A DNA stretch of 53,288 nucleotides from a virus. The notes under the pieces were generated by a model that saw only the letters and a program-made list of their open reading frames with translations, searched no databases and was not told the origin of the DNA. The stretch covers positions 1-53,288 of the IMG/VR virus record IMGVR_UViG_3300037507_002397; one strand, given 5' to 3'. Made by a program: the position numbers and the translations under genes. Positions 1-53,288 of the stretch are shown here, piece after piece (the first letter of the stretch is position 1; every line of letters starts with the position of its first letter).

Positions 1-804
1 CCGTGTCTCCAAAGCTCACCTTGAAGCTGCCCTCGACGATATTTCCCATCGTCACCATAGCCACAGGGCTGCGGGGCCGCTCGTATCGCACGCGAACGAT
101 ACCGCCCTCGATCATGGGCATCGCGCGCGCGGTCTGGCAGACGGACACCAGTGCGTCCCATGCGTTCGTGAACGTGTCGAAAACGCCGTTATAGGTGAAG
201 CGCGGCTCGACTAGGTACGCGGTTCCACTAAGGGCAGGCGTGACGACAGTATCCCAGAACTGGTTATCGGCCCACGGCGCCGTTCCGTAGGTATAGTTCA
301 GCAGAACCTTCCAGCCCGCTCCCGTGTTTGTTTTGGACACGATCTCGAAGCCCGAGATGTTAGCGTCGCTGATGTCAACCGAGAGGCCGGTGCCGGACTG
401 AGGAATGCCAGAAAATGCGATCCAGCGGCCTGGAGTCCAGTATGCAGGCGGCTCGGTGGCGGCCGCAGTTGATGCGTTATACCTGAAGTGAACCTCCAGT
501 CCGGGTGAACCGTCGTTGATCGCGCTTCCGTAAGAAAGATTGGCAATCGGATCTGGGTCCCCCAGAGTTTCGTCCATCGCCTGATCGTCGAAGCTGCGGC
601 CTGCCGGGACAAGTTCATCGCAGTAGTCGGCCCACGCCTTGAAGTCCTCGAGGTTGCAGCGCGAAAGCGGGAAGTCAATACCGCGGCCGTAGCGAGGATT
701 CGAGATCACGTCGAGCGCGATCCAAGCCGGGTTCTGCGACCACTGGTAGGTCACGCTGGTTCCGTCGTACACGGGCACGGGCACTCCCTTGACCAGCGCG
801 GTGA
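1..804. repeat. Left copy of imperfect terminal direct repeat (contig closure)
   Basis: This block aligns base for base, without indels, to 52485-53288. I count about 42 mismatches, all between 1 and 677; bases 678-804 are identical to 53162-53288, exactly 127 bases. Both copies lie inside the same tail-tip reading frame and most differences are silent. I read it as the overlap of a circular genome in which two alleles were assembled, not as a physical phage end. Confidence 0.9.
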
Positions 805-2920
805 TCGTCGGCGCGCTCGTATTGAGCTGCTCCGTTGCCTTGATCTTCATGCCCAGGATGGGCGTGTACGGGTACGCCAGCAGCGCGCTGTCCTTGGAGA
901 TAAGCTGCGAGAATACCGACTCGTCGGAGACGAAGTTGCTCGTGCTCTTGACGTTTCGCCGAAGCATCTCCACTCGATACTTGCCACGCTTTATTGTGTT
1001 GGATGATGTGGCGTAAACCTTGCCCGTCAGAACACCAACGCTAGAGCCGGAGACTCCCAATGAGTTGTTGCGTCCACTTGAGTCTGTCAATCCTGCACCG
1101 ATTGCAGAGTCAAAGTGATACAGGCAATACTGATCTACAGCGGGCTGAATAAAGAGACCATATCCTCCGCCATAGTGCTGAGCTATTTCAGACGAAGGAA
1201 GCAAGCGTGCAAGATAGACAAATTCATCCACAGTAAATTCGTCCATGTTGTTATTGTTGCCAAACTGGATGCGAGCCGCAGGGACAACAATGTTTACTGA
1301 TCCTTCGGTGAATCCATTAGATTTTACTTGGATGCCGTTTCTGTAAAACCTGATTCTGCTCTTGTTATCGAAATCTGTTCTCACGTAGCTGACGGCCACG
1401 TGCATCCATTCATCATAGACTCCAGAGGTAGGTGAAGTCGTAATGCCTAGAATGTAGGTCCCAATTTGTGTAGACAGAGTGACGCTCTCGCTCCAAGCAC
1501 CTCCCCCGTTGTATCCGCGAAAAACAAACTGGAGGCGATCGTAATAGCCAGTTCCTTGAATCTCTAGGCTGCGGTTCATCTCCAATATCCAGCCTGCACC
1601 CGTGGTCTGGTGCATGATACGGCGCGGGTTTGTGCCGTCGTTTGCCCACGGGATCTTTAGCCAGAATGAAACCGTCAGTTCAGTAGTGTTTGTTCCGGCG
1701 ACAATAGACCCGGGGAGGTTGGCGGGATTGGTTGTTGATCTCACATAAACCGTAGTAGCGGCTGTGTCCGGACTATTCAGAGCTTGTCCTAGAGTCGGAG
1801 CTACATAGGTTTGTGGATCTAAGAATAGACCGCTTGCTTGGTAGTTGTAGCTTTCCTGAATGGCGACGCTAACGTCATTTGTTGCAGTAAGCGGCCAGTA
1901 GACATAGCCATCGTTGTTGTCCCCGCCGCTTGTTATGGGAGATCCACCTGAGTCAAGCTCGATGTAACGAATTTGCGGCTTGAAGGCTGCGGTGACTACA
2001 GATCCGCTGTTGGTTATTGTGTAGAGGCCGGATGGAAAGTCTACAAGGCAGGACCAAGCATCCGCTTCTGCGGTCATGTCGATTGCTTTGCCGTAGCTAC
2101 TCCATACCGCAGCATTAGCCGTAGAATTGTATGGGTTTGCCGCAAGAGTAGCATTTATCTGGCTGTTGTCCGGAGAAGCAGTCTCAACTTGACCAAGTGT
2201 TAGGCCGACAGCGTATTCAGTGGATATCTGCTGAAAGCCAGGAATCGGTAGCTGCTCACTCGTCCCCATCCTAACCCATGCTTCGACGCCTCCGAAGTTG
2301 TCCGCGGTATTGCCTTCAATCTGAATACCAGTCGGAAGAGCGTTGGACGGATCATCAGACGAATGCGGAGAGCCGCTGTCCGTATCTTCGGTCTTGTCAC
2401 CGATGGCTGAAATCGGACCCTCTCCAAAGCCAAGAAGCGTATAGAGATCGTTCTCCCCTGTGTTTGTGCTGCTGGTTATGTACTCGTCTAGGACTTGCGG
2501 AGCGACGCGGATCTTGCCGTAGATTACCTGCTTAGGTTGACCCTCGAAGCGGTCATTACGCAATCCTGCCCATGCGTAAGTTCCCGAGCCTTCGTTTTCG
2601 TTTCGATTTTTGGGCTTGAGAAACTTTGCCAGCAGCTTGCCAATGACGAAGGATACAAGCGCGCCAGCAGCGACGGTCAACACAAAGTTTAGCACCGCGA
2701 CGGCAGGACCTTGAGGCCGCGTTGTCTCAAGGATCTCGTCACCATCCTCAAGGATTCTTTCCCAGTCATGAGTCGGCTCGCGGTTGACCGCAACCCATAG
2801 ACCGACGCGCTCCGTGTCGGTGATGCAATCACGCAGCCGCAGCCCGTCGACGTACTCGCGGTACTCGCGCTGCTCGTTTTGTGTACTGAACCAGATCGGA
2901 GTCCTGCGGATTGTAATCAT
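1..2920 (-). CDS. Tail-tip host-specificity protein (lambda gpJ-like), amino-terminal part with LamG-like insert; runs off left end
   Basis: The gene starts with ATG overlapping the stop of the K-like gene (ATGA) and is open to base 1. Residues about 73-98 form a hydrophobic helix, as seen near the start of many J-like proteins. A concanavalin/LamG-like domain occupies about residues 400-600, with DEWMHVAVSYV and IRFYRNGIQV motifs. The conserved J core begins near 800 (VPVPVYDGTSVTYQW, NPAWIALDV). Joined through the circular overlap to 52484-50452 the frame is preserved and the protein would be 1650 residues, in the size range of large J proteins. J sits at the tail tip and contacts the receptor. 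The LamG insert probably binds surface glycan. The last 226 codons here are an allelic version of those at the right end, with three amino-acid differences. Confidence 0.9.
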   Translation of the reverse strand, partial: MITIRRTPIWFSTQNEQREYREYVDGLRLRDCITDTERVGLWVAVNREPTHDWERILEDGDEILETTRPQGPAVAVLNFVLTVAAGALVSFVIGKLLAKFLKPKNRNENEGSGTYAWAGLRNDRFEGQPKQVIYGKIRVAPQVLDEYITSSTNTGENDLYTLLGFGEGPISAIGDKTEDTDSGSPHSSDDPSNALPTGIQIEGNTADNFGGVEAWVRMGTSEQLPIPGFQQISTEYAVGLTLGQVETASPDNSQINATLAANPYNSTANAAVWSSYGKAIDMTAEADAWSCLVDFPSGLYTITNSGSVVTAAFKPQIRYIELDSGGSPITSGGDNNDGYVYWPLTATNDVSVAIQESYNYQASGLFLDPQTYVAPTLGQALNSPDTAATTVYVRSTTNPANLPGSIVAGTNTTELTVSFWLKIPWANDGTNPRRIMHQTTGAGWILEMNRSLEIQGTGYYDRLQFVFRGYNGGGAWSESVTLSTQIGTYILGITTSPTSGVYDEWMHVAVSYVRTDFDNKSRIRFYRNGIQVKSNGFTEGSVNIVVPAARIQFGNNNNMDEFTVDEFVYLARLLPSSEIAQHYGGGYGLFIQPAVDQYCLYHFDSAIGAGLTDSSGRNNSLGVSGSSVGVLTGKVYATSSNTIKRGKYRVEMLRRNVKSTSNFVSDESVFSQLISKDSALLAYPYTPILGMKIKATEQLNTSAPTITALVKGVPVPVYDGTSVTYQWSQNPAWIALDVISNPRYGRGIDFPLSRCNLEDFKAWADYCDELVPAGRSFDDQAMDETLGDPDPIANLSYGSAINDGSPGLEVHFRYNASTAAATEPPAYWTPGRWIAFSGIPQSGTGLSVDISDANISGFEIVSKTNTGAGWKVLLNYTYGTAPWADNQFWDTVVTPALSGTAYLVEPRFTYNGVFDTFTNAWDALVSVCQTARAMPMIEGGIVRVRYERPRSPVAMVTMGNIVEGSFKVSFGDT

Positions 2921-3297
2921 GCGCCCTTGTACCTAAAGCAATAGGCTACACGACCGATGTTGCCTTGAAAGACGAGGTGGGTTCCGCGCAGACGGTTCGC
3001 CGTGAAAAAGTACCTGCCCACCGGATCGACCAGCACGGCGACCCACGGCTCAGGCTGATCGCCCACCACTACATCGCCCAGTCGGCTGGCGTTCTCGATC
3101 GGCTGCCAGTGACCATCCTTAGCGTCCAGAAGATAAAGGGCTGCGGCCTTGTCGAGCGGGAAAGCGGAATCCGGCATCTCGAGGAAGACTCGTGAGAGTG
3201 CCTGCCGAGCAGCCCAGAGGCAATCCACGCCGCTGTACGGATCCACGCCGCCGGCGCGATAGGGGAGACCGACTAGATCGAGCATCGACACCCTCAC
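2917..3297 (-). CDS. NlpC/P60-like tail protein (lambda gpK carboxyl-terminal-like), active site altered
   Basis: This 126-residue protein lies between the L-like and J-like genes, where lambda encodes gpK, whose NlpC/P60 domain is thought to act on peptidoglycan or in tail-tip assembly. It keeps the family layout: LVGLPYRAGG, then GVDCLWAARQAL with the presumed nucleophile Cys26, then GDVVV. The position normally held by the catalytic His before the VAVLVD strand is Trp85 (EPWVAVLVDP). It may therefore be inactive and serve a structural role, unless His107 substitutes. The GTG start overlaps the previous stop (GTGA) and the end overlaps the J start (ATGA). Confidence 0.8.
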   Translation of the reverse strand: MRVSMLDLVGLPYRAGGVDPYSGVDCLWAARQALSRVFLEMPDSAFPLDKAAALYLLDAKDGHWQPIENASRLGDVVVGDQPEPWVAVLVDPVGRYFFTANRLRGTHLVFQGNIGRVAYCFRYKGA

Positions 3298-3986
3298 TGG
3301 TTTCCCCTTTGAATTCCCGGGTAACCGCCGAAGCGCAAAGGATGTTGCGAGGTCAGGCTGCGGGCGGTTTCATCATCGCCGCGTTCTTCGCAGGCGGTAA
3401 GCGTGCGCGGGCAGAAAGTGAAGCCGCCGCCGACCGTGTTCGTGCCGCCGGTCACGATCTTGTATCCGCACTCGGCCGTGCCGAAGCGCCACTGGCAGTG
3501 GTTCGCTACCCAGCGGTTCCTCGGGAACGGTGCTTGCTGAAGATTGCGCGTGCCAAAAGTGAACGACGCTACGCGGTCATCCACCACGCAGCTCGTGATC
3601 TGGCCGACGAATTTGTACTCCGCGCCCGGATCCTCGAGCGCGTCCGCGCGCACCCAGCGCACCACAATCTCCTGGCCGACGAGACCCTTATAGGTATGCA
3701 GGGTAGTCATCAGCTCAAGGCTGACGTTGGCGACGTTGATGGTGCTTGTGGGCAGGTCGCCGCTCTGGCTTTGCCGATGGTCTCCAAACGCGATCGGGAA
3801 CGGATAGTAGACGAGAGGGTCGCCGGCCGTGCTTGTGCCCCGCTCGACCTGCGCGTGGTAGTTCGTCGCGCGAAAACGTGTCGGAGGGTCGGATGGTATT
3901 TTCACCGACACTAGCCAGATAAAAGGCGCGGAGTTTTCGAGCTGGTTCTTCGCTGAGTCAATGATTGTCGTCTGAAAGTTCTTCAT
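3294..3986 (-). CDS. Minor tail protein L-like (tail tip, predicted Fe-S)
   Basis: The 230-residue protein has the order expected of lambda gpL: an amino-terminal tail-tip beta domain and a carboxyl-terminal part with four cysteines, C164 (HCQWRFG), C173 (AECGY), C192 (FCPR) and C199 (ACEE). Lambda gpL binds a [4Fe-4S] cluster through four conserved cysteines, so the same is inferred here. The start codon overlaps the preceding gene's stop (TGATG), and the gene is followed by K- and J-like genes, completing an M-L-K-J series. It should form part of the initiator complex at the tail tip. Confidence 0.85.
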   Translation of the reverse strand: MKNFQTTIIDSAKNQLENSAPFIWLVSVKIPSDPPTRFRATNYHAQVERGTSTAGDPLVYYPFPIAFGDHRQSQSGDLPTSTINVANVSLELMTTLHTYKGLVGQEIVVRWVRADALEDPGAEYKFVGQITSCVVDDRVASFTFGTRNLQQAPFPRNRWVANHCQWRFGTAECGYKIVTGGTNTVGGGFTFCPRTLTACEERGDDETARSLTSQHPLRFGGYPGIQRGNQ

Positions 3987-6268
3987 CAGCAGAAGACCTC
4001 CTCAAGGTCGAAGCTGAACTGGCGCACGCTCGGGTTGGCAAGCACGACACCAAGCTCGTCCGTGGCAAAGCGCACTGAGACTGTCTCGCCCGTTTCCGGG
4101 TCGGCCCAGTCAAACGGGATCTCGGCCCCCTTGCGCGATGTCCAGAAAGCAAGCAGTGTCGTGCGCTCCGCATCCGTGCAGGCGTTCGCCGAGATACTCC
4201 AGCGCCGGCGCGGGCGCGTATGCCGCGCGCTCCTAGCGACGTACGCAGCCTCGTAGCGGTGCTCGAGTGCCGACCACTGCGATGACTCTCGAACGCCCCA
4301 GTCATAGGGAACGGTTAGAGTGCCCGTCTTTCCAGTGCATTCGGACGTCAGAGCGATAGAAGGCATATCCTCTTCAAGAATTGCCGGGTTTGTCGGATCG
4401 GTTGGATCTCCCGGGTCGGGCGCTACCCATAGGTCATTCCAGTAGTCAAGCAGTATTCGTTTACCGCTAGCACCCGTGCTTGCTTGGGGTATGTATCCTT
4501 CAACGACGCCAGATAGTGTCCTGGTAGACCTCGTATCAAGCAGATCAAGACCGTCGAATATGACGCCCTCTGGCACCGTAAACCCTGATGTCGCTGGAGT
4601 AAAATCTAGCTGGGTCGCGTTTTGATAGCCTCGTATCCTTACGTTTCCAGTTGCCGGCGTCTGTCCGATATTTTCTATGGCAAGCCGTGGTATCAGTGAC
4701 GTTGTGTTTCCGAAGGTAACGCCCCAACTTGCCAAAGACTGAAGCACTGTCCGAGCTAAGACCGTTGGAGAGGTTGGCGAGGCATAGTGCAAAATCTCAA
4801 AGCGATAATTTCCGCTGCTCTCAATAAACCGCAAAGCATATGCCTTGTTGAAGTGGTAGAGCGGAAGATTGGCACCTGCCGAGACGGGGTTGCCCCTAGC
4901 AAAAATAGCGATGTATCCGTTACTCGGCCATGTTCCGGTCGTCGTTACGACAAGACCCATGCTGCGATCGGATCCGTAGGGACTTTCGGACGGCTTGTTG
5001 TAAGCCATGCCATAAGTGTATGCGTAGACAGACACGTTCTCCGTGTACGGTGGACCACCTACGCTGCTTTTGAGGTCTCGCAGAGTTGCGTCAGGAGTTG
5101 TTGTTTGACCTCCATATAATGAGTTGTCACCAATCCAAAGAGACTGGAGTGATCGCCCGTTGACTTCATTGATGTCTTCCCAGCGCGACGACGGACTTCC
5201 GCCTGTATATAGGAGTCCTGGCACAGCACGCTCAAACTCATCTCTGAAAAGTATGTTTGAGCTAGTGTCCAAAATTTCGAAAGCGTGGCATATGTGAACG
5301 CTTCGGCTGGTCACATAGCCAGTGGGCGGATTGTTTCCAGTGGTATCGGGACCACCCATCAGAAACCCACAATACCCTTGGGTTGCGAGCTTCAGCGAAG
5401 GTGCACTGTCGGTATAGGTGAGAACAGTTGTATCTCCACTCCATGATCCGGCTGTGCCTCCAGCTCCCGGAATCCATCGCGCTACCTTGCACGTCAAGAC
5501 TGGATTCAGGCCAGAGTTCACTGCGGATATTGAAAGCCTTATGGGTCGCTGGAATCCTTGCGGGTCAAAGATAGAGCTGCTACCGGATGTCCAGTCGTTG
5601 ATCGTTTGCGCTGTCCCTGTTGCTAGAACGGCAACCGAACCTGGAAAGCCAGGACCCTGTGATACTTGGTTCCATCTGACCAAGAAGTAATTTACGACTT
5701 GACATGTAGTATCTGCTGATAGGAGAAAAGCATAGGCATCACATTGCTCCATGCCATCAGTACCAGCTGTCCACTGGTTCGACAACTGAGGAGATGCCAC
5801 GTTGTTCCGTATGACAACTCCAAATGTTTTGAAGCTCTGAGGGTTGATACCACCGCTCAGAGCTTTGATGCTAAAGACCGCTCTGGCTGTCCCATCAAGG
5901 ACAACTTGTTTGCCCCAGACGGCCATGAAGGCTTCCCAGTTACAGGATGCAAGCGGAGCAAAATTGTCTTGATTGGATCCAGAAAACGCTGCGACTCTTT
6001 TTCTTTTGGCGATCGGATTGTCCGCACTTACGGGTGTTAGCTGCGAATATCCGTCATGTAGCTCTCCAAATCCTCTTGATAGTTTGTATGTGTAACCTCC
6101 GAGAGAATATGGAGTACCTGTATCGGTTAGTGTTCCAGACCGCACACGTCCATAGCCGCTGTGTACGGAAAAAACTCCCGAGGTCAAAAAAGAATACGGG
6201 ATGTAGACAAACCCAAGCCCGCCTGAACCCCAGTTGAAATCGTCACTGCGCGGAAAGACCTGCACCAC
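3986..6268 (-). CDS. Minor tail protein: large lectin-like region fused to gpM/DUF2460-like carboxyl domain
   Basis: The 760-residue protein follows the tape measure directly (TAGTG overlap, GTG start), the place of lambda gpM. Only the last ~125 residues look like a gpM/DUF2460 domain: a WSISANACTDAERTTLLAFW stretch, then a FDW segment and an ending FSFDLEEV. The first ~620 residues are additional: beta-rich, Gly/Ser/Thr/Tyr-rich, with two similar concanavalin-like stretches (around VARWIPGAGGTAGSW and YRFEILHYASPTSPT). The extra part probably projects from the tail tip as an adhesin. A smaller gpM-like domain occurs alone at 12467-12802. The lectin assignment rests on composition and pattern only. 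Confidence 0.75.
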   Translation of the reverse strand: MVQVFPRSDDFNWGSGGLGFVYIPYSFLTSGVFSVHSGYGRVRSGTLTDTGTPYSLGGYTYKLSRGFGELHDGYSQLTPVSADNPIAKRKRVAAFSGSNQDNFAPLASCNWEAFMAVWGKQVVLDGTARAVFSIKALSGGINPQSFKTFGVVIRNNVASPQLSNQWTAGTDGMEQCDAYAFLLSADTTCQVVNYFLVRWNQVSQGPGFPGSVAVLATGTAQTINDWTSGSSSIFDPQGFQRPIRLSISAVNSGLNPVLTCKVARWIPGAGGTAGSWSGDTTVLTYTDSAPSLKLATQGYCGFLMGGPDTTGNNPPTGYVTSRSVHICHAFEILDTSSNILFRDEFERAVPGLLYTGGSPSSRWEDINEVNGRSLQSLWIGDNSLYGGQTTTPDATLRDLKSSVGGPPYTENVSVYAYTYGMAYNKPSESPYGSDRSMGLVVTTTGTWPSNGYIAIFARGNPVSAGANLPLYHFNKAYALRFIESSGNYRFEILHYASPTSPTVLARTVLQSLASWGVTFGNTTSLIPRLAIENIGQTPATGNVRIRGYQNATQLDFTPATSGFTVPEGVIFDGLDLLDTRSTRTLSGVVEGYIPQASTGASGKRILLDYWNDLWVAPDPGDPTDPTNPAILEEDMPSIALTSECTGKTGTLTVPYDWGVRESSQWSALEHRYEAAYVARSARHTRPRRRWSISANACTDAERTTLLAFWTSRKGAEIPFDWADPETGETVSVRFATDELGVVLANPSVRQFSFDLEEVFC

Positions 6269-9200
6269 TACCTAACCGCTCCTCTCACGGCGCCGAGTAG
6301 TGCGCGATCCCTCCCGGCGCTGATAGCCTGAGTGATCGCCGCCTGAATCTGCGGCATCTGTGCAAGCACGACATCGGCGGCCGTGCGCGGATCGAGGCTC
6401 CCGACGTTGAGGGTCAGGTTGACCGACTGCTGGACGGTTGTGCCGGCCTCCTGCGCGGGACGCTGTCCGCGCTTGAACTCCACTGGGATGCCGCGGTTGG
6501 GACCAGGCAGAGGAACGAATGCCTCGGCCCCCCCGCCCTCACCAAACACAGCGACCTGCGGCCGAGTGGCGACTCCGCCCATAGCGTACGAACGTACAGG
6601 AGATCCAGCCTTGAGAGCTGATCCCACTTGACGCCAGCGGCTCGCTTCCTCATTTCCCATCACTTGAGCCGCTTTCATCCGACCGGGAACGACGCCGCCC
6701 ATAGCCAGACCAAGTGGCGCGCCGTCAACACCGGGACCAATACCACCGCCACCACCTGAAGCAGCTCCACCGCTGAAGATGTTTAGAAATGCGCTCGCGG
6801 CTTTGAGTGCAAAAAGCCTGGCGATAGCCTGCTGGATCACTTGAACAATGGTTTGTCCAAAGTCACGAAGGCTTGCTTTTCCTTCTGCGATGTTATTGAA
6901 GAGACCTTCGAAAGCGTTTGAGAGCCCACTTGTTAGATCCTGTGCAAAGCTCTGTGCTTGCTTTTGTACGTCACTAAGCTCTGCTCTCAGATCGTCAATG
7001 CTAGAGCTGAATGCCTCGGCAAAAGTTATCTGGCTCTCAAAGTCTTGACGGATAGCAAGAGCCGAATCCCTCAAGACAGCCAGTTGCCGGTTGTATTCAG
7101 CGACTGAAATTTCGCCAGAGCTAAATGCCTGCTCTAGCACCCGGAGCTGTTCTGAGAGTGGACCGAGGGCACCAGTTACAAGCCGCTGGATGTCCTCTTG
7201 TGCGATCGTTATCGCTGGCGTATAGGCCAGCCGGAGCAGATTCTGGCGAGCAGCGGATCGCTCATCGGCCAGCCTTTGCGCGTCGGCTAATAGCTGATCT
7301 TGCGCCTCTTGAAAGGCCCTCGCATCTAGCTTGAGTTGCGCCTCTGCATCCGCTTGGATTTTGAGGACTGCTGCACGCTCTGATCTGAGAGCTTCGGCCG
7401 CAAGCTGTTGCGAGATTTCCGAAAAGATTGCACGTTCAGCAGTTCCACGCTGTCCACCAGAAAGCTCCTCTCGCTTCTGCGTAAGGTTGTCCAAGGCGCG
7501 CGTGAGGTTTTCAATCGCAAGACCCTCGGCAGCATAGGTGGCGATCAGCGCCTCGACGTTTGCGATCTGCCGGTCAAGCGCGAGAGCTTCGCGGTCCTTG
7601 GCTGGCAAAGTACTCTCGAGTATTGCCTGCGCGTTTTGGGCAGCGGCCGCTGCCTTGCCAAGCTCGACTGCGTAGAGCGCAAGAGCCGGTATGACTACCT
7701 GCTGCGCCGCTGCCTGCCGATTTGCAGACCGTTCCGATGCGGCCGCGATGTCTTCAAAGACAAGGGCGATTCGGTCACCTTGCACCTTGAGCTGGCCGAC
7801 CTGTCCATCGAAAACGCCGCCGAGCTGCGCGAGCCTCTCATTTGCCTTAGCAACGGCCGCTCCGACTGACTCAGGCAGCTTGTTGATGGCTGGTAGGGCG
7901 CGCTCGATTGCGCTAGACAAGGCAGACGACAGCGCCGCCGTGTCGATCTTCTGCCCGGCGCGACTAGCTGAATCGCGGAAGTTCTCGAAGATCGTGCCGA
8001 GCTGACCCTCGAGCAGCTTGATATCCGCCTCGTTAAGCTGAAGCAGCTTAGCCAGCGGAGACCCGGCAAGTCCGACTTTGACATCTTCACCAAGTCCGAG
8101 TCTGCCGACCTGCGCCGTGATGCCTTGGACAACTGATCCAACGGCTGAGTCTACTGACTGCGCGAAGCTAGATAGGTCGGCAACGACACGGACAACGGCC
8201 TCGGGATCTTCAGCAGCGATCGCGGCTTCGACTTCGCGCACGAAAGTGGCGGCCTGCTGTGAAACGCCGCGCGCCTTGAAGAACTCTACCTCGATGCCGC
8301 TCTGGCTGACGCTTTGTAGGAGGGCCGCATATTCACCGCGCGCTTTGCTGATATCACCTGTTAGGCCAGCGAAGACAAGCGCCCATGCGTTCGAAGCCTC
8401 GTTGAATACGCTGACCGCGCTATTGCTGATCTCGTTGAACGTCTTTTTCCAGTACCCTGCGGTGTTCTCTGCCGCGCGCTGGTTTTGAGTGGCGAAGTCC
8501 TGCGCGGCCTGAGATGTCCGCTCGATCTCCTTGCGGAAGTCCGCGGCCGATCCTTGCACCGCAGCAAAGACACCTTGAAGCGTGCGAGCTCCGCCGGGGA
8601 AAAGCTGCGCGAGAAGTTCGGGCTGGTTCCGCGTCTTGTCTGCAATGTCGGCAAGGATCTGTGCGAAGCCTTCGCCGTCGCGGCTTGCCGTCTGGAAGTT
8701 GACCCCGATACCCTCGAGGGCTTTCCGGGTAGCGTTGCCCTGCTCGCTGAAAATCTGGAGCAGCCCACCAATGGCTCGAGTCGCATCGTTGAGGCCGACG
8801 CCTTGGTTTTTGATGCTGACAATCAGCGCCGAGACATCGGACAGGCTAAGTCCAAACTGCCGCGCGAGAGGGCCAGCCGCTTGCAGAGCGTTGGCAAACT
8901 GGTCAATCGGAACACCGGCCCTGTCCGCGCTGGTCGCAAGGATCGCCGTGACCTTGGACGCCTCCTGGATGCGGAGCTGGAAAGCTCCGAGCACCCCGTC
9001 GAGTGCTTGAACGGCGCTCGCCACCGGGCCGAAGCCAACCTTGGAAAGCAGGGTCGCCTGCTTCAATAGATCGTTGACCGCCTCCCGGCTGCGCGCGGTC
9101 GTGTTTTGGAATATCGACGACAAGCCTGCCGCGATTTCCTCGGCCGCCACATTGGTCTCGCTCGACAGCCGCAGCAGATCCTCACGGAAGCCCTGCAACG

Positions 9201-9678
9201 CGCCCGCGCCAACGCGCCCCAGCGCCGGCTTGAGTGCTTGGTCAATCTGCTTGCTCTTCTCGACGACAGCGCCGAGGGCTTCTGAAAGCCCCACAACGGC
9301 AGCCACCGTAGCTGCCAGCGGGCCGGCGGCGGTTGCGATGGCTTGCAGCGGGCCGACATTCAAGCCGAGATTTCTTGCGACATCGCCTGCCGCGCCGGCA
9401 AGCTCGCGCTGGTCTACGGATGCTTGTTTGGTGGCCTTGCTGAATCGTTCCGTTTCCTCGCGCGCCTTGCGCTGTGCCTGTGCTTCTCCAACAAGGGCGG
9501 CCGTAGTTTCTTTGAGTGCTCCGGAAACAGCCTGCTGCGATTCCTCGAGCGTTCTTGTGCGAGCGTTCGTTGCCTCGATTTCCCGGGCGAGCTTATCGAC
9601 CTGCACCTCGATGGCCTTGAGCGGCCCGGTCATCAGGTCTTGCAGCCGTGCGATGATTTCAAGGTTCTGGTCAGCCAT
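6268..9678 (-). CDS. Tail tape measure protein
   Basis: At 1136 residues this is the second longest gene and sits between the tail chaperones and the tail-tip genes, the standard tape-measure position. The sequence is mostly helical and coiled-coil with many Ala, Gln and Glu, has a hydrophobic stretch near residue 110-130 (AIATAAGPLAATVAAVVG), and ends in a Gly-rich hydrophobic region, all typical of the family. The length sets tail length; at about 1.5 angstrom per residue this would suggest a tail of roughly 170 nm. The start overlaps the previous stop (TAATG). Confidence 0.95.
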   Translation of the reverse strand: MADQNLEIIARLQDLMTGPLKAIEVQVDKLAREIEATNARTRTLEESQQAVSGALKETTAALVGEAQAQRKAREETERFSKATKQASVDQRELAGAAGDVARNLGLNVGPLQAIATAAGPLAATVAAVVGLSEALGAVVEKSKQIDQALKPALGRVGAGALQGFREDLLRLSSETNVAAEEIAAGLSSIFQNTTARSREAVNDLLKQATLLSKVGFGPVASAVQALDGVLGAFQLRIQEASKVTAILATSADRAGVPIDQFANALQAAGPLARQFGLSLSDVSALIVSIKNQGVGLNDATRAIGGLLQIFSEQGNATRKALEGIGVNFQTASRDGEGFAQILADIADKTRNQPELLAQLFPGGARTLQGVFAAVQGSAADFRKEIERTSQAAQDFATQNQRAAENTAGYWKKTFNEISNSAVSVFNEASNAWALVFAGLTGDISKARGEYAALLQSVSQSGIEVEFFKARGVSQQAATFVREVEAAIAAEDPEAVVRVVADLSSFAQSVDSAVGSVVQGITAQVGRLGLGEDVKVGLAGSPLAKLLQLNEADIKLLEGQLGTIFENFRDSASRAGQKIDTAALSSALSSAIERALPAINKLPESVGAAVAKANERLAQLGGVFDGQVGQLKVQGDRIALVFEDIAAASERSANRQAAAQQVVIPALALYAVELGKAAAAAQNAQAILESTLPAKDREALALDRQIANVEALIATYAAEGLAIENLTRALDNLTQKREELSGGQRGTAERAIFSEISQQLAAEALRSERAAVLKIQADAEAQLKLDARAFQEAQDQLLADAQRLADERSAARQNLLRLAYTPAITIAQEDIQRLVTGALGPLSEQLRVLEQAFSSGEISVAEYNRQLAVLRDSALAIRQDFESQITFAEAFSSSIDDLRAELSDVQKQAQSFAQDLTSGLSNAFEGLFNNIAEGKASLRDFGQTIVQVIQQAIARLFALKAASAFLNIFSGGAASGGGGGIGPGVDGAPLGLAMGGVVPGRMKAAQVMGNEEASRWRQVGSALKAGSPVRSYAMGGVATRPQVAVFGEGGGAEAFVPLPGPNRGIPVEFKRGQRPAQEAGTTVQQSVNLTLNVGSLDPRTAADVVLAQMPQIQAAITQAISAGRDRALLGAVRGAVR

Positions 9679-10061
9679 TAGCTCTTGCCCGCTTTCTCCG
9701 CGTTCGCACGCTCAATTTCAGCGCGCTCATGCAGCGCGATCTCGATCAGTCGCATGATACGCGATGGCTGGTCACCGTAGCCCCCTGCCGTGGGAAGGAA
9801 GCCAGCATCGACGGCGCAGGCAAGCCGTAGGATCTCGCTCGCAGCCGTACTGCTTTGGGACTTTGGGCAGCGGTAGTGCTGAACCTGTCCGCGGTTCTTG
9901 CATTCCTCGCAGCCGGAACCCATGCACTGCGAGCAGGTCGAGGTGAAGATCGGCCACCGCGTCGGCGCATCGCACCCCCACTGCTCGCGTAGCTTAGGCT
10001 CGCGGCATCGTGGGCATTTGGCGCTTTGCGTGCCCCAAGTCGCGTGCGCGGCGGCGATCAC
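9678..10061 (-). CDS. Second tail assembly chaperone-like protein with cysteine-rich zinc-ribbon
   Basis: The 127-residue product lies between the G-like chaperone and the tape measure. It has eight cysteines in CPRC, CSQC, GCEEC and YRC clusters, suggesting two zinc knuckles, followed by a helical end (GFLPTAGGYGDQPSRIM) that resembles the carboxyl part of many second tail chaperones. Its frame is -1 relative to the upstream chaperone and it overlaps that gene's stop (GTGA). It may be made by re-initiation at GTG or as a -1 frameshift fusion on the G run ahead of the stop. The tape-measure-chaperone role is inferred from position. Confidence 0.7.
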   Translation of the reverse strand: MIAAAHATWGTQSAKCPRCREPKLREQWGCDAPTRWPIFTSTCSQCMGSGCEECKNRGQVQHYRCPKSQSSTAASEILRLACAVDAGFLPTAGGYGDQPSRIMRLIEIALHERAEIERANAEKAGKS

Positions 10062-10420
10062 TCCCCCGCGGTTTTGCGAGTGACAGCCTCGAACCGATGC
10101 ACCTCGCTGACGATTTCGAGGATCACGGCGAACGGGATCAGTCGGAGGTCTTCATCCGTAGCCCGACCATTGAGGCCGGCGAACTTGACCTCATTACCCT
10201 CGCTGTCCTTGAAATTGCGCCATCCGACGAGCGACAGGCGCGCCATCTGGATGGCCTTTTTCGCCCAGCCTGAATCCTCTGCCGAGTAGGTATCGGCGAG
10301 CTCTGCCGCGTCGAAGACATCGAGAGGCCGGAGCAGCCATGTAGTCTGCTGCTCCGGCGGTTGGGCCGCGTCGCTGGGCGCGATGAACTCGCGTACAGCG
10401 GAGCGAAATGCGATTGCCAT
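10058..10420 (-). CDS. Tail assembly chaperone (lambda gpG-like)
   Basis: This small 120-residue, largely helical protein lies directly downstream of the tail-tube gene and before the cysteine-rich chaperone and tape measure. That is the conserved place of gpG-type chaperones, which coat the tape measure until the tube assembles. The leader contains AGAAAGG upstream of ATG, the extended Shine-Dalgarno form used repeatedly in this genome. The reading frame ends in a GCG GGG GAG TGA context that could allow a -1 slip into the next gene. Identification is by position and size; sequence similarity was not recognised. Confidence 0.7.
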   Translation of the reverse strand: MAIAFRSAVREFIAPSDAAQPPEQQTTWLLRPLDVFDAAELADTYSAEDSGWAKKAIQMARLSLVGWRNFKDSEGNEVKFAGLNGRATDEDLRLIPFAVILEIVSEVHRFEAVTRKTAGE

Positions 10421-10448
10421 AGGGAGCCTTTCTGTTGCCTAGAGTGAA

Positions 10449-11993
10449 TCAGAGAATCGTATAGATCAGCACAAGCTCATTGTCAGACGAGCTTGCGCCA
10501 CCGCTCTGAGAGCCGCCGTGAAGCACGCCGGAGAGCTGGCGAGTAGCGATGCCGTTTCGATCTCCCGTGGTCGCGCCAGTCCACGAAATTCCGGGCATCC
10601 GGAACTCGAACGAGTTTTGCGCGGCCGATCCGACAAAGAAGTTTGCACGGCTCGGCGTGTTGTCCGTGAACTGCTCCAGGTAGTCCCAAGTGCCCTCAGT
10701 AACCAGCTCCGGGTCAATCGAGATAGTCGGAGTGCGACCGCTCAAGACCGTCTCTTGAATTCCGGCGGCATCGGCCATGCATTCGCGAAACCCGATCTCG
10801 TTAGCCATCGCAATATCAATAGAAGCGATGCAGGGACCGTAGCGGTTCGCCCACGACGTGCCAGACTTCATATGAACCAAGTCAGCATCTAGGAGCACCG
10901 GAGGAACTTGAGACGTATAGGTGATACCTGTGACGTTGCCCGCATCCTGAGACGATGCGCCGGAGTTTTCCGACAGGCCGCCTTGGAACTCAAAGGTCAT
11001 AATCATCGGCTCGCCGATACGACCGCTGAAGCTGACCGTCCCGCGCGCGGCCTTGATCGCTTCGCGCACTGCGTCCTTGCTCATGCCGATCGAAAGCGTG
11101 GGGATCTGAAATTGAGCAGCTCCGCCAGTAGTCCCGATACCCGCGTATTGAGTGCCCGTTCCGCCTACGCCGCTCCAGATCGCTTCGCTATTTTGGAAGC
11201 TGCCAGAGATGCGGCGATAGTAGATAAGCGTTGCAGCCGTCGGGCCGCTGCTGTCGGCATAATAGAACTGACCGACAGCATTCGAGGTTGCACCGTAAAA
11301 CACGCCGCCTGCTGTGATGTTCGCCAGGAGACCACTGGCGTCCGTACGAATGACCGAAAGCGGATAGGACCACGGGAACCAAGCCACGCCTGCGGGAGTT
11401 GAGTAGGCAGTGCCAGTAATGCCGCCAGCTACGGCGCTAGGAGCTGCTGCGGTACTTGCGCCGCTAGTCCCACCGCTGAGAGTATGTCCAGCGGTAGTGG
11501 TGAAAGCTGTGATAGTCGTAGCACCGGGATCGAATCCGAGGTGATTTTCCTGCGCGACCCACAGGGTAGTCTGCCCGTCATATGTCGTGCCGACGACCAT
11601 GCCCTTGGCACCGCTAGTCGCCTGAGTGACGATCTCCCCATGCTGGAAAGGACCGGCGGTGATCGCGCCGATGGTCAGCTTGGCGAGCTTCTCTTGACGA
11701 AAACCGCAAGCTCGCAGCGGAAGTCCCCAGGCGGGGACGTTGGTCGCACCGGTGTCCCCAGTCAACTCCATCGAGAACCTGACGGTGCCCGTCTTAGTTC
11801 CGGTCAGGGATTGAAGCGGCGTGAGCGTCTCGCGCTTGATGTTGCGCTCAAAGACATTGACCGAAAAATCTAGTGAAGGGTCAATGACCAGATACTTGGA
11901 GTTGTTGGCAGTAAAAAGATTTGCGAAGGATGTAGCCGTCGCCTCGGTCGCTTCCTGGGCGATGCTGATTTGCTGAAGTCGTGAGAGGGCCAT
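10449..11993 (-). CDS. Major tail tube protein with large inserted domain
   Basis: A tail-tube protein is expected here, between the tail-completion gene and the tail chaperones. The amino end (MALSRLQQISIAQEATEATA) and the carboxyl end (QLSGVLHGGSQSGG, ELVLIYTIL) resemble siphovirus tube proteins, but at 514 residues it is about twice the usual length. The middle, roughly residues 105-330, is Gly/Thr/Ser-rich and contains GxxxTxATSGAKGMVVG-like strands repeated loosely. This is likely a surface beta domain displayed along the tail. The upstream leader has an AGGAACC-type purine run. Confidence 0.8.
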   Translation of the reverse strand: MALSRLQQISIAQEATEATATSFANLFTANNSKYLVIDPSLDFSVNVFERNIKRETLTPLQSLTGTKTGTVRFSMELTGDTGATNVPAWGLPLRACGFRQEKLAKLTIGAITAGPFQHGEIVTQATSGAKGMVVGTTYDGQTTLWVAQENHLGFDPGATTITAFTTTAGHTLSGGTSGASTAAAPSAVAGGITGTAYSTPAGVAWFPWSYPLSVIRTDASGLLANITAGGVFYGATSNAVGQFYYADSSGPTAATLIYYRRISGSFQNSEAIWSGVGGTGTQYAGIGTTGGAAQFQIPTLSIGMSKDAVREAIKAARGTVSFSGRIGEPMIMTFEFQGGLSENSGASSQDAGNVTGITYTSQVPPVLLDADLVHMKSGTSWANRYGPCIASIDIAMANEIGFRECMADAAGIQETVLSGRTPTISIDPELVTEGTWDYLEQFTDNTPSRANFFVGSAAQNSFEFRMPGISWTGATTGDRNGIATRQLSGVLHGGSQSGGASSSDNELVLIYTIL

Positions 11994-12002
11994 AGAAGGT
12001 TC

Positions 12003-12467
12003 CTAAAAGGCGGTGGTTGGGTCTTCGTATAGGGTTCGGTAAAGCACTCGAACCTCCACGATCGCCGAGCAGATCGGGTCTGCCGTCTTCGACACATCGT
12101 AGATTTGATCCGAGAGTATCTGCGTGGTCACGGCCTTGCCGCCGCGGGTTACGTCCGCGGTAAGTGCTACTCGAGCATCGGCAAGGAGCTTGTGCATTTC
12201 GGTTGACCAGTCCGCGCTACGCATGACCAGATGGAGCGCGATGTCCATCGTACTTGTGATGAGGTGCAGCCTGCCGTCCTCGTGGGATTCTCCAGACGGT
12301 ACAACCACGGCCGCGGGAAACTCGTTGATGTCAAAGTCGTTGCCGTTCCATCGGCGCGCAAGATTGACCTTCATTGAGTACGTAGGGGCGTTGATTGCAC
12401 CTAAAGTGCTGACTATGTTCGAGATGATGGATTCCCGGACCGGCGTGCTTGTCGGGTTGTAGGGCAC
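12003..12467 (-). CDS. Tail terminator / completion protein (putative)
   Basis: The 154-residue protein sits immediately upstream of the tail-tube gene, where lambda gpU or HK97 tail-completion proteins are found. Its pattern (RESIISNIVSTLGAI at the start, then FPAAVVVPSGES, then a strand-helix-strand end with IVEVRVLYRTLYEDP) fits the tail-terminator fold that caps the tube. It follows the gpM-like small gene without a gap. Assignment is from position and overall pattern. Confidence 0.65.
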   Translation of the reverse strand: MPYNPTSTPVRESIISNIVSTLGAINAPTYSMKVNLARRWNGNDFDINEFPAAVVVPSGESHEDGRLHLITSTMDIALHLVMRSADWSTEMHKLLADARVALTADVTRGGKAVTTQILSDQIYDVSKTADPICSAIVEVRVLYRTLYEDPTTAF

Positions 12468-12802
12468 TACAGAACCTCCTCCAGCTCGATGGTCAATGAG
12501 CCCGTAGCAGTGGAGTCAAAGATACGCTCCATCGTGTCACGCGCGAAGCGAACTAGGATCGCGCTCTCGCCCTCTGGAGTATAGTTCATCGACATCACAG
12601 GTCCGTATGTCGCCGAAAATAGTGCCTTGATTCTTCGCAGAAGCGCCGACGGGGCACGATCCCAAACAAGGGTGTACACGCGCAGCTCGCGCTGGTTGAT
12701 CTGGCGCACCTGCATCATGCCGCCAAGATCAGAGAACGCGGCTCTTCGCTTGCTAATACGCGTGTATGGAAACTCCGCGCAGATGTCGAAGGTCTCCGCC
12801 AT
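12467..12802 (-). CDS. Small gpM/DUF2460-like protein in the neck region
   Basis: This 111-residue protein resembles the carboxyl domain of the 760-residue minor tail protein at 3986-6268 and the lambda gpM pattern: a paired beta sheet with a helix that ends in LTIELEEVL, compared with FSFDLEEV in the larger protein. It is unusual to find this fold between the head-tail connector genes and the tail terminator. It may be a neck or tail-joining protein that shares the common tail-tube-like fold. Similarity was judged by eye. Confidence 0.5.
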   Translation of the reverse strand: MAETFDICAEFPYTRISKRRAAFSDLGGMMQVRQINQRELRVYTLVWDRAPSALLRRIKALFSATYGPVMSMNYTPEGESAILVRFARDTMERIFDSTATGSLTIELEEVL

Positions 12803-13428
12803 CAGGTAATGCCCTCAAAGGCGCGATTGAATCCGCGCTTGACGGCGTTGCCGACGCGCAGCACGCGATTGGGACCGAGCCTATCCCATGTGCTGCTGAA
12901 CCCCAGCCGCGGTGGCACGTAAACACTTGTGCGAAGCAAGTACAGAGGCTCGATACGCTGCCGCTTCCCACGGCCGGACCGCACGCCGAACAAAAGGTTT
13001 CCGCGCTTGGACGTGAAGAAAAACCCATCCGGGTATTCACGCGGACCTTTCTTTCGGGGAATGCCACGCGGCCCGAGTGCCTTACCAATTGGCAGGGCGA
13101 GATACTTGCCGTTCTTCGGCTTGATCGTCCCGCCGTACTCCTGCAAGTTCGCGTAGCTTGTTCCGGCAGAATATACGCGCACTTGAAGGTCGGAAATCGA
13201 GCCGCCCTGCACCTCGTAGTTGAAGGACTTGTTTAGAAGTCCCGTTCTGCTTTGCAGGATGTCCTTGTCATTTTTCCAGCTTGTGTAGCGCCGGAATCGC
13301 GTGAGCTTCATCTCACGCTGGAACTCCTGCCCAGACTGCTGAAGAGCCTTCTTGGCCTCGGCAAAGACAAGTCCAGGCACACGCTTGAGCGCGCGCTTGA
13401 ATTTGTCCAGATTGCCCTCGAGTCCCAA
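12802..13428 (-). CDS. Neck / HK97 gp10-like head-tail joining protein
   Basis: The gene follows the gp6-like connector by a few bases. I chose TTG at 13428 because it lies seven bases after a GGGGGG run that could serve as the ribosome-binding site and starts just past the previous stop; upstream codons overlap the connector heavily. The ~208-residue product has the gp10 pattern: a helical start (GNLDKFKRALKRVPGLV), then SRTGLLNKSFNYEV, YANLQEYGGTIKPK and a basic end. HK97 gp10-type proteins join tail to head. The start remains uncertain. Confidence 0.7.
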   Translation of the reverse strand: MGLEGNLDKFKRALKRVPGLVFAEAKKALQQSGQEFQREMKLTRFRRYTSWKNDKDILQSRTGLLNKSFNYEVQGGSISDLQVRVYSAGTSYANLQEYGGTIKPKNGKYLALPIGKALGPRGIPRKKGPREYPDGFFFTSKRGNLLFGVRSGRGKRQRIEPLYLLRTSVYVPPRLGFSSTWDRLGPNRVLRVGNAVKRGFNRAFEGIT

Positions 13429-13432
13429 GGGA

Positions 13433-14053
13433 TCAGCCCCCCCACACCATGCGGCGATGTCGACGTGCTGCCTCGCGGACGAGTGCAATCAGAGCAAGCT
13501 CTCCGGTATACTGCGCCGAGCTGTCTCCCATGTCGGTAGCCGTTTGCCCCGGCATGGATCGACGTTTGAACTCGTGAACGCACTGCATATCGCAGGCCTG
13601 TGCAAGCTCTGGATATGCTGTGATGAAATTGGCTGTGCTCGTAGCCATCCCGCTTGTGTATGTGACTTGCACGTAAATTGGAGCGATCGGCCGGCCGCTG
13701 TCTGCATCACGCAGCGGCTCAAAAGATCCAAGGAATCGAAGCTCGCCGCGCTGGGGATCTAAGATGTAGTCCTCGTTCGCTGTCAACGTGTCGGCCGTAG
13801 TGAAGTCTGCCGTGGTGCTGACCTTGACCGTGACCGCGGATCCGGTGTCGACCGGGTAGCCCTTGAGCAGGACTAGCCGCTTGACTGCGCGCATCTGATA
13901 AAGCTCGGTGCGCGCGCTAGTGTGCGCGTGCCGATCCATCAGCCGCTCAATCTCGTAGCCCACAGATTTGATGAGCTGATTGATAAGCACGTCCGATGCC
14001 GAGCCGTTAATGCCCAGACATTCCTTGACGCGTTGTGTAGTCGTGAGATCCAT
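13433..14053 (-). CDS. Head-tail connector (HK97 gp6-like)
   Basis: The product of about 206 residues shows the gp6 family layout. A helical amino end (TTTQRVKECLGINGSASDVLINQLIKSVG) is followed by GYPVDTGS and the LDPQRGELRF strand pair, then YVQVTYTSG and a final helix of the type EFKRR. Such proteins form the ring under the portal. The ATG at 14053 overlaps the preceding stop (TGATG); a TTG one codon upstream is also possible. Gene order (decoration, small protein, gp6-like, gp10-like) supports the call. Confidence 0.8.
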   Translation of the reverse strand: MDLTTTQRVKECLGINGSASDVLINQLIKSVGYEIERLMDRHAHTSARTELYQMRAVKRLVLLKGYPVDTGSAVTVKVSTTADFTTADTLTANEDYILDPQRGELRFLGSFEPLRDADSGRPIAPIYVQVTYTSGMATSTANFITAYPELAQACDMQCVHEFKRRSMPGQTATDMGDSSAQYTGELALIALVREAARRHRRMVWGG

Positions 14054-14262
14054 CAATCCTCAGAAGCTGATGCGTCTTCCGGCTTTTCAGTTTTTGTTTT
14101 GGATTGGAATTCTGGCTCAGATACTTCGATAACCGCAAATCTTCGGTGCATCCCGCTAGGAACATCGTCCAGCGTGTCGATGCGGTCCCCTTTGACCAGA
14201 TAGCGGGTTCCGTCTTTTGTCCAGACTCCATGGGGACCGATGCAGATGTACGCGTATGCCAT
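14053..14262 (-). CDS. Small hypothetical head-tail protein
   Basis: The 69-residue product begins with a compact beta-rich segment (YICIGPHGVWTKDGTRYLVKG) and ends in a charged, probably disordered tail. It lies between the decoration-like genes and the head-tail connector and overlaps the connector start. No family is recognised. The position suggests a minor capsid or assembly role. Confidence 0.65.
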   Translation of the reverse strand: MAYAYICIGPHGVWTKDGTRYLVKGDRIDTLDDVPSGMHRRFAVIEVSEPEFQSKTKTEKPEDASASED

Positions 14263-14264
14263 TT

Positions 14265-14648
14265 TTAGAGTGTGACGCTAGGGGGAGTTGCCAGGGATTG
14301 CGCGTTGTTCATCAGCCAGCATGCAGCGCCAAAAACGGTAGCGGGCGAGTTGCCAGCGGTCACGAGTCTGATGTAGCGGCGCACGTTGATCGTGTCTAGG
14401 TGGAATGTTTGAACGACTAGCCCGCTGGACGCTCCAACAGAAATCGACGGAACGGCAGTCGCGGCAAAAGATGAGCCATCATCGCTGTCCTCGATAGATG
14501 CCGTGAGGTCTTCGCCCGCACCGGAATCGAGAACAAGCGTAATTATCGAGTGGCTGTAGTTTGAAACGTCAATCGCTGCTCCAGTGAATGCCCCGGAGTT
14601 GACCGCGATGACGGTTGCCGTGTTTTTTGTCGCGTCGTCAAAGCGCAT
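14265..14648 (-). CDS. Head decoration-like protein, paralogue 3
   Basis: This 127-residue protein is related to its neighbour at 14648-15040: both begin MR(F/Y)DD-TKN, have a conserved YSH strand near residue 35, a segment on the SxDxxSF pattern, and a RR/QRYIRL-like strand before a short tail. It is probably an all-beta surface protein of the head. The start overlaps the preceding stop (TAATG). The role is inferred from proximity to the capsid gene and composition. Confidence 0.6.
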   Translation of the reverse strand: MRFDDATKNTATVIAVNSGAFTGAAIDVSNYSHSIITLVLDSGAGEDLTASIEDSDDGSSFAATAVPSISVGASSGLVVQTFHLDTINVRRYIRLVTAGNSPATVFGAACWLMNNAQSLATPPSVTL

Positions 14649-15040
14649 TAGAAAATAACCTGCGGCGCTGGGGCCAAGCTGTTCTTCTCGTTCTGCTGAA
14701 TGCAGTACGCTGCATACAGTGTTGGAGTTCCGAGAACGTGGTTCGATAGAATCCGCAAGTATCTCTGATACTTCTTGTGATCGATCAAAAGCGTCCTGAG
14801 AGCATTGCTTGTGTTCGCGTTGATAACCGTGATTGCTCCGCTGATATCCGTGAAGCTAACGTTGTCTGCGCTTTCCTGTACTTTCACGGATAGACGCTGA
14901 CCAGCTCCTGTGCTGCTCATGATAAAAAACTGCACGTGGCTGTAGTTGGCACCATCAATGCTGGCCGATACCGCATCATTGGCCGTAACGTTTGCCATCA
15001 GCGCCGTGATATTGTTCTTTGTTTTGTCGTCGTAGCGCAT
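14648..15040 (-). CDS. Head decoration-like protein, paralogue 2
   Basis: The 130-residue product shares its layout with 14265-14648 and, more distantly, with 15475-15936. It has a polar start, ANYSHVQFFI, QESADNVSFTDISGA, then KYQRYLRI and a short carboxyl tail. Three such genes in a row after the major capsid gene suggest duplication of a capsid-surface beta-sandwich protein. Comparable phage decoration proteins stabilise the capsid or bind glycans; that function here is inference. Confidence 0.6.
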   Translation of the reverse strand: MRYDDKTKNNITALMANVTANDAVSASIDGANYSHVQFFIMSSTGAGQRLSVKVQESADNVSFTDISGAITVINANTSNALRTLLIDHKKYQRYLRILSNHVLGTPTLYAAYCIQQNEKNSLAPAPQVIF

Positions 15041-15043
15041 CGC

Positions 15044-15385
15044 CTACTTCTTTTTCCCGCCGATAGACGGTGCTTCGATGCCAGATGTCGAACCAGTCGC
15101 CGCAGCAGCACGCATCGCTTCGACTTTCTTGATCTCGGCCTTGGGAGTGGCCGGTGTGCTGTTGTTCCATAACTCTCGTTCCTTCAAAAGAACAGGCGGA
15201 ATCGGAGAGACCACTGAGTCGGCCGGAGCTTCTTTTAGTTTGTGCTCCTGACCTTTGACTGCGTGCTTGATGTACGGGTCGGACAGATCCAGAACACCGC
15301 CTGGCTCAAGCCAGACGCGCTCATGTGGATTTCCAATTCCGTGCGGCATCTGCAAAAACCAGCCGCTTGAGACCTGATGAAGCAT
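15044..15385 (-). CDS. Hypothetical head-region protein
   Basis: The 113-residue product has a structured first half (SSGWFLQMPHGIGNP, VWLEPGGVLDLSD) and a Lys/Ala/Pro-rich tail. An AGAAAGG sequence precedes the ATG. It lies between two decoration-like paralogues and directly after a hairpin. The opening resembles small phage head proteins with a WLEPGG-type turn, but no family is assigned. Confidence 0.6.
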   Translation of the reverse strand: MLHQVSSGWFLQMPHGIGNPHERVWLEPGGVLDLSDPYIKHAVKGQEHKLKEAPADSVVSPIPPVLLKERELWNNSTPATPKAEIKKVEAMRAAAATGSTSGIEAPSIGGKKK

Positions 15386-15427
15386 GGATGGGTAAGCCTT
15401 TCTTGCGAACTACTTGGACAAGGCAGA

Positions 15428-15460
15428 GACCCCAAGCGCCGTTCGCAGACGCTCGGGGTC
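15428..15460 (-). terminator. Hairpin between decoration-like gene and next head gene
   Basis: GACCCCAAGCG (15428-15438) pairs with CGCTCGGGGTC (15450-15460) except for one wobble, with an 11-base loop. No run of U follows on the minus strand, so it may reduce downstream expression or stabilise the transcript of the very highly expressed capsid genes rather than terminate fully. Confidence 0.5.
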
Positions 15461-15474
15461 GCTTTGCGTTTGTA

Positions 15475-15936
15475 CTACACGCTGAAAGCGTAGGACAACA
15501 CGTTGGCATCAGCAGCCGTGCTCGTTGAGCCAGAAGCGTATGCCGCTTGCACAGTGGACTGGTCGCTATCTTCGGGATTGAAGAGCACGATGGTCACACT
15601 AAAGCTAGACGCCGTGCTTCCAGCGAACGCCGCATTCGCACGAATGTAGCGAGCCTGCGGAGGAAGATAAACGACACCAGCATATACCTTGTCGTCATTG
15701 GTTGACGTCACAGCCGTGAAGGCTGCTCCGGTAATGCCGGTATAGTTCGTCTCCACTGACGAAGAGGATTGGACCGTAACCGTGACGGTATCGCCAACCG
15801 TCGCGGTATCCAGAATTACCAGCGCGTGAGTATAGCCGATAACATCTACGCCGCGGCCGGCAGTCGTCGCAGTCTTAGAACCGGGAGCGATGCTGCTGCA
15901 AACCTTGACGTGGGTTTGGGGATTGAATGCAACCAT
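15475..15936 (-). CDS. Head decoration-like protein, paralogue 1
   Basis: The 153-residue, Ser/Thr/Val-rich protein comes directly after the major capsid gene, the usual place of decoration proteins. It contains GYTHALVILDT, TVTVTVQSSSSVETNYTGI and YLPPQARYIRA segments matching the strand layout of the two shorter paralogues at 14265 and 14648. A strong AGAAAGGAA motif precedes its ATG. A hairpin follows its stop, suggesting a separate, abundant message end. A head-surface role is inferred. Confidence 0.65.
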   Translation of the reverse strand: MVAFNPQTHVKVCSSIAPGSKTATTAGRGVDVIGYTHALVILDTATVGDTVTVTVQSSSSVETNYTGITGAAFTAVTSTNDDKVYAGVVYLPPQARYIRANAAFAGSTASSFSVTIVLFNPEDSDQSTVQAAYASGSTSTAADANVLSYAFSV

Positions 15937-15957
15937 GTGTAATAGTTCCTTTCTAAA

Positions 15958-17178
15958 TCAGGCCTGGATGCCGGTTGCGGTACAGAACGCGCTGGGTTGA
16001 GCGACACCAATGTCGACTTCCATTGCAGCCATAATCTGCGTTTGCATCTTGGCGAAGCTATCGCCGGCCACGTCGCTAGAGCGCAGCACCATCGTGCCCC
16101 ACTCGCCGAGATAGCACTGCGAGAAGTCGCCGAAAAGAATGGCGTTAGCCACGGTGCCAGAAATCGCGGTCAGTTGGTTGCTGATCGCGTACTTGTAGCC
16201 CATCAATTGAGGCGCACCGTTGAATTGACCAGCGCCGAACAGGCGACGCTCCATGTTGTAGCCGCTCGCGGAGTCAACCATCTTCGACAGGCCGGAGAAG
16301 GCAGACGAGTGCATAGCCCAACCGCAGTTGGCCAGATCCACATTGTCCGCGGACAGCTCCTGGATCATGTCGATCAGCTTTCCGTATGCAGCGTTCGCTG
16401 CGACCGAGCCGAAGCTCGTAACCGTATTGATGCCACTGGTCTGGAGGATGCCAGTCGGCTGACCAGACGCGCCGGTGCCAGCGTAGATCGCCGCGTCGAT
16501 AGCGATGCCAAGATCCTTGGCGATCTGCGCGCGCGTGATCTGCTCGGCAGCCGGGCTGCTGAGGTTGATAAGGCGGTTGGACAGGATGACGCGCGACGCA
16601 ACCGCGTGCGGAGTCATGTTCAGTTGACCGAAGGACAGATCCGAAGCGGTCACGCTGACATTTTCAGCGACCCAGTAGGCCGTCGAAGCGCCGGTGATCT
16701 TAGGAATCTGGACGGGCGAGCCCGACAGCGGCAGACGCTGGACACCGAGCGAGAGCGCGGTGATCCGCTTCTGGAGCAGCGGAATAATCATGTTTTCCAT
16801 GATCTGCACGGGGACGATGAAGCCGCCGGCCGAGTCGGTCGTGGTGCTCATGTCCTTGCCGATGGTCTTAGCCGCTTCCTTGCAGAGGTCGGCCTCGTAC
16901 TGGCAATCGCTGAAGTCGCGCGACACCAAACCCTTGGCGAGCTTGGCAAAGCTGAACTTGGACACGTCCTTTTCATCGAGACCCTTCACGACCGGAAGGG
17001 CCGCACGCTTGGCCTCGAAGGCGGCGATGGCGGCATCCGCTTCTTCCTTCGCCTTCTTTTCCAGCTTGGAGATCAGGTCGGTGTCACGCTTATCAAACTG
17101 CTTATTGATCTCGGCAAGCAGGCGCTCGGCGAGTTCTTGACCCTTGAGGGTCTCGGGGGTGTTGTTATCGGTCGGCAT
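15958..17178 (-). CDS. Major capsid protein (HK97 fold)
   Basis: The 406-residue product starts at ATG 17178, four bases after the protease stop; an in-frame upstream extension is not needed. Residues about 10-70 are a charged coiled-coil (the delta or scaffolding domain normally removed by the protease). The mature part carries HK97-type signatures: DSAGGFIVPVQ, the ALSLGVQRLPLSG strand, AYWVAENVSVTASD, HAVASRVILSNRLI, the ASGQPTGIL loop and a final MEVDIGVAQPSAFC. It builds the icosahedral shell. Order portal, protease, capsid is canonical. Confidence 0.95.
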   Translation of the reverse strand: MPTDNNTPETLKGQELAERLLAEINKQFDKRDTDLISKLEKKAKEEADAAIAAFEAKRAALPVVKGLDEKDVSKFSFAKLAKGLVSRDFSDCQYEADLCKEAAKTIGKDMSTTTDSAGGFIVPVQIMENMIIPLLQKRITALSLGVQRLPLSGSPVQIPKITGASTAYWVAENVSVTASDLSFGQLNMTPHAVASRVILSNRLINLSSPAAEQITRAQIAKDLGIAIDAAIYAGTGASGQPTGILQTSGINTVTSFGSVAANAAYGKLIDMIQELSADNVDLANCGWAMHSSAFSGLSKMVDSASGYNMERRLFGAGQFNGAPQLMGYKYAISNQLTAISGTVANAILFGDFSQCYLGEWGTMVLRSSDVAGDSFAKMQTQIMAAMEVDIGVAQPSAFCTATGIQA

Positions 17179-17182
17179 GGTT

Positions 17183-18250
17183 TTAGTTTTTGTTGCCCCC
17201 CGCAACTTCCCCACGCTCAAGAGCCGCGCGCAACCGGGACTCGAAGGACTCGCTGAAGAGTTCGTCGTAGCTCTTGGGTTGCGTATGGCACTCGGCGTGT
17301 TGGTCGAGCGTGGCGGAAGGGGCTTCTGGCACGCTCGACCTGTTCTTATTGACTGCCTGCGAGGCGAGCTTGCGGCGCATGATCTTGACGCTCTTTTCCA
17401 GCGCCTCAATCTTTTGCGTTTGCAAGCGCACCTCGGCGAGCAGTTCTGATTTCATCTCACCAAAGAGCGCGGCAACATCCAGAGTGGTGGGATGCTGCGC
17501 GACTTCCTCTGTCTTGTCTTCCTTCGGCAGTTCGGGCACAACGATCTGCGTCTTAGCCGGCAGACCGAGCGCATCGAACAGCCGCGAAACTGTCTTTTCG
17601 CTCACCGCGCCAGACTGCGCGAAGCTCTTAGCCGCGCTCATCAGCGCATTAGGGTTGGCAGGAATGGAGCACTGGGAGAGCTCGATCTGCTCCTGCTTTT
17701 CGTAAAGGACACCATACGCACCAAGCCCCGCGGCTTCGCGCTTCTCCGGCGTGTCCGGGTAGCTGGACTTCGTAGGAATGAATCCGACCGAGACGGCCTT
17801 GATGAAGCCGCCGTCCACCAGTCGATAGATCAGGTCGGCTTCGGGGTTCATCTCCGCAGTCGCGTACTCGATGGACTCGAAGAGCGCCGGCGTGTTGTCG
17901 CGCTTCGCGCCCTTCTCAAAGTCGAACACGCGGCCGATGGGCAGCGAGGATGCATCGTGGCCCCACAGCGCAACCGGGTTCTTCTTGAAGTTTTTGAAGT
18001 CCCAGCCGCTCACGCGAATGATGTCGCCGGCCCTATCGGCGGTCTCGTCGCTGGCGATAAAGCGGAAGCTGCGGCCACGCTCGCCCTTCTCAGGATCGTT
18101 TATAGCGGCGGTGCGCCAGTGCGGCACACTGTCACGCTTGATTGCGATGACGTTCTCAATCTTCTCGGCTGCAAGTTCTTCTACGCTGGCGATGCCGCGC
18201 AAGATCCGCTCGGAGAGTTCCTTCAGGTTATTTGTGATGATCTCGGTCAT
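17183..18250 (-). CDS. Prohead maturation protease (HK97 gp4-like) with long carboxyl tail
   Basis: The 355-residue protein lies between portal and capsid. The catalytic pair expected for herpesvirus-like prohead serine proteases is visible as His98 (ALWGHD) and Ser154 (IKAVSVGF), with the supporting RAGDII and LPIGRV strands. Residues beyond about 215 are an extra ~140-residue helical and polar tail (coiled-coil around FGEMKSELLAEVRLQTQKIE), longer than in HK97 and possibly a scaffold segment. It cleaves the capsid delta domain after assembly. Confidence 0.92.
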   Translation of the reverse strand: MTEIITNNLKELSERILRGIASVEELAAEKIENVIAIKRDSVPHWRTAAINDPEKGERGRSFRFIASDETADRAGDIIRVSGWDFKNFKKNPVALWGHDASSLPIGRVFDFEKGAKRDNTPALFESIEYATAEMNPEADLIYRLVDGGFIKAVSVGFIPTKSSYPDTPEKREAAGLGAYGVLYEKQEQIELSQCSIPANPNALMSAAKSFAQSGAVSEKTVSRLFDALGLPAKTQIVVPELPKEDKTEEVAQHPTTLDVAALFGEMKSELLAEVRLQTQKIEALEKSVKIMRRKLASQAVNKNRSSVPEAPSATLDQHAECHTQPKSYDELFSESFESRLRAALERGEVAGGNKN

Positions 18251-18254
18251 ATCT

Positions 18255-21071
18255 CTAGGGTTCCGGGACGATCGCCATCAGGAGACAGCGGCAGTTGATA
18301 ACTTCCTCGGCCGGCGCTCGATCGTCGCCGGGGTAGGCAAGCTGGGGCTTGAAGTCTTCGCCGAGAGGGCGGATCTGGCCGTCGAGTTCCTGATGGGTCT
18401 CGCGCACGTCGTCGTCACGCTCGCTGATCCATTGAACCTGCTCCACGCCTTCCTCGCGCATCTGTAGCTCGCGCGCGGTGTTCGTGGCCTTGGTAATCTC
18501 CGTGCGTGCGATCACGCCAGCGCGGCCTGTCTTGTCCGCGAAGACTTGCTTCAGCGATCCCTCAAGCTCCGGCAGAACTTCCTCGATGCGCTGGCGCATT
18601 TCGACAAAGCTCGACGGCTGGCCGAGCTCTTTGTCCAGGGTATTCTTGACGCGCTTGGCAACGGTCGAATGCACACCCTCGACGACCTTGATCTTCTGGG
18701 TCTCGAGCGCGCGCACGATTCGCGGATCGGACATCGGCAGGCTGATCCCGCCCAGCTCTAGCGCCTGATCTTTCAGAGCGGCCTTGAACGCTTGGCTCAA
18801 AACATCGTCAAGAGCCTTGTTTAGGTTTTCCAGCCATTCTTTCGGGTCGGGTACAAGTGCCGAAACAAACGGGTTCGGCGTTGCCTCGTCGGCCTTGGTG
18901 ACTAGCTCACTGAAGTCCTTGCCAGTTTCTGCGAATCGCCGGAGCTTGCGGAGCAATTCGCGCTCATAGCCGGCCAGCCACTTGCCGACGTTCTTCTGCG
19001 CCCTCTTTTCAAAAGGCAGCGAGACATCGCGCAAGAAACGACGGAAGTATTCCGCGCGGGCTTCGCGGGTTTCGAGCGGGCCCAGCTTGATCGACGGCTC
19101 CATGCCGGCAGCAGACTTCTCGCGCTCCGCATCAATGCGGGCGACAAGATCCTCTGCGTAGGCTTGAGCGCGGGACGCGCTGGTAGAGCTTGATCCTCCG
19201 CCCCAGAGCAGCATCGAGACCAAGCCGGGTGTGATTTCGTCACCCTGCACGGCCTCCAGATCAACCTTATGCCGCGCAATCCAGGGGCCGATCTTCCGCC
19301 ACTTAGCCTCGGTGACCTCACCGGCCGCCATCTTGCGAGCGTCCTCCACCGTCTGAGGCTTGAGTCCTTGGCCGCTTTCGCCAGCTTCGTGTAGCTTGAT
19401 GCCGCGGCGCGCGCTCGCGCGCATATAGGCCGGTGGTGCAAGGTCGATAGCCTTGACCTCATGCGCTGCAATATCCCGGCGCCGCATAATGAGGAAGGCT
19501 GGATCGACGGCCGCGGCCACCGGTGCTGGCGCAGGCGCTGGCGCTTCGTTTACGCCGCCCACAATGCGCCGAGCTTCCTCCTCGTCGATAAACGGGAAGG
19601 CAGCGAGGATCGTAGTCACCGCACCTTCGACGGTCAGCAGACCCTCGGAGACTGCGCGGAGGATGTCGAGTAGGCTGGAGACTTGCGCCCCGTTCAGGGC
19701 TTGATCGGCAACAACGGCCGTCTGATCCTCGGCCGGATCGGGCTCATCCTCGGTCTCTATTTCCTCGGACTCGTTCTCCTCTTCGTCCTCGTCCATTTCC
19801 TCGGACGCGAACACGGAGCCGTCGATGTCCAGCTTCAGCGCCTTGACCAGCTCGCCCAGATCCACGCCGGTAGCCAGCGAAATCTCGGCGGCCACCTTGA
19901 GGCGCGCGCTCTGATCGTTCCGCAGAGCCTCGATGCCAGCGAAGTCGAACCCGAAGACATACTGCCGGAAGCGCGGGTCAGCCATCCGCGGGATAAGCTG
20001 CGCGTTGATCTGCGCCTCGACGGTCTTCAGGTAGCCGACGACCGCGATCCAGAACTGCCGCCACGCCTCCTGGAGGTTGGAGTAAGTCGAAGCGTCCGGA
20101 GAAATTAGATGCACCGGGACTTCAAAGGTCGACGCCACGACATCGCGCGACCAAGTGAGTAGGTCGATGTACTGCATCCGATCCGGCGTGGCCGGGTTCG
20201 GCACAATCTTCGGGCCGCCGCCTAGGATCTTCAGTCCACCCGCGGTCTCCGCGTCCTGCGTCGCAGCATCGAGGTCGGACTGGAAGGACTCGAGCGCGTC
20301 GCGCTGGATGTCGTGGTCGTAGGTCACAAACGCGCCCGGGCCGCCGGAGCGCATCTGCGCTTCCTGTTGGCGCTCGGCTTGGAAGGCGATCTGAAGCTGC
20401 CGGTTGGCGACCTCTGCCGCGCCAAGGCCGCGGATCGGGTCGGCCGGATCGTAGTCCCGGAACTGAACAACGCTTGACCAAGGTGCGCGCAGCCGCTGAT
20501 TTCCTGCGGTCTGGAAGTACCAAAACGCGGGACGGCCCATGTCGTCTGGGTCATACTCAACCGCATCGCCGTTGACCGGCATGATCGAAAAAGGCAGCGT
20601 GATCGGCCCGTCAAATGGCGCCCAATTGCCATCGGTAGACTTGGGCCCGAACAAGAACCAGAAGCTCTCTCCTGATAGCTTGCGGTGGACAACATCAGCC
20701 TCGGCCAGTTGTGCCCAAGTCATATCCCGGTTCGGTCTCAGCAACTGCTGGAGAAAAGGATCGGACTCTGGGACTTCTTCGGCGTTTGCGCCCGGGCCGT
20801 TCCACATCATAGGGCGCACGCTTGCCGATGCGCGCGACCATAGCCGGCAGCAGAGATTGACAATCCATGACTGCTCGAACGGCTGCGATAGTTCAAAAGC
20901 TCCGGCCATCGACGGCCGAACTGCGAATCCGTTAGATTGAAAAAGAGTTTCTAGGCTTTTGGCTTTCCCATTGAATCTAGAAGCTCCGGCCATAGTGCCA
21001 AGATGCTCAAGATGATAGGATCCCTCACGGGCTGAAAAGGGCTTGACGCGGTTACGCCTAGACAGACTCAC
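18255..21071 (-). CDS. Portal protein fused to ARHxVD/LWGG domain and MuF-like carboxyl domain
   Basis: This 938-residue protein joins three parts. The first ~420 residues are an HK97-type portal (SWIVNLCCRLWSR, SFWFLFGP, GLGAAEVANRQLQIAF, STYSNLQEAWRQFW). A very acidic linker follows (DEDEEENESEEIETEDEPD). The middle contains a RRGIKLHE to IARHKVDLE to MLLWGGG pattern seen in other phage head proteins. The last ~95 residues match the Mu F head-morphogenesis domain (ARTEITKATN, ERDDDVRETHQ, INCRCLL). The listed start is GTG; ATG at 20993 (MAGASRF) is an alternative, and no strong ribosome site decides. It forms the DNA-entry ring. Confidence 0.9.
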   Translation of the reverse strand: MSLSRRNRVKPFSAREGSYHLEHLGTMAGASRFNGKAKSLETLFQSNGFAVRPSMAGAFELSQPFEQSWIVNLCCRLWSRASASVRPMMWNGPGANAEEVPESDPFLQQLLRPNRDMTWAQLAEADVVHRKLSGESFWFLFGPKSTDGNWAPFDGPITLPFSIMPVNGDAVEYDPDDMGRPAFWYFQTAGNQRLRAPWSSVVQFRDYDPADPIRGLGAAEVANRQLQIAFQAERQQEAQMRSGGPGAFVTYDHDIQRDALESFQSDLDAATQDAETAGGLKILGGGPKIVPNPATPDRMQYIDLLTWSRDVVASTFEVPVHLISPDASTYSNLQEAWRQFWIAVVGYLKTVEAQINAQLIPRMADPRFRQYVFGFDFAGIEALRNDQSARLKVAAEISLATGVDLGELVKALKLDIDGSVFASEEMDEDEEENESEEIETEDEPDPAEDQTAVVADQALNGAQVSSLLDILRAVSEGLLTVEGAVTTILAAFPFIDEEEARRIVGGVNEAPAPAPAPVAAAVDPAFLIMRRRDIAAHEVKAIDLAPPAYMRASARRGIKLHEAGESGQGLKPQTVEDARKMAAGEVTEAKWRKIGPWIARHKVDLEAVQGDEITPGLVSMLLWGGGSSSTSASRAQAYAEDLVARIDAEREKSAAGMEPSIKLGPLETREARAEYFRRFLRDVSLPFEKRAQKNVGKWLAGYERELLRKLRRFAETGKDFSELVTKADEATPNPFVSALVPDPKEWLENLNKALDDVLSQAFKAALKDQALELGGISLPMSDPRIVRALETQKIKVVEGVHSTVAKRVKNTLDKELGQPSSFVEMRQRIEEVLPELEGSLKQVFADKTGRAGVIARTEITKATNTARELQMREEGVEQVQWISERDDDVRETHQELDGQIRPLGEDFKPQLAYPGDDRAPAEEVINCRCLLMAIVPEP

Positions 21072-21130
21072 GCTTGTGAGTCTATAAGCAAAATGAACAG
21101 CGTCGATTGGCCGTGGGATAGGGTGAACGA

Positions 21131-21340
21131 ATGCCGAAAAAAGAGCAGGCTCTTCTAGGAGCCTCTAAGGGTCGGGTCTACATGACCGTTGTGATGCCCT
21201 CGCATTTGCGCGACGCTGTGCGCGAAGCGGCAAAGATGGAGGATCTTCCTCCTGCTGCTTTCATGCGGATGGTGGTTGTGCAATGGATCAGCGCGCAGCG
21301 TCAAACACAGTCGAAGAAAATGCGAAACCCGATTCGCTAG
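21131..21340 (+). CDS. Ribbon-helix-helix-like small protein on the opposite strand
   Basis: The 69-residue product runs against its neighbours, between portal and large terminase, and its end overlaps the terminase end by four bases. The sequence has an RHH-like plan: a strand (KGRVYMTVVMPSHL), then two helices (RDAVREAAKMEDLP, AAFMRMVVVQWIS). Such proteins are usually dimeric DNA-binding repressors. The ~60 bases upstream are gene-free and could hold its promoter opposite the portal start. It could be a regulator, or a spurious frame; the pattern and tight fit favour a gene. Confidence 0.6.
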   Translation: MPKKEQALLGASKGRVYMTVVMPSHLRDAVREAAKMEDLPPAAFMRMVVVQWISAQRQTQSKKMRNPIR

Positions 21341-22935
21341 ATACGCATGACGCGAATCGTGGGCCGCGATGCGCTCTTGCGCGCGAGTCCTAGGATGCAA
21401 GCGTCCAAGTCATCCGGCGATCGGCCGTAGCGTTCGCGTATCTCGTCTTTCGATTCTCCAAGCTCGGCCATGCTGCCACGCGCAGCTTCTCGGAAGTTGT
21501 ACGAGTACCAGCACGCCTGCCGCCAGAGTTCCGCGTATTTGCGCGGAATGGCAGCGCGCTGCTCCTCGAGCAGTCGGCGAAGCGTCCAGTGCATCTCGCC
21601 GCGCATGTTTCGGAAGAGCGTTTGCCCGGTCAGCTGCTTCCAGCCGTACCGAGGACTTGCGCCGAAGTCTACCGCATCGACTTGGTGGCCTGTCTGCTTT
21701 AGCCGGTCGGCAACTCCCTTGCCTAAGCCGGTCGCGTCTACATGGACATGGGCCGCAGGAACCGGCCCGGAAGCATCACCCCATGCAGACATAAGTTCTA
21801 GGATGACACCAACCGTCGCCATCGTGTCTGGAGAACGCCACTCATGCCGCGCCGCGATTGTGTTTCCAATCCAAAGATAGGCCACGCTCGGGTCGCTTCC
21901 ACCGCCGCCGATGTCTACGCCGATGTGCCGATCCTCGCCTTCCTGCGGGAGATCGGCGCAGGACTCGAGCAGTGCCCGCGGGATCAGCGCGCGATCCAGA
22001 TCGACCGTAGCAGGAAGGCCATAGACGAATACACGCGTGAACGCTGAGTCGATGCCGTGACTCTTGACCATCGCGCGCCGCCAGTCGGCAGGCTGTATTT
22101 CCTCTGGGATCCCGTGAAAGCACTTGTCCGCGGCGTGCGGCTCCCAGTTCGGATTCGGCAGCTCTTCGCCGGCGACATGGATCCGATGCCAGCTCGATCC
22201 GCGCCGCCACCAGCGCGCGGTCGGGTGGTCGCTGTTCTCGTCGAATGTCGGGTTACACTGCGCGAGGACATACACATTCTTGCCAGCCATCGAGCCCTCG
22301 AGGCGCTCAAGGATTTCCTTGTCGATCTCCGCGGCTTCGTCCAGCACGATCAGCAGGCGGTGGGCCGTGCGCTCGATCTTGTACAGCGCCTCGCTCGCGG
22401 TCGCCAGCTTGAGCTCGCCGGTGTCCTCCGCATCACGCGCAAGGTCTACGCCGGCGTGGAATCCTTGAACCGTGCCGGCATCGCCGGCCGAGAAGCCAAG
22501 CGCGTACCACTCTGGCGCAATCTCCCATTTGAACCCATGCGGTTTGCCTGGAAGCGACTGCCGCGCATTGGCATGGAACGCGCGGATCTTCTGCCATAGA
22601 CCGTACTCGACCTGGCGCTGACTGCCCGATGTCGTCAGCACCGTGGTCGGGCCGGTACACATCATCGCCACCACGATCTCCGCGGCCGTGTGCGTCTTCG
22701 AGTTCTTCCGCGGGCCGCAGACCATCACGAAGCGATGCTGCATGAGCGCGCGCTGGAGATACTTCTGGAACTCCCATTGCTTGTGGCCCAGCACCTCGGT
22801 GCAGAAGCGCGGCAGGTCGCCGTCGTACTTCGCGTGCTGGGCAGCCGAAGATTCTGGGAAGGCCGCGCGCTTCGCGTCCTGCCAGATCGAGCGGACAAGC
22901 TCTAGCTCGTCATCACCGAGGCTCGGTCTCTGCAT
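21337..22935 (-). CDS. terL: Terminase large subunit
   Basis: The 532-residue packaging motor has an ATPase half with a Walker A-like CGPRKNSKTHTAA near residue 75 and Walker B LLIVLDEAAEI near 195. The nuclease half has the acidic residues in HIGVDIGGGGSDPS, HVHVDATGLGKG and SPDDLDACILGL. It pumps DNA through the portal and cuts concatemers. The ATG overlaps the end of the small subunit by 23 bases. Since the contig closes as a circle, headful packaging is plausible but not shown by this sequence. Confidence 0.96.
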   Translation of the reverse strand: MQRPSLGDDELELVRSIWQDAKRAAFPESSAAQHAKYDGDLPRFCTEVLGHKQWEFQKYLQRALMQHRFVMVCGPRKNSKTHTAAEIVVAMMCTGPTTVLTTSGSQRQVEYGLWQKIRAFHANARQSLPGKPHGFKWEIAPEWYALGFSAGDAGTVQGFHAGVDLARDAEDTGELKLATASEALYKIERTAHRLLIVLDEAAEIDKEILERLEGSMAGKNVYVLAQCNPTFDENSDHPTARWWRRGSSWHRIHVAGEELPNPNWEPHAADKCFHGIPEEIQPADWRRAMVKSHGIDSAFTRVFVYGLPATVDLDRALIPRALLESCADLPQEGEDRHIGVDIGGGGSDPSVAYLWIGNTIAARHEWRSPDTMATVGVILELMSAWGDASGPVPAAHVHVDATGLGKGVADRLKQTGHQVDAVDFGASPRYGWKQLTGQTLFRNMRGEMHWTLRRLLEEQRAAIPRKYAELWRQACWYSYNFREAARGSMAELGESKDEIRERYGRSPDDLDACILGLARKSASRPTIRVMRI

Positions 22936-23605
22936 CCTCGACTACCTCTGCCGGCTCAACATCGTGACCCTGCGCGCTGAGTTTCAGCACCTGCACCTCC
23001 ATGCGGTTGACCACATTCTGCGCGATGGCCGGCGGGCATTCTTCCTTGACGATCTCGAGCACGCGTGCGATCAGCACCCCGACTTGCTGCATATTCAGGT
23101 TCTGCCGGCGCTGCATCCTGATCTGCCAGACGGCCTCGACACGCTTGGCGAGCCGTTCAGCTTGGATCGATAGCTCGGAGATCGCGCGATCCTCTAAAGC
23201 CCCATCGCGGAGCAGGATGCCGAGATCGCGCATGGCAATATTCTGTGCTTCGGCATCACCAGAAGCGTTAGCCTCCGACAGCGCCTCCCACATGTCCTTG
23301 GCGCGCTTGCGGAAGTCCGGCGTGTCGGCCTGCGCGACGCGCTCACCAGTCCGCTGCAAGCAAGCCTCGAGCAGCGCGATCGGCTCCTGCAAGTCAAGCA
23401 ATGATGCGTCTTGAATCGCTTGTTGGTATGCCTCCGACAGCGCGGTTGCCTTGAGCGCCTTAGCGTAGCGGCCGTGCTTGAGCCTTCCGCCTGATCCTCG
23501 CGCCCCTCCGTGCATATAACAGACCTTTTTTCCGATGCAGGGCGGCCGACCGCAACGAACGCCAGCGCGATTGGTCGCGTGGCACGTAACTTTGAAATGA
23601 CTCAC
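22913..23605 (-). CDS. Terminase small subunit-like protein with zinc-knuckle
   Basis: Start chosen at GTG 23605, overlapping the previous stop (GTGA); this gives 230 residues. The first ~45 residues contain a cysteine/histidine cluster (CHATNRAGVRCG, IGKKVCYMHGG) and a GSGGRLKHGRYAKAL basic segment typical of the HGG-type small terminases and related phage DNA-binding proteins. A long helical region follows. It directly precedes terL, supporting DNA recognition during packaging. The name is inferred from motif and position. Confidence 0.75.
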   Translation of the reverse strand: MSHFKVTCHATNRAGVRCGRPPCIGKKVCYMHGGARGSGGRLKHGRYAKALKATALSEAYQQAIQDASLLDLQEPIALLEACLQRTGERVAQADTPDFRKRAKDMWEALSEANASGDAEAQNIAMRDLGILLRDGALEDRAISELSIQAERLAKRVEAVWQIRMQRRQNLNMQQVGVLIARVLEIVKEECPPAIAQNVVNRMEVQVLKLSAQGHDVEPAEVVEDAETEPR

Positions 23606-23829
23606 GCCTTTGCTTCCTGTGTTTTGATCTCTGCCCTTGCCAGCTTGTAGTGCATTGCCCACTCCGGCTCGCGCCAGCTTGGGTGCGCTAGTAAAACATC
23701 CCGCATCCGTCCGGGTGCGACCTGAACGACCCGGCATAGCAGCGGCAGCCGGCCGTATTTGTGCGGATTGTTTGGACGGTAGTAGACACGTTCGCCGGGT
23801 CGAACCCAGTCGGGAATGGACGCATTCAT
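23602..23829 (-). CDS. Small hypothetical protein
   Basis: The 75-residue product is overlapped by its neighbours at both ends (ATGA, GTGA), indicating translational coupling with the terminase genes. It begins with WVRPGERVYYRPNNPHKYGR, a small beta-barrel-like pattern, followed by a Trp-rich stretch and a helical end. No family is recognised. Confidence 0.7.
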   Translation of the reverse strand: MNASIPDWVRPGERVYYRPNNPHKYGRLPLLCRVVQVAPGRMRDVLLAHPSWREPEWAMHYKLARAEIKTQEAKA

Positions 23830-24116
23830 GCCTTAGCGTCTGCGCGTTCTTTTACGCGCTCATGATGATAGTTCAGATACAGGACGCGCGCGCCGTTGCG
23901 CTTGGACAGATAAACAACCCTGCGCCGATACACATGGATCATGGGAGCTATGGCAATACCCATTTGTTTGTCTTGCTTCTCGATCGTATATGCGGACAGC
24001 TCCAGCTCTGCGCCGCATGAATGCGACTGAAACTCTACGCCGTCACGCGGCCCACCGATCAGCCGGATCCAGTGAGGCATCGGCAGCGGACTCTTGATGC
24101 TAGGAGTCTCAGACAC
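23826..24116 (-). CDS. Small hypothetical protein
   Basis: The 96-residue product contains IRLIGGPRDGVEF, a motif found in many short phage proteins near terminase or replication genes (GGPxDG turn), and then a HVYRRR strand-type segment. It overlaps both neighbours slightly. Function unknown. Confidence 0.7.
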   Translation of the reverse strand: MSETPSIKSPLPMPHWIRLIGGPRDGVEFQSHSCGAELELSAYTIEKQDKQMGIAIAPMIHVYRRRVVYLSKRNGARVLYLNYHHERVKERADAKA

Positions 24117-25923
24117 ACTCTCGCTCCATGACTGCTTCCAGTTCTGCGGTCCAGCTTTTATCCTTGCAGGACTTCAACCAGGAAAGCCGTTCCATCCTCG
24201 AGGAGTGCGGCACATTCATCTTCAGCGCGCGGTCAATCCAGAAATCCTTGCGCGTCCCACGGGCCATCAGCGCGCACAGCATCAGGACGTGCGCGGGATC
24301 ACCCTCGCCAAAGAATGCGAGCTGCGGAAGGACCGCGCCGTCCTGCTTGACTTGGATCCAGTGTGCAGGCCCGTACTGATAGCCTGCGCCGTACGCGAGC
24401 GGCTCGTGGGAATTCAGCAGAGCGTCTGCCATCTTTTCGATTGAGGGCGGCGGTGCTGTGGTCCCCTTGCCGATTTGAAGTTGCAGCGAATAGGCCCCAA
24501 TTGCAAGGAGAACGCTGTGAAATGTCTTGGTTCCTTGTCCGCCGGCCGGAAACGCTCCACCTGTGTTTTCGTCACAATGCGAGATGCCTGATTTCGTTTG
24601 GTGTATCAGTATCGCGCGCAGCATATTCTCCGACCACTCCTGCCAGACTTTCGGGCGCTGAAAGTATTTCATCACGCACGCGCCGAGGTATGCCATCCAT
24701 GCGGCCTGTCGGTCGAGACGATGATGACCTTGACCCGGTGGATCTTGCAGCACGCGCGCGAGCGAGTTTGCAACCCACTCGCCAGGATAAGATGGCTTGA
24801 CGAGCTCATCCGTACGGTCGCTCCACTGCTGATATCGAGCGTCCTCGGCCATCATCAGCAGATCGAAGCGCGCGCACATGGCCGCGGGATGCCGGCCGCC
24901 GTATTCGATCACGGGGATCGTATGCCGCAAAACACGGATGATGTGCGCGAGATCGTTGGGACGGTAGGACCAGAGGAGATCCTCGTATTCCGGCCGGCGC
25001 GATGGAGCGTTGAAGACAGGATATCGACGCTTTTCGTAGCTGCCCTCGAGGAAGCACATCAACTCGACTTCCGAAGAGCGATCCGGCTGTCCTTTCATAA
25101 GGTCACGGCCGGGAGGCTTGTTCCATGCGTACAGACTGATCGGCTCTCCGGTTTCTGCGTCGATGGCGTCGCAAAATTGTCGGTGCATATTCGCTCGATG
25201 CAAGAGCGAGTGCATCCAGACCGCCTCTGGCACCCGATCGTATCCATGGCACGGGTCGATGCCAAAGCCGCCGTGCGCGTAGCCGTTAGGGTAGCCCTCG
25301 ACTGAGTACGGGCCGGCCAGCTTGTACTCGTGCGCGATGTTTTCCGCCGAGTTTTGGTACTTCTCGCCCATGCCGCTGTCCACGATTCGAATCCCAGCGA
25401 CGATGTTACCGTAGCGGATCGCGGCGTCCCGCTTGTCCAAATCGGGTTGGAGTGAGTTCGTTGGGCCGTAGCCGTTTTTGATCAAGATGGGATCTATCTT
25501 GAGGTGCAGCGCTTTGATGATTTCCTGCGGCGGGTCAAGGTCCCTAGTCTTTGAGTGAAAATAGAACGGAACTTGCAGCGTGCCGCGCGGACGAAACAAA
25601 AACGGAGTCCGCTTGAACTTTGGCGGCAACAACAATTTGACCGCCAGAGGCTTGGCCCGTGAGTCAAACGGTTGAGCTGTGACTTCCAGCTTTTCTGCAT
25701 ACACCGTCCCGCAGAAGCCCGAGCCGTCACGATTTATCACTCCATTAGTGAACCGCAGGATGCCATATGTCCACTCGCCGTATTTCGCCGCGAAGACATG
25801 TACTCCGATCGTGCCGCGATCGCCGCTTTTTAGTCGTGTCCAATGACGCGCAGGTCTCGTGAGATCGACACGGCCGATGCTGCTGGGCTTGTCGTGATGC
25901 GTGAGAGTTATCACAAGGATCAT
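24109..25923 (-). CDS. Large protein of unknown function (604 residues)
   Basis: This large gene lies between the RuvC-like resolvase and the pre-terminase small genes, preceded by AAGGTGAAACATG. The amino third is beta-rich (LKSGDRGTIGVHVF, WTYGILRFTNG, GTLQVPFYFH). The carboxyl two thirds are helical and rich in His and Trp (DPCHGYDRVPEAVWMHSLLHRANMH, AWMAYLGACVMKY, HWIQVKQDG), compatible with an alpha/alpha-toroid fold as in some glycosidases and polysaccharide lyases. That fold guess is weak. No signal peptide or membrane segment is visible. It could be a virion or morphogenesis enzyme. I do not recognise the family. Confidence 0.85.
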   Translation of the reverse strand: MILVITLTHHDKPSSIGRVDLTRPARHWTRLKSGDRGTIGVHVFAAKYGEWTYGILRFTNGVINRDGSGFCGTVYAEKLEVTAQPFDSRAKPLAVKLLLPPKFKRTPFLFRPRGTLQVPFYFHSKTRDLDPPQEIIKALHLKIDPILIKNGYGPTNSLQPDLDKRDAAIRYGNIVAGIRIVDSGMGEKYQNSAENIAHEYKLAGPYSVEGYPNGYAHGGFGIDPCHGYDRVPEAVWMHSLLHRANMHRQFCDAIDAETGEPISLYAWNKPPGRDLMKGQPDRSSEVELMCFLEGSYEKRRYPVFNAPSRRPEYEDLLWSYRPNDLAHIIRVLRHTIPVIEYGGRHPAAMCARFDLLMMAEDARYQQWSDRTDELVKPSYPGEWVANSLARVLQDPPGQGHHRLDRQAAWMAYLGACVMKYFQRPKVWQEWSENMLRAILIHQTKSGISHCDENTGGAFPAGGQGTKTFHSVLLAIGAYSLQLQIGKGTTAPPPSIEKMADALLNSHEPLAYGAGYQYGPAHWIQVKQDGAVLPQLAFFGEGDPAHVLMLCALMARGTRKDFWIDRALKMNVPHSSRMERLSWLKSCKDKSWTAELEAVMERECV

Positions 25924-25942
25924 GTTTCACCTTGCGCTCATC

Positions 25943-26458
25943 CTATCTTCGTCCTGTGATTCTTCGTCCGTATTCGGCCAAAAGAATTGCATCAGAAATC
26001 CCGTCGTCATCTTTTCGGCTGCGCTCGGTTCGGCGAAGGCTGACCTCCGGAAAGAGCCGCTTGGCAGCTATTATGCTTCGCTGCTTGGTGTCATCACCCT
26101 GCGTCCCCTCGAGCATCTGGGCTTGCCAGACGCGTGGAAGAACTAGCTGGTATGGTATGGCTAAGGCTACCGCCATCGACTCGAAGACGGCGAGTGAGCG
26201 GCCGCGGTTGTAGTTGGCGATCGTTCCGCCCTTCTCCAAGGGCATGGGCTGTTGGCGTTCAATAGTCAGCAGCAGCCTCCCCGTGCCAGCCTGTTCCTTC
26301 CACCTGCTAAGGTGGTTGGCAATCAGGTGCAGGTCATATTGGTCCCGCCCTTTTGGCGCAGTCAAGATCGGCGTGGGCACGATCTCGGCCCGATTTCCAT
26401 GAGCTCGCAATGCCACCATCGCCCCGTGCAGTCCCGGATCAACGCCCAGAAAGATCAT
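25943..26458 (-). CDS. RuvC-like Holliday junction resolvase
   Basis: The 171-residue protein has the RNase H/RuvC layout: first strand with Asp7 (LGVDPGLHGAM), Glu67 in LLLTIERQQ, and the terminal acidic motif KDDDGISDAILLAEYG (Asp150-152, Asp156). It should resolve branched DNA formed during recombination-dependent replication or clear junctions before packaging. It belongs to the replication block and overlaps the helicase-loader gene end by four bases. It is about the size of bacterial RuvC. Confidence 0.88.
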   Translation of the reverse strand: MIFLGVDPGLHGAMVALRAHGNRAEIVPTPILTAPKGRDQYDLHLIANHLSRWKEQAGTGRLLLTIERQQPMPLEKGGTIANYNRGRSLAVFESMAVALAIPYQLVLPRVWQAQMLEGTQGDDTKQRSIIAAKRLFPEVSLRRTERSRKDDDGISDAILLAEYGRRITGRR

Positions 26459-26985
26459 CGTCCTGCCTTTTCAGCGATCAGCGGCCTAGGCTCTCCGCCG
26501 CGCTGATCGCCGCCGGCAAGCTCGAGCAGGTGCTGAGCCTGAAGCTGGATCTGCTGCTGGCCCGCTTTAGCGACCGCGGCTAGGTAGTACCGCTCGAACT
26601 GGGCGCGGATCGTTGGCATTTGTTCCGTCAACCAGTTTGGGTCTTGCCACCCGACAGCCTCGGCCGCGCGTTTAACGGCGGGAGAAGACCAGCGGGGATC
26701 GTGCCGCCGGTCGTGCCTGTTGCGGTACATCTCTGCCCATGCCTCCGCGGCGGTCATCTGCTCGTCGTCGCCAGCTTGCTGCGCCAGCTTGCGGAGCCTC
26801 GCCGGCACGGGCCAGGCGGTCTCGCTCGCCAAATAGGCAATCGTAGCTTTCTCCAATTCAGCGCGCGGGAGGTCTTTAAGCACGTCCCAATAAACTTGGA
26901 CGGTTGCGGCGCTGACCTGAAATCCGGGGAAACCTGCGGAGAGCCTGCCCATGACGGAAGATGCGAACCAGGGGGGAGCTTTCAT
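26455..26985 (-). CDS. Helicase loader-like protein (G39P-type)
   Basis: The 176-residue product starts with a helical domain on the pattern ATVQVYWDVLKDLPRAELEKA, then YLASETAWPVPARLRKLAQQAG. This matches the amino domain of the SPP1 G39P helicase-loader/inhibitor family. The carboxyl part is long-helical and Gln-rich. The gene follows the DUF1376-type replication gene, as in other phages where initiator and loader are paired, and is coupled to it by ATGA overlap. It would deliver the host replicative helicase to the phage origin. Confidence 0.7.
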   Translation of the reverse strand: MKAPPWFASSVMGRLSAGFPGFQVSAATVQVYWDVLKDLPRAELEKATIAYLASETAWPVPARLRKLAQQAGDDEQMTAAEAWAEMYRNRHDRRHDPRWSSPAVKRAAEAVGWQDPNWLTEQMPTIRAQFERYYLAAVAKAGQQQIQLQAQHLLELAGGDQRGGEPRPLIAEKAGR

Positions 26986-27995
26986 TGGTCTGTATTTTCC
27001 TTGGATTTTGTAGCAATTGCTTCCTCAGCCGCGAATCGGTCGAGGTCTTCCTGAGTGTATGTCCCGTAATATTCCCGGATGCCCGCAAAGCCTTTCGGCT
27101 CGTTAGCGATTTGAGAGGTCGCTGGCATAGGGGCGAGCTGGTTCCACCGACTTCGCAGGAAGGGCAGGCTTGCATTCTGTTGCAGGAAGGTATCCCTGCT
27201 CAAGAGCAACCGTCTGGCGCGATCCAGCGTCAAGGCAGGCGTGTTTCCGGGGAAGCCAAGAATCGTGGAGACCGCGGCGCCGTCTTTTGGCTCAATTTGG
27301 TAGGGGGTTCCCCGGATTTCCAGCCAGAGCTTGCACCAGCCGTCGATGACCTCGGCGTGTGGACCCGTGGCGGGCTTTCGTTTTCGCGTGCCCCCCCTGG
27401 GGGGTAGGGGGGTACTTTCTTCACCTAGCGTGGCTTGTGGTTGTGGCTTGTGGTCTGTGGTTGTGGTTGTGGTGTGCCCTATGATAGGTCTATGATAGAG
27501 CGTTTCAGGATCTATGATAGACCTATCATAGGCCTGTGATAGGTCTATCATAGAGCTATCAATAGAGCCTTTGGGGCTGTCTTGTTTCGGTGGATTTTGT
27601 CCGCTGGCAGGATGTTCCTTTTCCTTTTCCTGCTGCTTCTTTGCCCTCGCTGCGGCCAGGATCTCGGCGCGCTCGGCCGACCGTTCAGTCATGTATTGCC
27701 GCTCGCGCTCAAGCCTTTGGTTGGCAAGTTGGCCCGGAGTATCCGTAGCGCGGAACTTTTCTCCGACGATGCGCCAGATGCGCTCGAAGTCTTCACGCGG
27801 CATATGGCAGATGCGCGAGAGTCTGTCTAGATCATCTGGTATGCCGCGCTCGATCCATTGGTGGCACAGCAGCGTGATGTACACGCCACGCTCCTCCATT
27901 GACATCATCACAACCGCGGAGTCCGCCAGGAAGTCCGCCGGATAAAACTGGAATGCCGGCACATGATGATCGGCTCGGCCGTTGCGCTTTTTCAT
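26982..27995 (-). CDS. DUF1376-type replication initiator-like protein
   Basis: Residues about 12-100 match DUF1376 (VPAFQFYPADFLAD, MSMEERGVYITLLCHQW, IWRIVGEKF), a domain common in phage replication proteins. Residues 140-200 are a low-complexity Asp/Ser/Thr/His linker encoded by the iteron and GT-rich DNA. The carboxyl domain (VIDGWCKLWLEIRG) may be a second DNA-binding module. A strong GGGGAGG precedes ATG 27995. A replication gene carrying origin repeats in its own middle, followed by a helicase loader, parallels lambda O and P. The protein would bind the internal iterons. Confidence 0.75.
   Translation of the reverse strand: MKKRNGRADHHVPAFQFYPADFLADSAVVMMSMEERGVYITLLCHQWIERGIPDDLDRLSRICHMPREDFERIWRIVGEKFRATDTPGQLANQRLERERQYMTERSAERAEILAAARAKKQQEKEKEHPASGQNPPKQDSPKGSIDSSMIDLSQAYDRSIIDPETLYHRPIIGHTTTTTTDHKPQPQATLGEESTPLPPRGGTRKRKPATGPHAEVIDGWCKLWLEIRGTPYQIEPKDGAAVSTILGFPGNTPALTLDRARRLLLSRDTFLQQNASLPFLRSRWNQLAPMPATSQIANEPKGFAGIREYYGTYTQEDLDRFAAEEAIATKSKENTDQ
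27480..27563. other. Iteron cluster inside the replication gene: putative origin
   Basis: Seven copies of an 8-base unit occur in 84 bases. TATGATAG lies at 27480, 27491 and 27513, with the variant TGTGATAG at 27535. The inverted form CTATCATA lies at 27523 and 27545, with variant CTATCAAT at 27556. Adjacent bases 27430-27478 are a GT-repeat tract. The arrangement of short repeats within an initiator gene resembles lambdoid origins. Origin function is inferred. Confidence 0.65.
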
Positions 27996-28044
27996 GTCCT
28001 CCCCTTCAAAATTGCGGGTCTCTCCCCGCCGTCAAGCCTGCTCC

Positions 28045-28067
28045 AAAATCCGCCGGGCTTTCGGCGG
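28045..28067 (-). terminator. Rho-independent-like terminator before the replication gene
   Basis: On the minus strand a six-pair CCGCCG/CGGCGG stem (28062-28067 with 28050-28055) with a six-base loop is followed by ATTTT (28049-28045). It lies in the 98-base gap after the XRE-like gene and before the replication gene, so it could separate early control genes from the replication block or be an antitermination point. Confidence 0.6.
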
Positions 28068-28093
28068 TGGCGACGCACCCGAGGAGGTGGCCT

Positions 28094-28501
28094 CTAGGTT
28101 TGATCCGAGGGGAGCGAATCAGCGTTGCCAGAGTCCGAAAGAATAGCCGCGCCGCCCCCAGCCAGCAGCGCGGTCTCGGTAATTTCAAGTGCCTGTGCCA
28201 GTTGTGGGAGCAGCGCGGCCGGCACTCCGCCTCCCTCGTCGTAGCCGTACAGAGTCGTCCGCTTGATGGTCACGCCGCGCTCGGCTAGGTACTCACGGAG
28301 TCCGATGACGGACAAGCCGAGTTCCTGTCGGCGCACGCGTATCCCGGGCATCCTCACGCTGTCTTTGTTTATCGCGCCCGGAGGTCGTCCGCGGCGTTTT
28401 GGTTTGTCTACATTGTCAATTCCCTGTTCCATCTTATTCAGCGCTTGTGAGATTGCCTCTATTATCTTCTGTTTGGATGATTCTGTTTTTTCACTCGTCA
28501 T
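28094..28501 (-). CDS. XRE-like DNA-binding regulator with AT-hook
   Basis: Start set at ATG 28501 (TTG 28534 is possible upstream). The product of about 135 residues has a charged helical start, an AT-hook-like PKRRGRPPG near residue 37, then a helix-turn-helix region: RVRRQELGLSVIGLREYLAERGVTIKR with TTLYGYDEGG, followed by ALLPQLAQALEI. The pattern fits an XRE/Cro-type fold. It is the only clear repressor-like gene and may bind the operator cluster at 31231-31352. No lysogeny module accompanies it. Confidence 0.75.
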   Translation of the reverse strand: MTSEKTESSKQKIIEAISQALNKMEQGIDNVDKPKRRGRPPGAINKDSVRMPGIRVRRQELGLSVIGLREYLAERGVTIKRTTLYGYDEGGGVPAALLPQLAQALEITETALLAGGGAAILSDSGNADSLPSDQT

Positions 28502-28553
28502 AGTGTCTAGTCTTTTGTCGCCATTGGCGCTCAAGGTAGTCGTCGTAGCTCAT
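28491..28553 (-). CDS. Possible 20-residue coupling reading frame
   Basis: An ATG overlaps the stop of the coiled-coil gene (ATGA), preceded by GGAGGAGG, the best Shine-Dalgarno of the area. The frame MSYDDYLERQWRQKTRHYDE ends 11 bases past the ATG of the XRE-like gene, which has no ribosome site of its own. It may serve to pass ribosomes to the regulator rather than make a functional peptide. Confidence 0.4.
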   Translation of the reverse strand: MSYDDYLERQWRQKTRHYDE

Positions 28554-29245
28554 CGCCAGAACCTCCTCCAAAATCCAAGCCTACGGTTCTGCTGGAATTC
28601 ATTGAACAATTGTTCGTGCTGGGCAAGCCTATTTTCGAACTGGGCAAGCCTATTTTTGAACAATTGTTCTTGCTGAACAAGCATCTCTTCAAACTGCTGC
28701 TTGTACTTGTCCAACTCGGCCCGCAAGTCATCATGCTGCGCGGACAGCTTTTTGGATTGGGCCAGTGAGGCCGATGTTTCTTGCACAATCTGCTCGGTGC
28801 GCTTTTCTTCCTGCCTTGCATTGCCGGATTTGCCAAGAGTATCAAACCCCAGTTCTGGGGCCACTCGAATAACCCTGCCTTCGCTGCGGATTGCCACTCC
28901 ATCGCCGTCGACCTTGATAGAGAAAGCGTTGCGCCTGATGCGATCAGCGACGCCCTCGTTGTTTTGGTTGTCAATGAAGGCCATGCCGACCAAGTTCTTC
29001 TTAGATCTTGAATCCATCAGTTCTTCAAGGTCAATCACTTTCTCCTGGTTCCAGTTGAGTAACTCGCTTACAGAGCCGTCTGGACGACGTTTTCTGTTTA
29101 GTAAAAGCGTTTTGGGAAAGTGCTCCCTTTTACGATCGGAAATGTATTCCCAGCTATTGGCATCCCTGAGCTGATTGTTGCGGGACTGATATGCACTCCT
29201 TTCGCTGTTTAGGTATGCGAGTGTGACAACTGTTGCGGTTTTCAT
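28550..29245 (-). CDS. Hypothetical protein with carboxyl-terminal coiled-coil
   Basis: The 231-residue product has a mixed amino half, with a WEYISDRKREHFPKTLLLNR segment and a VDGDGVAIRSEGRVIRV strand pair, and a long coiled-coil from about residue 145. The coil contains a repeated NRLAQ(F/H)E / EQLF(K/N) unit. DNA of the coil carries two perfect GAACAATTGTTC palindromes. It ends in a basic aromatic tail (GFWRRFWR). The leader has AGAAAGGCAAGCCATG. Function unknown; it lies with the control genes. Confidence 0.8.
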   Translation of the reverse strand: MKTATVVTLAYLNSERSAYQSRNNQLRDANSWEYISDRKREHFPKTLLLNRKRRPDGSVSELLNWNQEKVIDLEELMDSRSKKNLVGMAFIDNQNNEGVADRIRRNAFSIKVDGDGVAIRSEGRVIRVAPELGFDTLGKSGNARQEEKRTEQIVQETSASLAQSKKLSAQHDDLRAELDKYKQQFEEMLVQQEQLFKNRLAQFENRLAQHEQLFNEFQQNRRLGFWRRFWR

Positions 29246-29289
29246 GGCTTGCCTTTCTTGTTCTAAGTTTTGCGGGATCTGTTGTTGTT

Positions 29290-29991
29290 TTAAAACGTGC
29301 GCGCAATGCGCTCGTTGATCTTTTGAAAATCTTGTGAAACCCAGGGAGCGCCCGTGCGCTTGGGATAGGTTGCCCGGTTGCTGTTGAAACGAACAGCCAA
29401 CGCCGTCGCCCCGTTCGCGAGCTTGCGCGCGGTCAAGACGCGGCGGCGCTTCTTGAGAGCCGTGATGCGCGTGCGGATCTCATCGCGGATCGCGCGGTGC
29501 TCCTCGGCAGCGTTGCGAATCGCGGCTTGAATGTCGGGGTAATGCTTGATCCAGTATTCCTGGAGCCAATGCTCCGCGTATACGGCGGCGGGCGGCGGGC
29601 CGTCCTCCAGCGCACCACTCAGGTCGCCTGACATCCGGCTAGTTAGGTTTTGCGCGTCATGCATATCCCGCCCCAGAACCGCGCAAGCGAGGAAGGCATT
29701 CTTGAACTCCACTTCGATCCGCTTGCGCTCTTCCTCGAGAAGAGCGTCTACGGCCTGTTGTTCTTCGCAGGCGGCGTTCCACTCGGCAAAAGCCGCCCTG
29801 ATCTCGCAGAAGACGGGTTGCTCGATAGGGCACTCCTCGAGGTGCTTTCCGTCCGCGGCGAGGCGCCAGCCGTAAGGAACGCGCCCCGTCCGCAAACCTT
29901 GCTTGCGCTTATGCGCGAGCGCCGCTTTCGTGCGCGTCGAGATGTACTCTCGATATTCTCGCCGTGCGCTTTCCGATAGTTGATGACTCAT
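29290..29991 (-). CDS. Serine-recombinase-like fragment without catalytic domain
   Basis: Start at ATG 29991 overlapping the previous stop (ATGA), giving 233 residues. The opening (TRTKAALAHKRKQGLRTGRVPYGWRLAADGKHLEE) closely follows the first part of the Recombinase domain of large serine integrases (AKRxxGxRxGxVPYG, then the zinc/helical region). The resolvase catalytic domain with its nucleophilic serine is absent both here and upstream. The rest is helical, with a basic carboxyl end (LKKRRRVLTARKLANGATALA) of HTH-like character. It may be a DNA-binding remnant that became a regulator. Confidence 0.7.
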   Translation of the reverse strand: MSHQLSESARREYREYISTRTKAALAHKRKQGLRTGRVPYGWRLAADGKHLEECPIEQPVFCEIRAAFAEWNAACEEQQAVDALLEEERKRIEVEFKNAFLACAVLGRDMHDAQNLTSRMSGDLSGALEDGPPPAAVYAEHWLQEYWIKHYPDIQAAIRNAAEEHRAIRDEIRTRITALKKRRRVLTARKLANGATALAVRFNSNRATYPKRTGAPWVSQDFQKINERIARTF

Positions 29992-30386
29992 CGCCGCGCT
30001 CCATTCGTGCGCCGGATCTCTCCTAGTTTTTCTTCGACGGCAAGACACTGCGCGAGTCGCTCACGATTGACGGCCGCGCGCCGTTGCTGGATCCAGTTTT
30101 CGTAGGTTGCCTCGCCGCCGAAGCACGCGCCGGGCGCGTGATCCCAGAGGAACGCGAGCAGCAGCCGAACGCTTGCAAGTCCGTCGAGTCCCATCGTTTC
30201 GACGCAAGCTGACAAATCGTTCCGCAGGATGGCACGCACGCATGGGTGGCTGGGCTCGATGCCGTTGGCAATGTACTCCAAGACCTGCTGCCTCCAGTCG
30301 GCATCTGCATCGCTGTACGGCTCGGCCTCGATCAGCGAGCGCACGCGCAGGAAGTCAACCGATCGGCCTTTGTCGAAATTATTCAC
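29988..30386 (-). CDS. Hypothetical early protein
   Basis: The 132-residue, mainly helical product (RQQVLEYIANGIEPSHPCVRAIL, SVRLLLAFLWDHAPG) overlaps both neighbours (ATGA). It lies in the first leftward early block. No family recognised. Confidence 0.7.
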   Translation of the reverse strand: MNNFDKGRSVDFLRVRSLIEAEPYSDADADWRQQVLEYIANGIEPSHPCVRAILRNDLSACVETMGLDGLASVRLLLAFLWDHAPGACFGGEATYENWIQQRRAAVNRERLAQCLAVEEKLGEIRRTNGARR

Positions 30387-30763
30387 GACGCGGCCTCCAT
30401 CTTGTAGCGGAGGAGCTCGACTCCGGGCCAGCCGTGCATCGGGATGCCGCGCGAGTCGAGGCCGAGCAGATCATTTCGCAAGTCGCGCGCATCGACGATG
30501 TAAGTTGCGTGCATGTCGTAGGCGAGCCAGCGGAGGATGTCGACCGAGTCTAGGATATCGGGGCCGTCGACGTGTTTAGTCGGCGAATTTTGATCTGCGG
30601 AGGCCATACTTTGTGCGAGCATGACCAGCTCATGCTGGTCGGCAGCCGGGAGGATGTAGGCCGGGCCGCTGTGCGGCGTCAGGACGACGAGCACCGGATA
30701 TTGCAGGCCGCTAATATCGACCGGGCGGCTACGTCGAGAGTGTGTGTTGTGAATTGTGATCAT
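30383..30763 (-). CDS. Hypothetical early protein
   Basis: The 126-residue product has two strands (YPVLVVLTPHSGPAYILP) and a helix-rich carboxyl part. The ATG is preceded by AGAAAGACACAAGCC, the recurrent leader motif of early genes, and the leader can fold into a GC-rich hairpin. No family recognised. Confidence 0.7.
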   Translation of the reverse strand: MITIHNTHSRRSRPVDISGLQYPVLVVLTPHSGPAYILPAADQHELVMLAQSMASADQNSPTKHVDGPDILDSVDILRWLAYDMHATYIVDARDLRNDLLGLDSRGIPMHGWPGVELLRYKMEAAS

Positions 30764-30768
30764 GGCTT

Positions 30769-30778
30769 GTGTCTTTCT
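30769..30778 (-). promoter_or_regulatory. AGAAAGACAC leader motif
   Basis: The motif lies five bases before the start of the gene at 30763. Similar motifs precede the genes at 31143 (31149-31158, AGAAAGACGC) and 29245 (29251-29258) on this strand, and those at 31425, 31773 and 34379 on the other. The AGAAAG part can pair with the extreme 3' end of 16S rRNA in many bacteria, but ACAC replaces the GGAGG core. Confidence 0.6.
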
Positions 30779-30839
30779 CTGGTTTCCCGTTTCGGCCGTC
30801 CGTCGGCCTCATCAGCGGCGCGGGTCAGCGCCGGACGGG

Positions 30840-30855
30840 GCGGCCCGAAGGCCGC
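30840..30855 (-). terminator. UUCG-type hairpin after first early gene
   Basis: A perfect six-pair stem GCGGCC/GGCCGC with, on the minus strand, a TTCG tetraloop follows the stop at 30862. There is no U run. It is more likely an RNA-stability or processing element than a full terminator. Confidence 0.45.
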
Positions 30856-30861
30856 TAGGCT

Positions 30862-31143
30862 TTATGCTGCGTGGATCTCGGCTGCGGTCTGGATCATCTC
30901 GCGGACGGCTGCGGTCTTGTATGCGGCGAGCGATTCGCTAACGCTTCTGAATTTGCGGCCCATACCCCGCCAAGCCTTCCAGCTAGAGTTTTTGACCACG
31001 ACTCGCACTTCGTTTTGCCAGCTTTCGGGGCCAGAAGAGATCTGCACATACGCGGAGTGATTGCCGCAGGCCAGATCCGCGTAGAGGATGCGGCGGCCTT
31101 CTTCGGGGGTCTGGGTGATCGTGTGGATAATCTGGACTTGCAT
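30862..31143 (-). CDS. First leftward early protein, hypothetical
   Basis: The 93-residue product is the promoter-proximal gene of the leftward unit. It has a beta-rich first half (VQIIHTITQT, RILYADLACGNHSAYVQI, NEVRVVVKNSSWKAW) and a helical end (SVSESLAAYKTAAVREMI). A TATAAT lies 56 bases upstream. The position suggests an early host-takeover or regulatory role; the sequence gives no family. Confidence 0.7.
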   Translation of the reverse strand: MQVQIIHTITQTPEEGRRILYADLACGNHSAYVQISSGPESWQNEVRVVVKNSSWKAWRGMGRKFRSVSESLAAYKTAAVREMIQTAAEIHAA

Positions 31144-31148
31144 GGCTC

Positions 31149-31158
31149 GCGTCTTTCT
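31149..31158 (-). promoter_or_regulatory. AGAAAGACGC leader motif
   Basis: Variant of the recurrent leader motif, five bases before the ATG of the first leftward gene and preceded on the transcript by a GGCCGC/GCGGCC hairpin at 31174-31190. Confidence 0.55.
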
Positions 31159-31198
31159 GTCTGGGTTTGTCTCGGCCGCCCTGCGCGGCCTGTCCCCT

Positions 31199-31204
31199 AT
31201 TATA
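31199..31204 (-). promoter_or_regulatory. Leftward early promoter -10 (TATAAT)
   Basis: A perfect TATAAT on the minus strand, in the divergent control region, 56 bases before the first leftward start. No good -35 is found 16-18 bases upstream, so it may need an activator or another sigma contact. It lies beside the half-site array. Confidence 0.6.
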
Positions 31205-31230
31205 CGCGGACCCGAGCATGGGGTATACCC

Positions 31231-31352
31231 GGAAAATGCTTTTCCCCGTCACCTTTTCCCTAAGTGTGGGAAAACGAAGGACTTGCGCTGTTCTGTCCCT
31301 GAAATGGGAAGGGGGTGGGCGAATTTTCCCGGAATCCCTCTAGCCTTTTCCC
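31231..31352. promoter_or_regulatory. Operator-like cluster of TTTTCCC half-sites in the divergent control region
   Basis: TTTTCCC occurs at 31240, 31254, 31324 and 31346, and GGGAAAA at 31268. These form two dyads: GGAAAA-TGC-TTTTCC (31231-31245) and TTTTCCC-N7-GGGAAAA (31254-31274). The 31324 and 31346 sites are 22 bases apart, about two helical turns. The region 31144-31424 otherwise has no gene. The rightward promoter is not obvious; TAGTAT at 31363-31368 is a candidate -10. Confidence 0.6.
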
Positions 31353-31406
31353 GGGACTGCCGTAGTATGGGTAGACCGCAGCGCGAGGTGCGCCGCGGGC
31401 AACCCC

Positions 31407-31420
31407 AAAAGAAAGACACG
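31407..31420 (+). promoter_or_regulatory. AGAAAGACACG leader motif of first rightward gene
   Basis: The motif AAAAGAAAGACACG lies four bases before ATG 31425. The same core is at 31758-31768 before ATG 31773, and as AGGAAAGACAC at 34367-34377 before the recT start. Confidence 0.6.
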
Positions 31421-31424
31421 ACAG

Positions 31425-31706
31425 ATGAACACGAACACGCTCACCCTCCCCAGAATCAGCCTCGGCGGGACTAACGGCGACGACCTGCTGGAAAGCTACG
31501 GCGTGGCCTATCGTGCGGCGCTTGAGGCCCTTGGCAAGCTGGCGCAAAACGCCTGCCCCAACGGGCGCGACTATGCGTCATGGGACGACTTCCTGGCGGC
31601 AAAGGAACAGCACGAAGAGCGCATGAAGCGCATCGAGTCCGTTGTTCTTGAGCTGGACCAAATCCGCGATTCGATCTGCACCCAAACCTTGGAGCGCAAG
31701 CTGTGA
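31425..31706 (+). CDS. First rightward early protein, hypothetical
   Basis: The 93-residue product is mostly helical after a short polar start (SLGGTNGDDLLESYGVAYRAALEALGKLA, then WDDFLAAKEQHEERMKRIE). It opens the rightward unit. The first helix and the spaced acidic residues do not match a known family. Likely a small early protein. Confidence 0.7.
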   Translation: MNTNTLTLPRISLGGTNGDDLLESYGVAYRAALEALGKLAQNACPNGRDYASWDDFLAAKEQHEERMKRIESVVLELDQIRDSICTQTLERKL

Positions 31707-31772
31707 CCGCCGATCAAACCCCCTGCGTCTGAAATTTCCCAACCCCAACCTCACGAAAGAAAGACACGAACC

Positions 31773-32228
31773 ATGAAACTCTCTTCCGCCACTATCCGTA
31801 CTCTGACCCTGCACCGCGCGGCGGACAGCAACCAGCCGTGCAAGGCCCAGATCGCCGGCATCCTCGCCGAGCCGACGGCCGACCTGCTCGCGCAGTCCCC
31901 GGATGCGATCCTACACCTCGGGATACTCGCGCATCTTGCATCAGCTCAGGATCATCACGACGCGGAGGACATCTACGCCGACTTCCGGGCTGCTTGCTCG
32001 ACCTGCTTCGCCGACCTGCGCGTCACGCTGGAGGATGCGGAGGACGGCCCCGACCTGAGCGACTACAGCGGCAGCGCGCTGGATCTGCTGGTCGACAACG
32101 GCTATGACCTTGAGGTCCTCGAGGCCGTTGTCGAGATTCGCACCGAGCGGACTCGCGCAGTACGCATCGGTGGCGGTGCTGGTGCGGCCTACATTCTGCG
32201 CGGCGCCGGCGCGGAGGTGCGGTCGTGA
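31773..32228 (+). CDS. Hypothetical early protein
   Basis: The 151-residue product is acidic and Ala-rich, helical in the middle (LLAQSPDAILHLGILAHLA; DIYADFRAACSTCFADL), and ends with a Gly-rich strand. It overlaps the endolysin start by ATGA-type coupling (GTGATC). No family recognised. Confidence 0.7.
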   Translation: MKLSSATIRTLTLHRAADSNQPCKAQIAGILAEPTADLLAQSPDAILHLGILAHLASAQDHHDAEDIYADFRAACSTCFADLRVTLEDAEDGPDLSDYSGSALDLLVDNGYDLEVLEAVVEIRTERTRAVRIGGGAGAAYILRGAGAEVRS

Positions 32229-32629
32229 TCCGCTCCATCCTCGCTCTAGCCTTGCTCGCGGCTCCGGTCATCGCCGGCGAAAAGGAGATGCGCCGCTTCC
32301 TCGATGCGATCCGCCGAGTCGAGACTGGAGGGCTACCCGCCGCCGGCGTCGGCGCGGTCGGAGACAAGGGCGCGAGCATCGGCCCCTACCAAATCCAGCG
32401 CGCCTACTGGCTGGACTCGCGCATCCCCGGCGAGTACCGATCCTGCCTGACGGACGCCGCATACTCCGAGCGCGTGATGCGTGCCTACTGGGCGCGCTAC
32501 TGCCCGGATGCGCTGCGGTCCGAAAATTGGGAAGTTCTCGCGCGCGTCCACAATGGCGGGCCAAAAGGTGCGAAGAAAACCGCGACTGTGAAGTACTGGG
32601 ACAAAGTGAAAAAGGAGATGAGCAAGTGA
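32225..32629 (+). CDS. Secreted endolysin, invertebrate-type (destabilase) lysozyme-like
   Basis: The 134-residue product has a signal peptide (RSILALALLAAPVIAG) with cleavage after about residue 18. The mature part follows the i-type lysozyme pattern: Glu33 in RRVETGG as likely catalytic acid, SIGPYQIQRAYW (residues 51-62), Y..C at 71-74, AYWARYC at 87-93 and ARVHNGGPKG at 106-115. Enzymes of this family cleave the glycan strand of peptidoglycan. Export by the host Sec system would make it a signal-endolysin that needs less from a holin. It lies early in the rightward unit, away from the holin-like genes. Confidence 0.8.
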   Translation: MIRSILALALLAAPVIAGEKEMRRFLDAIRRVETGGLPAAGVGAVGDKGASIGPYQIQRAYWLDSRIPGEYRSCLTDAAYSERVMRAYWARYCPDALRSENWEVLARVHNGGPKGAKKTATVKYWDKVKKEMSK

Positions 32630-33408
32630 ACCTAGAGAAAAGGCTGGAAGAGTCCGACATCAAGGGTCTGGTGGTCGAGTCGATCTACCTTGACGGCGGC
32701 GGTGTCGTGCGCATCAATGGAAAAATCCGCATCGAGGCTGTGGGCGATTGCTGCTCTCGCGGATGGATCGAGTATCTGAAGCACCCGCCGTTGCCGTTCA
32801 CGATCCTTTCGGGCCGTGGAGACTTTGGAGACGAATGGGTCACTGACCATAGCGACCCTGGACACCGCGCAGGATGCGATGTGCTCACGGTGTACCGCGC
32901 ATCGTACCCCACAGACCGCGACGATCTTTCCATGACCGTCCTGAACGATTCCAACGGGTACTACGGATCGCAGGTTGAGTGGATCGGGCACGTGGAAGCC
33001 AGCGATCTGGACAAGCTCGGCATGATGGGGTTTGGAAGCCACGAGATGTCCAGTCATGTGGCTAAGCATGGCTCGCTCGCTGGCGCATGGAACGACCTGC
33101 GACCTCAGTGGATCATCGGTCTGTGCGCGGCCATGAAGTACCGGGTTGGCGAGCACGATTCCGCATGGGATATCGCGCATCCTGGCTCTCCTGTGGACCA
33201 GACCGCCAAAATGCTGTCCGCAATCATGAAGCACGAGCGCTACATAACTGGGCGAACCGTGACCGAAACCCTGATCGGAGAGGCGATGAACATCACCCGC
33301 CAGCGGATCGACGCTTGGCTTCTTGACTACCGAGCAAGTCGCCTCGCATGGTGTGTGGCGAACAAGTCCAAGATCCTGGAAGCATTTGCCAAATGGGGGC
33401 ACCAATGA
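32626..33408 (+). CDS. Hypothetical protein before the recombination genes
   Basis: GTG 32626 overlaps the endolysin stop (GTGA), giving 260 residues. The amino part is beta-rich (GLVVESIYLDGGGVVRINGKIRIEAVG), with a mixed middle and a helical carboxyl region (NITRQRIDAWLLDYRASRLA) that resembles a helix-turn-helix. It overlaps the exonuclease start. No family recognised; cotranscription suggests a role with DNA processing. Confidence 0.7.
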   Translation: MNLEKRLEESDIKGLVVESIYLDGGGVVRINGKIRIEAVGDCCSRGWIEYLKHPPLPFTILSGRGDFGDEWVTDHSDPGHRAGCDVLTVYRASYPTDRDDLSMTVLNDSNGYYGSQVEWIGHVEASDLDKLGMMGFGSHEMSSHVAKHGSLAGAWNDLRPQWIIGLCAAMKYRVGEHDSAWDIAHPGSPVDQTAKMLSAIMKHERYITGRTVTETLIGEAMNITRQRIDAWLLDYRASRLAWCVANKSKILEAFAKWGHQ

Positions 33409-34382
33409 CACTCAAAACCCTGACCCGCGATGACTGGCTTTATCTCCGCCGGCACTCCATCGGAGCAAGCGAGGCCGCTGCTGCTTGCGGCGAGTCGCCC
33501 TACCTGTCCGAACTCGAACTGTATGCGCGCAAGCTGGGCATGATGCCTGACCCGGATCTAGGCTCGATCGAACACGTCCGATGGGGCAATCTGCTGGAAC
33601 CGGCCATCGTCGAGGAGACCTGCCGGCGGCTGGATCTGCGACCGCTTGGCATCGAGGAGTCTGCCGAGCGGCTCGGCGGATCCCCCGATGTCGAGATCGT
33701 TGGCGCACTGGAAGGGCGGCAGCTTTTCCTGCGCTCGATTCCACACCCGTACATGACCGCGACTCTCGACGGAATCGCGATCGACGGTGACGGCGCGCTG
33801 GTGAGCATCGAGGCGAAGAATACGAGCGCATGGCGGCTCGAGGACTGGCAGGACGGCGGCTCTCCGGGGCACTACCAGATTCAAGTCGTGCACCAGCTTG
33901 CGGTCGCCGCGCCGATCTCGCGCGGGATCCTCGCCGGACTTGTGGGCGGGAACGCGCTCAAGATCGCGCCGGCAATGCGCCGGGAGGATGCGCCCATTGC
34001 GGCCCTTATCGAGGTCGAGCGTGCATTTTGGAAGCGCGTGCAGTCCGCACAGCCGCCAAAGGCCGACGGGTCGGCGAGCAGCGCGAGTGCGCTCAAGGCA
34101 CTACACCCGGATGACAACGGCGAGAGCATCACGCTGCCGCTGGAGATGATCGCGCTGCACGAGGAGCTGTCCCAACTTGAGGACGAGGCCAAGCAACGAT
34201 CAAAAAAGATCGAGTCGCTGCGCGTCTTGCTCCGAGAGGCACTAGGATCCAACACCTACGGCATTCTGCCCAACGGGCAGGGCCGCTACAGCTACAAAAC
34301 GCAGACACGGGTAGAGCGCACCCAGCCGGCGTCGAAGTCCCGCGTGCTCAGGTTTTCAAAGGCAAAAGGAAAGACACAATGA
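33405..34382 (+). CDS. YqaJ-like recombination exonuclease
   Basis: Start at ATG 33405 overlapping the previous stop; 325 residues. YqaJ-family signatures are present in order: RRHSIGASEAAAACGESPY, VRWGNLLEPAIVEE, the acidic catalytic core TLDGIAI with IEAKNTSAW, and HYQIQVVHQLAV. These PD-(D/E)XK enzymes degrade one strand of duplex DNA to expose tails for the annealing protein. It is followed directly by recT, forming a Red/RecET-like pair. A coiled-coil region and basic tail form the carboxyl end. Confidence 0.9.
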   Translation: MTLKTLTRDDWLYLRRHSIGASEAAAACGESPYLSELELYARKLGMMPDPDLGSIEHVRWGNLLEPAIVEETCRRLDLRPLGIEESAERLGGSPDVEIVGALEGRQLFLRSIPHPYMTATLDGIAIDGDGALVSIEAKNTSAWRLEDWQDGGSPGHYQIQVVHQLAVAAPISRGILAGLVGGNALKIAPAMRREDAPIAALIEVERAFWKRVQSAQPPKADGSASSASALKALHPDDNGESITLPLEMIALHEELSQLEDEAKQRSKKIESLRVLLREALGSNTYGILPNGQGRYSYKTQTRVERTQPASKSRVLRFSKAKGKTQ

Positions 34383-35296
34383 CAAACACAATCACCACCC
34401 AACCCACTCAGTCCGTGCAGCGCGCAGCGCCGCGAACCGTAGCCGACATGCTGACCGGAGATCAGCGGCTCTTGCAGTCAATGGCGAATGCGCTTCCACG
34501 GCACATTCCGTCTGACCGCTTCGCGCGCGTCTGCCTGACCGCACTTCGGCGCACTCCCAAGTTGCAGCAGACGAAGCCGGAAAGTCTGCTCGCGGCCCTG
34601 ATGACTTGCGCGCAGCTTGGACTCGAGCCGAACGACCCGCGGCAGCTTGCCTACCTGATCCCCTACGGTCAGGAGTGCCAGCTCATCATCGGCTGGCGTG
34701 GATACATCGAGCTGGCGATGCGTTCCGGGATGGTCAGCAACATCCAGGCACAGGTCGTGTATGAGCGCGATGGCTTCGAATACGAGCAGGGTCTGGAATT
34801 GAAACTCAAGCACACGCCCTACCTTGGCAGCGATCCCCGCGGCAAGGTCATCGCCAGCTACGCCGTCGCCACGATGTCGAACGGTCACAAGGCATTCGTC
34901 GTGCTGCCGCGCTGCGATATCGAGCGCGCACGCGCGGCGAGCAGCGGCGTGAAGTCCGGCCGCGCGACTCCTTGGGATGATTGGTTCCCGGAGATGGCGA
35001 TGAAGACCGCGGTGCGCCGGTTGGCGAAATTCATGCCGCAAAGCCCGGAGTTCGCGCGCGCGCTCGAGGCCGATGATGCCAAGGGCTTGACGATCGACCC
35101 GGTAACGATGTCTCCGGAGAGCATCGAGATCGAACCGGCGATGAGTCTCGCCGAGGTGGCGGATGAGGGCGAGCCTACACCGACAAGTCAGGCGCAGGCT
35201 CAAGACCTGGGCGCACGCTTGGAGCAAAAGGCCGCGACGGTTGCCACGCCCGCCAAGGGGCAAAGCCGCTTCGCGGATGAAGGCGGTGCGGAGTGA
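34379..35296 (+). CDS. recT: RecT single-strand annealing protein
   Basis: The 305-residue protein has the RecT family pattern: PSDRFARVCLTALRR, LLAALMTCAQLGLEPND, AYLIPYGQECQLIIGWRGYIELA, and WDDWFPEMAMKTAVRRLAKFMP. It anneals complementary single strands produced by the YqaJ exonuclease and promotes recombination-dependent replication. The carboxyl ~60 residues are variable and polar. The ATG overlaps the exonuclease stop and is preceded by the AGGAAAGACAC leader. Confidence 0.95.
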   Translation: MTNTITTQPTQSVQRAAPRTVADMLTGDQRLLQSMANALPRHIPSDRFARVCLTALRRTPKLQQTKPESLLAALMTCAQLGLEPNDPRQLAYLIPYGQECQLIIGWRGYIELAMRSGMVSNIQAQVVYERDGFEYEQGLELKLKHTPYLGSDPRGKVIASYAVATMSNGHKAFVVLPRCDIERARAASSGVKSGRATPWDDWFPEMAMKTAVRRLAKFMPQSPEFARALEADDAKGLTIDPVTMSPESIEIEPAMSLAEVADEGEPTPTSQAQAQDLGARLEQKAATVATPAKGQSRFADEGGAE

Positions 35297-35538
35297 GTTC
35301 TAAAATTGAAGCGGCTGATGTTCTCATTGTTGTCCGCATGACAGCCGAGGTGGCGCAGACCCACCAAACGCTATACCAGCTTGACGCGCTGCTGAATTGT
35401 ATTGGCGACGATGGCGCAAACCGCGCAGAGATCAAAGCTCTGCATGATGCGCTTGACGAGCGATTCTCAAGGCTTCTCAGATCGTATGAGCGTCTGGTTT
35501 ACAAGTACACGGAATCCACCGAAGGTGGTGCAGAGTGA
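35293..35538 (+). CDS. Small hypothetical protein between recT and ATPase
   Basis: The 81-residue helical product starts with GTG overlapping the recT stop and ends overlapping the ATPase start. It contains a DALLNCIGDDGANRAEIKALHDALDE helix pair. It is probably an accessory of the recombination block. No family recognised. Confidence 0.65.
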   Translation: MSSKIEAADVLIVVRMTAEVAQTHQTLYQLDALLNCIGDDGANRAEIKALHDALDERFSRLLRSYERLVYKYTESTEGGAE

Positions 35539-37052
35539 GCCAGACTATCGAGATCAAAGACGCTGGCCCGATCGAATCGCTCACCATCCCCGTTCCCGAA
35601 GGCGGCGGCGTGGTCGTGCTGCGCGGTCCCAACGGCGGCGGCAAGTCCACGGCGCTCAACGCTGTGACGGCGCTGGTGTCTGGCGCTGGAACGGTGCCCA
35701 CTCGTGACGGTGCCCTGGGCGCCATCGTCGAGGGACTGGGCGCACGCTTGACGGTTGGTCGGCGCACTGGGCGCAGCGGCGAGCTTGAGCTTCACCACTT
35801 GGAAGGCCCGGATCCCTCGCTACTCGTCGACCCCGGCATCAAGGATCGCGGTGCGGCCCACGCGGAGCGCATTCGTGCGCTTGCGCGGCTGGCTAACGCC
35901 ACGCTGGACCGGGAGCGGATCGTGTCGCTTGTCGGTGGGCCTGATGCCTTCGCGGCGCTGGTGCGCGCTGAGTCGCTGGAGAAGGGCGATGTGCCGTCAA
36001 TCTGCGCGGCGGTGAAGCGTGACCTCGAAACTGCGGCGCGTGCGGCTGAAACCGAAGCCGACAACCTGCAAACCGAGGCTCGCGGGATCTCTGCATCGGT
36101 CGATGCGGTGCCCGAGGCTGAGATGCTGGACGAGGCCGCGCTCCAGCAAGAGCTCGAACTGGCGTCCGGCCAACTTGGCGAACTGCGCGGGCGGCAATCG
36201 CAAGCCGACAAGCTGCGCGCCGCTGCTGAGGCTGCCCGGCAAACGCTGGCAGGCATGGGTGAGCGTGGCACTGTCGACGCTGGCCGTGCAGCCGAAGCGC
36301 AACTGGCGCAAGCTGAAGCCGCCACCAAGGCGATGCGCGGCGCACTGGAAGCCAAGAGCGAAGCGGTGCAAGCCGCTAAGGTTGCGCTAGCTAAGGCGAT
36401 CGCCGAGGCCGACCTGGCTAACGCGGCGGTGCAGACCGCGCTCGCGCAGGAGGATATGGCGCGGGCTACCTTGCTCCAGGCCGAGAAGGACTACAAAGCC
36501 CGGAACCAGCTTGGCGCGGCGATGAAAGCCGCCGATGCAGCCGCGTTTGTGGACCCGTCCGAAGTTACGGCCTGGGAAGAGCGGCAGACCGCCGCACGGC
36601 TCGCGCTCCAGCGTGCCGAGGTCGTGCGCTTTGCGATGGACCAGCGCGAACGCGCCAAGGTCAAGTCTGACGAAAGCGGCGCGGCTCGCTCTCGCGCTCT
36701 TGGTTTGCGCCGTGCCGCGAGCGGCTGCGAGGCGATCATCAGCGAAGCCCTGGCGAAAGTCTGCCCCGCTGGGATGTTGGTTCACGAGGGAATGCTGGTC
36801 GTGAAAACCGATCGCGGGCTCGAACCCTTCGACGAGCTTAGCCACGGCGAACGCTGGCGCTGGGCTATCGAGATTGCAGCGCGCACGGTGAAGGCGCCGG
36901 GCTTGCTGGTGTGCCGTCAGGAAGGCTGGGAATCGTTGCAGCCCTCCGTGCAGCGTGAAGTTGACGCGATGGCCCGCGAGCATGGGCTGGTGATCTTGGC
37001 GGCGAAGGCCGACGATGGAGAGTTGCGCGCTGAGGTGTTTGGAGGCGCGTGA
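35535..37052 (+). CDS. SbcC/RecF-like ATPase with altered Walker B
   Basis: The 505-residue protein has an amino-terminal Walker A (GPNGGGKST, residues 31-39), a long Ala/Glu-rich coiled-coil (about 150-390), and a carboxyl ABC signature LSHGERW (435-441). This is the layout of small SMC/Rad50/SbcC-like proteins. The Walker B region reads LLVCRQEGW, lacking the usual aspartate; Glu463 may act. It follows recT, so it likely works on DNA ends, perhaps with the metallophosphoesterase at 39475. The GTG overlaps the previous stop. Confidence 0.82.
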   Translation: MSQTIEIKDAGPIESLTIPVPEGGGVVVLRGPNGGGKSTALNAVTALVSGAGTVPTRDGALGAIVEGLGARLTVGRRTGRSGELELHHLEGPDPSLLVDPGIKDRGAAHAERIRALARLANATLDRERIVSLVGGPDAFAALVRAESLEKGDVPSICAAVKRDLETAARAAETEADNLQTEARGISASVDAVPEAEMLDEAALQQELELASGQLGELRGRQSQADKLRAAAEAARQTLAGMGERGTVDAGRAAEAQLAQAEAATKAMRGALEAKSEAVQAAKVALAKAIAEADLANAAVQTALAQEDMARATLLQAEKDYKARNQLGAAMKAADAAAFVDPSEVTAWEERQTAARLALQRAEVVRFAMDQRERAKVKSDESGAARSRALGLRRAASGCEAIISEALAKVCPAGMLVHEGMLVVKTDRGLEPFDELSHGERWRWAIEIAARTVKAPGLLVCRQEGWESLQPSVQREVDAMAREHGLVILAAKADDGELRAEVFGGA

Positions 37053-37387
37053 TGTTCGACCAGATCAAGCTGCCCGTGTGCCCGGTGTGTGGGGCGTGGT
37101 GCGTGTCGGCTGTGAGTCAAAAAGCCTTAGGTATGGGCTTTGATGTGTCCTTTAGTTGCGGGTCTAAGTTTTCGGTCAACCAAGACCGCGAGCCGCTGAT
37201 TGTTGATGGCTGCAAAGATGCGGAGGAGGTGGTGCAGATGCTCAAGTCTCAAGCAAAATTCCTCCGCGCTGAACTTGCCCGCCTTCAAGCTGACCCCGAC
37301 ATTCGCGCCTTGGACGCCGCCCGCCAGCGCCACGCCGAGGTCCGCGCCCATGTCGCGCAGGTGCAGGAGCAAACCGAGATCGCGTGA
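37052..37387 (+). CDS. Zinc-ribbon protein with carboxyl helix
   Basis: Start at ATG 37052 (TGATG overlap; GTG 37049 is also possible). The ~111-residue product begins with LPVCPVCGAWCV and a second FSCGS, a partial zinc ribbon, and ends in a long charged helix (AKFLRAELARLQADPDIRAL). It may be a small DNA-binding accessory. A strong terminator follows. Confidence 0.7.
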   Translation: MFDQIKLPVCPVCGAWCVSAVSQKALGMGFDVSFSCGSKFSVNQDREPLIVDGCKDAEEVVQMLKSQAKFLRAELARLQADPDIRALDAARQRHAEVRAHVAQVQEQTEIA

Positions 37388-37396
37388 TCTCGACCG

Positions 37397-37441
37397 GCCG
37401 CGCGCAGTAGTAAAGAGCGGGCTGCGCGCGGCTGGATTTTT
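37397..37441 (+). terminator. Rho-independent terminator
   Basis: GCCGCGCGCAG (37397-37407) pairs perfectly over 11 bases with CTGCGCGCGGC (37422-37432), with a 14-base loop, followed four bases later by TTTTT (37437-37441). It marks the end of the recombination cluster and implies a new promoter or read-through for the genes beyond. Confidence 0.85.
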
Positions 37442-37489
37442 CAAAGGGAAAAACAATGGAAACTCAAAACAGATGGAAGAGGTGACGCC

Positions 37490-37948
37490 GTGACCAAGCT
37501 CTACAGGATGAAGCCGCTGGTGTGGGTTGATAACTTCTATCCCCCCTCCTGTGATGGCCCTTGCGGGTTTAGGATCATAATCGACGAAGATATACGGGAC
37601 TCGGGCACCCTATACACCCTATACCGTGGTGACGATTTCTGCGCAGATTCCTTTTCGCTAGGTGAAGCCAAAGCCGCCGCCGAAAAGCTCGCGCTGGAAG
37701 AAGCCCTGCGCTGGGTGGAAGAAGTGACCCCAGAAGCCCCTCGCTGGATTCCTGTTGGCGAGCGGATGCCGCCGGATGATCCGTATTACCAAAACCGCAG
37801 CGCGAAAGTCCTTGTGCATCTATCGACGGGGACGGTTTGTGTTTCTTGGTTTTTCAGACCAACAGAAGCGTGGGTGGGGATTGACTACTCCAAGGAGCGC
37901 GTCACCCACTGGATGCCGCTCCCAGAACCGCCGAAAGGAGGCGCGTGA
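37490..37948 (+). CDS. DUF551-like protein
   Basis: The carboxyl ~65 residues have the DUF551 pattern (WIPVGERMPPDD, KVLVHLSTGTV, VTHWMPLPEPP), common in small phage proteins of unknown role. The amino part is separate (WVDNFYPPSCDGPCGFRI; LGEAKAAAEKLALEEALRWVEE). GTG 37490 is preceded by GGAAGAGG. It opens a run of small genes after the terminator. Confidence 0.75.
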   Translation: MTKLYRMKPLVWVDNFYPPSCDGPCGFRIIIDEDIRDSGTLYTLYRGDDFCADSFSLGEAKAAAEKLALEEALRWVEEVTPEAPRWIPVGERMPPDDPYYQNRSAKVLVHLSTGTVCVSWFFRPTEAWVGIDYSKERVTHWMPLPEPPKGGA

Positions 37949-38280
37949 TGTGGACCGAGAGTAAGCGCGCCCAAGAAGTTACAGACCTAATCGAGTCTGC
38001 GCCCCTTCCGATTCTAGTAAAGGGTGGTGCCATTACGCGCATGTGGTGCGAGGTTGTTATGTGGACGCTGCATGTAAACGCTAGGGTCCGCGTGTGGACT
38101 GGCGAAGAGCTGCATACGCGCGTGGGTGTTTCAACGGATTTCCTGGAACGCCATGCGTCCGCTGAATCCGCACTTACACCCGTTCGGCTTAGGATGGTTG
38201 CAGACATTGAGGAAGCCATCGAGCACCGCTACACCAATTGGATAGGTGAACAGATCAGAAAGGTCGAGAAAATCAAATGA
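37948..38280 (+). CDS. Small hypothetical protein
   Basis: Start at ATG 37948 (TGATG), five bases after GGAGG. The ~110-residue product is helical with a strand pair in the middle (VVMWTLHVNARVRVWTGEELH). No family recognised. Confidence 0.65.
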   Translation: MWTESKRAQEVTDLIESAPLPILVKGGAITRMWCEVVMWTLHVNARVRVWTGEELHTRVGVSTDFLERHASAESALTPVRLRMVADIEEAIEHRYTNWIGEQIRKVEKIK

Positions 38281-38489
38281 GTAATAATGAAAAATCCATG
38301 CCGTCCCAACGTAAGCCCCAATCTGCCTTTACGCGGCGCACCGGCTACATCTTTGTGATGGTCGCTGGCTGCGGCATCGCGGCAGTAGCGGGTCCAATGG
38401 ACTCGTGGCTGACGAATGCTCTGCTCTTCGCGGTGCTTGTCCAGGCCGAGCGGATCGTGGACCGCATGGACAAGAGGGGTGGCGCGTGA
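38277..38489 (+). CDS. Small membrane protein
   Basis: The 70-residue product has a basic, polar amino end and two hydrophobic segments: GYIFVMVAGCGIAAVAG and WLTNALLFAVLV. The size and topology would allow a holin, but position away from lysis genes and the short helices make this uncertain. It overlaps the repeat-protein start by GTGA. Confidence 0.6.
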   Translation: MSNNEKSMPSQRKPQSAFTRRTGYIFVMVAGCGIAAVAGPMDSWLTNALLFAVLVQAERIVDRMDKRGGA

Positions 38490-38920
38490 GCACGTTTGAC
38501 TTTCAGGACGGCAACGGTCCCGTCGCTGCTCACCAACACCCCAACGGTGGCGGGTGGGTAGCCAGCACAGCGTCTGTGGCACCTACGGCGTATGTAGGTC
38601 CGTACGCTCAGGTGTACGGCAACGCTCGGGTGTTCGGTAGCGCTCAGGTGTACGGCAACGCTCGGGTGTTCGGTAGCGCTCGGGTGTACGGCAGCGCTAG
38701 GGTGTTTGGCGAGGCTCAGGTGTTTGGCGACGCTCTGGTGTCCGGCAACGCTCGGGTGTACGACACCGCTCAGGTGTACGACACCGCTTGGGTGTCCGAC
38801 ACCGCTTGGGTGTCCGACACCGCTCGGGTGTACGGCAACGCTCGGGTGTACGGCAACGCTCTGGTGTCCGGCAACGCTCGGGTGTCTGGCGAGGCTCGGG
38901 TGACGGGAGACGCACGATGA
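38486..38920 (+). CDS. Hexapeptide-repeat left-handed beta-helix protein
   Basis: GTG 38486 overlaps the previous stop and gives 144 residues. After a short amino end the protein consists of about 19 hexapeptides of the type (R/Q)V(Y/F)GNA, starting SVAPTA. This gives a left-handed beta helix like that of hexapeptide acyltransferases or carbonic anhydrases, but no catalytic insertion is seen. In phages such proteins are of unknown function. The DNA is a near-identical 18-base tandem repeat, so copy number may vary. Confidence 0.85.
   Translation: MSTFDFQDGNGPVAAHQHPNGGGWVASTASVAPTAYVGPYAQVYGNARVFGSAQVYGNARVFGSARVYGSARVFGEAQVFGDALVSGNARVYDTAQVYDTAWVSDTAWVSDTARVYGNARVYGNALVSGNARVSGEARVTGDAR
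38609..38914 (+). repeat. 18-bp tandem repeats encoding hexapeptides
   Basis: Seventeen in-frame 18-base units of the type CGGGTGTACGGCAACGCT, with stretches nearly identical at the nucleotide level. This suggests recent unit duplication or slippage rather than ancient divergence. Confidence 0.85.
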
Positions 38921-39204
38921 GTTCCACGCCGGATCTTGACCGCGCGCTCAAAATCGCCCGTGCAGCGGGTATGGGGTCGGCCGCTTGGGATCGAGCGTGC
39001 GACGAGCTTCGCGCCATGCGAGAGCTACTCAGCGGCCAGACGCTTTACGATGCCCGGCAAGCGACCCTCATGGAGATAGCCAGCTACTGCGAGCAGCAGG
39101 CTCAGGATCGGCCCGCAGACTCTGCCGCGCTTCATGCCGTGGCTGCCGAGTGCTTCCGCCGGCATTCCCACGCTGCCGCGCGGGCGAAGACCAGCGGGGC
39201 ATAA
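38917..39204 (+). CDS. Small hypothetical protein
   Basis: The 95-residue helical product starts with ATG overlapping the repeat gene's stop (ATGA). It is Ala-rich, with a SSTPDLDRALKIARAAG start and a MEIASYCEQQAQD helix. The pattern is that of small phage accessory proteins. No family recognised. Confidence 0.65.
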   Translation: MSSTPDLDRALKIARAAGMGSAAWDRACDELRAMRELLSGQTLYDARQATLMEIASYCEQQAQDRPADSAALHAVAAECFRRHSHAAARAKTSGA

Positions 39205-39236
39205 TCGGCAAGCCGGGCGAAGGGGCCGGCGCGTCG

Positions 39237-39491
39237 ATGACAAAAAGCAAGAGGGCCGAGGCGATCAACCTCGAGGACTGGGTACGCGCAAACCAAAAGC
39301 GCAAGTGCCTCATATGCCGCACGGAGGGGGCATCAGATCTTGTCGAGTCCGTGTTGACCGCGAGCAAAAAGCTGGGGCTGACAGTCCCGCAAAGTAAGCT
39401 ATGCGACTTGCTGCGCGAGCGCGGCGTGCTGGAAACAACCAGCCACACGATGCGCGACCACATCAGGAGATGCCGTGGCAAAGCGCGATAA
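39237..39491 (+). CDS. Small zinc-finger/HTH-like protein
   Basis: The 84-residue product starts at ATG 39237. It has a CLIC motif at about residue 23 and a terminal H..RRC, a possible zinc site, and a helical middle (LVESVLTASKKLGL, KLCDLLRERGV) resembling helix-turn-helix. It overlaps the metallophosphoesterase start, so a DNA-related role is likely. Confidence 0.65.
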   Translation: MTKSKRAEAINLEDWVRANQKRKCLICRTEGASDLVESVLTASKKLGLTVPQSKLCDLLRERGVLETTSHTMRDHIRRCRGKAR

Positions 39492-40536
39492 GCCCTTCGA
39501 CGCGGAAGCATTTGCGAGACAAGCATCCCGCGAGTCGATCATCGGCGAGATCAAGCGCGCGATCTACCGCTCGAGCAGTTCGGTGCGCGAACTTGCGCGG
39601 CGCTGCGACTGCTCCGAGGATCTTGTCCGCGAGCTGCTGCATGAGATGATCCAAGCCGGCATTGCGATCCACCGCAGCGGCGACTGGTTATGGATCGAGC
39701 CGGGACATGTTCCGCCCGTCCTTCCCAACGAGGGGCACGCATGGAAGGGCGAGACCTATCGCTTCGGACTCATCAGCGATACGCACTACGGCAGCAAGTA
39801 CGCGAGGGAGGATGTCTGCCACTCTCTGTATGACTGGTTCAAGTCCGAGGGCATCGAGCGCGTGTACCATGCCGGCAACTGGGTGGAAGGCATCGCCAAA
39901 TTCAATCGTTTCGATCTGATCCCGCAGGCTCACGGGATGCAAGCCCAGCTTGACTACTTCGCCAAAAACTACCCGGCGCGAAAGGGCATCCGCACTTACA
40001 TCGTCAGCGGCGACGACCACGAAGGCTGGTGGAGTCAGCGCGAAGGCGTGAACATCGGCCAGATGATGCAGGACACCGCGGAACGTCACGGCCGCAAAGA
40101 CTTGATCGACATCGGCTACATGGAGGCATTTGTCACGCTCACGCACGCAAAATCTGGACGCTCATCCAGGATGCTAGTCGCGCATCCGGGCGGCGGGTCG
40201 GCCTATGCAGTGAGCTACACAAGCCAGAAGATCATCGAGAGCTTTCAGCCGGGAGAGAAGCCGGCTGTCGCCATTTTCGGGCACTACCACAAGATCGAGT
40301 ACCTGCTAACGCGCGGCGTTCATGCGATCCAGGCCGGATGCACCAAGGATCTTGACCCGTTCGGACGCAAAAAGCGGCTGGCATACCACATCGGCGGCGC
40401 GATCATCGAGCTGCGCCAGTCCCCGGATGGATCGATTCCCGATTGCCTGACCTGGTTCCGTCAGTTCAGCGACCGCGGCCAGCACAATGACCAGTTCGCC
40501 CACAGCCACGAACCGACGAGGACGCGCGCGCGATGA
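39475..40536 (+). CDS. Metallophosphoesterase with amino-terminal winged-helix, altered metal motifs
   Basis: The 353-residue protein starts at GTG. Residues ~30-75 form a winged-helix-like domain (SSSVRELARRCDCSEDLVRELLHEMIQAG). The calcineurin-like domain has ISDTHYG (D102, H104), HAGNW (N135 where Asp is usual), SGDDHEGWW (residues 179-186; D where the usual GNH asparagine sits), His237 (VAHPGG) and GHYH (269-272). The two swapped residues may be reciprocal. Together with the SbcC-like ATPase it could act like SbcCD on DNA ends; this is inference. Confidence 0.8.
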   Translation: MAKRDKPFDAEAFARQASRESIIGEIKRAIYRSSSSVRELARRCDCSEDLVRELLHEMIQAGIAIHRSGDWLWIEPGHVPPVLPNEGHAWKGETYRFGLISDTHYGSKYAREDVCHSLYDWFKSEGIERVYHAGNWVEGIAKFNRFDLIPQAHGMQAQLDYFAKNYPARKGIRTYIVSGDDHEGWWSQREGVNIGQMMQDTAERHGRKDLIDIGYMEAFVTLTHAKSGRSSRMLVAHPGGGSAYAVSYTSQKIIESFQPGEKPAVAIFGHYHKIEYLLTRGVHAIQAGCTKDLDPFGRKKRLAYHIGGAIIELRQSPDGSIPDCLTWFRQFSDRGQHNDQFAHSHEPTRTRAR

Positions 40537-40847
40537 ATCCCAAAAGGAAACTTCACGGTAAGGTCCCATACGTTCGCTTCGGATCGGTCAAGCTGCCCGT
40601 CTATCTAACCGAAGATCACGAACAGCACGGCTACTATGACTCTTGGCCGGAGCAGGCAATCCACGTCGCTAGGCAAGAGGAGTCAAGCGAGATCCGAACC
40701 ATCCTTCATGAGTCGATCCATGCAGCCGCGGATCTGTACGGGATCGAGCTTTCGGAGGCGAAGGTACGCATCCTCGAGAACGCCATCGGGCAGCTCATCT
40801 GCCAGAACCCAAAACTGATACAGCTCCTCCAGAAATACGGACGCTGA
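40533..40847 (+). CDS. HExxH metalloprotease-like small protein
   Basis: The 104-residue product has the zinc-protease motif ILHESIHAAADLYG (H59, E60, H63) in a helix and a downstream acidic helix (SEAKVRILENAIGQLI) that could supply the third ligand. This resembles ImmA/IrrE-type or other minimal zincin folds. Substrate unknown; possibly a host or phage regulator, including the XRE-like protein. It overlaps the previous stop (ATGA). Confidence 0.7.
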   Translation: MNPKRKLHGKVPYVRFGSVKLPVYLTEDHEQHGYYDSWPEQAIHVARQEESSEIRTILHESIHAAADLYGIELSEAKVRILENAIGQLICQNPKLIQLLQKYGR

Positions 40848-40961
40848 CACGCGAACACGCCGGCAGCCGTGATAAGGTTCGCTTGGGTTGGTCCACCGCC
40901 GACCAGCGCAGTTCAAAGGGTGTAAGCAGCCAGTGGATCTGCGACGAGCCGGGAGCAGTCT

Positions 40962-40971
40962 GTGTCTTTCT
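40962..40971 (-). promoter_or_regulatory. AGAAAGACAC motif, reversed, in gap
   Basis: The 170-base gap 40848-41017 holds a reverse copy of the leader motif 47 bases before the start at 41018; no minus-strand gene follows it. A second such copy lies at 41608-41617, 45 bases before 41662. Nothing else is recognised in the gap apart from GC-rich short inverted stretches and a T run near 41000. Confidence 0.5.
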
Positions 40972-41017
40972 GTTTCGGCCAGGCGGCGGACTTTTTTAGC
41001 CAAAGCGAGGAGCTTGC

Positions 41018-41311
41018 ATGAGAATCAACGAACGGATGATCGCCATCGACGCACTGCACCCGCTTAGGGTGCGGGTCTGGATTGCGTGCGACTGTGACTT
41101 CCTGCCGACCGAAGATGAGGCTAGAGAGACCCTGAAGCCCGTCATTCTCAAGGCCATGCGTGACTGCGTGACAGATCCGCGAGCGGTGGCCGAGCGCATC
41201 GCTGAGTACGATCGCAGAGTGAGCAGCGGACTTTCTGGCCCATTCGTCAACGCCGTCGAAGTTATTCGACCCGACGGAAACGGCGTGCTCATTTACCCGG
41301 ACTGGCCGTGA
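41018..41311 (+). CDS. Small hypothetical protein
   Basis: The 97-residue product is preceded by GCGAGGAG. It has a mixed alpha/beta pattern (DALHPLRVRVWIACDCDFLP, then ARETLKPVILKAMRDC). No family recognised. It follows a gap and may have its own promoter. Confidence 0.7.
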   Translation: MRINERMIAIDALHPLRVRVWIACDCDFLPTEDEARETLKPVILKAMRDCVTDPRAVAERIAEYDRRVSSGLSGPFVNAVEVIRPDGNGVLIYPDWP

Positions 41312-41553
41312 AGCTCAAGACAAAGCACGACGGCAAGTGCGACGCGCATGGATGCCGGGCTGTCTGGGAAGTCTTTAGCGGACCGGATGGGATGCTCGTG
41401 CGCCGATTCTCTCGGTCTGTGCGGTTTTGCCTGAAGCATGTCTCGGAAGCCAACGAAATCTACGAGACCGATGGCCGCAGGATCGGAGGATATCGGCATC
41501 CCATCAAGCCTGACGCGGACAAAGACGAGAGCGACAATGCGGACGCATTGTGA
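41308..41553 (+). CDS. Small cysteine/histidine protein
   Basis: The 81-residue product starts with GTG overlapping the previous stop. It has C-x-A-H-G-C (residues 11-16) and F-C-L-K-H (41-45), a possible zinc site, then an acidic tail. No family recognised. Confidence 0.65.
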   Translation: MKLKTKHDGKCDAHGCRAVWEVFSGPDGMLVRRFSRSVRFCLKHVSEANEIYETDGRRIGGYRHPIKPDADKDESDNADAL

Positions 41554-41607
41554 CACACGGGGGAGCGGTGCGCGCCACGAGCCGTCCTGTGTAGCGAGAG
41601 TGATAGC

Positions 41608-41617
41608 GTGTCTTTCT
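41608..41617 (-). promoter_or_regulatory. AGAAAGACAC motif, reversed, in gap
   Basis: Second copy in the reverse orientation, located in the 108-base gap 41554-41661, 45 bases before the start at 41662. Confidence 0.45.
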
Positions 41618-41661
41618 GCTGCCGCGCGGCCCGGCAGGATCGGGCGAAGGCCGCACTATCC

Positions 41662-41907
41662 ATGACACGCCGCTGCCCGCATTGTCGCGGAAATCTTCCG
41701 GCGCTGACGGCGGATGATTGTCTGGACCTCGATGCGACGGAGCGCGCGCGGCTGACCGAACTCCTCCAGCCTAAACGCAATAGGACGCGATCTGCCGAGC
41801 CTGGCGAGCAGGACGAAGCCAAGCTCAAGCGCGAAGCCAAGAGCGGCGCTGTGCGCGTGGATGAGAGCGGCAAGGTACGATTCCAGGGTCCAACCGCCAG
41901 AGAATAG
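41662..41907 (+). CDS. Small zinc-finger protein, last rightward gene
   Basis: Start at ATG 41662; an upstream GTG at 41608 is possible but falls inside the repeated motif. The ~81-residue product opens with TRRCPHCRGNLPAL, one CxxC knuckle, followed by a charged, mostly disordered Lys/Arg/Glu stretch. It is the last gene before the convergent hairpin. No family recognised. Confidence 0.65.
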   Translation: MTRRCPHCRGNLPALTADDCLDLDATERARLTELLQPKRNRTRSAEPGEQDEAKLKREAKSGAVRVDESGKVRFQGPTARE

Positions 41908-41909
41908 AA

Positions 41910-41938
41910 CAGGCCGGAGTGACGCGCACCCCGGCCTG
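41910..41938 (+). terminator. Terminator-like hairpin at end of rightward unit
   Basis: CAGGCCGG (41910-41917) pairs with CCGGCCTG (41931-41938) over eight bases, 13-base loop, three bases after the last stop codon. It is followed by CCTTCTCTAC, pyrimidine-rich but not a clean U run. Confidence 0.6.
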
Positions 41939-41983
41939 CCTTCTCTACACTCCCATCTTCACGGGCAGCCTATCATAAATAGG

Positions 41984-42043
41984 GCCGCGGGCGATCATCG
42001 ACCTCGCAAAAGGCTCAAAGCTCGGCCGATCACCTCCCGCGGC
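41984..42043 (-). terminator. Hairpin ending the leftward unit
   Basis: Immediately after the stop at 42046, GCCGCGGG (41984-41991) pairs with CCCGCGGC (42036-42043) over eight bases with a long internal region that itself has short pairing. A CTATCATA iteron-like unit lies nearby at 41970. Terminator function is plausible for convergent transcription but the loop is long. Confidence 0.4.
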
Positions 42044-42045
42044 TG

Positions 42046-42315
42046 TTACAGGGGGAACTTAGGCTTTCCCTTTTTCGGCGTCGGCTTGGTCTGGTCGACG
42101 TGGATCTCGTAGTCACTTGAGCGAATCAGCTTTGCCGTCTGCATCGCCTTTGACTCGCTTGAGTATGCCTCAGAAACGGCCAGGATCTGACCGTTAGCCG
42201 CACGGAGTCGCCAGCGCCAATATCCGCTGGCATCTTCGAAGAGCTCGACCGAGATAACCTTAGATGGACGACGATCCACAAGATATTTCCACCACGAAAC
42301 AAGCCAAGAAAACAT
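42046..42315 (-). CDS. DUF1508/YegP-like protein, last late gene
   Basis: Start at ATG 42315 (TGATG overlap), 89 residues. The core FEDASGYWRWRLRAANGQILAVSEAY with SKAMQTAKLIR matches DUF1508, a small fold found as tandem repeats in bacterial YegP. Here it is a single copy with an amphipathic, Trp-rich amino end (FSWLVSWWKYLV) that may bind membrane. Function unknown. It ends the leftward transcript. Confidence 0.75.
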   Translation of the reverse strand: MFSWLVSWWKYLVDRRPSKVISVELFEDASGYWRWRLRAANGQILAVSEAYSSESKAMQTAKLIRSSDYEIHVDQTKPTPKKGKPKFPL

Positions 42316-43019
42316 CACAGCGTCTCGTAGACAAAGCGGACTTTGAGGCTCAGGGCGCGCTCGCCGTTTAGGCTCGTGTGCGTCTGGAACCGCTTGAAGT
42401 AATGGCCAGGCGCGTTCCATTCGCTGAAGAACCCTTGAGCCGTAAGCATCGCCGCCACCGGAACAAGGCCCGATCCGTTGATTCCACCGTAATACATCGA
42501 GGGAATGTAGCTCGGGCCGTAGATTTTCTCTTGCGCCCACTCGCCGATCTGGTTGCCAGTCGTATGCCCGCTCAAACCGGCCCCGTCAACTTGACCGTCA
42601 AATGCTGAGAGAGGTTGACCTCCGCACATTCCAAGCCAAGCGCCGATGCCTCCGCACATTTCGCCTGCGGCGGACACATAGGTGATGGACCCGTAGGTGC
42701 CTTGATAGCCGGCGAGCGGCGTGTTGCCAAGCTGTTCGACGGAGTAGCGGAAGGGCGTATTCAAGCCGAACTGGAAGGTCGTTCCGTAGTTGGCTGCGAT
42801 CTGTACGCGCACTCCCACCAAGGTCCCCATGGAGGAGTCATACGCCGGCAGCGCCGCGCGATACACCTTGCGGGCGCCGTCTGAGTTGAAAGCCTCAATG
42901 ATCTCGTTCTCTGGCAGCATCTCGACCCAGTTGGTCGTGATCTGATTCTGAGCCTGAGTCACGAAGGACAGGAATGCGACCGCAAGCGTGCGGCAAGCCA
43001 ATTGAAAAAGCTGTTTCAT
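42315..43019 (-). CDS. Secreted protein resembling choice-of-anchor E domain
   Basis: The 234-residue product has a signal peptide (residues 1-24, LAVAFLSFVTQAQ). The mature part has LPAYDSSMGTLVGVRVQIA, TPFRYSVEQLGN and GSITYVSAAGE. The first resembles the (F/Y)DxSxGTLxxV motif of choice-of-anchor E domains found in PEP-CTERM secreted proteins; no carboxyl anchor is present. It lies between a sigma-like gene and a DUF1508 gene at the end of the late unit. It may be a lysogeny-independent host-surface or exclusion factor, but this is a guess. Confidence 0.6.
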   Translation of the reverse strand: MKQLFQLACRTLAVAFLSFVTQAQNQITTNWVEMLPENEIIEAFNSDGARKVYRAALPAYDSSMGTLVGVRVQIAANYGTTFQFGLNTPFRYSVEQLGNTPLAGYQGTYGSITYVSAAGEMCGGIGAWLGMCGGQPLSAFDGQVDGAGLSGHTTGNQIGEWAQEKIYGPSYIPSMYYGGINGSGLVPVAAMLTAQGFFSEWNAPGHYFKRFQTHTSLNGERALSLKVRFVYETL

Positions 43020-43031
43020 TTCTTGATGATC

Positions 43032-43580
43032 CTATTTCTTGAGTGTGCCAAACAGCAAGGCCATCGCGCGCTGTAGATCGAGGAGCGAACAAGTTGCAGA
43101 CTGACCGTTTGGCATAGTCAGAAGCACGCCGTTCGAGACTCTCTCGAACAGTATTCCGCAGATGGTTACAGGACCACCGAGCTTTCCTGGGCCGCCTGCT
43201 GTTTCTTTAGGTGTAGGCTCTGGGATTTCTTTTTCACGCATTCGCTGAATCCTCCGAGCCTTTTTGTGCGAGTCTTTTCTATCTATGGCCGCAAAGTCGT
43301 CGTGAATGAGACCTAGTGAATCATCCAAGCAGTCAACCTTCGGTCTACCACCATGCTTGCCATGCAGCGCGCGTATATAGTCGATGCAAGCGTTTCGCGC
43401 TTTGACAAACAGGTATCCGTGCAAGTCCATTCCGCCGTCGCGGAAAGAAAGCAGCGCGAGCAAGATTGCCATGCGCGCTTCCTGCTGAAGGTCTTCCAAC
43501 GGCTCGACATTTCCGACGCGCTTGGAGACGCTTGCCGCAGCGCGGCAGGCGATGTTCTCCAGCTCGTCAGAGCTAATCAC
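43032..43580 (-). CDS. Sigma-70 region 2-like protein lacking a recognisable region 4
   Basis: The 182-residue product begins with a helical domain matching sigma region 2: LEDLQQEARMAILLALLSF (29-47), then LHGYLFVKARNACIDYIR (53-70), the part that binds the beta' coiled-coil and -10 element. A basic linker follows, and then a different small beta domain (VTICGILFERVSNGVLLTMPNG) instead of a region-4 HTH. It could bind host RNA polymerase and redirect it to late promoters, or act as an anti-sigma-like decoy. GTG start overlaps the previous stop (GTGA). Confidence 0.65.
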   Translation of the reverse strand: MISSDELENIACRAAASVSKRVGNVEPLEDLQQEARMAILLALLSFRDGGMDLHGYLFVKARNACIDYIRALHGKHGGRPKVDCLDDSLGLIHDDFAAIDRKDSHKKARRIQRMREKEIPEPTPKETAGGPGKLGGPVTICGILFERVSNGVLLTMPNGQSATCSLLDLQRAMALLFGTLKK

Positions 43581-44119
43581 GCGCTTCCGTCCCTGCGTTC
43601 TGCATCGGCACTATGGATCAGCCCAGAGGCCGCGAGCAGATAAGCAAAGCCAGCCTTGATCTGGCCTGACATAAAAGCCCAGACTGCATTACGGATATGC
43701 GCTCGGAAGCGAGCGCCGAAGATGAACTTGAGCAGGAACGATGCCGCGAGCGTGAGGATTATCACACCCCACCAGTATTTCGGCGAGAGATACCAAGGCG
43801 GCGCCGGAGGCGGAACTGCGCCACCCGGTATCTGAGGAGCAAACTTGATAACAGGTTCTTGAGTTCTAACAACCTCCTCGGCTGTTACGACTGAAGCGAT
43901 CACACCTGCTGCGCCAACGGCTAAGCCAGCAGGACCACCGATGGCGGCTGCGGCTAAGGTGCTGCCGGCGGTGCCGCCGACAATCACTGCATCTGCCGGC
44001 GCATTCTTCAGTGTCTTACAGCTAGGGACAAGAGTGGCAAGAAGAGCTAAAGCAATGATCCATACGGCAGCTCTGATACAAAGCTGCACACGGTGGGCTC
44101 GCTCGAGTTCAGTAATCAT
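43577..44119 (-). CDS. Multi-pass membrane protein, holin-like candidate
   Basis: The 180-residue product has a hydrophobic helix at 16-32 ending in VPSC34, a weak lipobox. It also has a glycine/alanine-rich stretch 44-80 (GGTAGSTLAAAAIGGPAGLAVG), a Pro-rich linker, a clear helix 116-134 (WWGVIILTLAASFLLKFIF), and a weaker helix 148-168. Its position between fibres and the sigma-like gene, next to an XhlA-like protein, suits a holin or spanin role; unproven. Confidence 0.6.
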   Translation of the reverse strand: MITELERAHRVQLCIRAAVWIIALALLATLVPSCKTLKNAPADAVIVGGTAGSTLAAAAIGGPAGLAVGAAGVIASVVTAEEVVRTQEPVIKFAPQIPGGAVPPPAPPWYLSPKYWWGVIILTLAASFLLKFIFGARFRAHIRNAVWAFMSGQIKAGFAYLLAASGLIHSADAERRDGSA

Positions 44120-44475
44120 CGAATAACTCCCGAGTCCGATAGTGCTTGGACACCTTTGTATGCCATGACAAGTCCGCTGATGAACGCAACAACGCCACCA
44201 GAAAGGATCCAGTTTTGGACCCTCTGTGTCCTTAGGTATCTTTGCTCGATGCGGTCGAGCCTCATTCCGATGCCAGGTTTTTCGGCGTCCATGCCAAAAA
44301 CAGCTCCGTCTAGCTTTCTGATGTTCTCGAGCAGACCAGCACTGGCACGCTCTTGATTTTCTAGCTGCGTGGCAATTCGCTGAAGACTTACAGTTGCCTG
44401 CAACATCTTGTCGCTGATGTCCCGCTGTGACTCTTGAAGCTGTCCGATGAACGCGGTGAGTGCAGAGGTTTCCAT
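44116..44475 (-). CDS. XhlA/holin-like protein with coiled-coil and one membrane helix
   Basis: The 119-residue product has a coiled-coil over residues 10-60 (LQESQRDISDKMLQATVSLQRIATQ), a second coil near RLDRIEQRYL, and one membrane helix at 88-107 (NWILSGGVVAFISGLVMAYK). The plan resembles XhlA-type lysis accessory proteins. It overlaps the next membrane gene, supporting a lysis pair. Confidence 0.65.
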   Translation of the reverse strand: METSALTAFIGQLQESQRDISDKMLQATVSLQRIATQLENQERASAGLLENIRKLDGAVFGMDAEKPGIGMRLDRIEQRYLRTQRVQNWILSGGVVAFISGLVMAYKGVQALSDSGVIR

Positions 44476-44476
44476 T

Positions 44477-45154
44477 TCAGGTGCTGCTCAAAATTTGCCA
44501 AGCTGTTCCGTCCGAAGCGATCACGACGCTCCGATTGGTAGTGGATAAAACCAAAGTCGCAGATCCATCAATAGTCTCTGCGCCGTTTCCATCTATTGTT
44601 ACATTGCCGCCAGCAACGCTTGTCGCCTTGACCGTCAAGCACTTTCCTTTAGCTGAGGCAGCGGTCGGCAGCGTGATAGTAAACGCGCCCACGGTTGCAT
44701 CCGCGAGGATGACCTCATCCTGCACCGTCGCCGTATAGGTGGTTGTCTCTGTGCGAAAATGCCGACGCACTTGACCGTCGCCAGTCTGGAAAGCCCACCA
44801 GCTTGTGCCATCGCACCAGAGCGTGACCAGCTGGTACTTGTTACGCATGACCAGCGTGAGCTCACCGTTGATCGTCTCGCTTGCGTTCGCGTCGATCGTG
44901 ATCGCGTTGGTGACATCCTTAGCCAGGAACATCAAGGTCGCGTTAGTGCTTGAGGCTGCCGCGGGCAGCGTGATTGTTACAGCTCCAGAGCTGGCATCCA
45001 CAACGGCAAGGGCATCGGTCAGCGCAGCCGTGTAGCTCGTCGTCTTATTGGCGTTGTCGAGCGTGTGCCGATACGCGATCAGGTTGTTCACCTTGGTGAT
45101 GAATGCCTCATATGTCGTATCCGTACCAAGAATACTTGAGAGAAGTGATGTCAT
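44477..45154 (-). CDS. Fibre protein made of two tandem beta domains
   Basis: ATG 45154 overlaps the preceding stop (ATGA), giving 225 residues. After a helical start (MTSLLSSILGTDTTYEAFITKV) two repeats follow, each with SYT/TYT, DA/ATxGAxTITLP, an xTIDxNxxETI turn and a TLW or VVIASDGT(S/A)W strand. Such domains occur in phage fibres and in coat-surface proteins. It lies with the other fibre genes. Confidence 0.75.
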   Translation of the reverse strand: MTSLLSSILGTDTTYEAFITKVNNLIAYRHTLDNANKTTSYTAALTDALAVVDASSGAVTITLPAAASSTNATLMFLAKDVTNAITIDANASETINGELTLVMRNKYQLVTLWCDGTSWWAFQTGDGQVRRHFRTETTTYTATVQDEVILADATVGAFTITLPTAASAKGKCLTVKATSVAGGNVTIDGNGAETIDGSATLVLSTTNRSVVIASDGTAWQILSST

Positions 45155-45315
45155 CGCCAAACCCCAGACACCTTGATGTTAGGTGTCGCCGTTTTCCAAA
45201 CGCCTGAGACTTTGATCCACGTGGTAGCCTGCTTCCACGTTCCAGATATCTTGATCCAGAACGTGTTGGAGGGAGCAGGCGCTCCCTGTGAAGACAGTAG
45301 AGTCAGAAGCGTCAT
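45151..45315 (-). CDS. 54-residue fibre-linked protein with GxW repeats
   Basis: ATG 45315 to TGA 45151 overlaps both neighbours (ATGA). The product carries three copies of a (W)IK(I/V)SG(T/V)WK unit: WIKISGTWKQAT, WIKVSGVWKTAT and IKVSGVWR. Short GxWK repeats occur at the ends of many phage fibre and structural proteins, where they may bind or fold onto partners. It is too short for usual gene finding but its coupling supports it. Confidence 0.7.
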   Translation of the reverse strand: MTLLTLLSSQGAPAPSNTFWIKISGTWKQATTWIKVSGVWKTATPNIKVSGVWR

Positions 45316-45476
45316 AGCAATGTCTTCAGCTGCGCCAACGTGGCCTGAACTTCAGAAATCATCACATCGGCTGACTCTACTTGGTCGATGTCTCCAAGCG
45401 CTTCATACGATGACTTGATCTGCTCCAGGTGAGCGATCCTCTTTTCTAGCATGGCAATGAGATATTGAATGTTCAC
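45312..45476 (-). CDS. 54-residue coiled-coil protein
   Basis: GTG 45476 overlaps the stop of the propeller fibre (TAGTG), and the end overlaps the next ATG. The product (MNIQYLIAMLEKRIAHLEQI, then ...DIDQVESADVMISEVQATLAQLKTLL) is two amphipathic helices, probably an antiparallel or oligomeric coil. It may be a fibre chaperone or trimerisation piece. Confidence 0.65.
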   Translation of the reverse strand: MNIQYLIAMLEKRIAHLEQIKSSYEALGDIDQVESADVMISEVQATLAQLKTLL

Positions 45477-47341
45477 TAGATCACCATCTGTCGCATTTGG
45501 ATAGTGAGGCTGTTCAGAATCATGTGTATGTACACGATCTCAGTCCCGCCATCGGTGTAGCTAACGTCGAAAGCTGTATCGCCAACAACTCCCGTTCCGT
45601 TGGGGTACAGCATAGTTGACCACGGATCCATCTCCCCGGTCGCGATGCTGTAACGGAACCAGCGTTGGTTGTTGTCTTTGTGAATGTAGATGTAATCTTT
45701 GCTGTAAACGTATTTCGTGCCAGTTCCAAATGTTTCAGTAATAGGAGCATATCCAACCGTTGAGACCCATGTGTTCGAAGGAATGTCATAGACATCAAGG
45801 GCCGTTCCAGCTGATCCACGGAACGAATAAATGCGGCGTCCGTTGATTATGTTGTTTTCGTCAGACCAAGCGCTGTCAGTAACCGAGTGGATCCAATGAG
45901 CTCCAACTGCTGTTCCTGGGGCAGCGGCTCGTGCTACGTTGGGACTTATGGTTGTCCAAGTATTATTACTGATTGAATAACGGTATAGCGTGACTGCGTT
46001 GTTGCCCAAATAGTAGATGTTGTCGTCGTTTCCTTCGATACTGTAGACAGAAGTGCTGTCGGGGTTGGTGTTCCATCCGCTTACAGTCAGAGCTGTGGCT
46101 GTATTGCTTGCGATGGGACGTATTTGCCCAGCGCCAGTGCCGCTTACGATACGAACTTGGTAGTTCGTCCATTGGTTCGTTGCCCAGGTTTTGGCGCTGT
46201 TGACAAGTGTAGTAGATGTGCCGCTGGTCGCTGTGCCGGTTGCAAATTGCTTGTATGTGGTATCGACCCAAGAAGGGGTTGCAATGAGTCGGCTATCGGT
46301 TCCGATCGTTGCAGCCAATCCAGTGATTGTTGCCGTCGTCCAAGTGTTTGTGGCAAGGTCATACTTTCGGAAAGATCCGGCCGCCATGGTTCCACCGTTT
46401 AGCACGAACCAAGTTGGAGTCATGAGCCGGAATACACTGCTTGTCGTAAAGGCGCTTCCCTGAGTCGGAACTGTGATTGTGCTTGCGAACTGGACCGCCT
46501 GTGAGGTAGCCATAGATCCAGTTCCACCAGTACATCCAGTGAAACTACTCGCTGTGATTCCAGTGTAAGTGATGAGCTGATCCGCACCAGAAATCCGGAT
46601 TAGGATGCGACCACTTTGCGGAAAACCGGCAGTCGAAGCGACGTTGATTGTGCTTTGAGGTAAGGCCGCTCCGTTGCTTCCTGCCGCAATTGTTGTGGTT
46701 CCAACAAAAGTCGTGTTGCTGCTGATCTGGATTGTCGATCCGGCGTTCGGACCAGACATGATGTGGACCGAATAGCCACGAAGGTCACGAGCCAAAAGTT
46801 GGTTGGTAACCAGTGTCGTCGTCGACCCATCCAAAGCGAGCAATCCTGCGAATTGCACTGTCTGGTTGGTTAGCAGCGTGCCTGTGCCACCAGCGCATCC
46901 ACCGAACTGCGTTCCGCTGACAACACTTGTGTATGTGATGAGCTGCCGTCCATTAGAAGCTGTGTCAACATAGAACGCACCAGCAGCCGGAAATCCAGTT
47001 GTGCTTGCTACGTTGATGGTCGACTGCGGAAGTGCAGCGCCGTTGCTACCGGCAGCGATTGTTGTAGCTGCAACAACGGATCCCACGCTATAAGCGATAG
47101 AAGTTCCAGCAGTGCCAGCTCCAAAGGTGCCTACAAGAGCCGCACTGGGAAGCTGTACGAAGCCGTCCTCCCTTGGGTTGTACAGGAAGTGCGACGATGC
47201 ACTGACACAATACAGTTGCTGCTGACGGTAGTGCCTGCTGGATGATATGAACACTCCTGCCGCCGTCGCGCTAGGAGCGGGACACACCATCTCCCACCGC
47301 TTGAGATCCAGTATTTTTCTATTTCCGTTCGTTGTCGGCAT
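45476..47341 (-). CDS. Receptor-binding-like beta-propeller (Kelch-like) with inserted duplicate
   Basis: The 621-residue protein has Kelch-type repeats with the pattern Y(D/S)xxxNTW: FRKYDLATNTWTTATI, YRYSISNNTWTTISP, LDVYDIPSNTWVSTV and a final WFRYSIATGEM. Two copies of an IAAGSNGAALPQSTINVAST module (near residues 92 and 216) are inserted in the first half. The DNA of the two copies differs at many third positions though the peptide is nearly identical. Likely a fibre tip contacting host surface. Coupled to both neighbours. Confidence 0.75.
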   Translation of the reverse strand: MPTTNGNRKILDLKRWEMVCPAPSATAAGVFISSSRHYRQQQLYCVSASSHFLYNPREDGFVQLPSAALVGTFGAGTAGTSIAYSVGSVVAATTIAAGSNGAALPQSTINVASTTGFPAAGAFYVDTASNGRQLITYTSVVSGTQFGGCAGGTGTLLTNQTVQFAGLLALDGSTTTLVTNQLLARDLRGYSVHIMSGPNAGSTIQISSNTTFVGTTTIAAGSNGAALPQSTINVASTAGFPQSGRILIRISGADQLITYTGITASSFTGCTGGTGSMATSQAVQFASTITVPTQGSAFTTSSVFRLMTPTWFVLNGGTMAAGSFRKYDLATNTWTTATITGLAATIGTDSRLIATPSWVDTTYKQFATGTATSGTSTTLVNSAKTWATNQWTNYQVRIVSGTGAGQIRPIASNTATALTVSGWNTNPDSTSVYSIEGNDDNIYYLGNNAVTLYRYSISNNTWTTISPNVARAAAPGTAVGAHWIHSVTDSAWSDENNIINGRRIYSFRGSAGTALDVYDIPSNTWVSTVGYAPITETFGTGTKYVYSKDYIYIHKDNNQRWFRYSIATGEMDPWSTMLYPNGTGVVGDTAFDVSYTDGGTEIVYIHMILNSLTIQMRQMVI

Positions 47342-47787
47342 TAGGTCACCGTGATATTGCGTCGAAGGTTGTCAGCGCGAAGCGTGGTAAAAGCTGGGAT
47401 TTGATCGTTTGCATTCAAACCACCGACCTGGCTTTGATTTGTCACCGTACTAACGGTGGTTACAGTTCCGCTTGAAATCGTAGCACTCATATTCAACGAA
47501 GCGGCAGTCGCTTGCGTGACCTCGGCTCGAAGTCGACCCGAAGATGGATCAACTGTTATCAAGCCTATGCTGCGGCTCAGCGAATGAACTGCCATTCTCA
47601 ACGCCTCTATAGCGTCGACAAGCTCTCCGCTTGGAATGATCGAAGGGAGTGGGTCGGTGCTGCTCGCATCCACCGCAGATCCATCGACACCGTGCGTCAA
47701 CTTGACGCGCTGATAGAGCGCGCCTCCGATGTCGTCGGCTGCGACTGTCGCTCCCGATCCAGGTGTGTATCCTACGTTGTCTGCCAT
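47341..47787 (-). CDS. Fibre-associated protein
   Basis: The 148-residue product follows the collagen-like fibre by two bases. It begins DNVGYTPGSGATVAADDIGG with VQRVK-type strands after it (ALYQRVKLTHGVDGSAVD), a pattern common in phage structural genes. It has a helix (LVDAIEALRMAVHSLSRS) and ends in a Thr/Asn-rich strand. Its role as a connector or fibre accessory is inferred from its place. Confidence 0.7.
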   Translation of the reverse strand: MADNVGYTPGSGATVAADDIGGALYQRVKLTHGVDGSAVDASSTDPLPSIIPSGELVDAIEALRMAVHSLSRSIGLITVDPSSGRLRAEVTQATAASLNMSATISSGTVTTVSTVTNQSQVGGLNANDQIPAFTTLRADNLRRNITVT

Positions 47788-47789
47788 GA

Positions 47790-48773
47790 TTAGACGTACT
47801 GAAGGTAGATGTCACCGTCGGACCCGCCGCTTGGTGATGCGGTCCCGCTTGTGATCGTGATGCCCCAAAAAGTATCATAATCGGTGCTGCTTGCTTTTGT
47901 AAGCAACTGGCCGAGGATGCCGCCGGTATCAAGTCCTGGGCCAGCGGCTCCGGTTGCTCCGGTCGCCCCGGTCGCCCCGGTTGCCCCGGTTGCGCCTGTT
48001 GGTCCGGCAGGTCCTGTATTCCCCGTATCTCCGCGAGGAATCGTGAAATCGACTACCTGCGATGGAGCGGTTCCCGTGATCGTGACGACTGCGGATGAAC
48101 CCGCGGCACCCGTGGTCACTGTTCCGACAGTCAGACTGTTCGCTGGACCGGTCGCTCCCGTTGCACCCGTCGCTCCGGTCGTTCCCGTCAAGCCGGTGTC
48201 TCCGCGCGGAATCGTTAGGTCTAGCGTTTGACTCGGAGCGGTGCCAGTGATTGTCGCAGACGCCGAAGATCCAGCAGCTCCAGTGGTGACCGTTCCAATT
48301 GTGAGAGAGTTTGCAGGACCAGCTGGGCCAGTAGATCCAGCTGGTCCAGTTGCACCGGTAGATCCAGTCGGGCCAACGTCACCTTGGGGAATGGTCAGGT
48401 CTAGCGTCTGATTTGGAGCAGCGCCAGTAATCGTCGCAGCGGCCGAGGAACCCGGCGCTCCTGTCGTAACTGCGCCGATCGAGAGGCTGTTAGCTGGACC
48501 CGTAGCACCCGTAGCACCCGTAGCACCAGCAGGACCAGCGGGACCGGCAGGACCGGTCGACCCGATATCTCCCTTGTCGCCTTTGCTTCCATTCGCGCCG
48601 GCAACACCTTGGATACCTTGGACACCTTGCGGTCCCGCAGGTCCAGTAGCTCCAGCGGGACCTTGAGCTCCGGCAACACCTTGCGGCCCCTGCTGTGCGG
48701 TGCTTACCGTGACAGCCAGCGTTGTCTCATTGACGACGACAGTAAACGGGAAATCGTTGAGGCTTGTAGTCAC
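47790..48773 (-). CDS. Collagen-like tail fibre with three repeated beta modules
   Basis: The 327-residue product has stretches of Gly-X-Y triplets ([19 protein letters not shown] and longer runs) separated by three copies of a module beginning NSL(S/T)(I/V)G(A/T)VTTGA and ending LDLTIP(Q/R)GD. This gives a trimeric rod with small beta blocks. The amino end ([16 protein letters not shown]) is a docking domain. AAGGAG precedes the GTG. Such fibres extend from the tail. Confidence 0.9.
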
Positions 48774-48848
48774 ACTACAAAGTCTCCTTTGCCTGCAAGC
48801 CGATAGCTCCAGTGGAGCCTATCACGCCGCACGGACAGGCAATGCCGT

Positions 48849-49196
48849 TCACTTTGTTACCTCCAAACTCACATTGAACGATCCTTGAAGCAAACGAGTG
48901 ACGACGCCACCACTCACAAGCTCCAAGTCATACACGTAGGACCCCCCCGAGAGAGCTGCGGTTGTCGTGGCGGATGCTTGAAGCGATATTGTCCCCGTCG
49001 CTCCACCAAGGATCAGGCCACCGTTTTCGGTCGTCAGGACCAAGATCGTAGAGGCACTGTGCGGCTCTACGCGCACGTGCATCCTAGCCGTGTAAGAGGT
49101 CAGGTCTATGGGAGATCCAGTTGAATCCGTCCATGTCACCGTGCGAGTCAAGGTTGATCCTTGCTCAGCTTGGATGTTGTAGATTCCGGCCGGCAT
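48849..49196 (-). CDS. Beta-sandwich fibre/baseplate protein
   Basis: The 115-residue product matches a common phage pattern: EQGSTLTRTVTWTDSTGSPIDLTSYTARMHVR, then GTISLQASATTTAAL and YVYDLEL with GS(F/V)xVSLEVTK at the end. The domain is like the amino domain of BppU-type and other baseplate proteins. It probably links the fibre to the tail tip. No strong ribosome site is evident. Confidence 0.75.
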   Translation of the reverse strand: MPAGIYNIQAEQGSTLTRTVTWTDSTGSPIDLTSYTARMHVRVEPHSASTILVLTTENGGLILGGATGTISLQASATTTAALSGGSYVYDLELVSGGVVTRLLQGSFNVSLEVTK

Positions 49197-49245
49197 GTCG
49201 AGAAGTATGCCTTCGACATCACGACACTACGGACCCCGTGGGATA

Positions 49246-50103
49246 TCAGGAAATCCTAGTAGCCTCTACAAAAGATCCGGCCTTGATCGTCGTGGTATCC
49301 CCTGCCGTCGCAGAAGCGTAGCGCAGTTTGACGCTTCCAGAGGTTGTGGAATTTAGGACGGTTCCGACCACTTCGATATATCCGCCGGAGGTGTACGTGC
49401 CGGTCCCAAATGTCGTGCTCTGAGCATCATCAGAAGTAATGCTATCTGAAATAATGGCCGCAGCCGTCGCTCTTGATCCACGGATCACCGCTTCAATCGT
49501 CGCTCCAGTGGGTACATCAAGTCCCCACTTGTGACCATTGGCCGTGCTGCACTTTGTGAATGCCTGAAACGTGAAGGACCAAGCCTCTGATGATCCAATA
49601 GAAAATGATAGGCCGGTATCCGAGTTTGTCGCAGAGGTTGTAGTTCCGTCACTTGCAAGCCTTGAAACACTGAACCATTCTCTGCTAGTGCTGTTTATTT
49701 CGACGTCTACCCGCTCGTTTCCAGCGTCATCAGCGATCGAGAAAGTTGTGTCGGTTCCGGTCGTAAAGTTGATTTGGCGTCTTGTAGCGACAAGAGATCC
49801 CTCAAGCGCGACTTGGACTCTCGAATTTACGTCTGCAACGCCTGATGTCGCAGTCGTCAATACCTCATCAACTCCAATCGTAAACTTTCCGGTTCCTTTT
49901 GTGTCGATCCTAAGACCGATATTGGTATCAGACCCGAGAGCCTGTAGTCGAACAGCGGTTCCGGTTGATCCTGGTCTAACTCCTAGATAGTTGACCGAGT
50001 TAGACAAAGGAACTAATGAGATAACGGTAGCGCCATCGAGACCTAGGATGCTGGCAAAGCTGGCATCAATAGGAAGAGTAAACGAAGAAAATACTCTCGG
50101 CAT
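49246..50103 (-). CDS. Tail fibre/receptor-binding protein
   Basis: Start at ATG 50103, overlapping the previous stop (TGATG). The 285-residue product is beta-rich. It has a repeated-looking amino part (SNSVNYLGVRPGSTGTAVRLQAL, GLRIDTKGTGKFTIGVD) and a carboxyl jelly-roll-like domain (WSFTFQAFTKCST, GLDVPTGATIEAVIRG, GYIEVVGTVLNST). This layout is that of fibre-tip proteins. Host binding is inferred from gene position after J. Confidence 0.75.
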   Translation of the reverse strand: MPRVFSSFTLPIDASFASILGLDGATVISLVPLSNSVNYLGVRPGSTGTAVRLQALGSDTNIGLRIDTKGTGKFTIGVDEVLTTATSGVADVNSRVQVALEGSLVATRRQINFTTGTDTTFSIADDAGNERVDVEINSTSREWFSVSRLASDGTTTSATNSDTGLSFSIGSSEAWSFTFQAFTKCSTANGHKWGLDVPTGATIEAVIRGSRATAAAIISDSITSDDAQSTTFGTGTYTSGGYIEVVGTVLNSTTSGSVKLRYASATAGDTTTIKAGSFVEATRIS

Positions 50104-50459
50104 CAGTAGGTCCACCTTTCCATAAATACTAGAACACGGATGTCAGCTCCGCTGCTCTCGTATGCGCGCACGCTTACAGTTGAAGTCAGCCGCACTTTGA
50201 AAGCGAGCTGTATCGTATGTGGACGAACTTGGACAGAAATCTCATCCGTTGCCGTTGTTCCGCCAACTTGAAAATATACTGTTCGAGTCGTGTGAGTGCT
50301 GATGTTCGAGACCCAAAGCTCCACATCCTCGACCTCGTTTGATCCAGCAGCGCAAGTGTGAATCAAGGTTCCAGGACTGGACGTGGCCGTGACTTGGATT
50401 GGACGGCCATTTGTAGAGGCCGATGCAGGACCAAACGAGATATCGCCTTTATTAGCCAC
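50103..50459 (-). CDS. Small tail-tip-associated protein
   Basis: GTG 50459 overlaps the J stop; 118 residues (an upstream ATG would overlap J by 60 bases). The product is a single beta domain (PIQVTATSSPGTLIHTC, DVELWVSNISTHTTRTVYFQVG, LAFKVRLTSTVSVRAYES). This fits a small adaptor or head-fibre-type domain. Function inferred from location. Confidence 0.65.
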   Translation of the reverse strand: MANKGDISFGPASASTNGRPIQVTATSSPGTLIHTCAAGSNEVEDVELWVSNISTHTTRTVYFQVGGTTATDEISVQVRPHTIQLAFKVRLTSTVSVRAYESSGADIRVLVFMERWTY

Positions 50460-53288
50460 GTGTGAGCATCTTTCGAAGGACGGTTTCCTGAACGGGAGCG
50501 CGCTCCCAGACACCTACAGGTTGCCGCGAGAGCTTCGAGGCGCACCTGTACATGCGAACATTATAGGTTGTAGTGGGACGCGTCAATGTGATCCGAAATT
50601 GCACGTTCACAAAGTTGTAGTATCCGGGTTCATATCTGATCCAGCTACCGAAGCTGCCGGCCGCGCTGGTAGTGAATCGCATTTCAACCGTGATCGTGCA
50701 GGGCTGGTAGTCCTTGATGAAGTCAAACTCAGGCGTCTCGGCCTTTGGGTAGGCCATAAGCCCCTCCGCCGTCATGTTGCTGGAGATTGGCGAGTCCACG
50801 GGTAGGTCGATCAAATCGGCGACCGTCCAGGGCGAGACCTGATCGACCACGGCATGGAACTGCACCCACGCCCACTCCGGCTGCGCCGTGAGCATTGTGA
50901 GCTTGCCGGCCGTGGTGTATGTCCCTGACAAGTTCGAGCCGCTGAACTCGACAACGTTGCGCCCGTTGTACGCGGTCACCTGAAGCCCGGACAGCTGCGG
51001 CTGACCAAGACCGCCGTTGATCCATTGCCCGGGGCTGCTGGCAAAGTCCTCCCACGCTTGGTCGGGATAGTTCGTGTAGTCGCTATACGGCGGCTGCAAG
51101 ACCACGGCCCCATCTGGCGAAGGGTTGAAGCCCTCGAGAACAACGGCCTCAGAATACTGGCCGCGGCCGTCTCGGCTCCTTACGTAGAGCTTAGGCGCAG
51201 ACTCGCCAAGCGCGTTTGATCCAGCCCCGACCCAGTTCGTCGTGGCAAGTGAGGTCTGGCCCTCTGGAATTACTCCGACCGGCTGGCCTAGGATCCAGCC
51301 ACCGCGCCGGATCTCGTAAGACAAACCGCGGGAGTTTTCAGGCGGTGTGATCGAGTACACGGCCAAGTCGCCTTGCATCGTCGCCGAGAAGGCCAGCGGC
51401 GGCGGCGGTGCGGCCCAGATGCCGCGGAGCGCGATGGCGACCTTGGTGCATTGTTCCGGCCGCCGATACTGACCACTGAAGCTCAAAGGCTGCACGCAGA
51501 ACTGGTACACGCGTGTGGGAGCTCCGTCAGGGACAATGAAGTCAAAGTACGTTTTTCCACCCTCGACGCTGCCAGCCGGCTGCCAGGGTTCCTCATCTCC
51601 ACGGCGCATCATGATCCGCGCACCGGCCACCGAGCGGATCGTGTCCGCGTCATGCGACCAGGAGAGGTGAATGACCTGCACGAACGCGCCGCTCGGGGTC
51701 TGCTCGATCGTGTCCGTGGCCGCGAGCAGCGTCACGTCCTTGGGGATCGTGCGCTGGTTTGCGACCGGCTCATCCTCCGGCTCCTGCGACGAGAGCGGAA
51801 GAGTCTCGAGGCTGTCCTCGACATCGTACACGGTCGCGTCGTACTTGATCGCGCGCACCGTGCGCTTGAAGTCTTCCGATAGGCTGATCTCGACGATCTG
51901 CACCAGAAGCTGCTCCGAGGTCTTGTAGAGCATCCACAGGTCGCCCTTCTTTGGGAGAGAGCTAAAGCCGGAGCTTGTGGCAATCGGGTTGCCAAGCGTG
52001 ACCGTGCCTGCACCTGTGCTTACTACTTTGATTTCAAAGGCATCTTGGACGTTTGAGCCAGAGCCCGTCTGCCCGATTTGGCTTGCAAGAATTTTCAAGC
52101 CATACACTCCAGCACCGATCGTAACGTCCCGGTCAAGATAGATTGACGTTGAGGAGCTGCTGTCCTGCAATACCCGGCCGGATGCTCCGAATGGCATGAT
52201 GTCGTGGCTGAGCTGCGCTACATCGCCAACCTCGAGAGCAAGGCCATCAATGCCCATCTCCCATTCAAAGGTCAGGTTCATCAGCCGATTGACGTTGGTT
52301 AAATAATGCAGCTGGCGCATCACTTGACTGCGCCGAGTGACTCCTGGCAGGTCGATGCTTTCCCGCTGAATGTCATAGCTCTCGGTCGTTACGTCTAGCT
52401 GCGGATCGTCAAAGCTGGCGACGCTGCGCTGGAAGTTGCGATCTTCGTCGAGGAAATCGCACGAGTAGCTGTTCGGTAGATTTACCGTGTCTCCAAAGCT
52501 CACCTTAAAGCTGCCCTCGACGATATTTCCCATCGTTACCATAGCCACAGGGCTGCGGGGACGCTCGTATCGCACGCGCACAATTCCACCCTCAATCATG
52601 GGCATCGCGCGCGCGGTCTGGCAGACGGACACCAGTGCGTCCCATGCGTTCGTGAACGTGTCGAAAACGCCGTTATAGGTGAAGCGCGGCTCGACTAGGT
52701 ACGCGGTTCCAGTGAGGGCGGGTGTGACGACAGTATCCCAAAATTGATTGTCGGCCCACGGGGCAGTTCCATAGGTATAGTTCAGCAGAACCTTCCAGCC
52801 CGCTAACGTGTTTGTTTTGGACACGATCTCGAAGCCCGAGATGTTCGCGTCGCTGATGTCAACCGAAAGGCCCGTGCCACTCTGGGGAATACCAGAGAAC
52901 GCGATCCAGCGCCCGGGAGTCCAGTATGCCGGCGGCTCGGTGGCGGCCCCAGTTGATGCGTTATACCTGAAGTGAACCTCCAGTCCGGGTGAACCGTCGT
53001 TGATCGCGCTTCCGTAAGAAAGATTGGCAATCGGATCTGGGTCTCCCAGAGTTTCGTCCATCGCCTGATCGTCAAAGCTGCGGCCCGCCGGAACTAGCTC
53101 ATCGCAGTAGTCGGCCCACGCCTTGAAGTCCTCGAGGTTGCAGCGCGAAAGCGGGAAGTCGATACCGCGGCCGTAGCGAGGATTCGAGATCACGTCGAGC
53201 GCGATCCAAGCCGGGTTCTGCGACCACTGGTAGGTCACGCTGGTTCCGTCGTACACGGGCACGGGCACTCCCTTGACCAGCGCGGTGA
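50452..53288 (-). CDS. Tail-tip host-specificity protein (lambda gpJ-like), carboxyl part; runs off right end
   Basis: The frame is open through the right edge and matches the other J piece, joining in frame at 52484/1. It holds the conserved J core (FEWEMGIDGLALEVGDVAQLSH; GRVLQD) and then fibronectin-III-like domains (VTLLAATDTIEQ, VQVIHLSWSHD, RVYQFCVQPLS). It ends with a carboxyl region of beta strands (WVQFHAVVDQVSPW). In lambda J this end binds the receptor. Residues overlapping 1-804 are the second allele. Confidence 0.92.
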   Translation of the reverse strand, partial: TALVKGVPVPVYDGTSVTYQWSQNPAWIALDVISNPRYGRGIDFPLSRCNLEDFKAWADYCDELVPAGRSFDDQAMDETLGDPDPIANLSYGSAINDGSPGLEVHFRYNASTGAATEPPAYWTPGRWIAFSGIPQSGTGLSVDISDANISGFEIVSKTNTLAGWKVLLNYTYGTAPWADNQFWDTVVTPALTGTAYLVEPRFTYNGVFDTFTNAWDALVSVCQTARAMPMIEGGIVRVRYERPRSPVAMVTMGNIVEGSFKVSFGDTVNLPNSYSCDFLDEDRNFQRSVASFDDPQLDVTTESYDIQRESIDLPGVTRRSQVMRQLHYLTNVNRLMNLTFEWEMGIDGLALEVGDVAQLSHDIMPFGASGRVLQDSSSSTSIYLDRDVTIGAGVYGLKILASQIGQTGSGSNVQDAFEIKVVSTGAGTVTLGNPIATSSGFSSLPKKGDLWMLYKTSEQLLVQIVEISLSEDFKRTVRAIKYDATVYDVEDSLETLPLSSQEPEDEPVANQRTIPKDVTLLAATDTIEQTPSGAFVQVIHLSWSHDADTIRSVAGARIMMRRGDEEPWQPAGSVEGGKTYFDFIVPDGAPTRVYQFCVQPLSFSGQYRRPEQCTKVAIALRGIWAAPPPPLAFSATMQGDLAVYSITPPENSRGLSYEIRRGGWILGQPVGVIPEGQTSLATTNWVGAGSNALGESAPKLYVRSRDGRGQYSEAVVLEGFNPSPDGAVVLQPPYSDYTNYPDQAWEDFASSPGQWINGGLGQPQLSGLQVTAYNGRNVVEFSGSNLSGTYTTAGKLTMLTAQPEWAWVQFHAVVDQVSPWTVADLIDLPVDSPISSNMTAEGLMAYPKAETPEFDFIKDYQPCTITVEMRFTTSAAGSFGSWIRYEPGYYNFVNVQFRITLTRPTTTYNVRMYRCASKLSRQPVGVWERAPVQETVLRKMLTRG
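52485..53288. repeat. Right copy of imperfect terminal direct repeat
   Basis: Homologous to 1-804 at constant offset 52484, about 95 percent identical, last 127 bases exact. See the left copy for interpretation. Confidence 0.9.

Follow-up and report, generated by a model that had tools for sequence, protein, structure and literature searches.

Overlapping contig ends within a tail-tip gene very probably close a 52,484-base siphophage genome and leave a second-strain allele over

The window, a virus record of the IMG/VR type that was analysed over its full length of 53,288 nucleotides, begins and ends within a tail-tip gene. Its two ends carry two parts of one J-type tail-tip protein, both encoded on the minus strand and having 267 codons in common. 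The features of the two ends are as follows.

1 to 677, no strand: allele A, a stretch of the middle of the J gene, probably a second strain's version and a dead-end branch outside the 52,484-base loop; 42 gapless mismatches to 52485-53161, with 324-677 found at 100% in the contig L003
2 to 2920, minus strand: N-terminal 973 residues of the J-type tail-tip protein, running off the contig start; phrog_31 positions 130-371, 432-578 and 580-649
678 to 804, no strand: first copy of the 127-mer X, a putative assembly-graph vertex; identical to 53162-53288, and the contig L004 terminates with it
50452 to 53286, minus strand: C-terminal 944 residues of the J-type tail-tip protein, running off the contig end; phrog_31 positions 496-578 and 570-1008; PF13550
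52485 to 53161, no strand: allele B, the same stretch of J, probably the loop-closing version; joined frame intact, 1650 aa
53162 to 53288, no strand: second copy of X, at the contig's last base; the sole repeated 127-mer

The profile of phrog_31 (central tail fibre J) matched the two halves with E = 6e-55 and 8e-65, respectively, and within the window it was found at the two ends only. The parts of the profile matched by the N- and C-terminal halves are complementary, and when the halves were joined over the overlap they gave a single 1650-codon frame with one stop, at the end of the frame. PF13550 lies in the C-terminal half, and solved J proteins were also matched (PDB 8iyk, E = 1.6e-16). 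The preliminary description, made from the sequence, had named the end gene a tail-tip gene, and the phrog_31 matches in both halves support its identity as J. Its likeness to the lambda-type J proteins consists of these profile matches, one open frame and a position after the tape measure and L genes. It differs from them in that identity to the J-like proteins of GenBank phages reaches just ~23-24% in the best stretch, and in that residues ~258-641 of the N-terminal half fall between the profile matches. These residues, encoded at ~997-2149 on the minus strand, had no family match and appear to form one or more extra domains.

Direct comparison within the window showed that 678-804 and 53162-53288 are identical at 127 of 127 bases, which confirms to the base the exact overlap reported earlier. 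Because bases 677 and 53161 are unlike and 53288 is the final base of the contig, the match cannot be extended either way and its maximal length is exactly 127. X is the one repeated 127-mer of the window, and there are no repeated 128-mers. Aligned as a whole, the two ends match without gaps over 804 bases at 95% identity (1261 bits), far beyond a chance match.

The metaSPAdes assemblies of JGI metagenomes use k = 33, 55, 77, 99 and 127 (PMC10604447), and metaSPAdes contigs broken at branches have ends of maxK length in common (PMC10914622). The overlap length equals the largest k, 127, of a list that is the JGI pipeline's and may not be the window's own. The window thus resembles the maxK end overlaps described with COBRA at repeats and strain-variation breakpoints (PMC10914622), in that its overlap is exactly 127 bases, lies at a within-population branch and consists of a word that also ends a contig of another assembly. 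Unlike a plain maxK overlap, it begins after a 677-base second-strain branch and not at the first base, and a plain end-to-end circularity test would therefore miss the window. An end overlap of maxK length accompanied by mostly silent strain alleles is of an already known, ordinary kind.

Positions 1-677 and 52485-53161 differ by 42 mismatches and no indels. Most of the differences are silent, with 36 of the 42 at third codon positions, and three amino-acid changes were found: Ala/Gly (GCG/GGG), Gly/Leu (GGA/TTA) and Ser/Thr (AGT/ACT). This recount agrees with the preliminary description, which gave about 42 gapless differences and three amino-acid changes. The mismatches show some clustering: identical runs within the 677 bases reach 117 (p ~0.01). 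Comparison of A with B gave dS ~0.22, dN ~0.010 and dN/dS 0.046, from 267 codons and a single allele pair; on that basis, the purifying selection that had been proposed for the two alleles fits a ratio of ~0.05. Mostly silent differences of this sort between the J genes of strains, kept so by purifying selection, would be ordinary biology.

The contig L004 is 100% identical to 678-7448, and its terminus coincides with X to the base, so that X is met as a branch word in another assembly of the population. Both L004 and the contig L003 come from metagenomes numbered differently from the window's, and their samples may not be independent of it. If independence is assumed, the termination of L004 at X would be the strongest independent sign that X is a k-mer branch vertex. 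The earlier view that the k = 127 overlap is an assembler trace gains support from the same contig.

We propose that the window very probably came out of a de Bruijn assembler, run to a final k of 127, from one siphophage genome that closes on itself in a 52,484-base loop, and that the tip of a second strain was left over. X would be a vertex within J with two inward paths, namely allele B, which would close the ring, and the 677-base dead end formed by allele A, which would stem from a second, coexisting strain. The path written by the assembler would then run through branch A, X, one full turn, allele B and X again. Since the assembler would have circled the ring once and halted at the X common to two strains, the end overlap would be a trace of assembly with no biological repeat behind it.

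The distant relative L030, whose J is ~27% identical to the window J pieces, provides a comparison across the join. On one strand, it carries in order the tape measure, L, J and a relative of the window gene at 49246-50115, and its J is a single intact 1351-aa frame, the sole phrog_31 gene of that record. When the window is read round the ring, its gene order is the same. This order, with one J, would support the joining of the window ends and, together with the intact joined frame, favors the loop length of 52,484 given previously. It also bears on the alternative of a longer genome in which the two contig ends lie in separate, paralogous J genes that have the 127-mer in common. Both ends do sit in J, and a word common to two gene copies would break a contig likewise. 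However, the two end pieces complement each other and together yield an unbroken J, a lone J gene is present in L030, and a full siphophage gene set is already inside the window: the scan of the larger frames found terminase, portal, protease, capsid, tail terminator, tape measure, L, J, RecE-like and RecT-like genes. Moreover, strain alleles better fit a DNA identity of 95% with almost all changes silent. We therefore regard paralogous J genes as very unlikely.

Branch A could also be an assembly chimaera, allele A adjoining position 678 onward in no real phage, as dead-end branches are where chimaeras arise. Against this, L003, from another metagenome, matches 324-4557 at 100% without interruption, and allele A is therefore joined to the same flank there. 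This makes a chimaera highly improbable, and it supports the earlier assignment of the contig start to a second strain's allele. L003 ends at window position 324, so that the A/B differences at 321-322 lie just two bases beyond it; the end may mark a further point in J where strains branch.

In some phages, the genome ends carry direct repeats hundreds of bases long, and the ends of the window might be such a physical repeat of a linear genome, partly diverged. This reading can be practically dismissed: replication keeps real terminal repeats identical, whereas here 677 of the 804 bases are 6% diverged (42 mismatches over 804 bases), the identical portion is exactly k, the repeat lies inside J and would split this essential gene in two, and L003 runs on through the same place at 100% identity.

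With the ring-closing assembly preferred, the record is very likely a complete 52,484-base phage genome that a simple end-repeat test would miss, and 1-677 should be counted neither as genome length nor as a second gene copy. The closed ring is a property of the assembly and is by itself silent on whether virion DNA is permuted, cohesive-ended or otherwise packaged.

Other relatives add to the picture of the population. L007 and L021 are parts of one 34-kb sister contig. In the stretches read, 20 sites separate it from the window, 11 of them crowded into the 99 bases of 23558-23656 and six into 47418-47502, and elsewhere long stretches are identical. The differences of this contig are confined to the patches at 23558-23656 and 47171-47895, where many of the changes alter amino acids. 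L023 has no differences from the window over ~6 kb, yet 97 in 21520-23558. Because these contigs show patchy differences on an identical backbone, alleles A and B of J may be a further case of such patches, brought in from elsewhere. We tentatively suggest, as a possibility somewhat short of even, that coexisting strains have a near-identical backbone interrupted by short stretches of divergence, including one in the tail-tip gene, which homologous recombination brought in, possibly through the RecE/RecT-like genes that the phage itself encodes. A report on Rad52-like recombinases of phages describes them as permitting relaxed recombination (PMC3945230), and we infer that the RecE/RecT-like genes of the window could be tied to patch import.

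A search with 1-12000 for near-identical GenBank phages gave none, and among close viral contigs none was found to span the join. Likewise, no host genome carrying a J relative was found by searching with peptide patterns. The contigs L008-L020, which carry relatives of the fibre gene at 45476-47341, have only that gene and its neighbours in common with the window and no J match to it, and they are therefore uninformative on the join. In two phages that are 54-60% related, the contigs likewise terminate within J (L005, end 7011; L028, end 4916); from these ends, J may often break assemblies in this phage group.

Two other features of the window were observed. At 18255-21071 on the minus strand, a frame of 938 aa matches portal proteins over the first half of its length and MuF-type head morphogenesis proteins at its end; it could represent a fusion of portal and MuF, or else a pair left unseparated. 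At 38405-38952 on the plus strand, at least 15 tandem 18-base units lie inside a frame and encode a six-residue repeat (e.g. GNARVY/GSAQVF), which by eye resembles that of a hexapeptide-repeat (left-handed beta-helix) protein.
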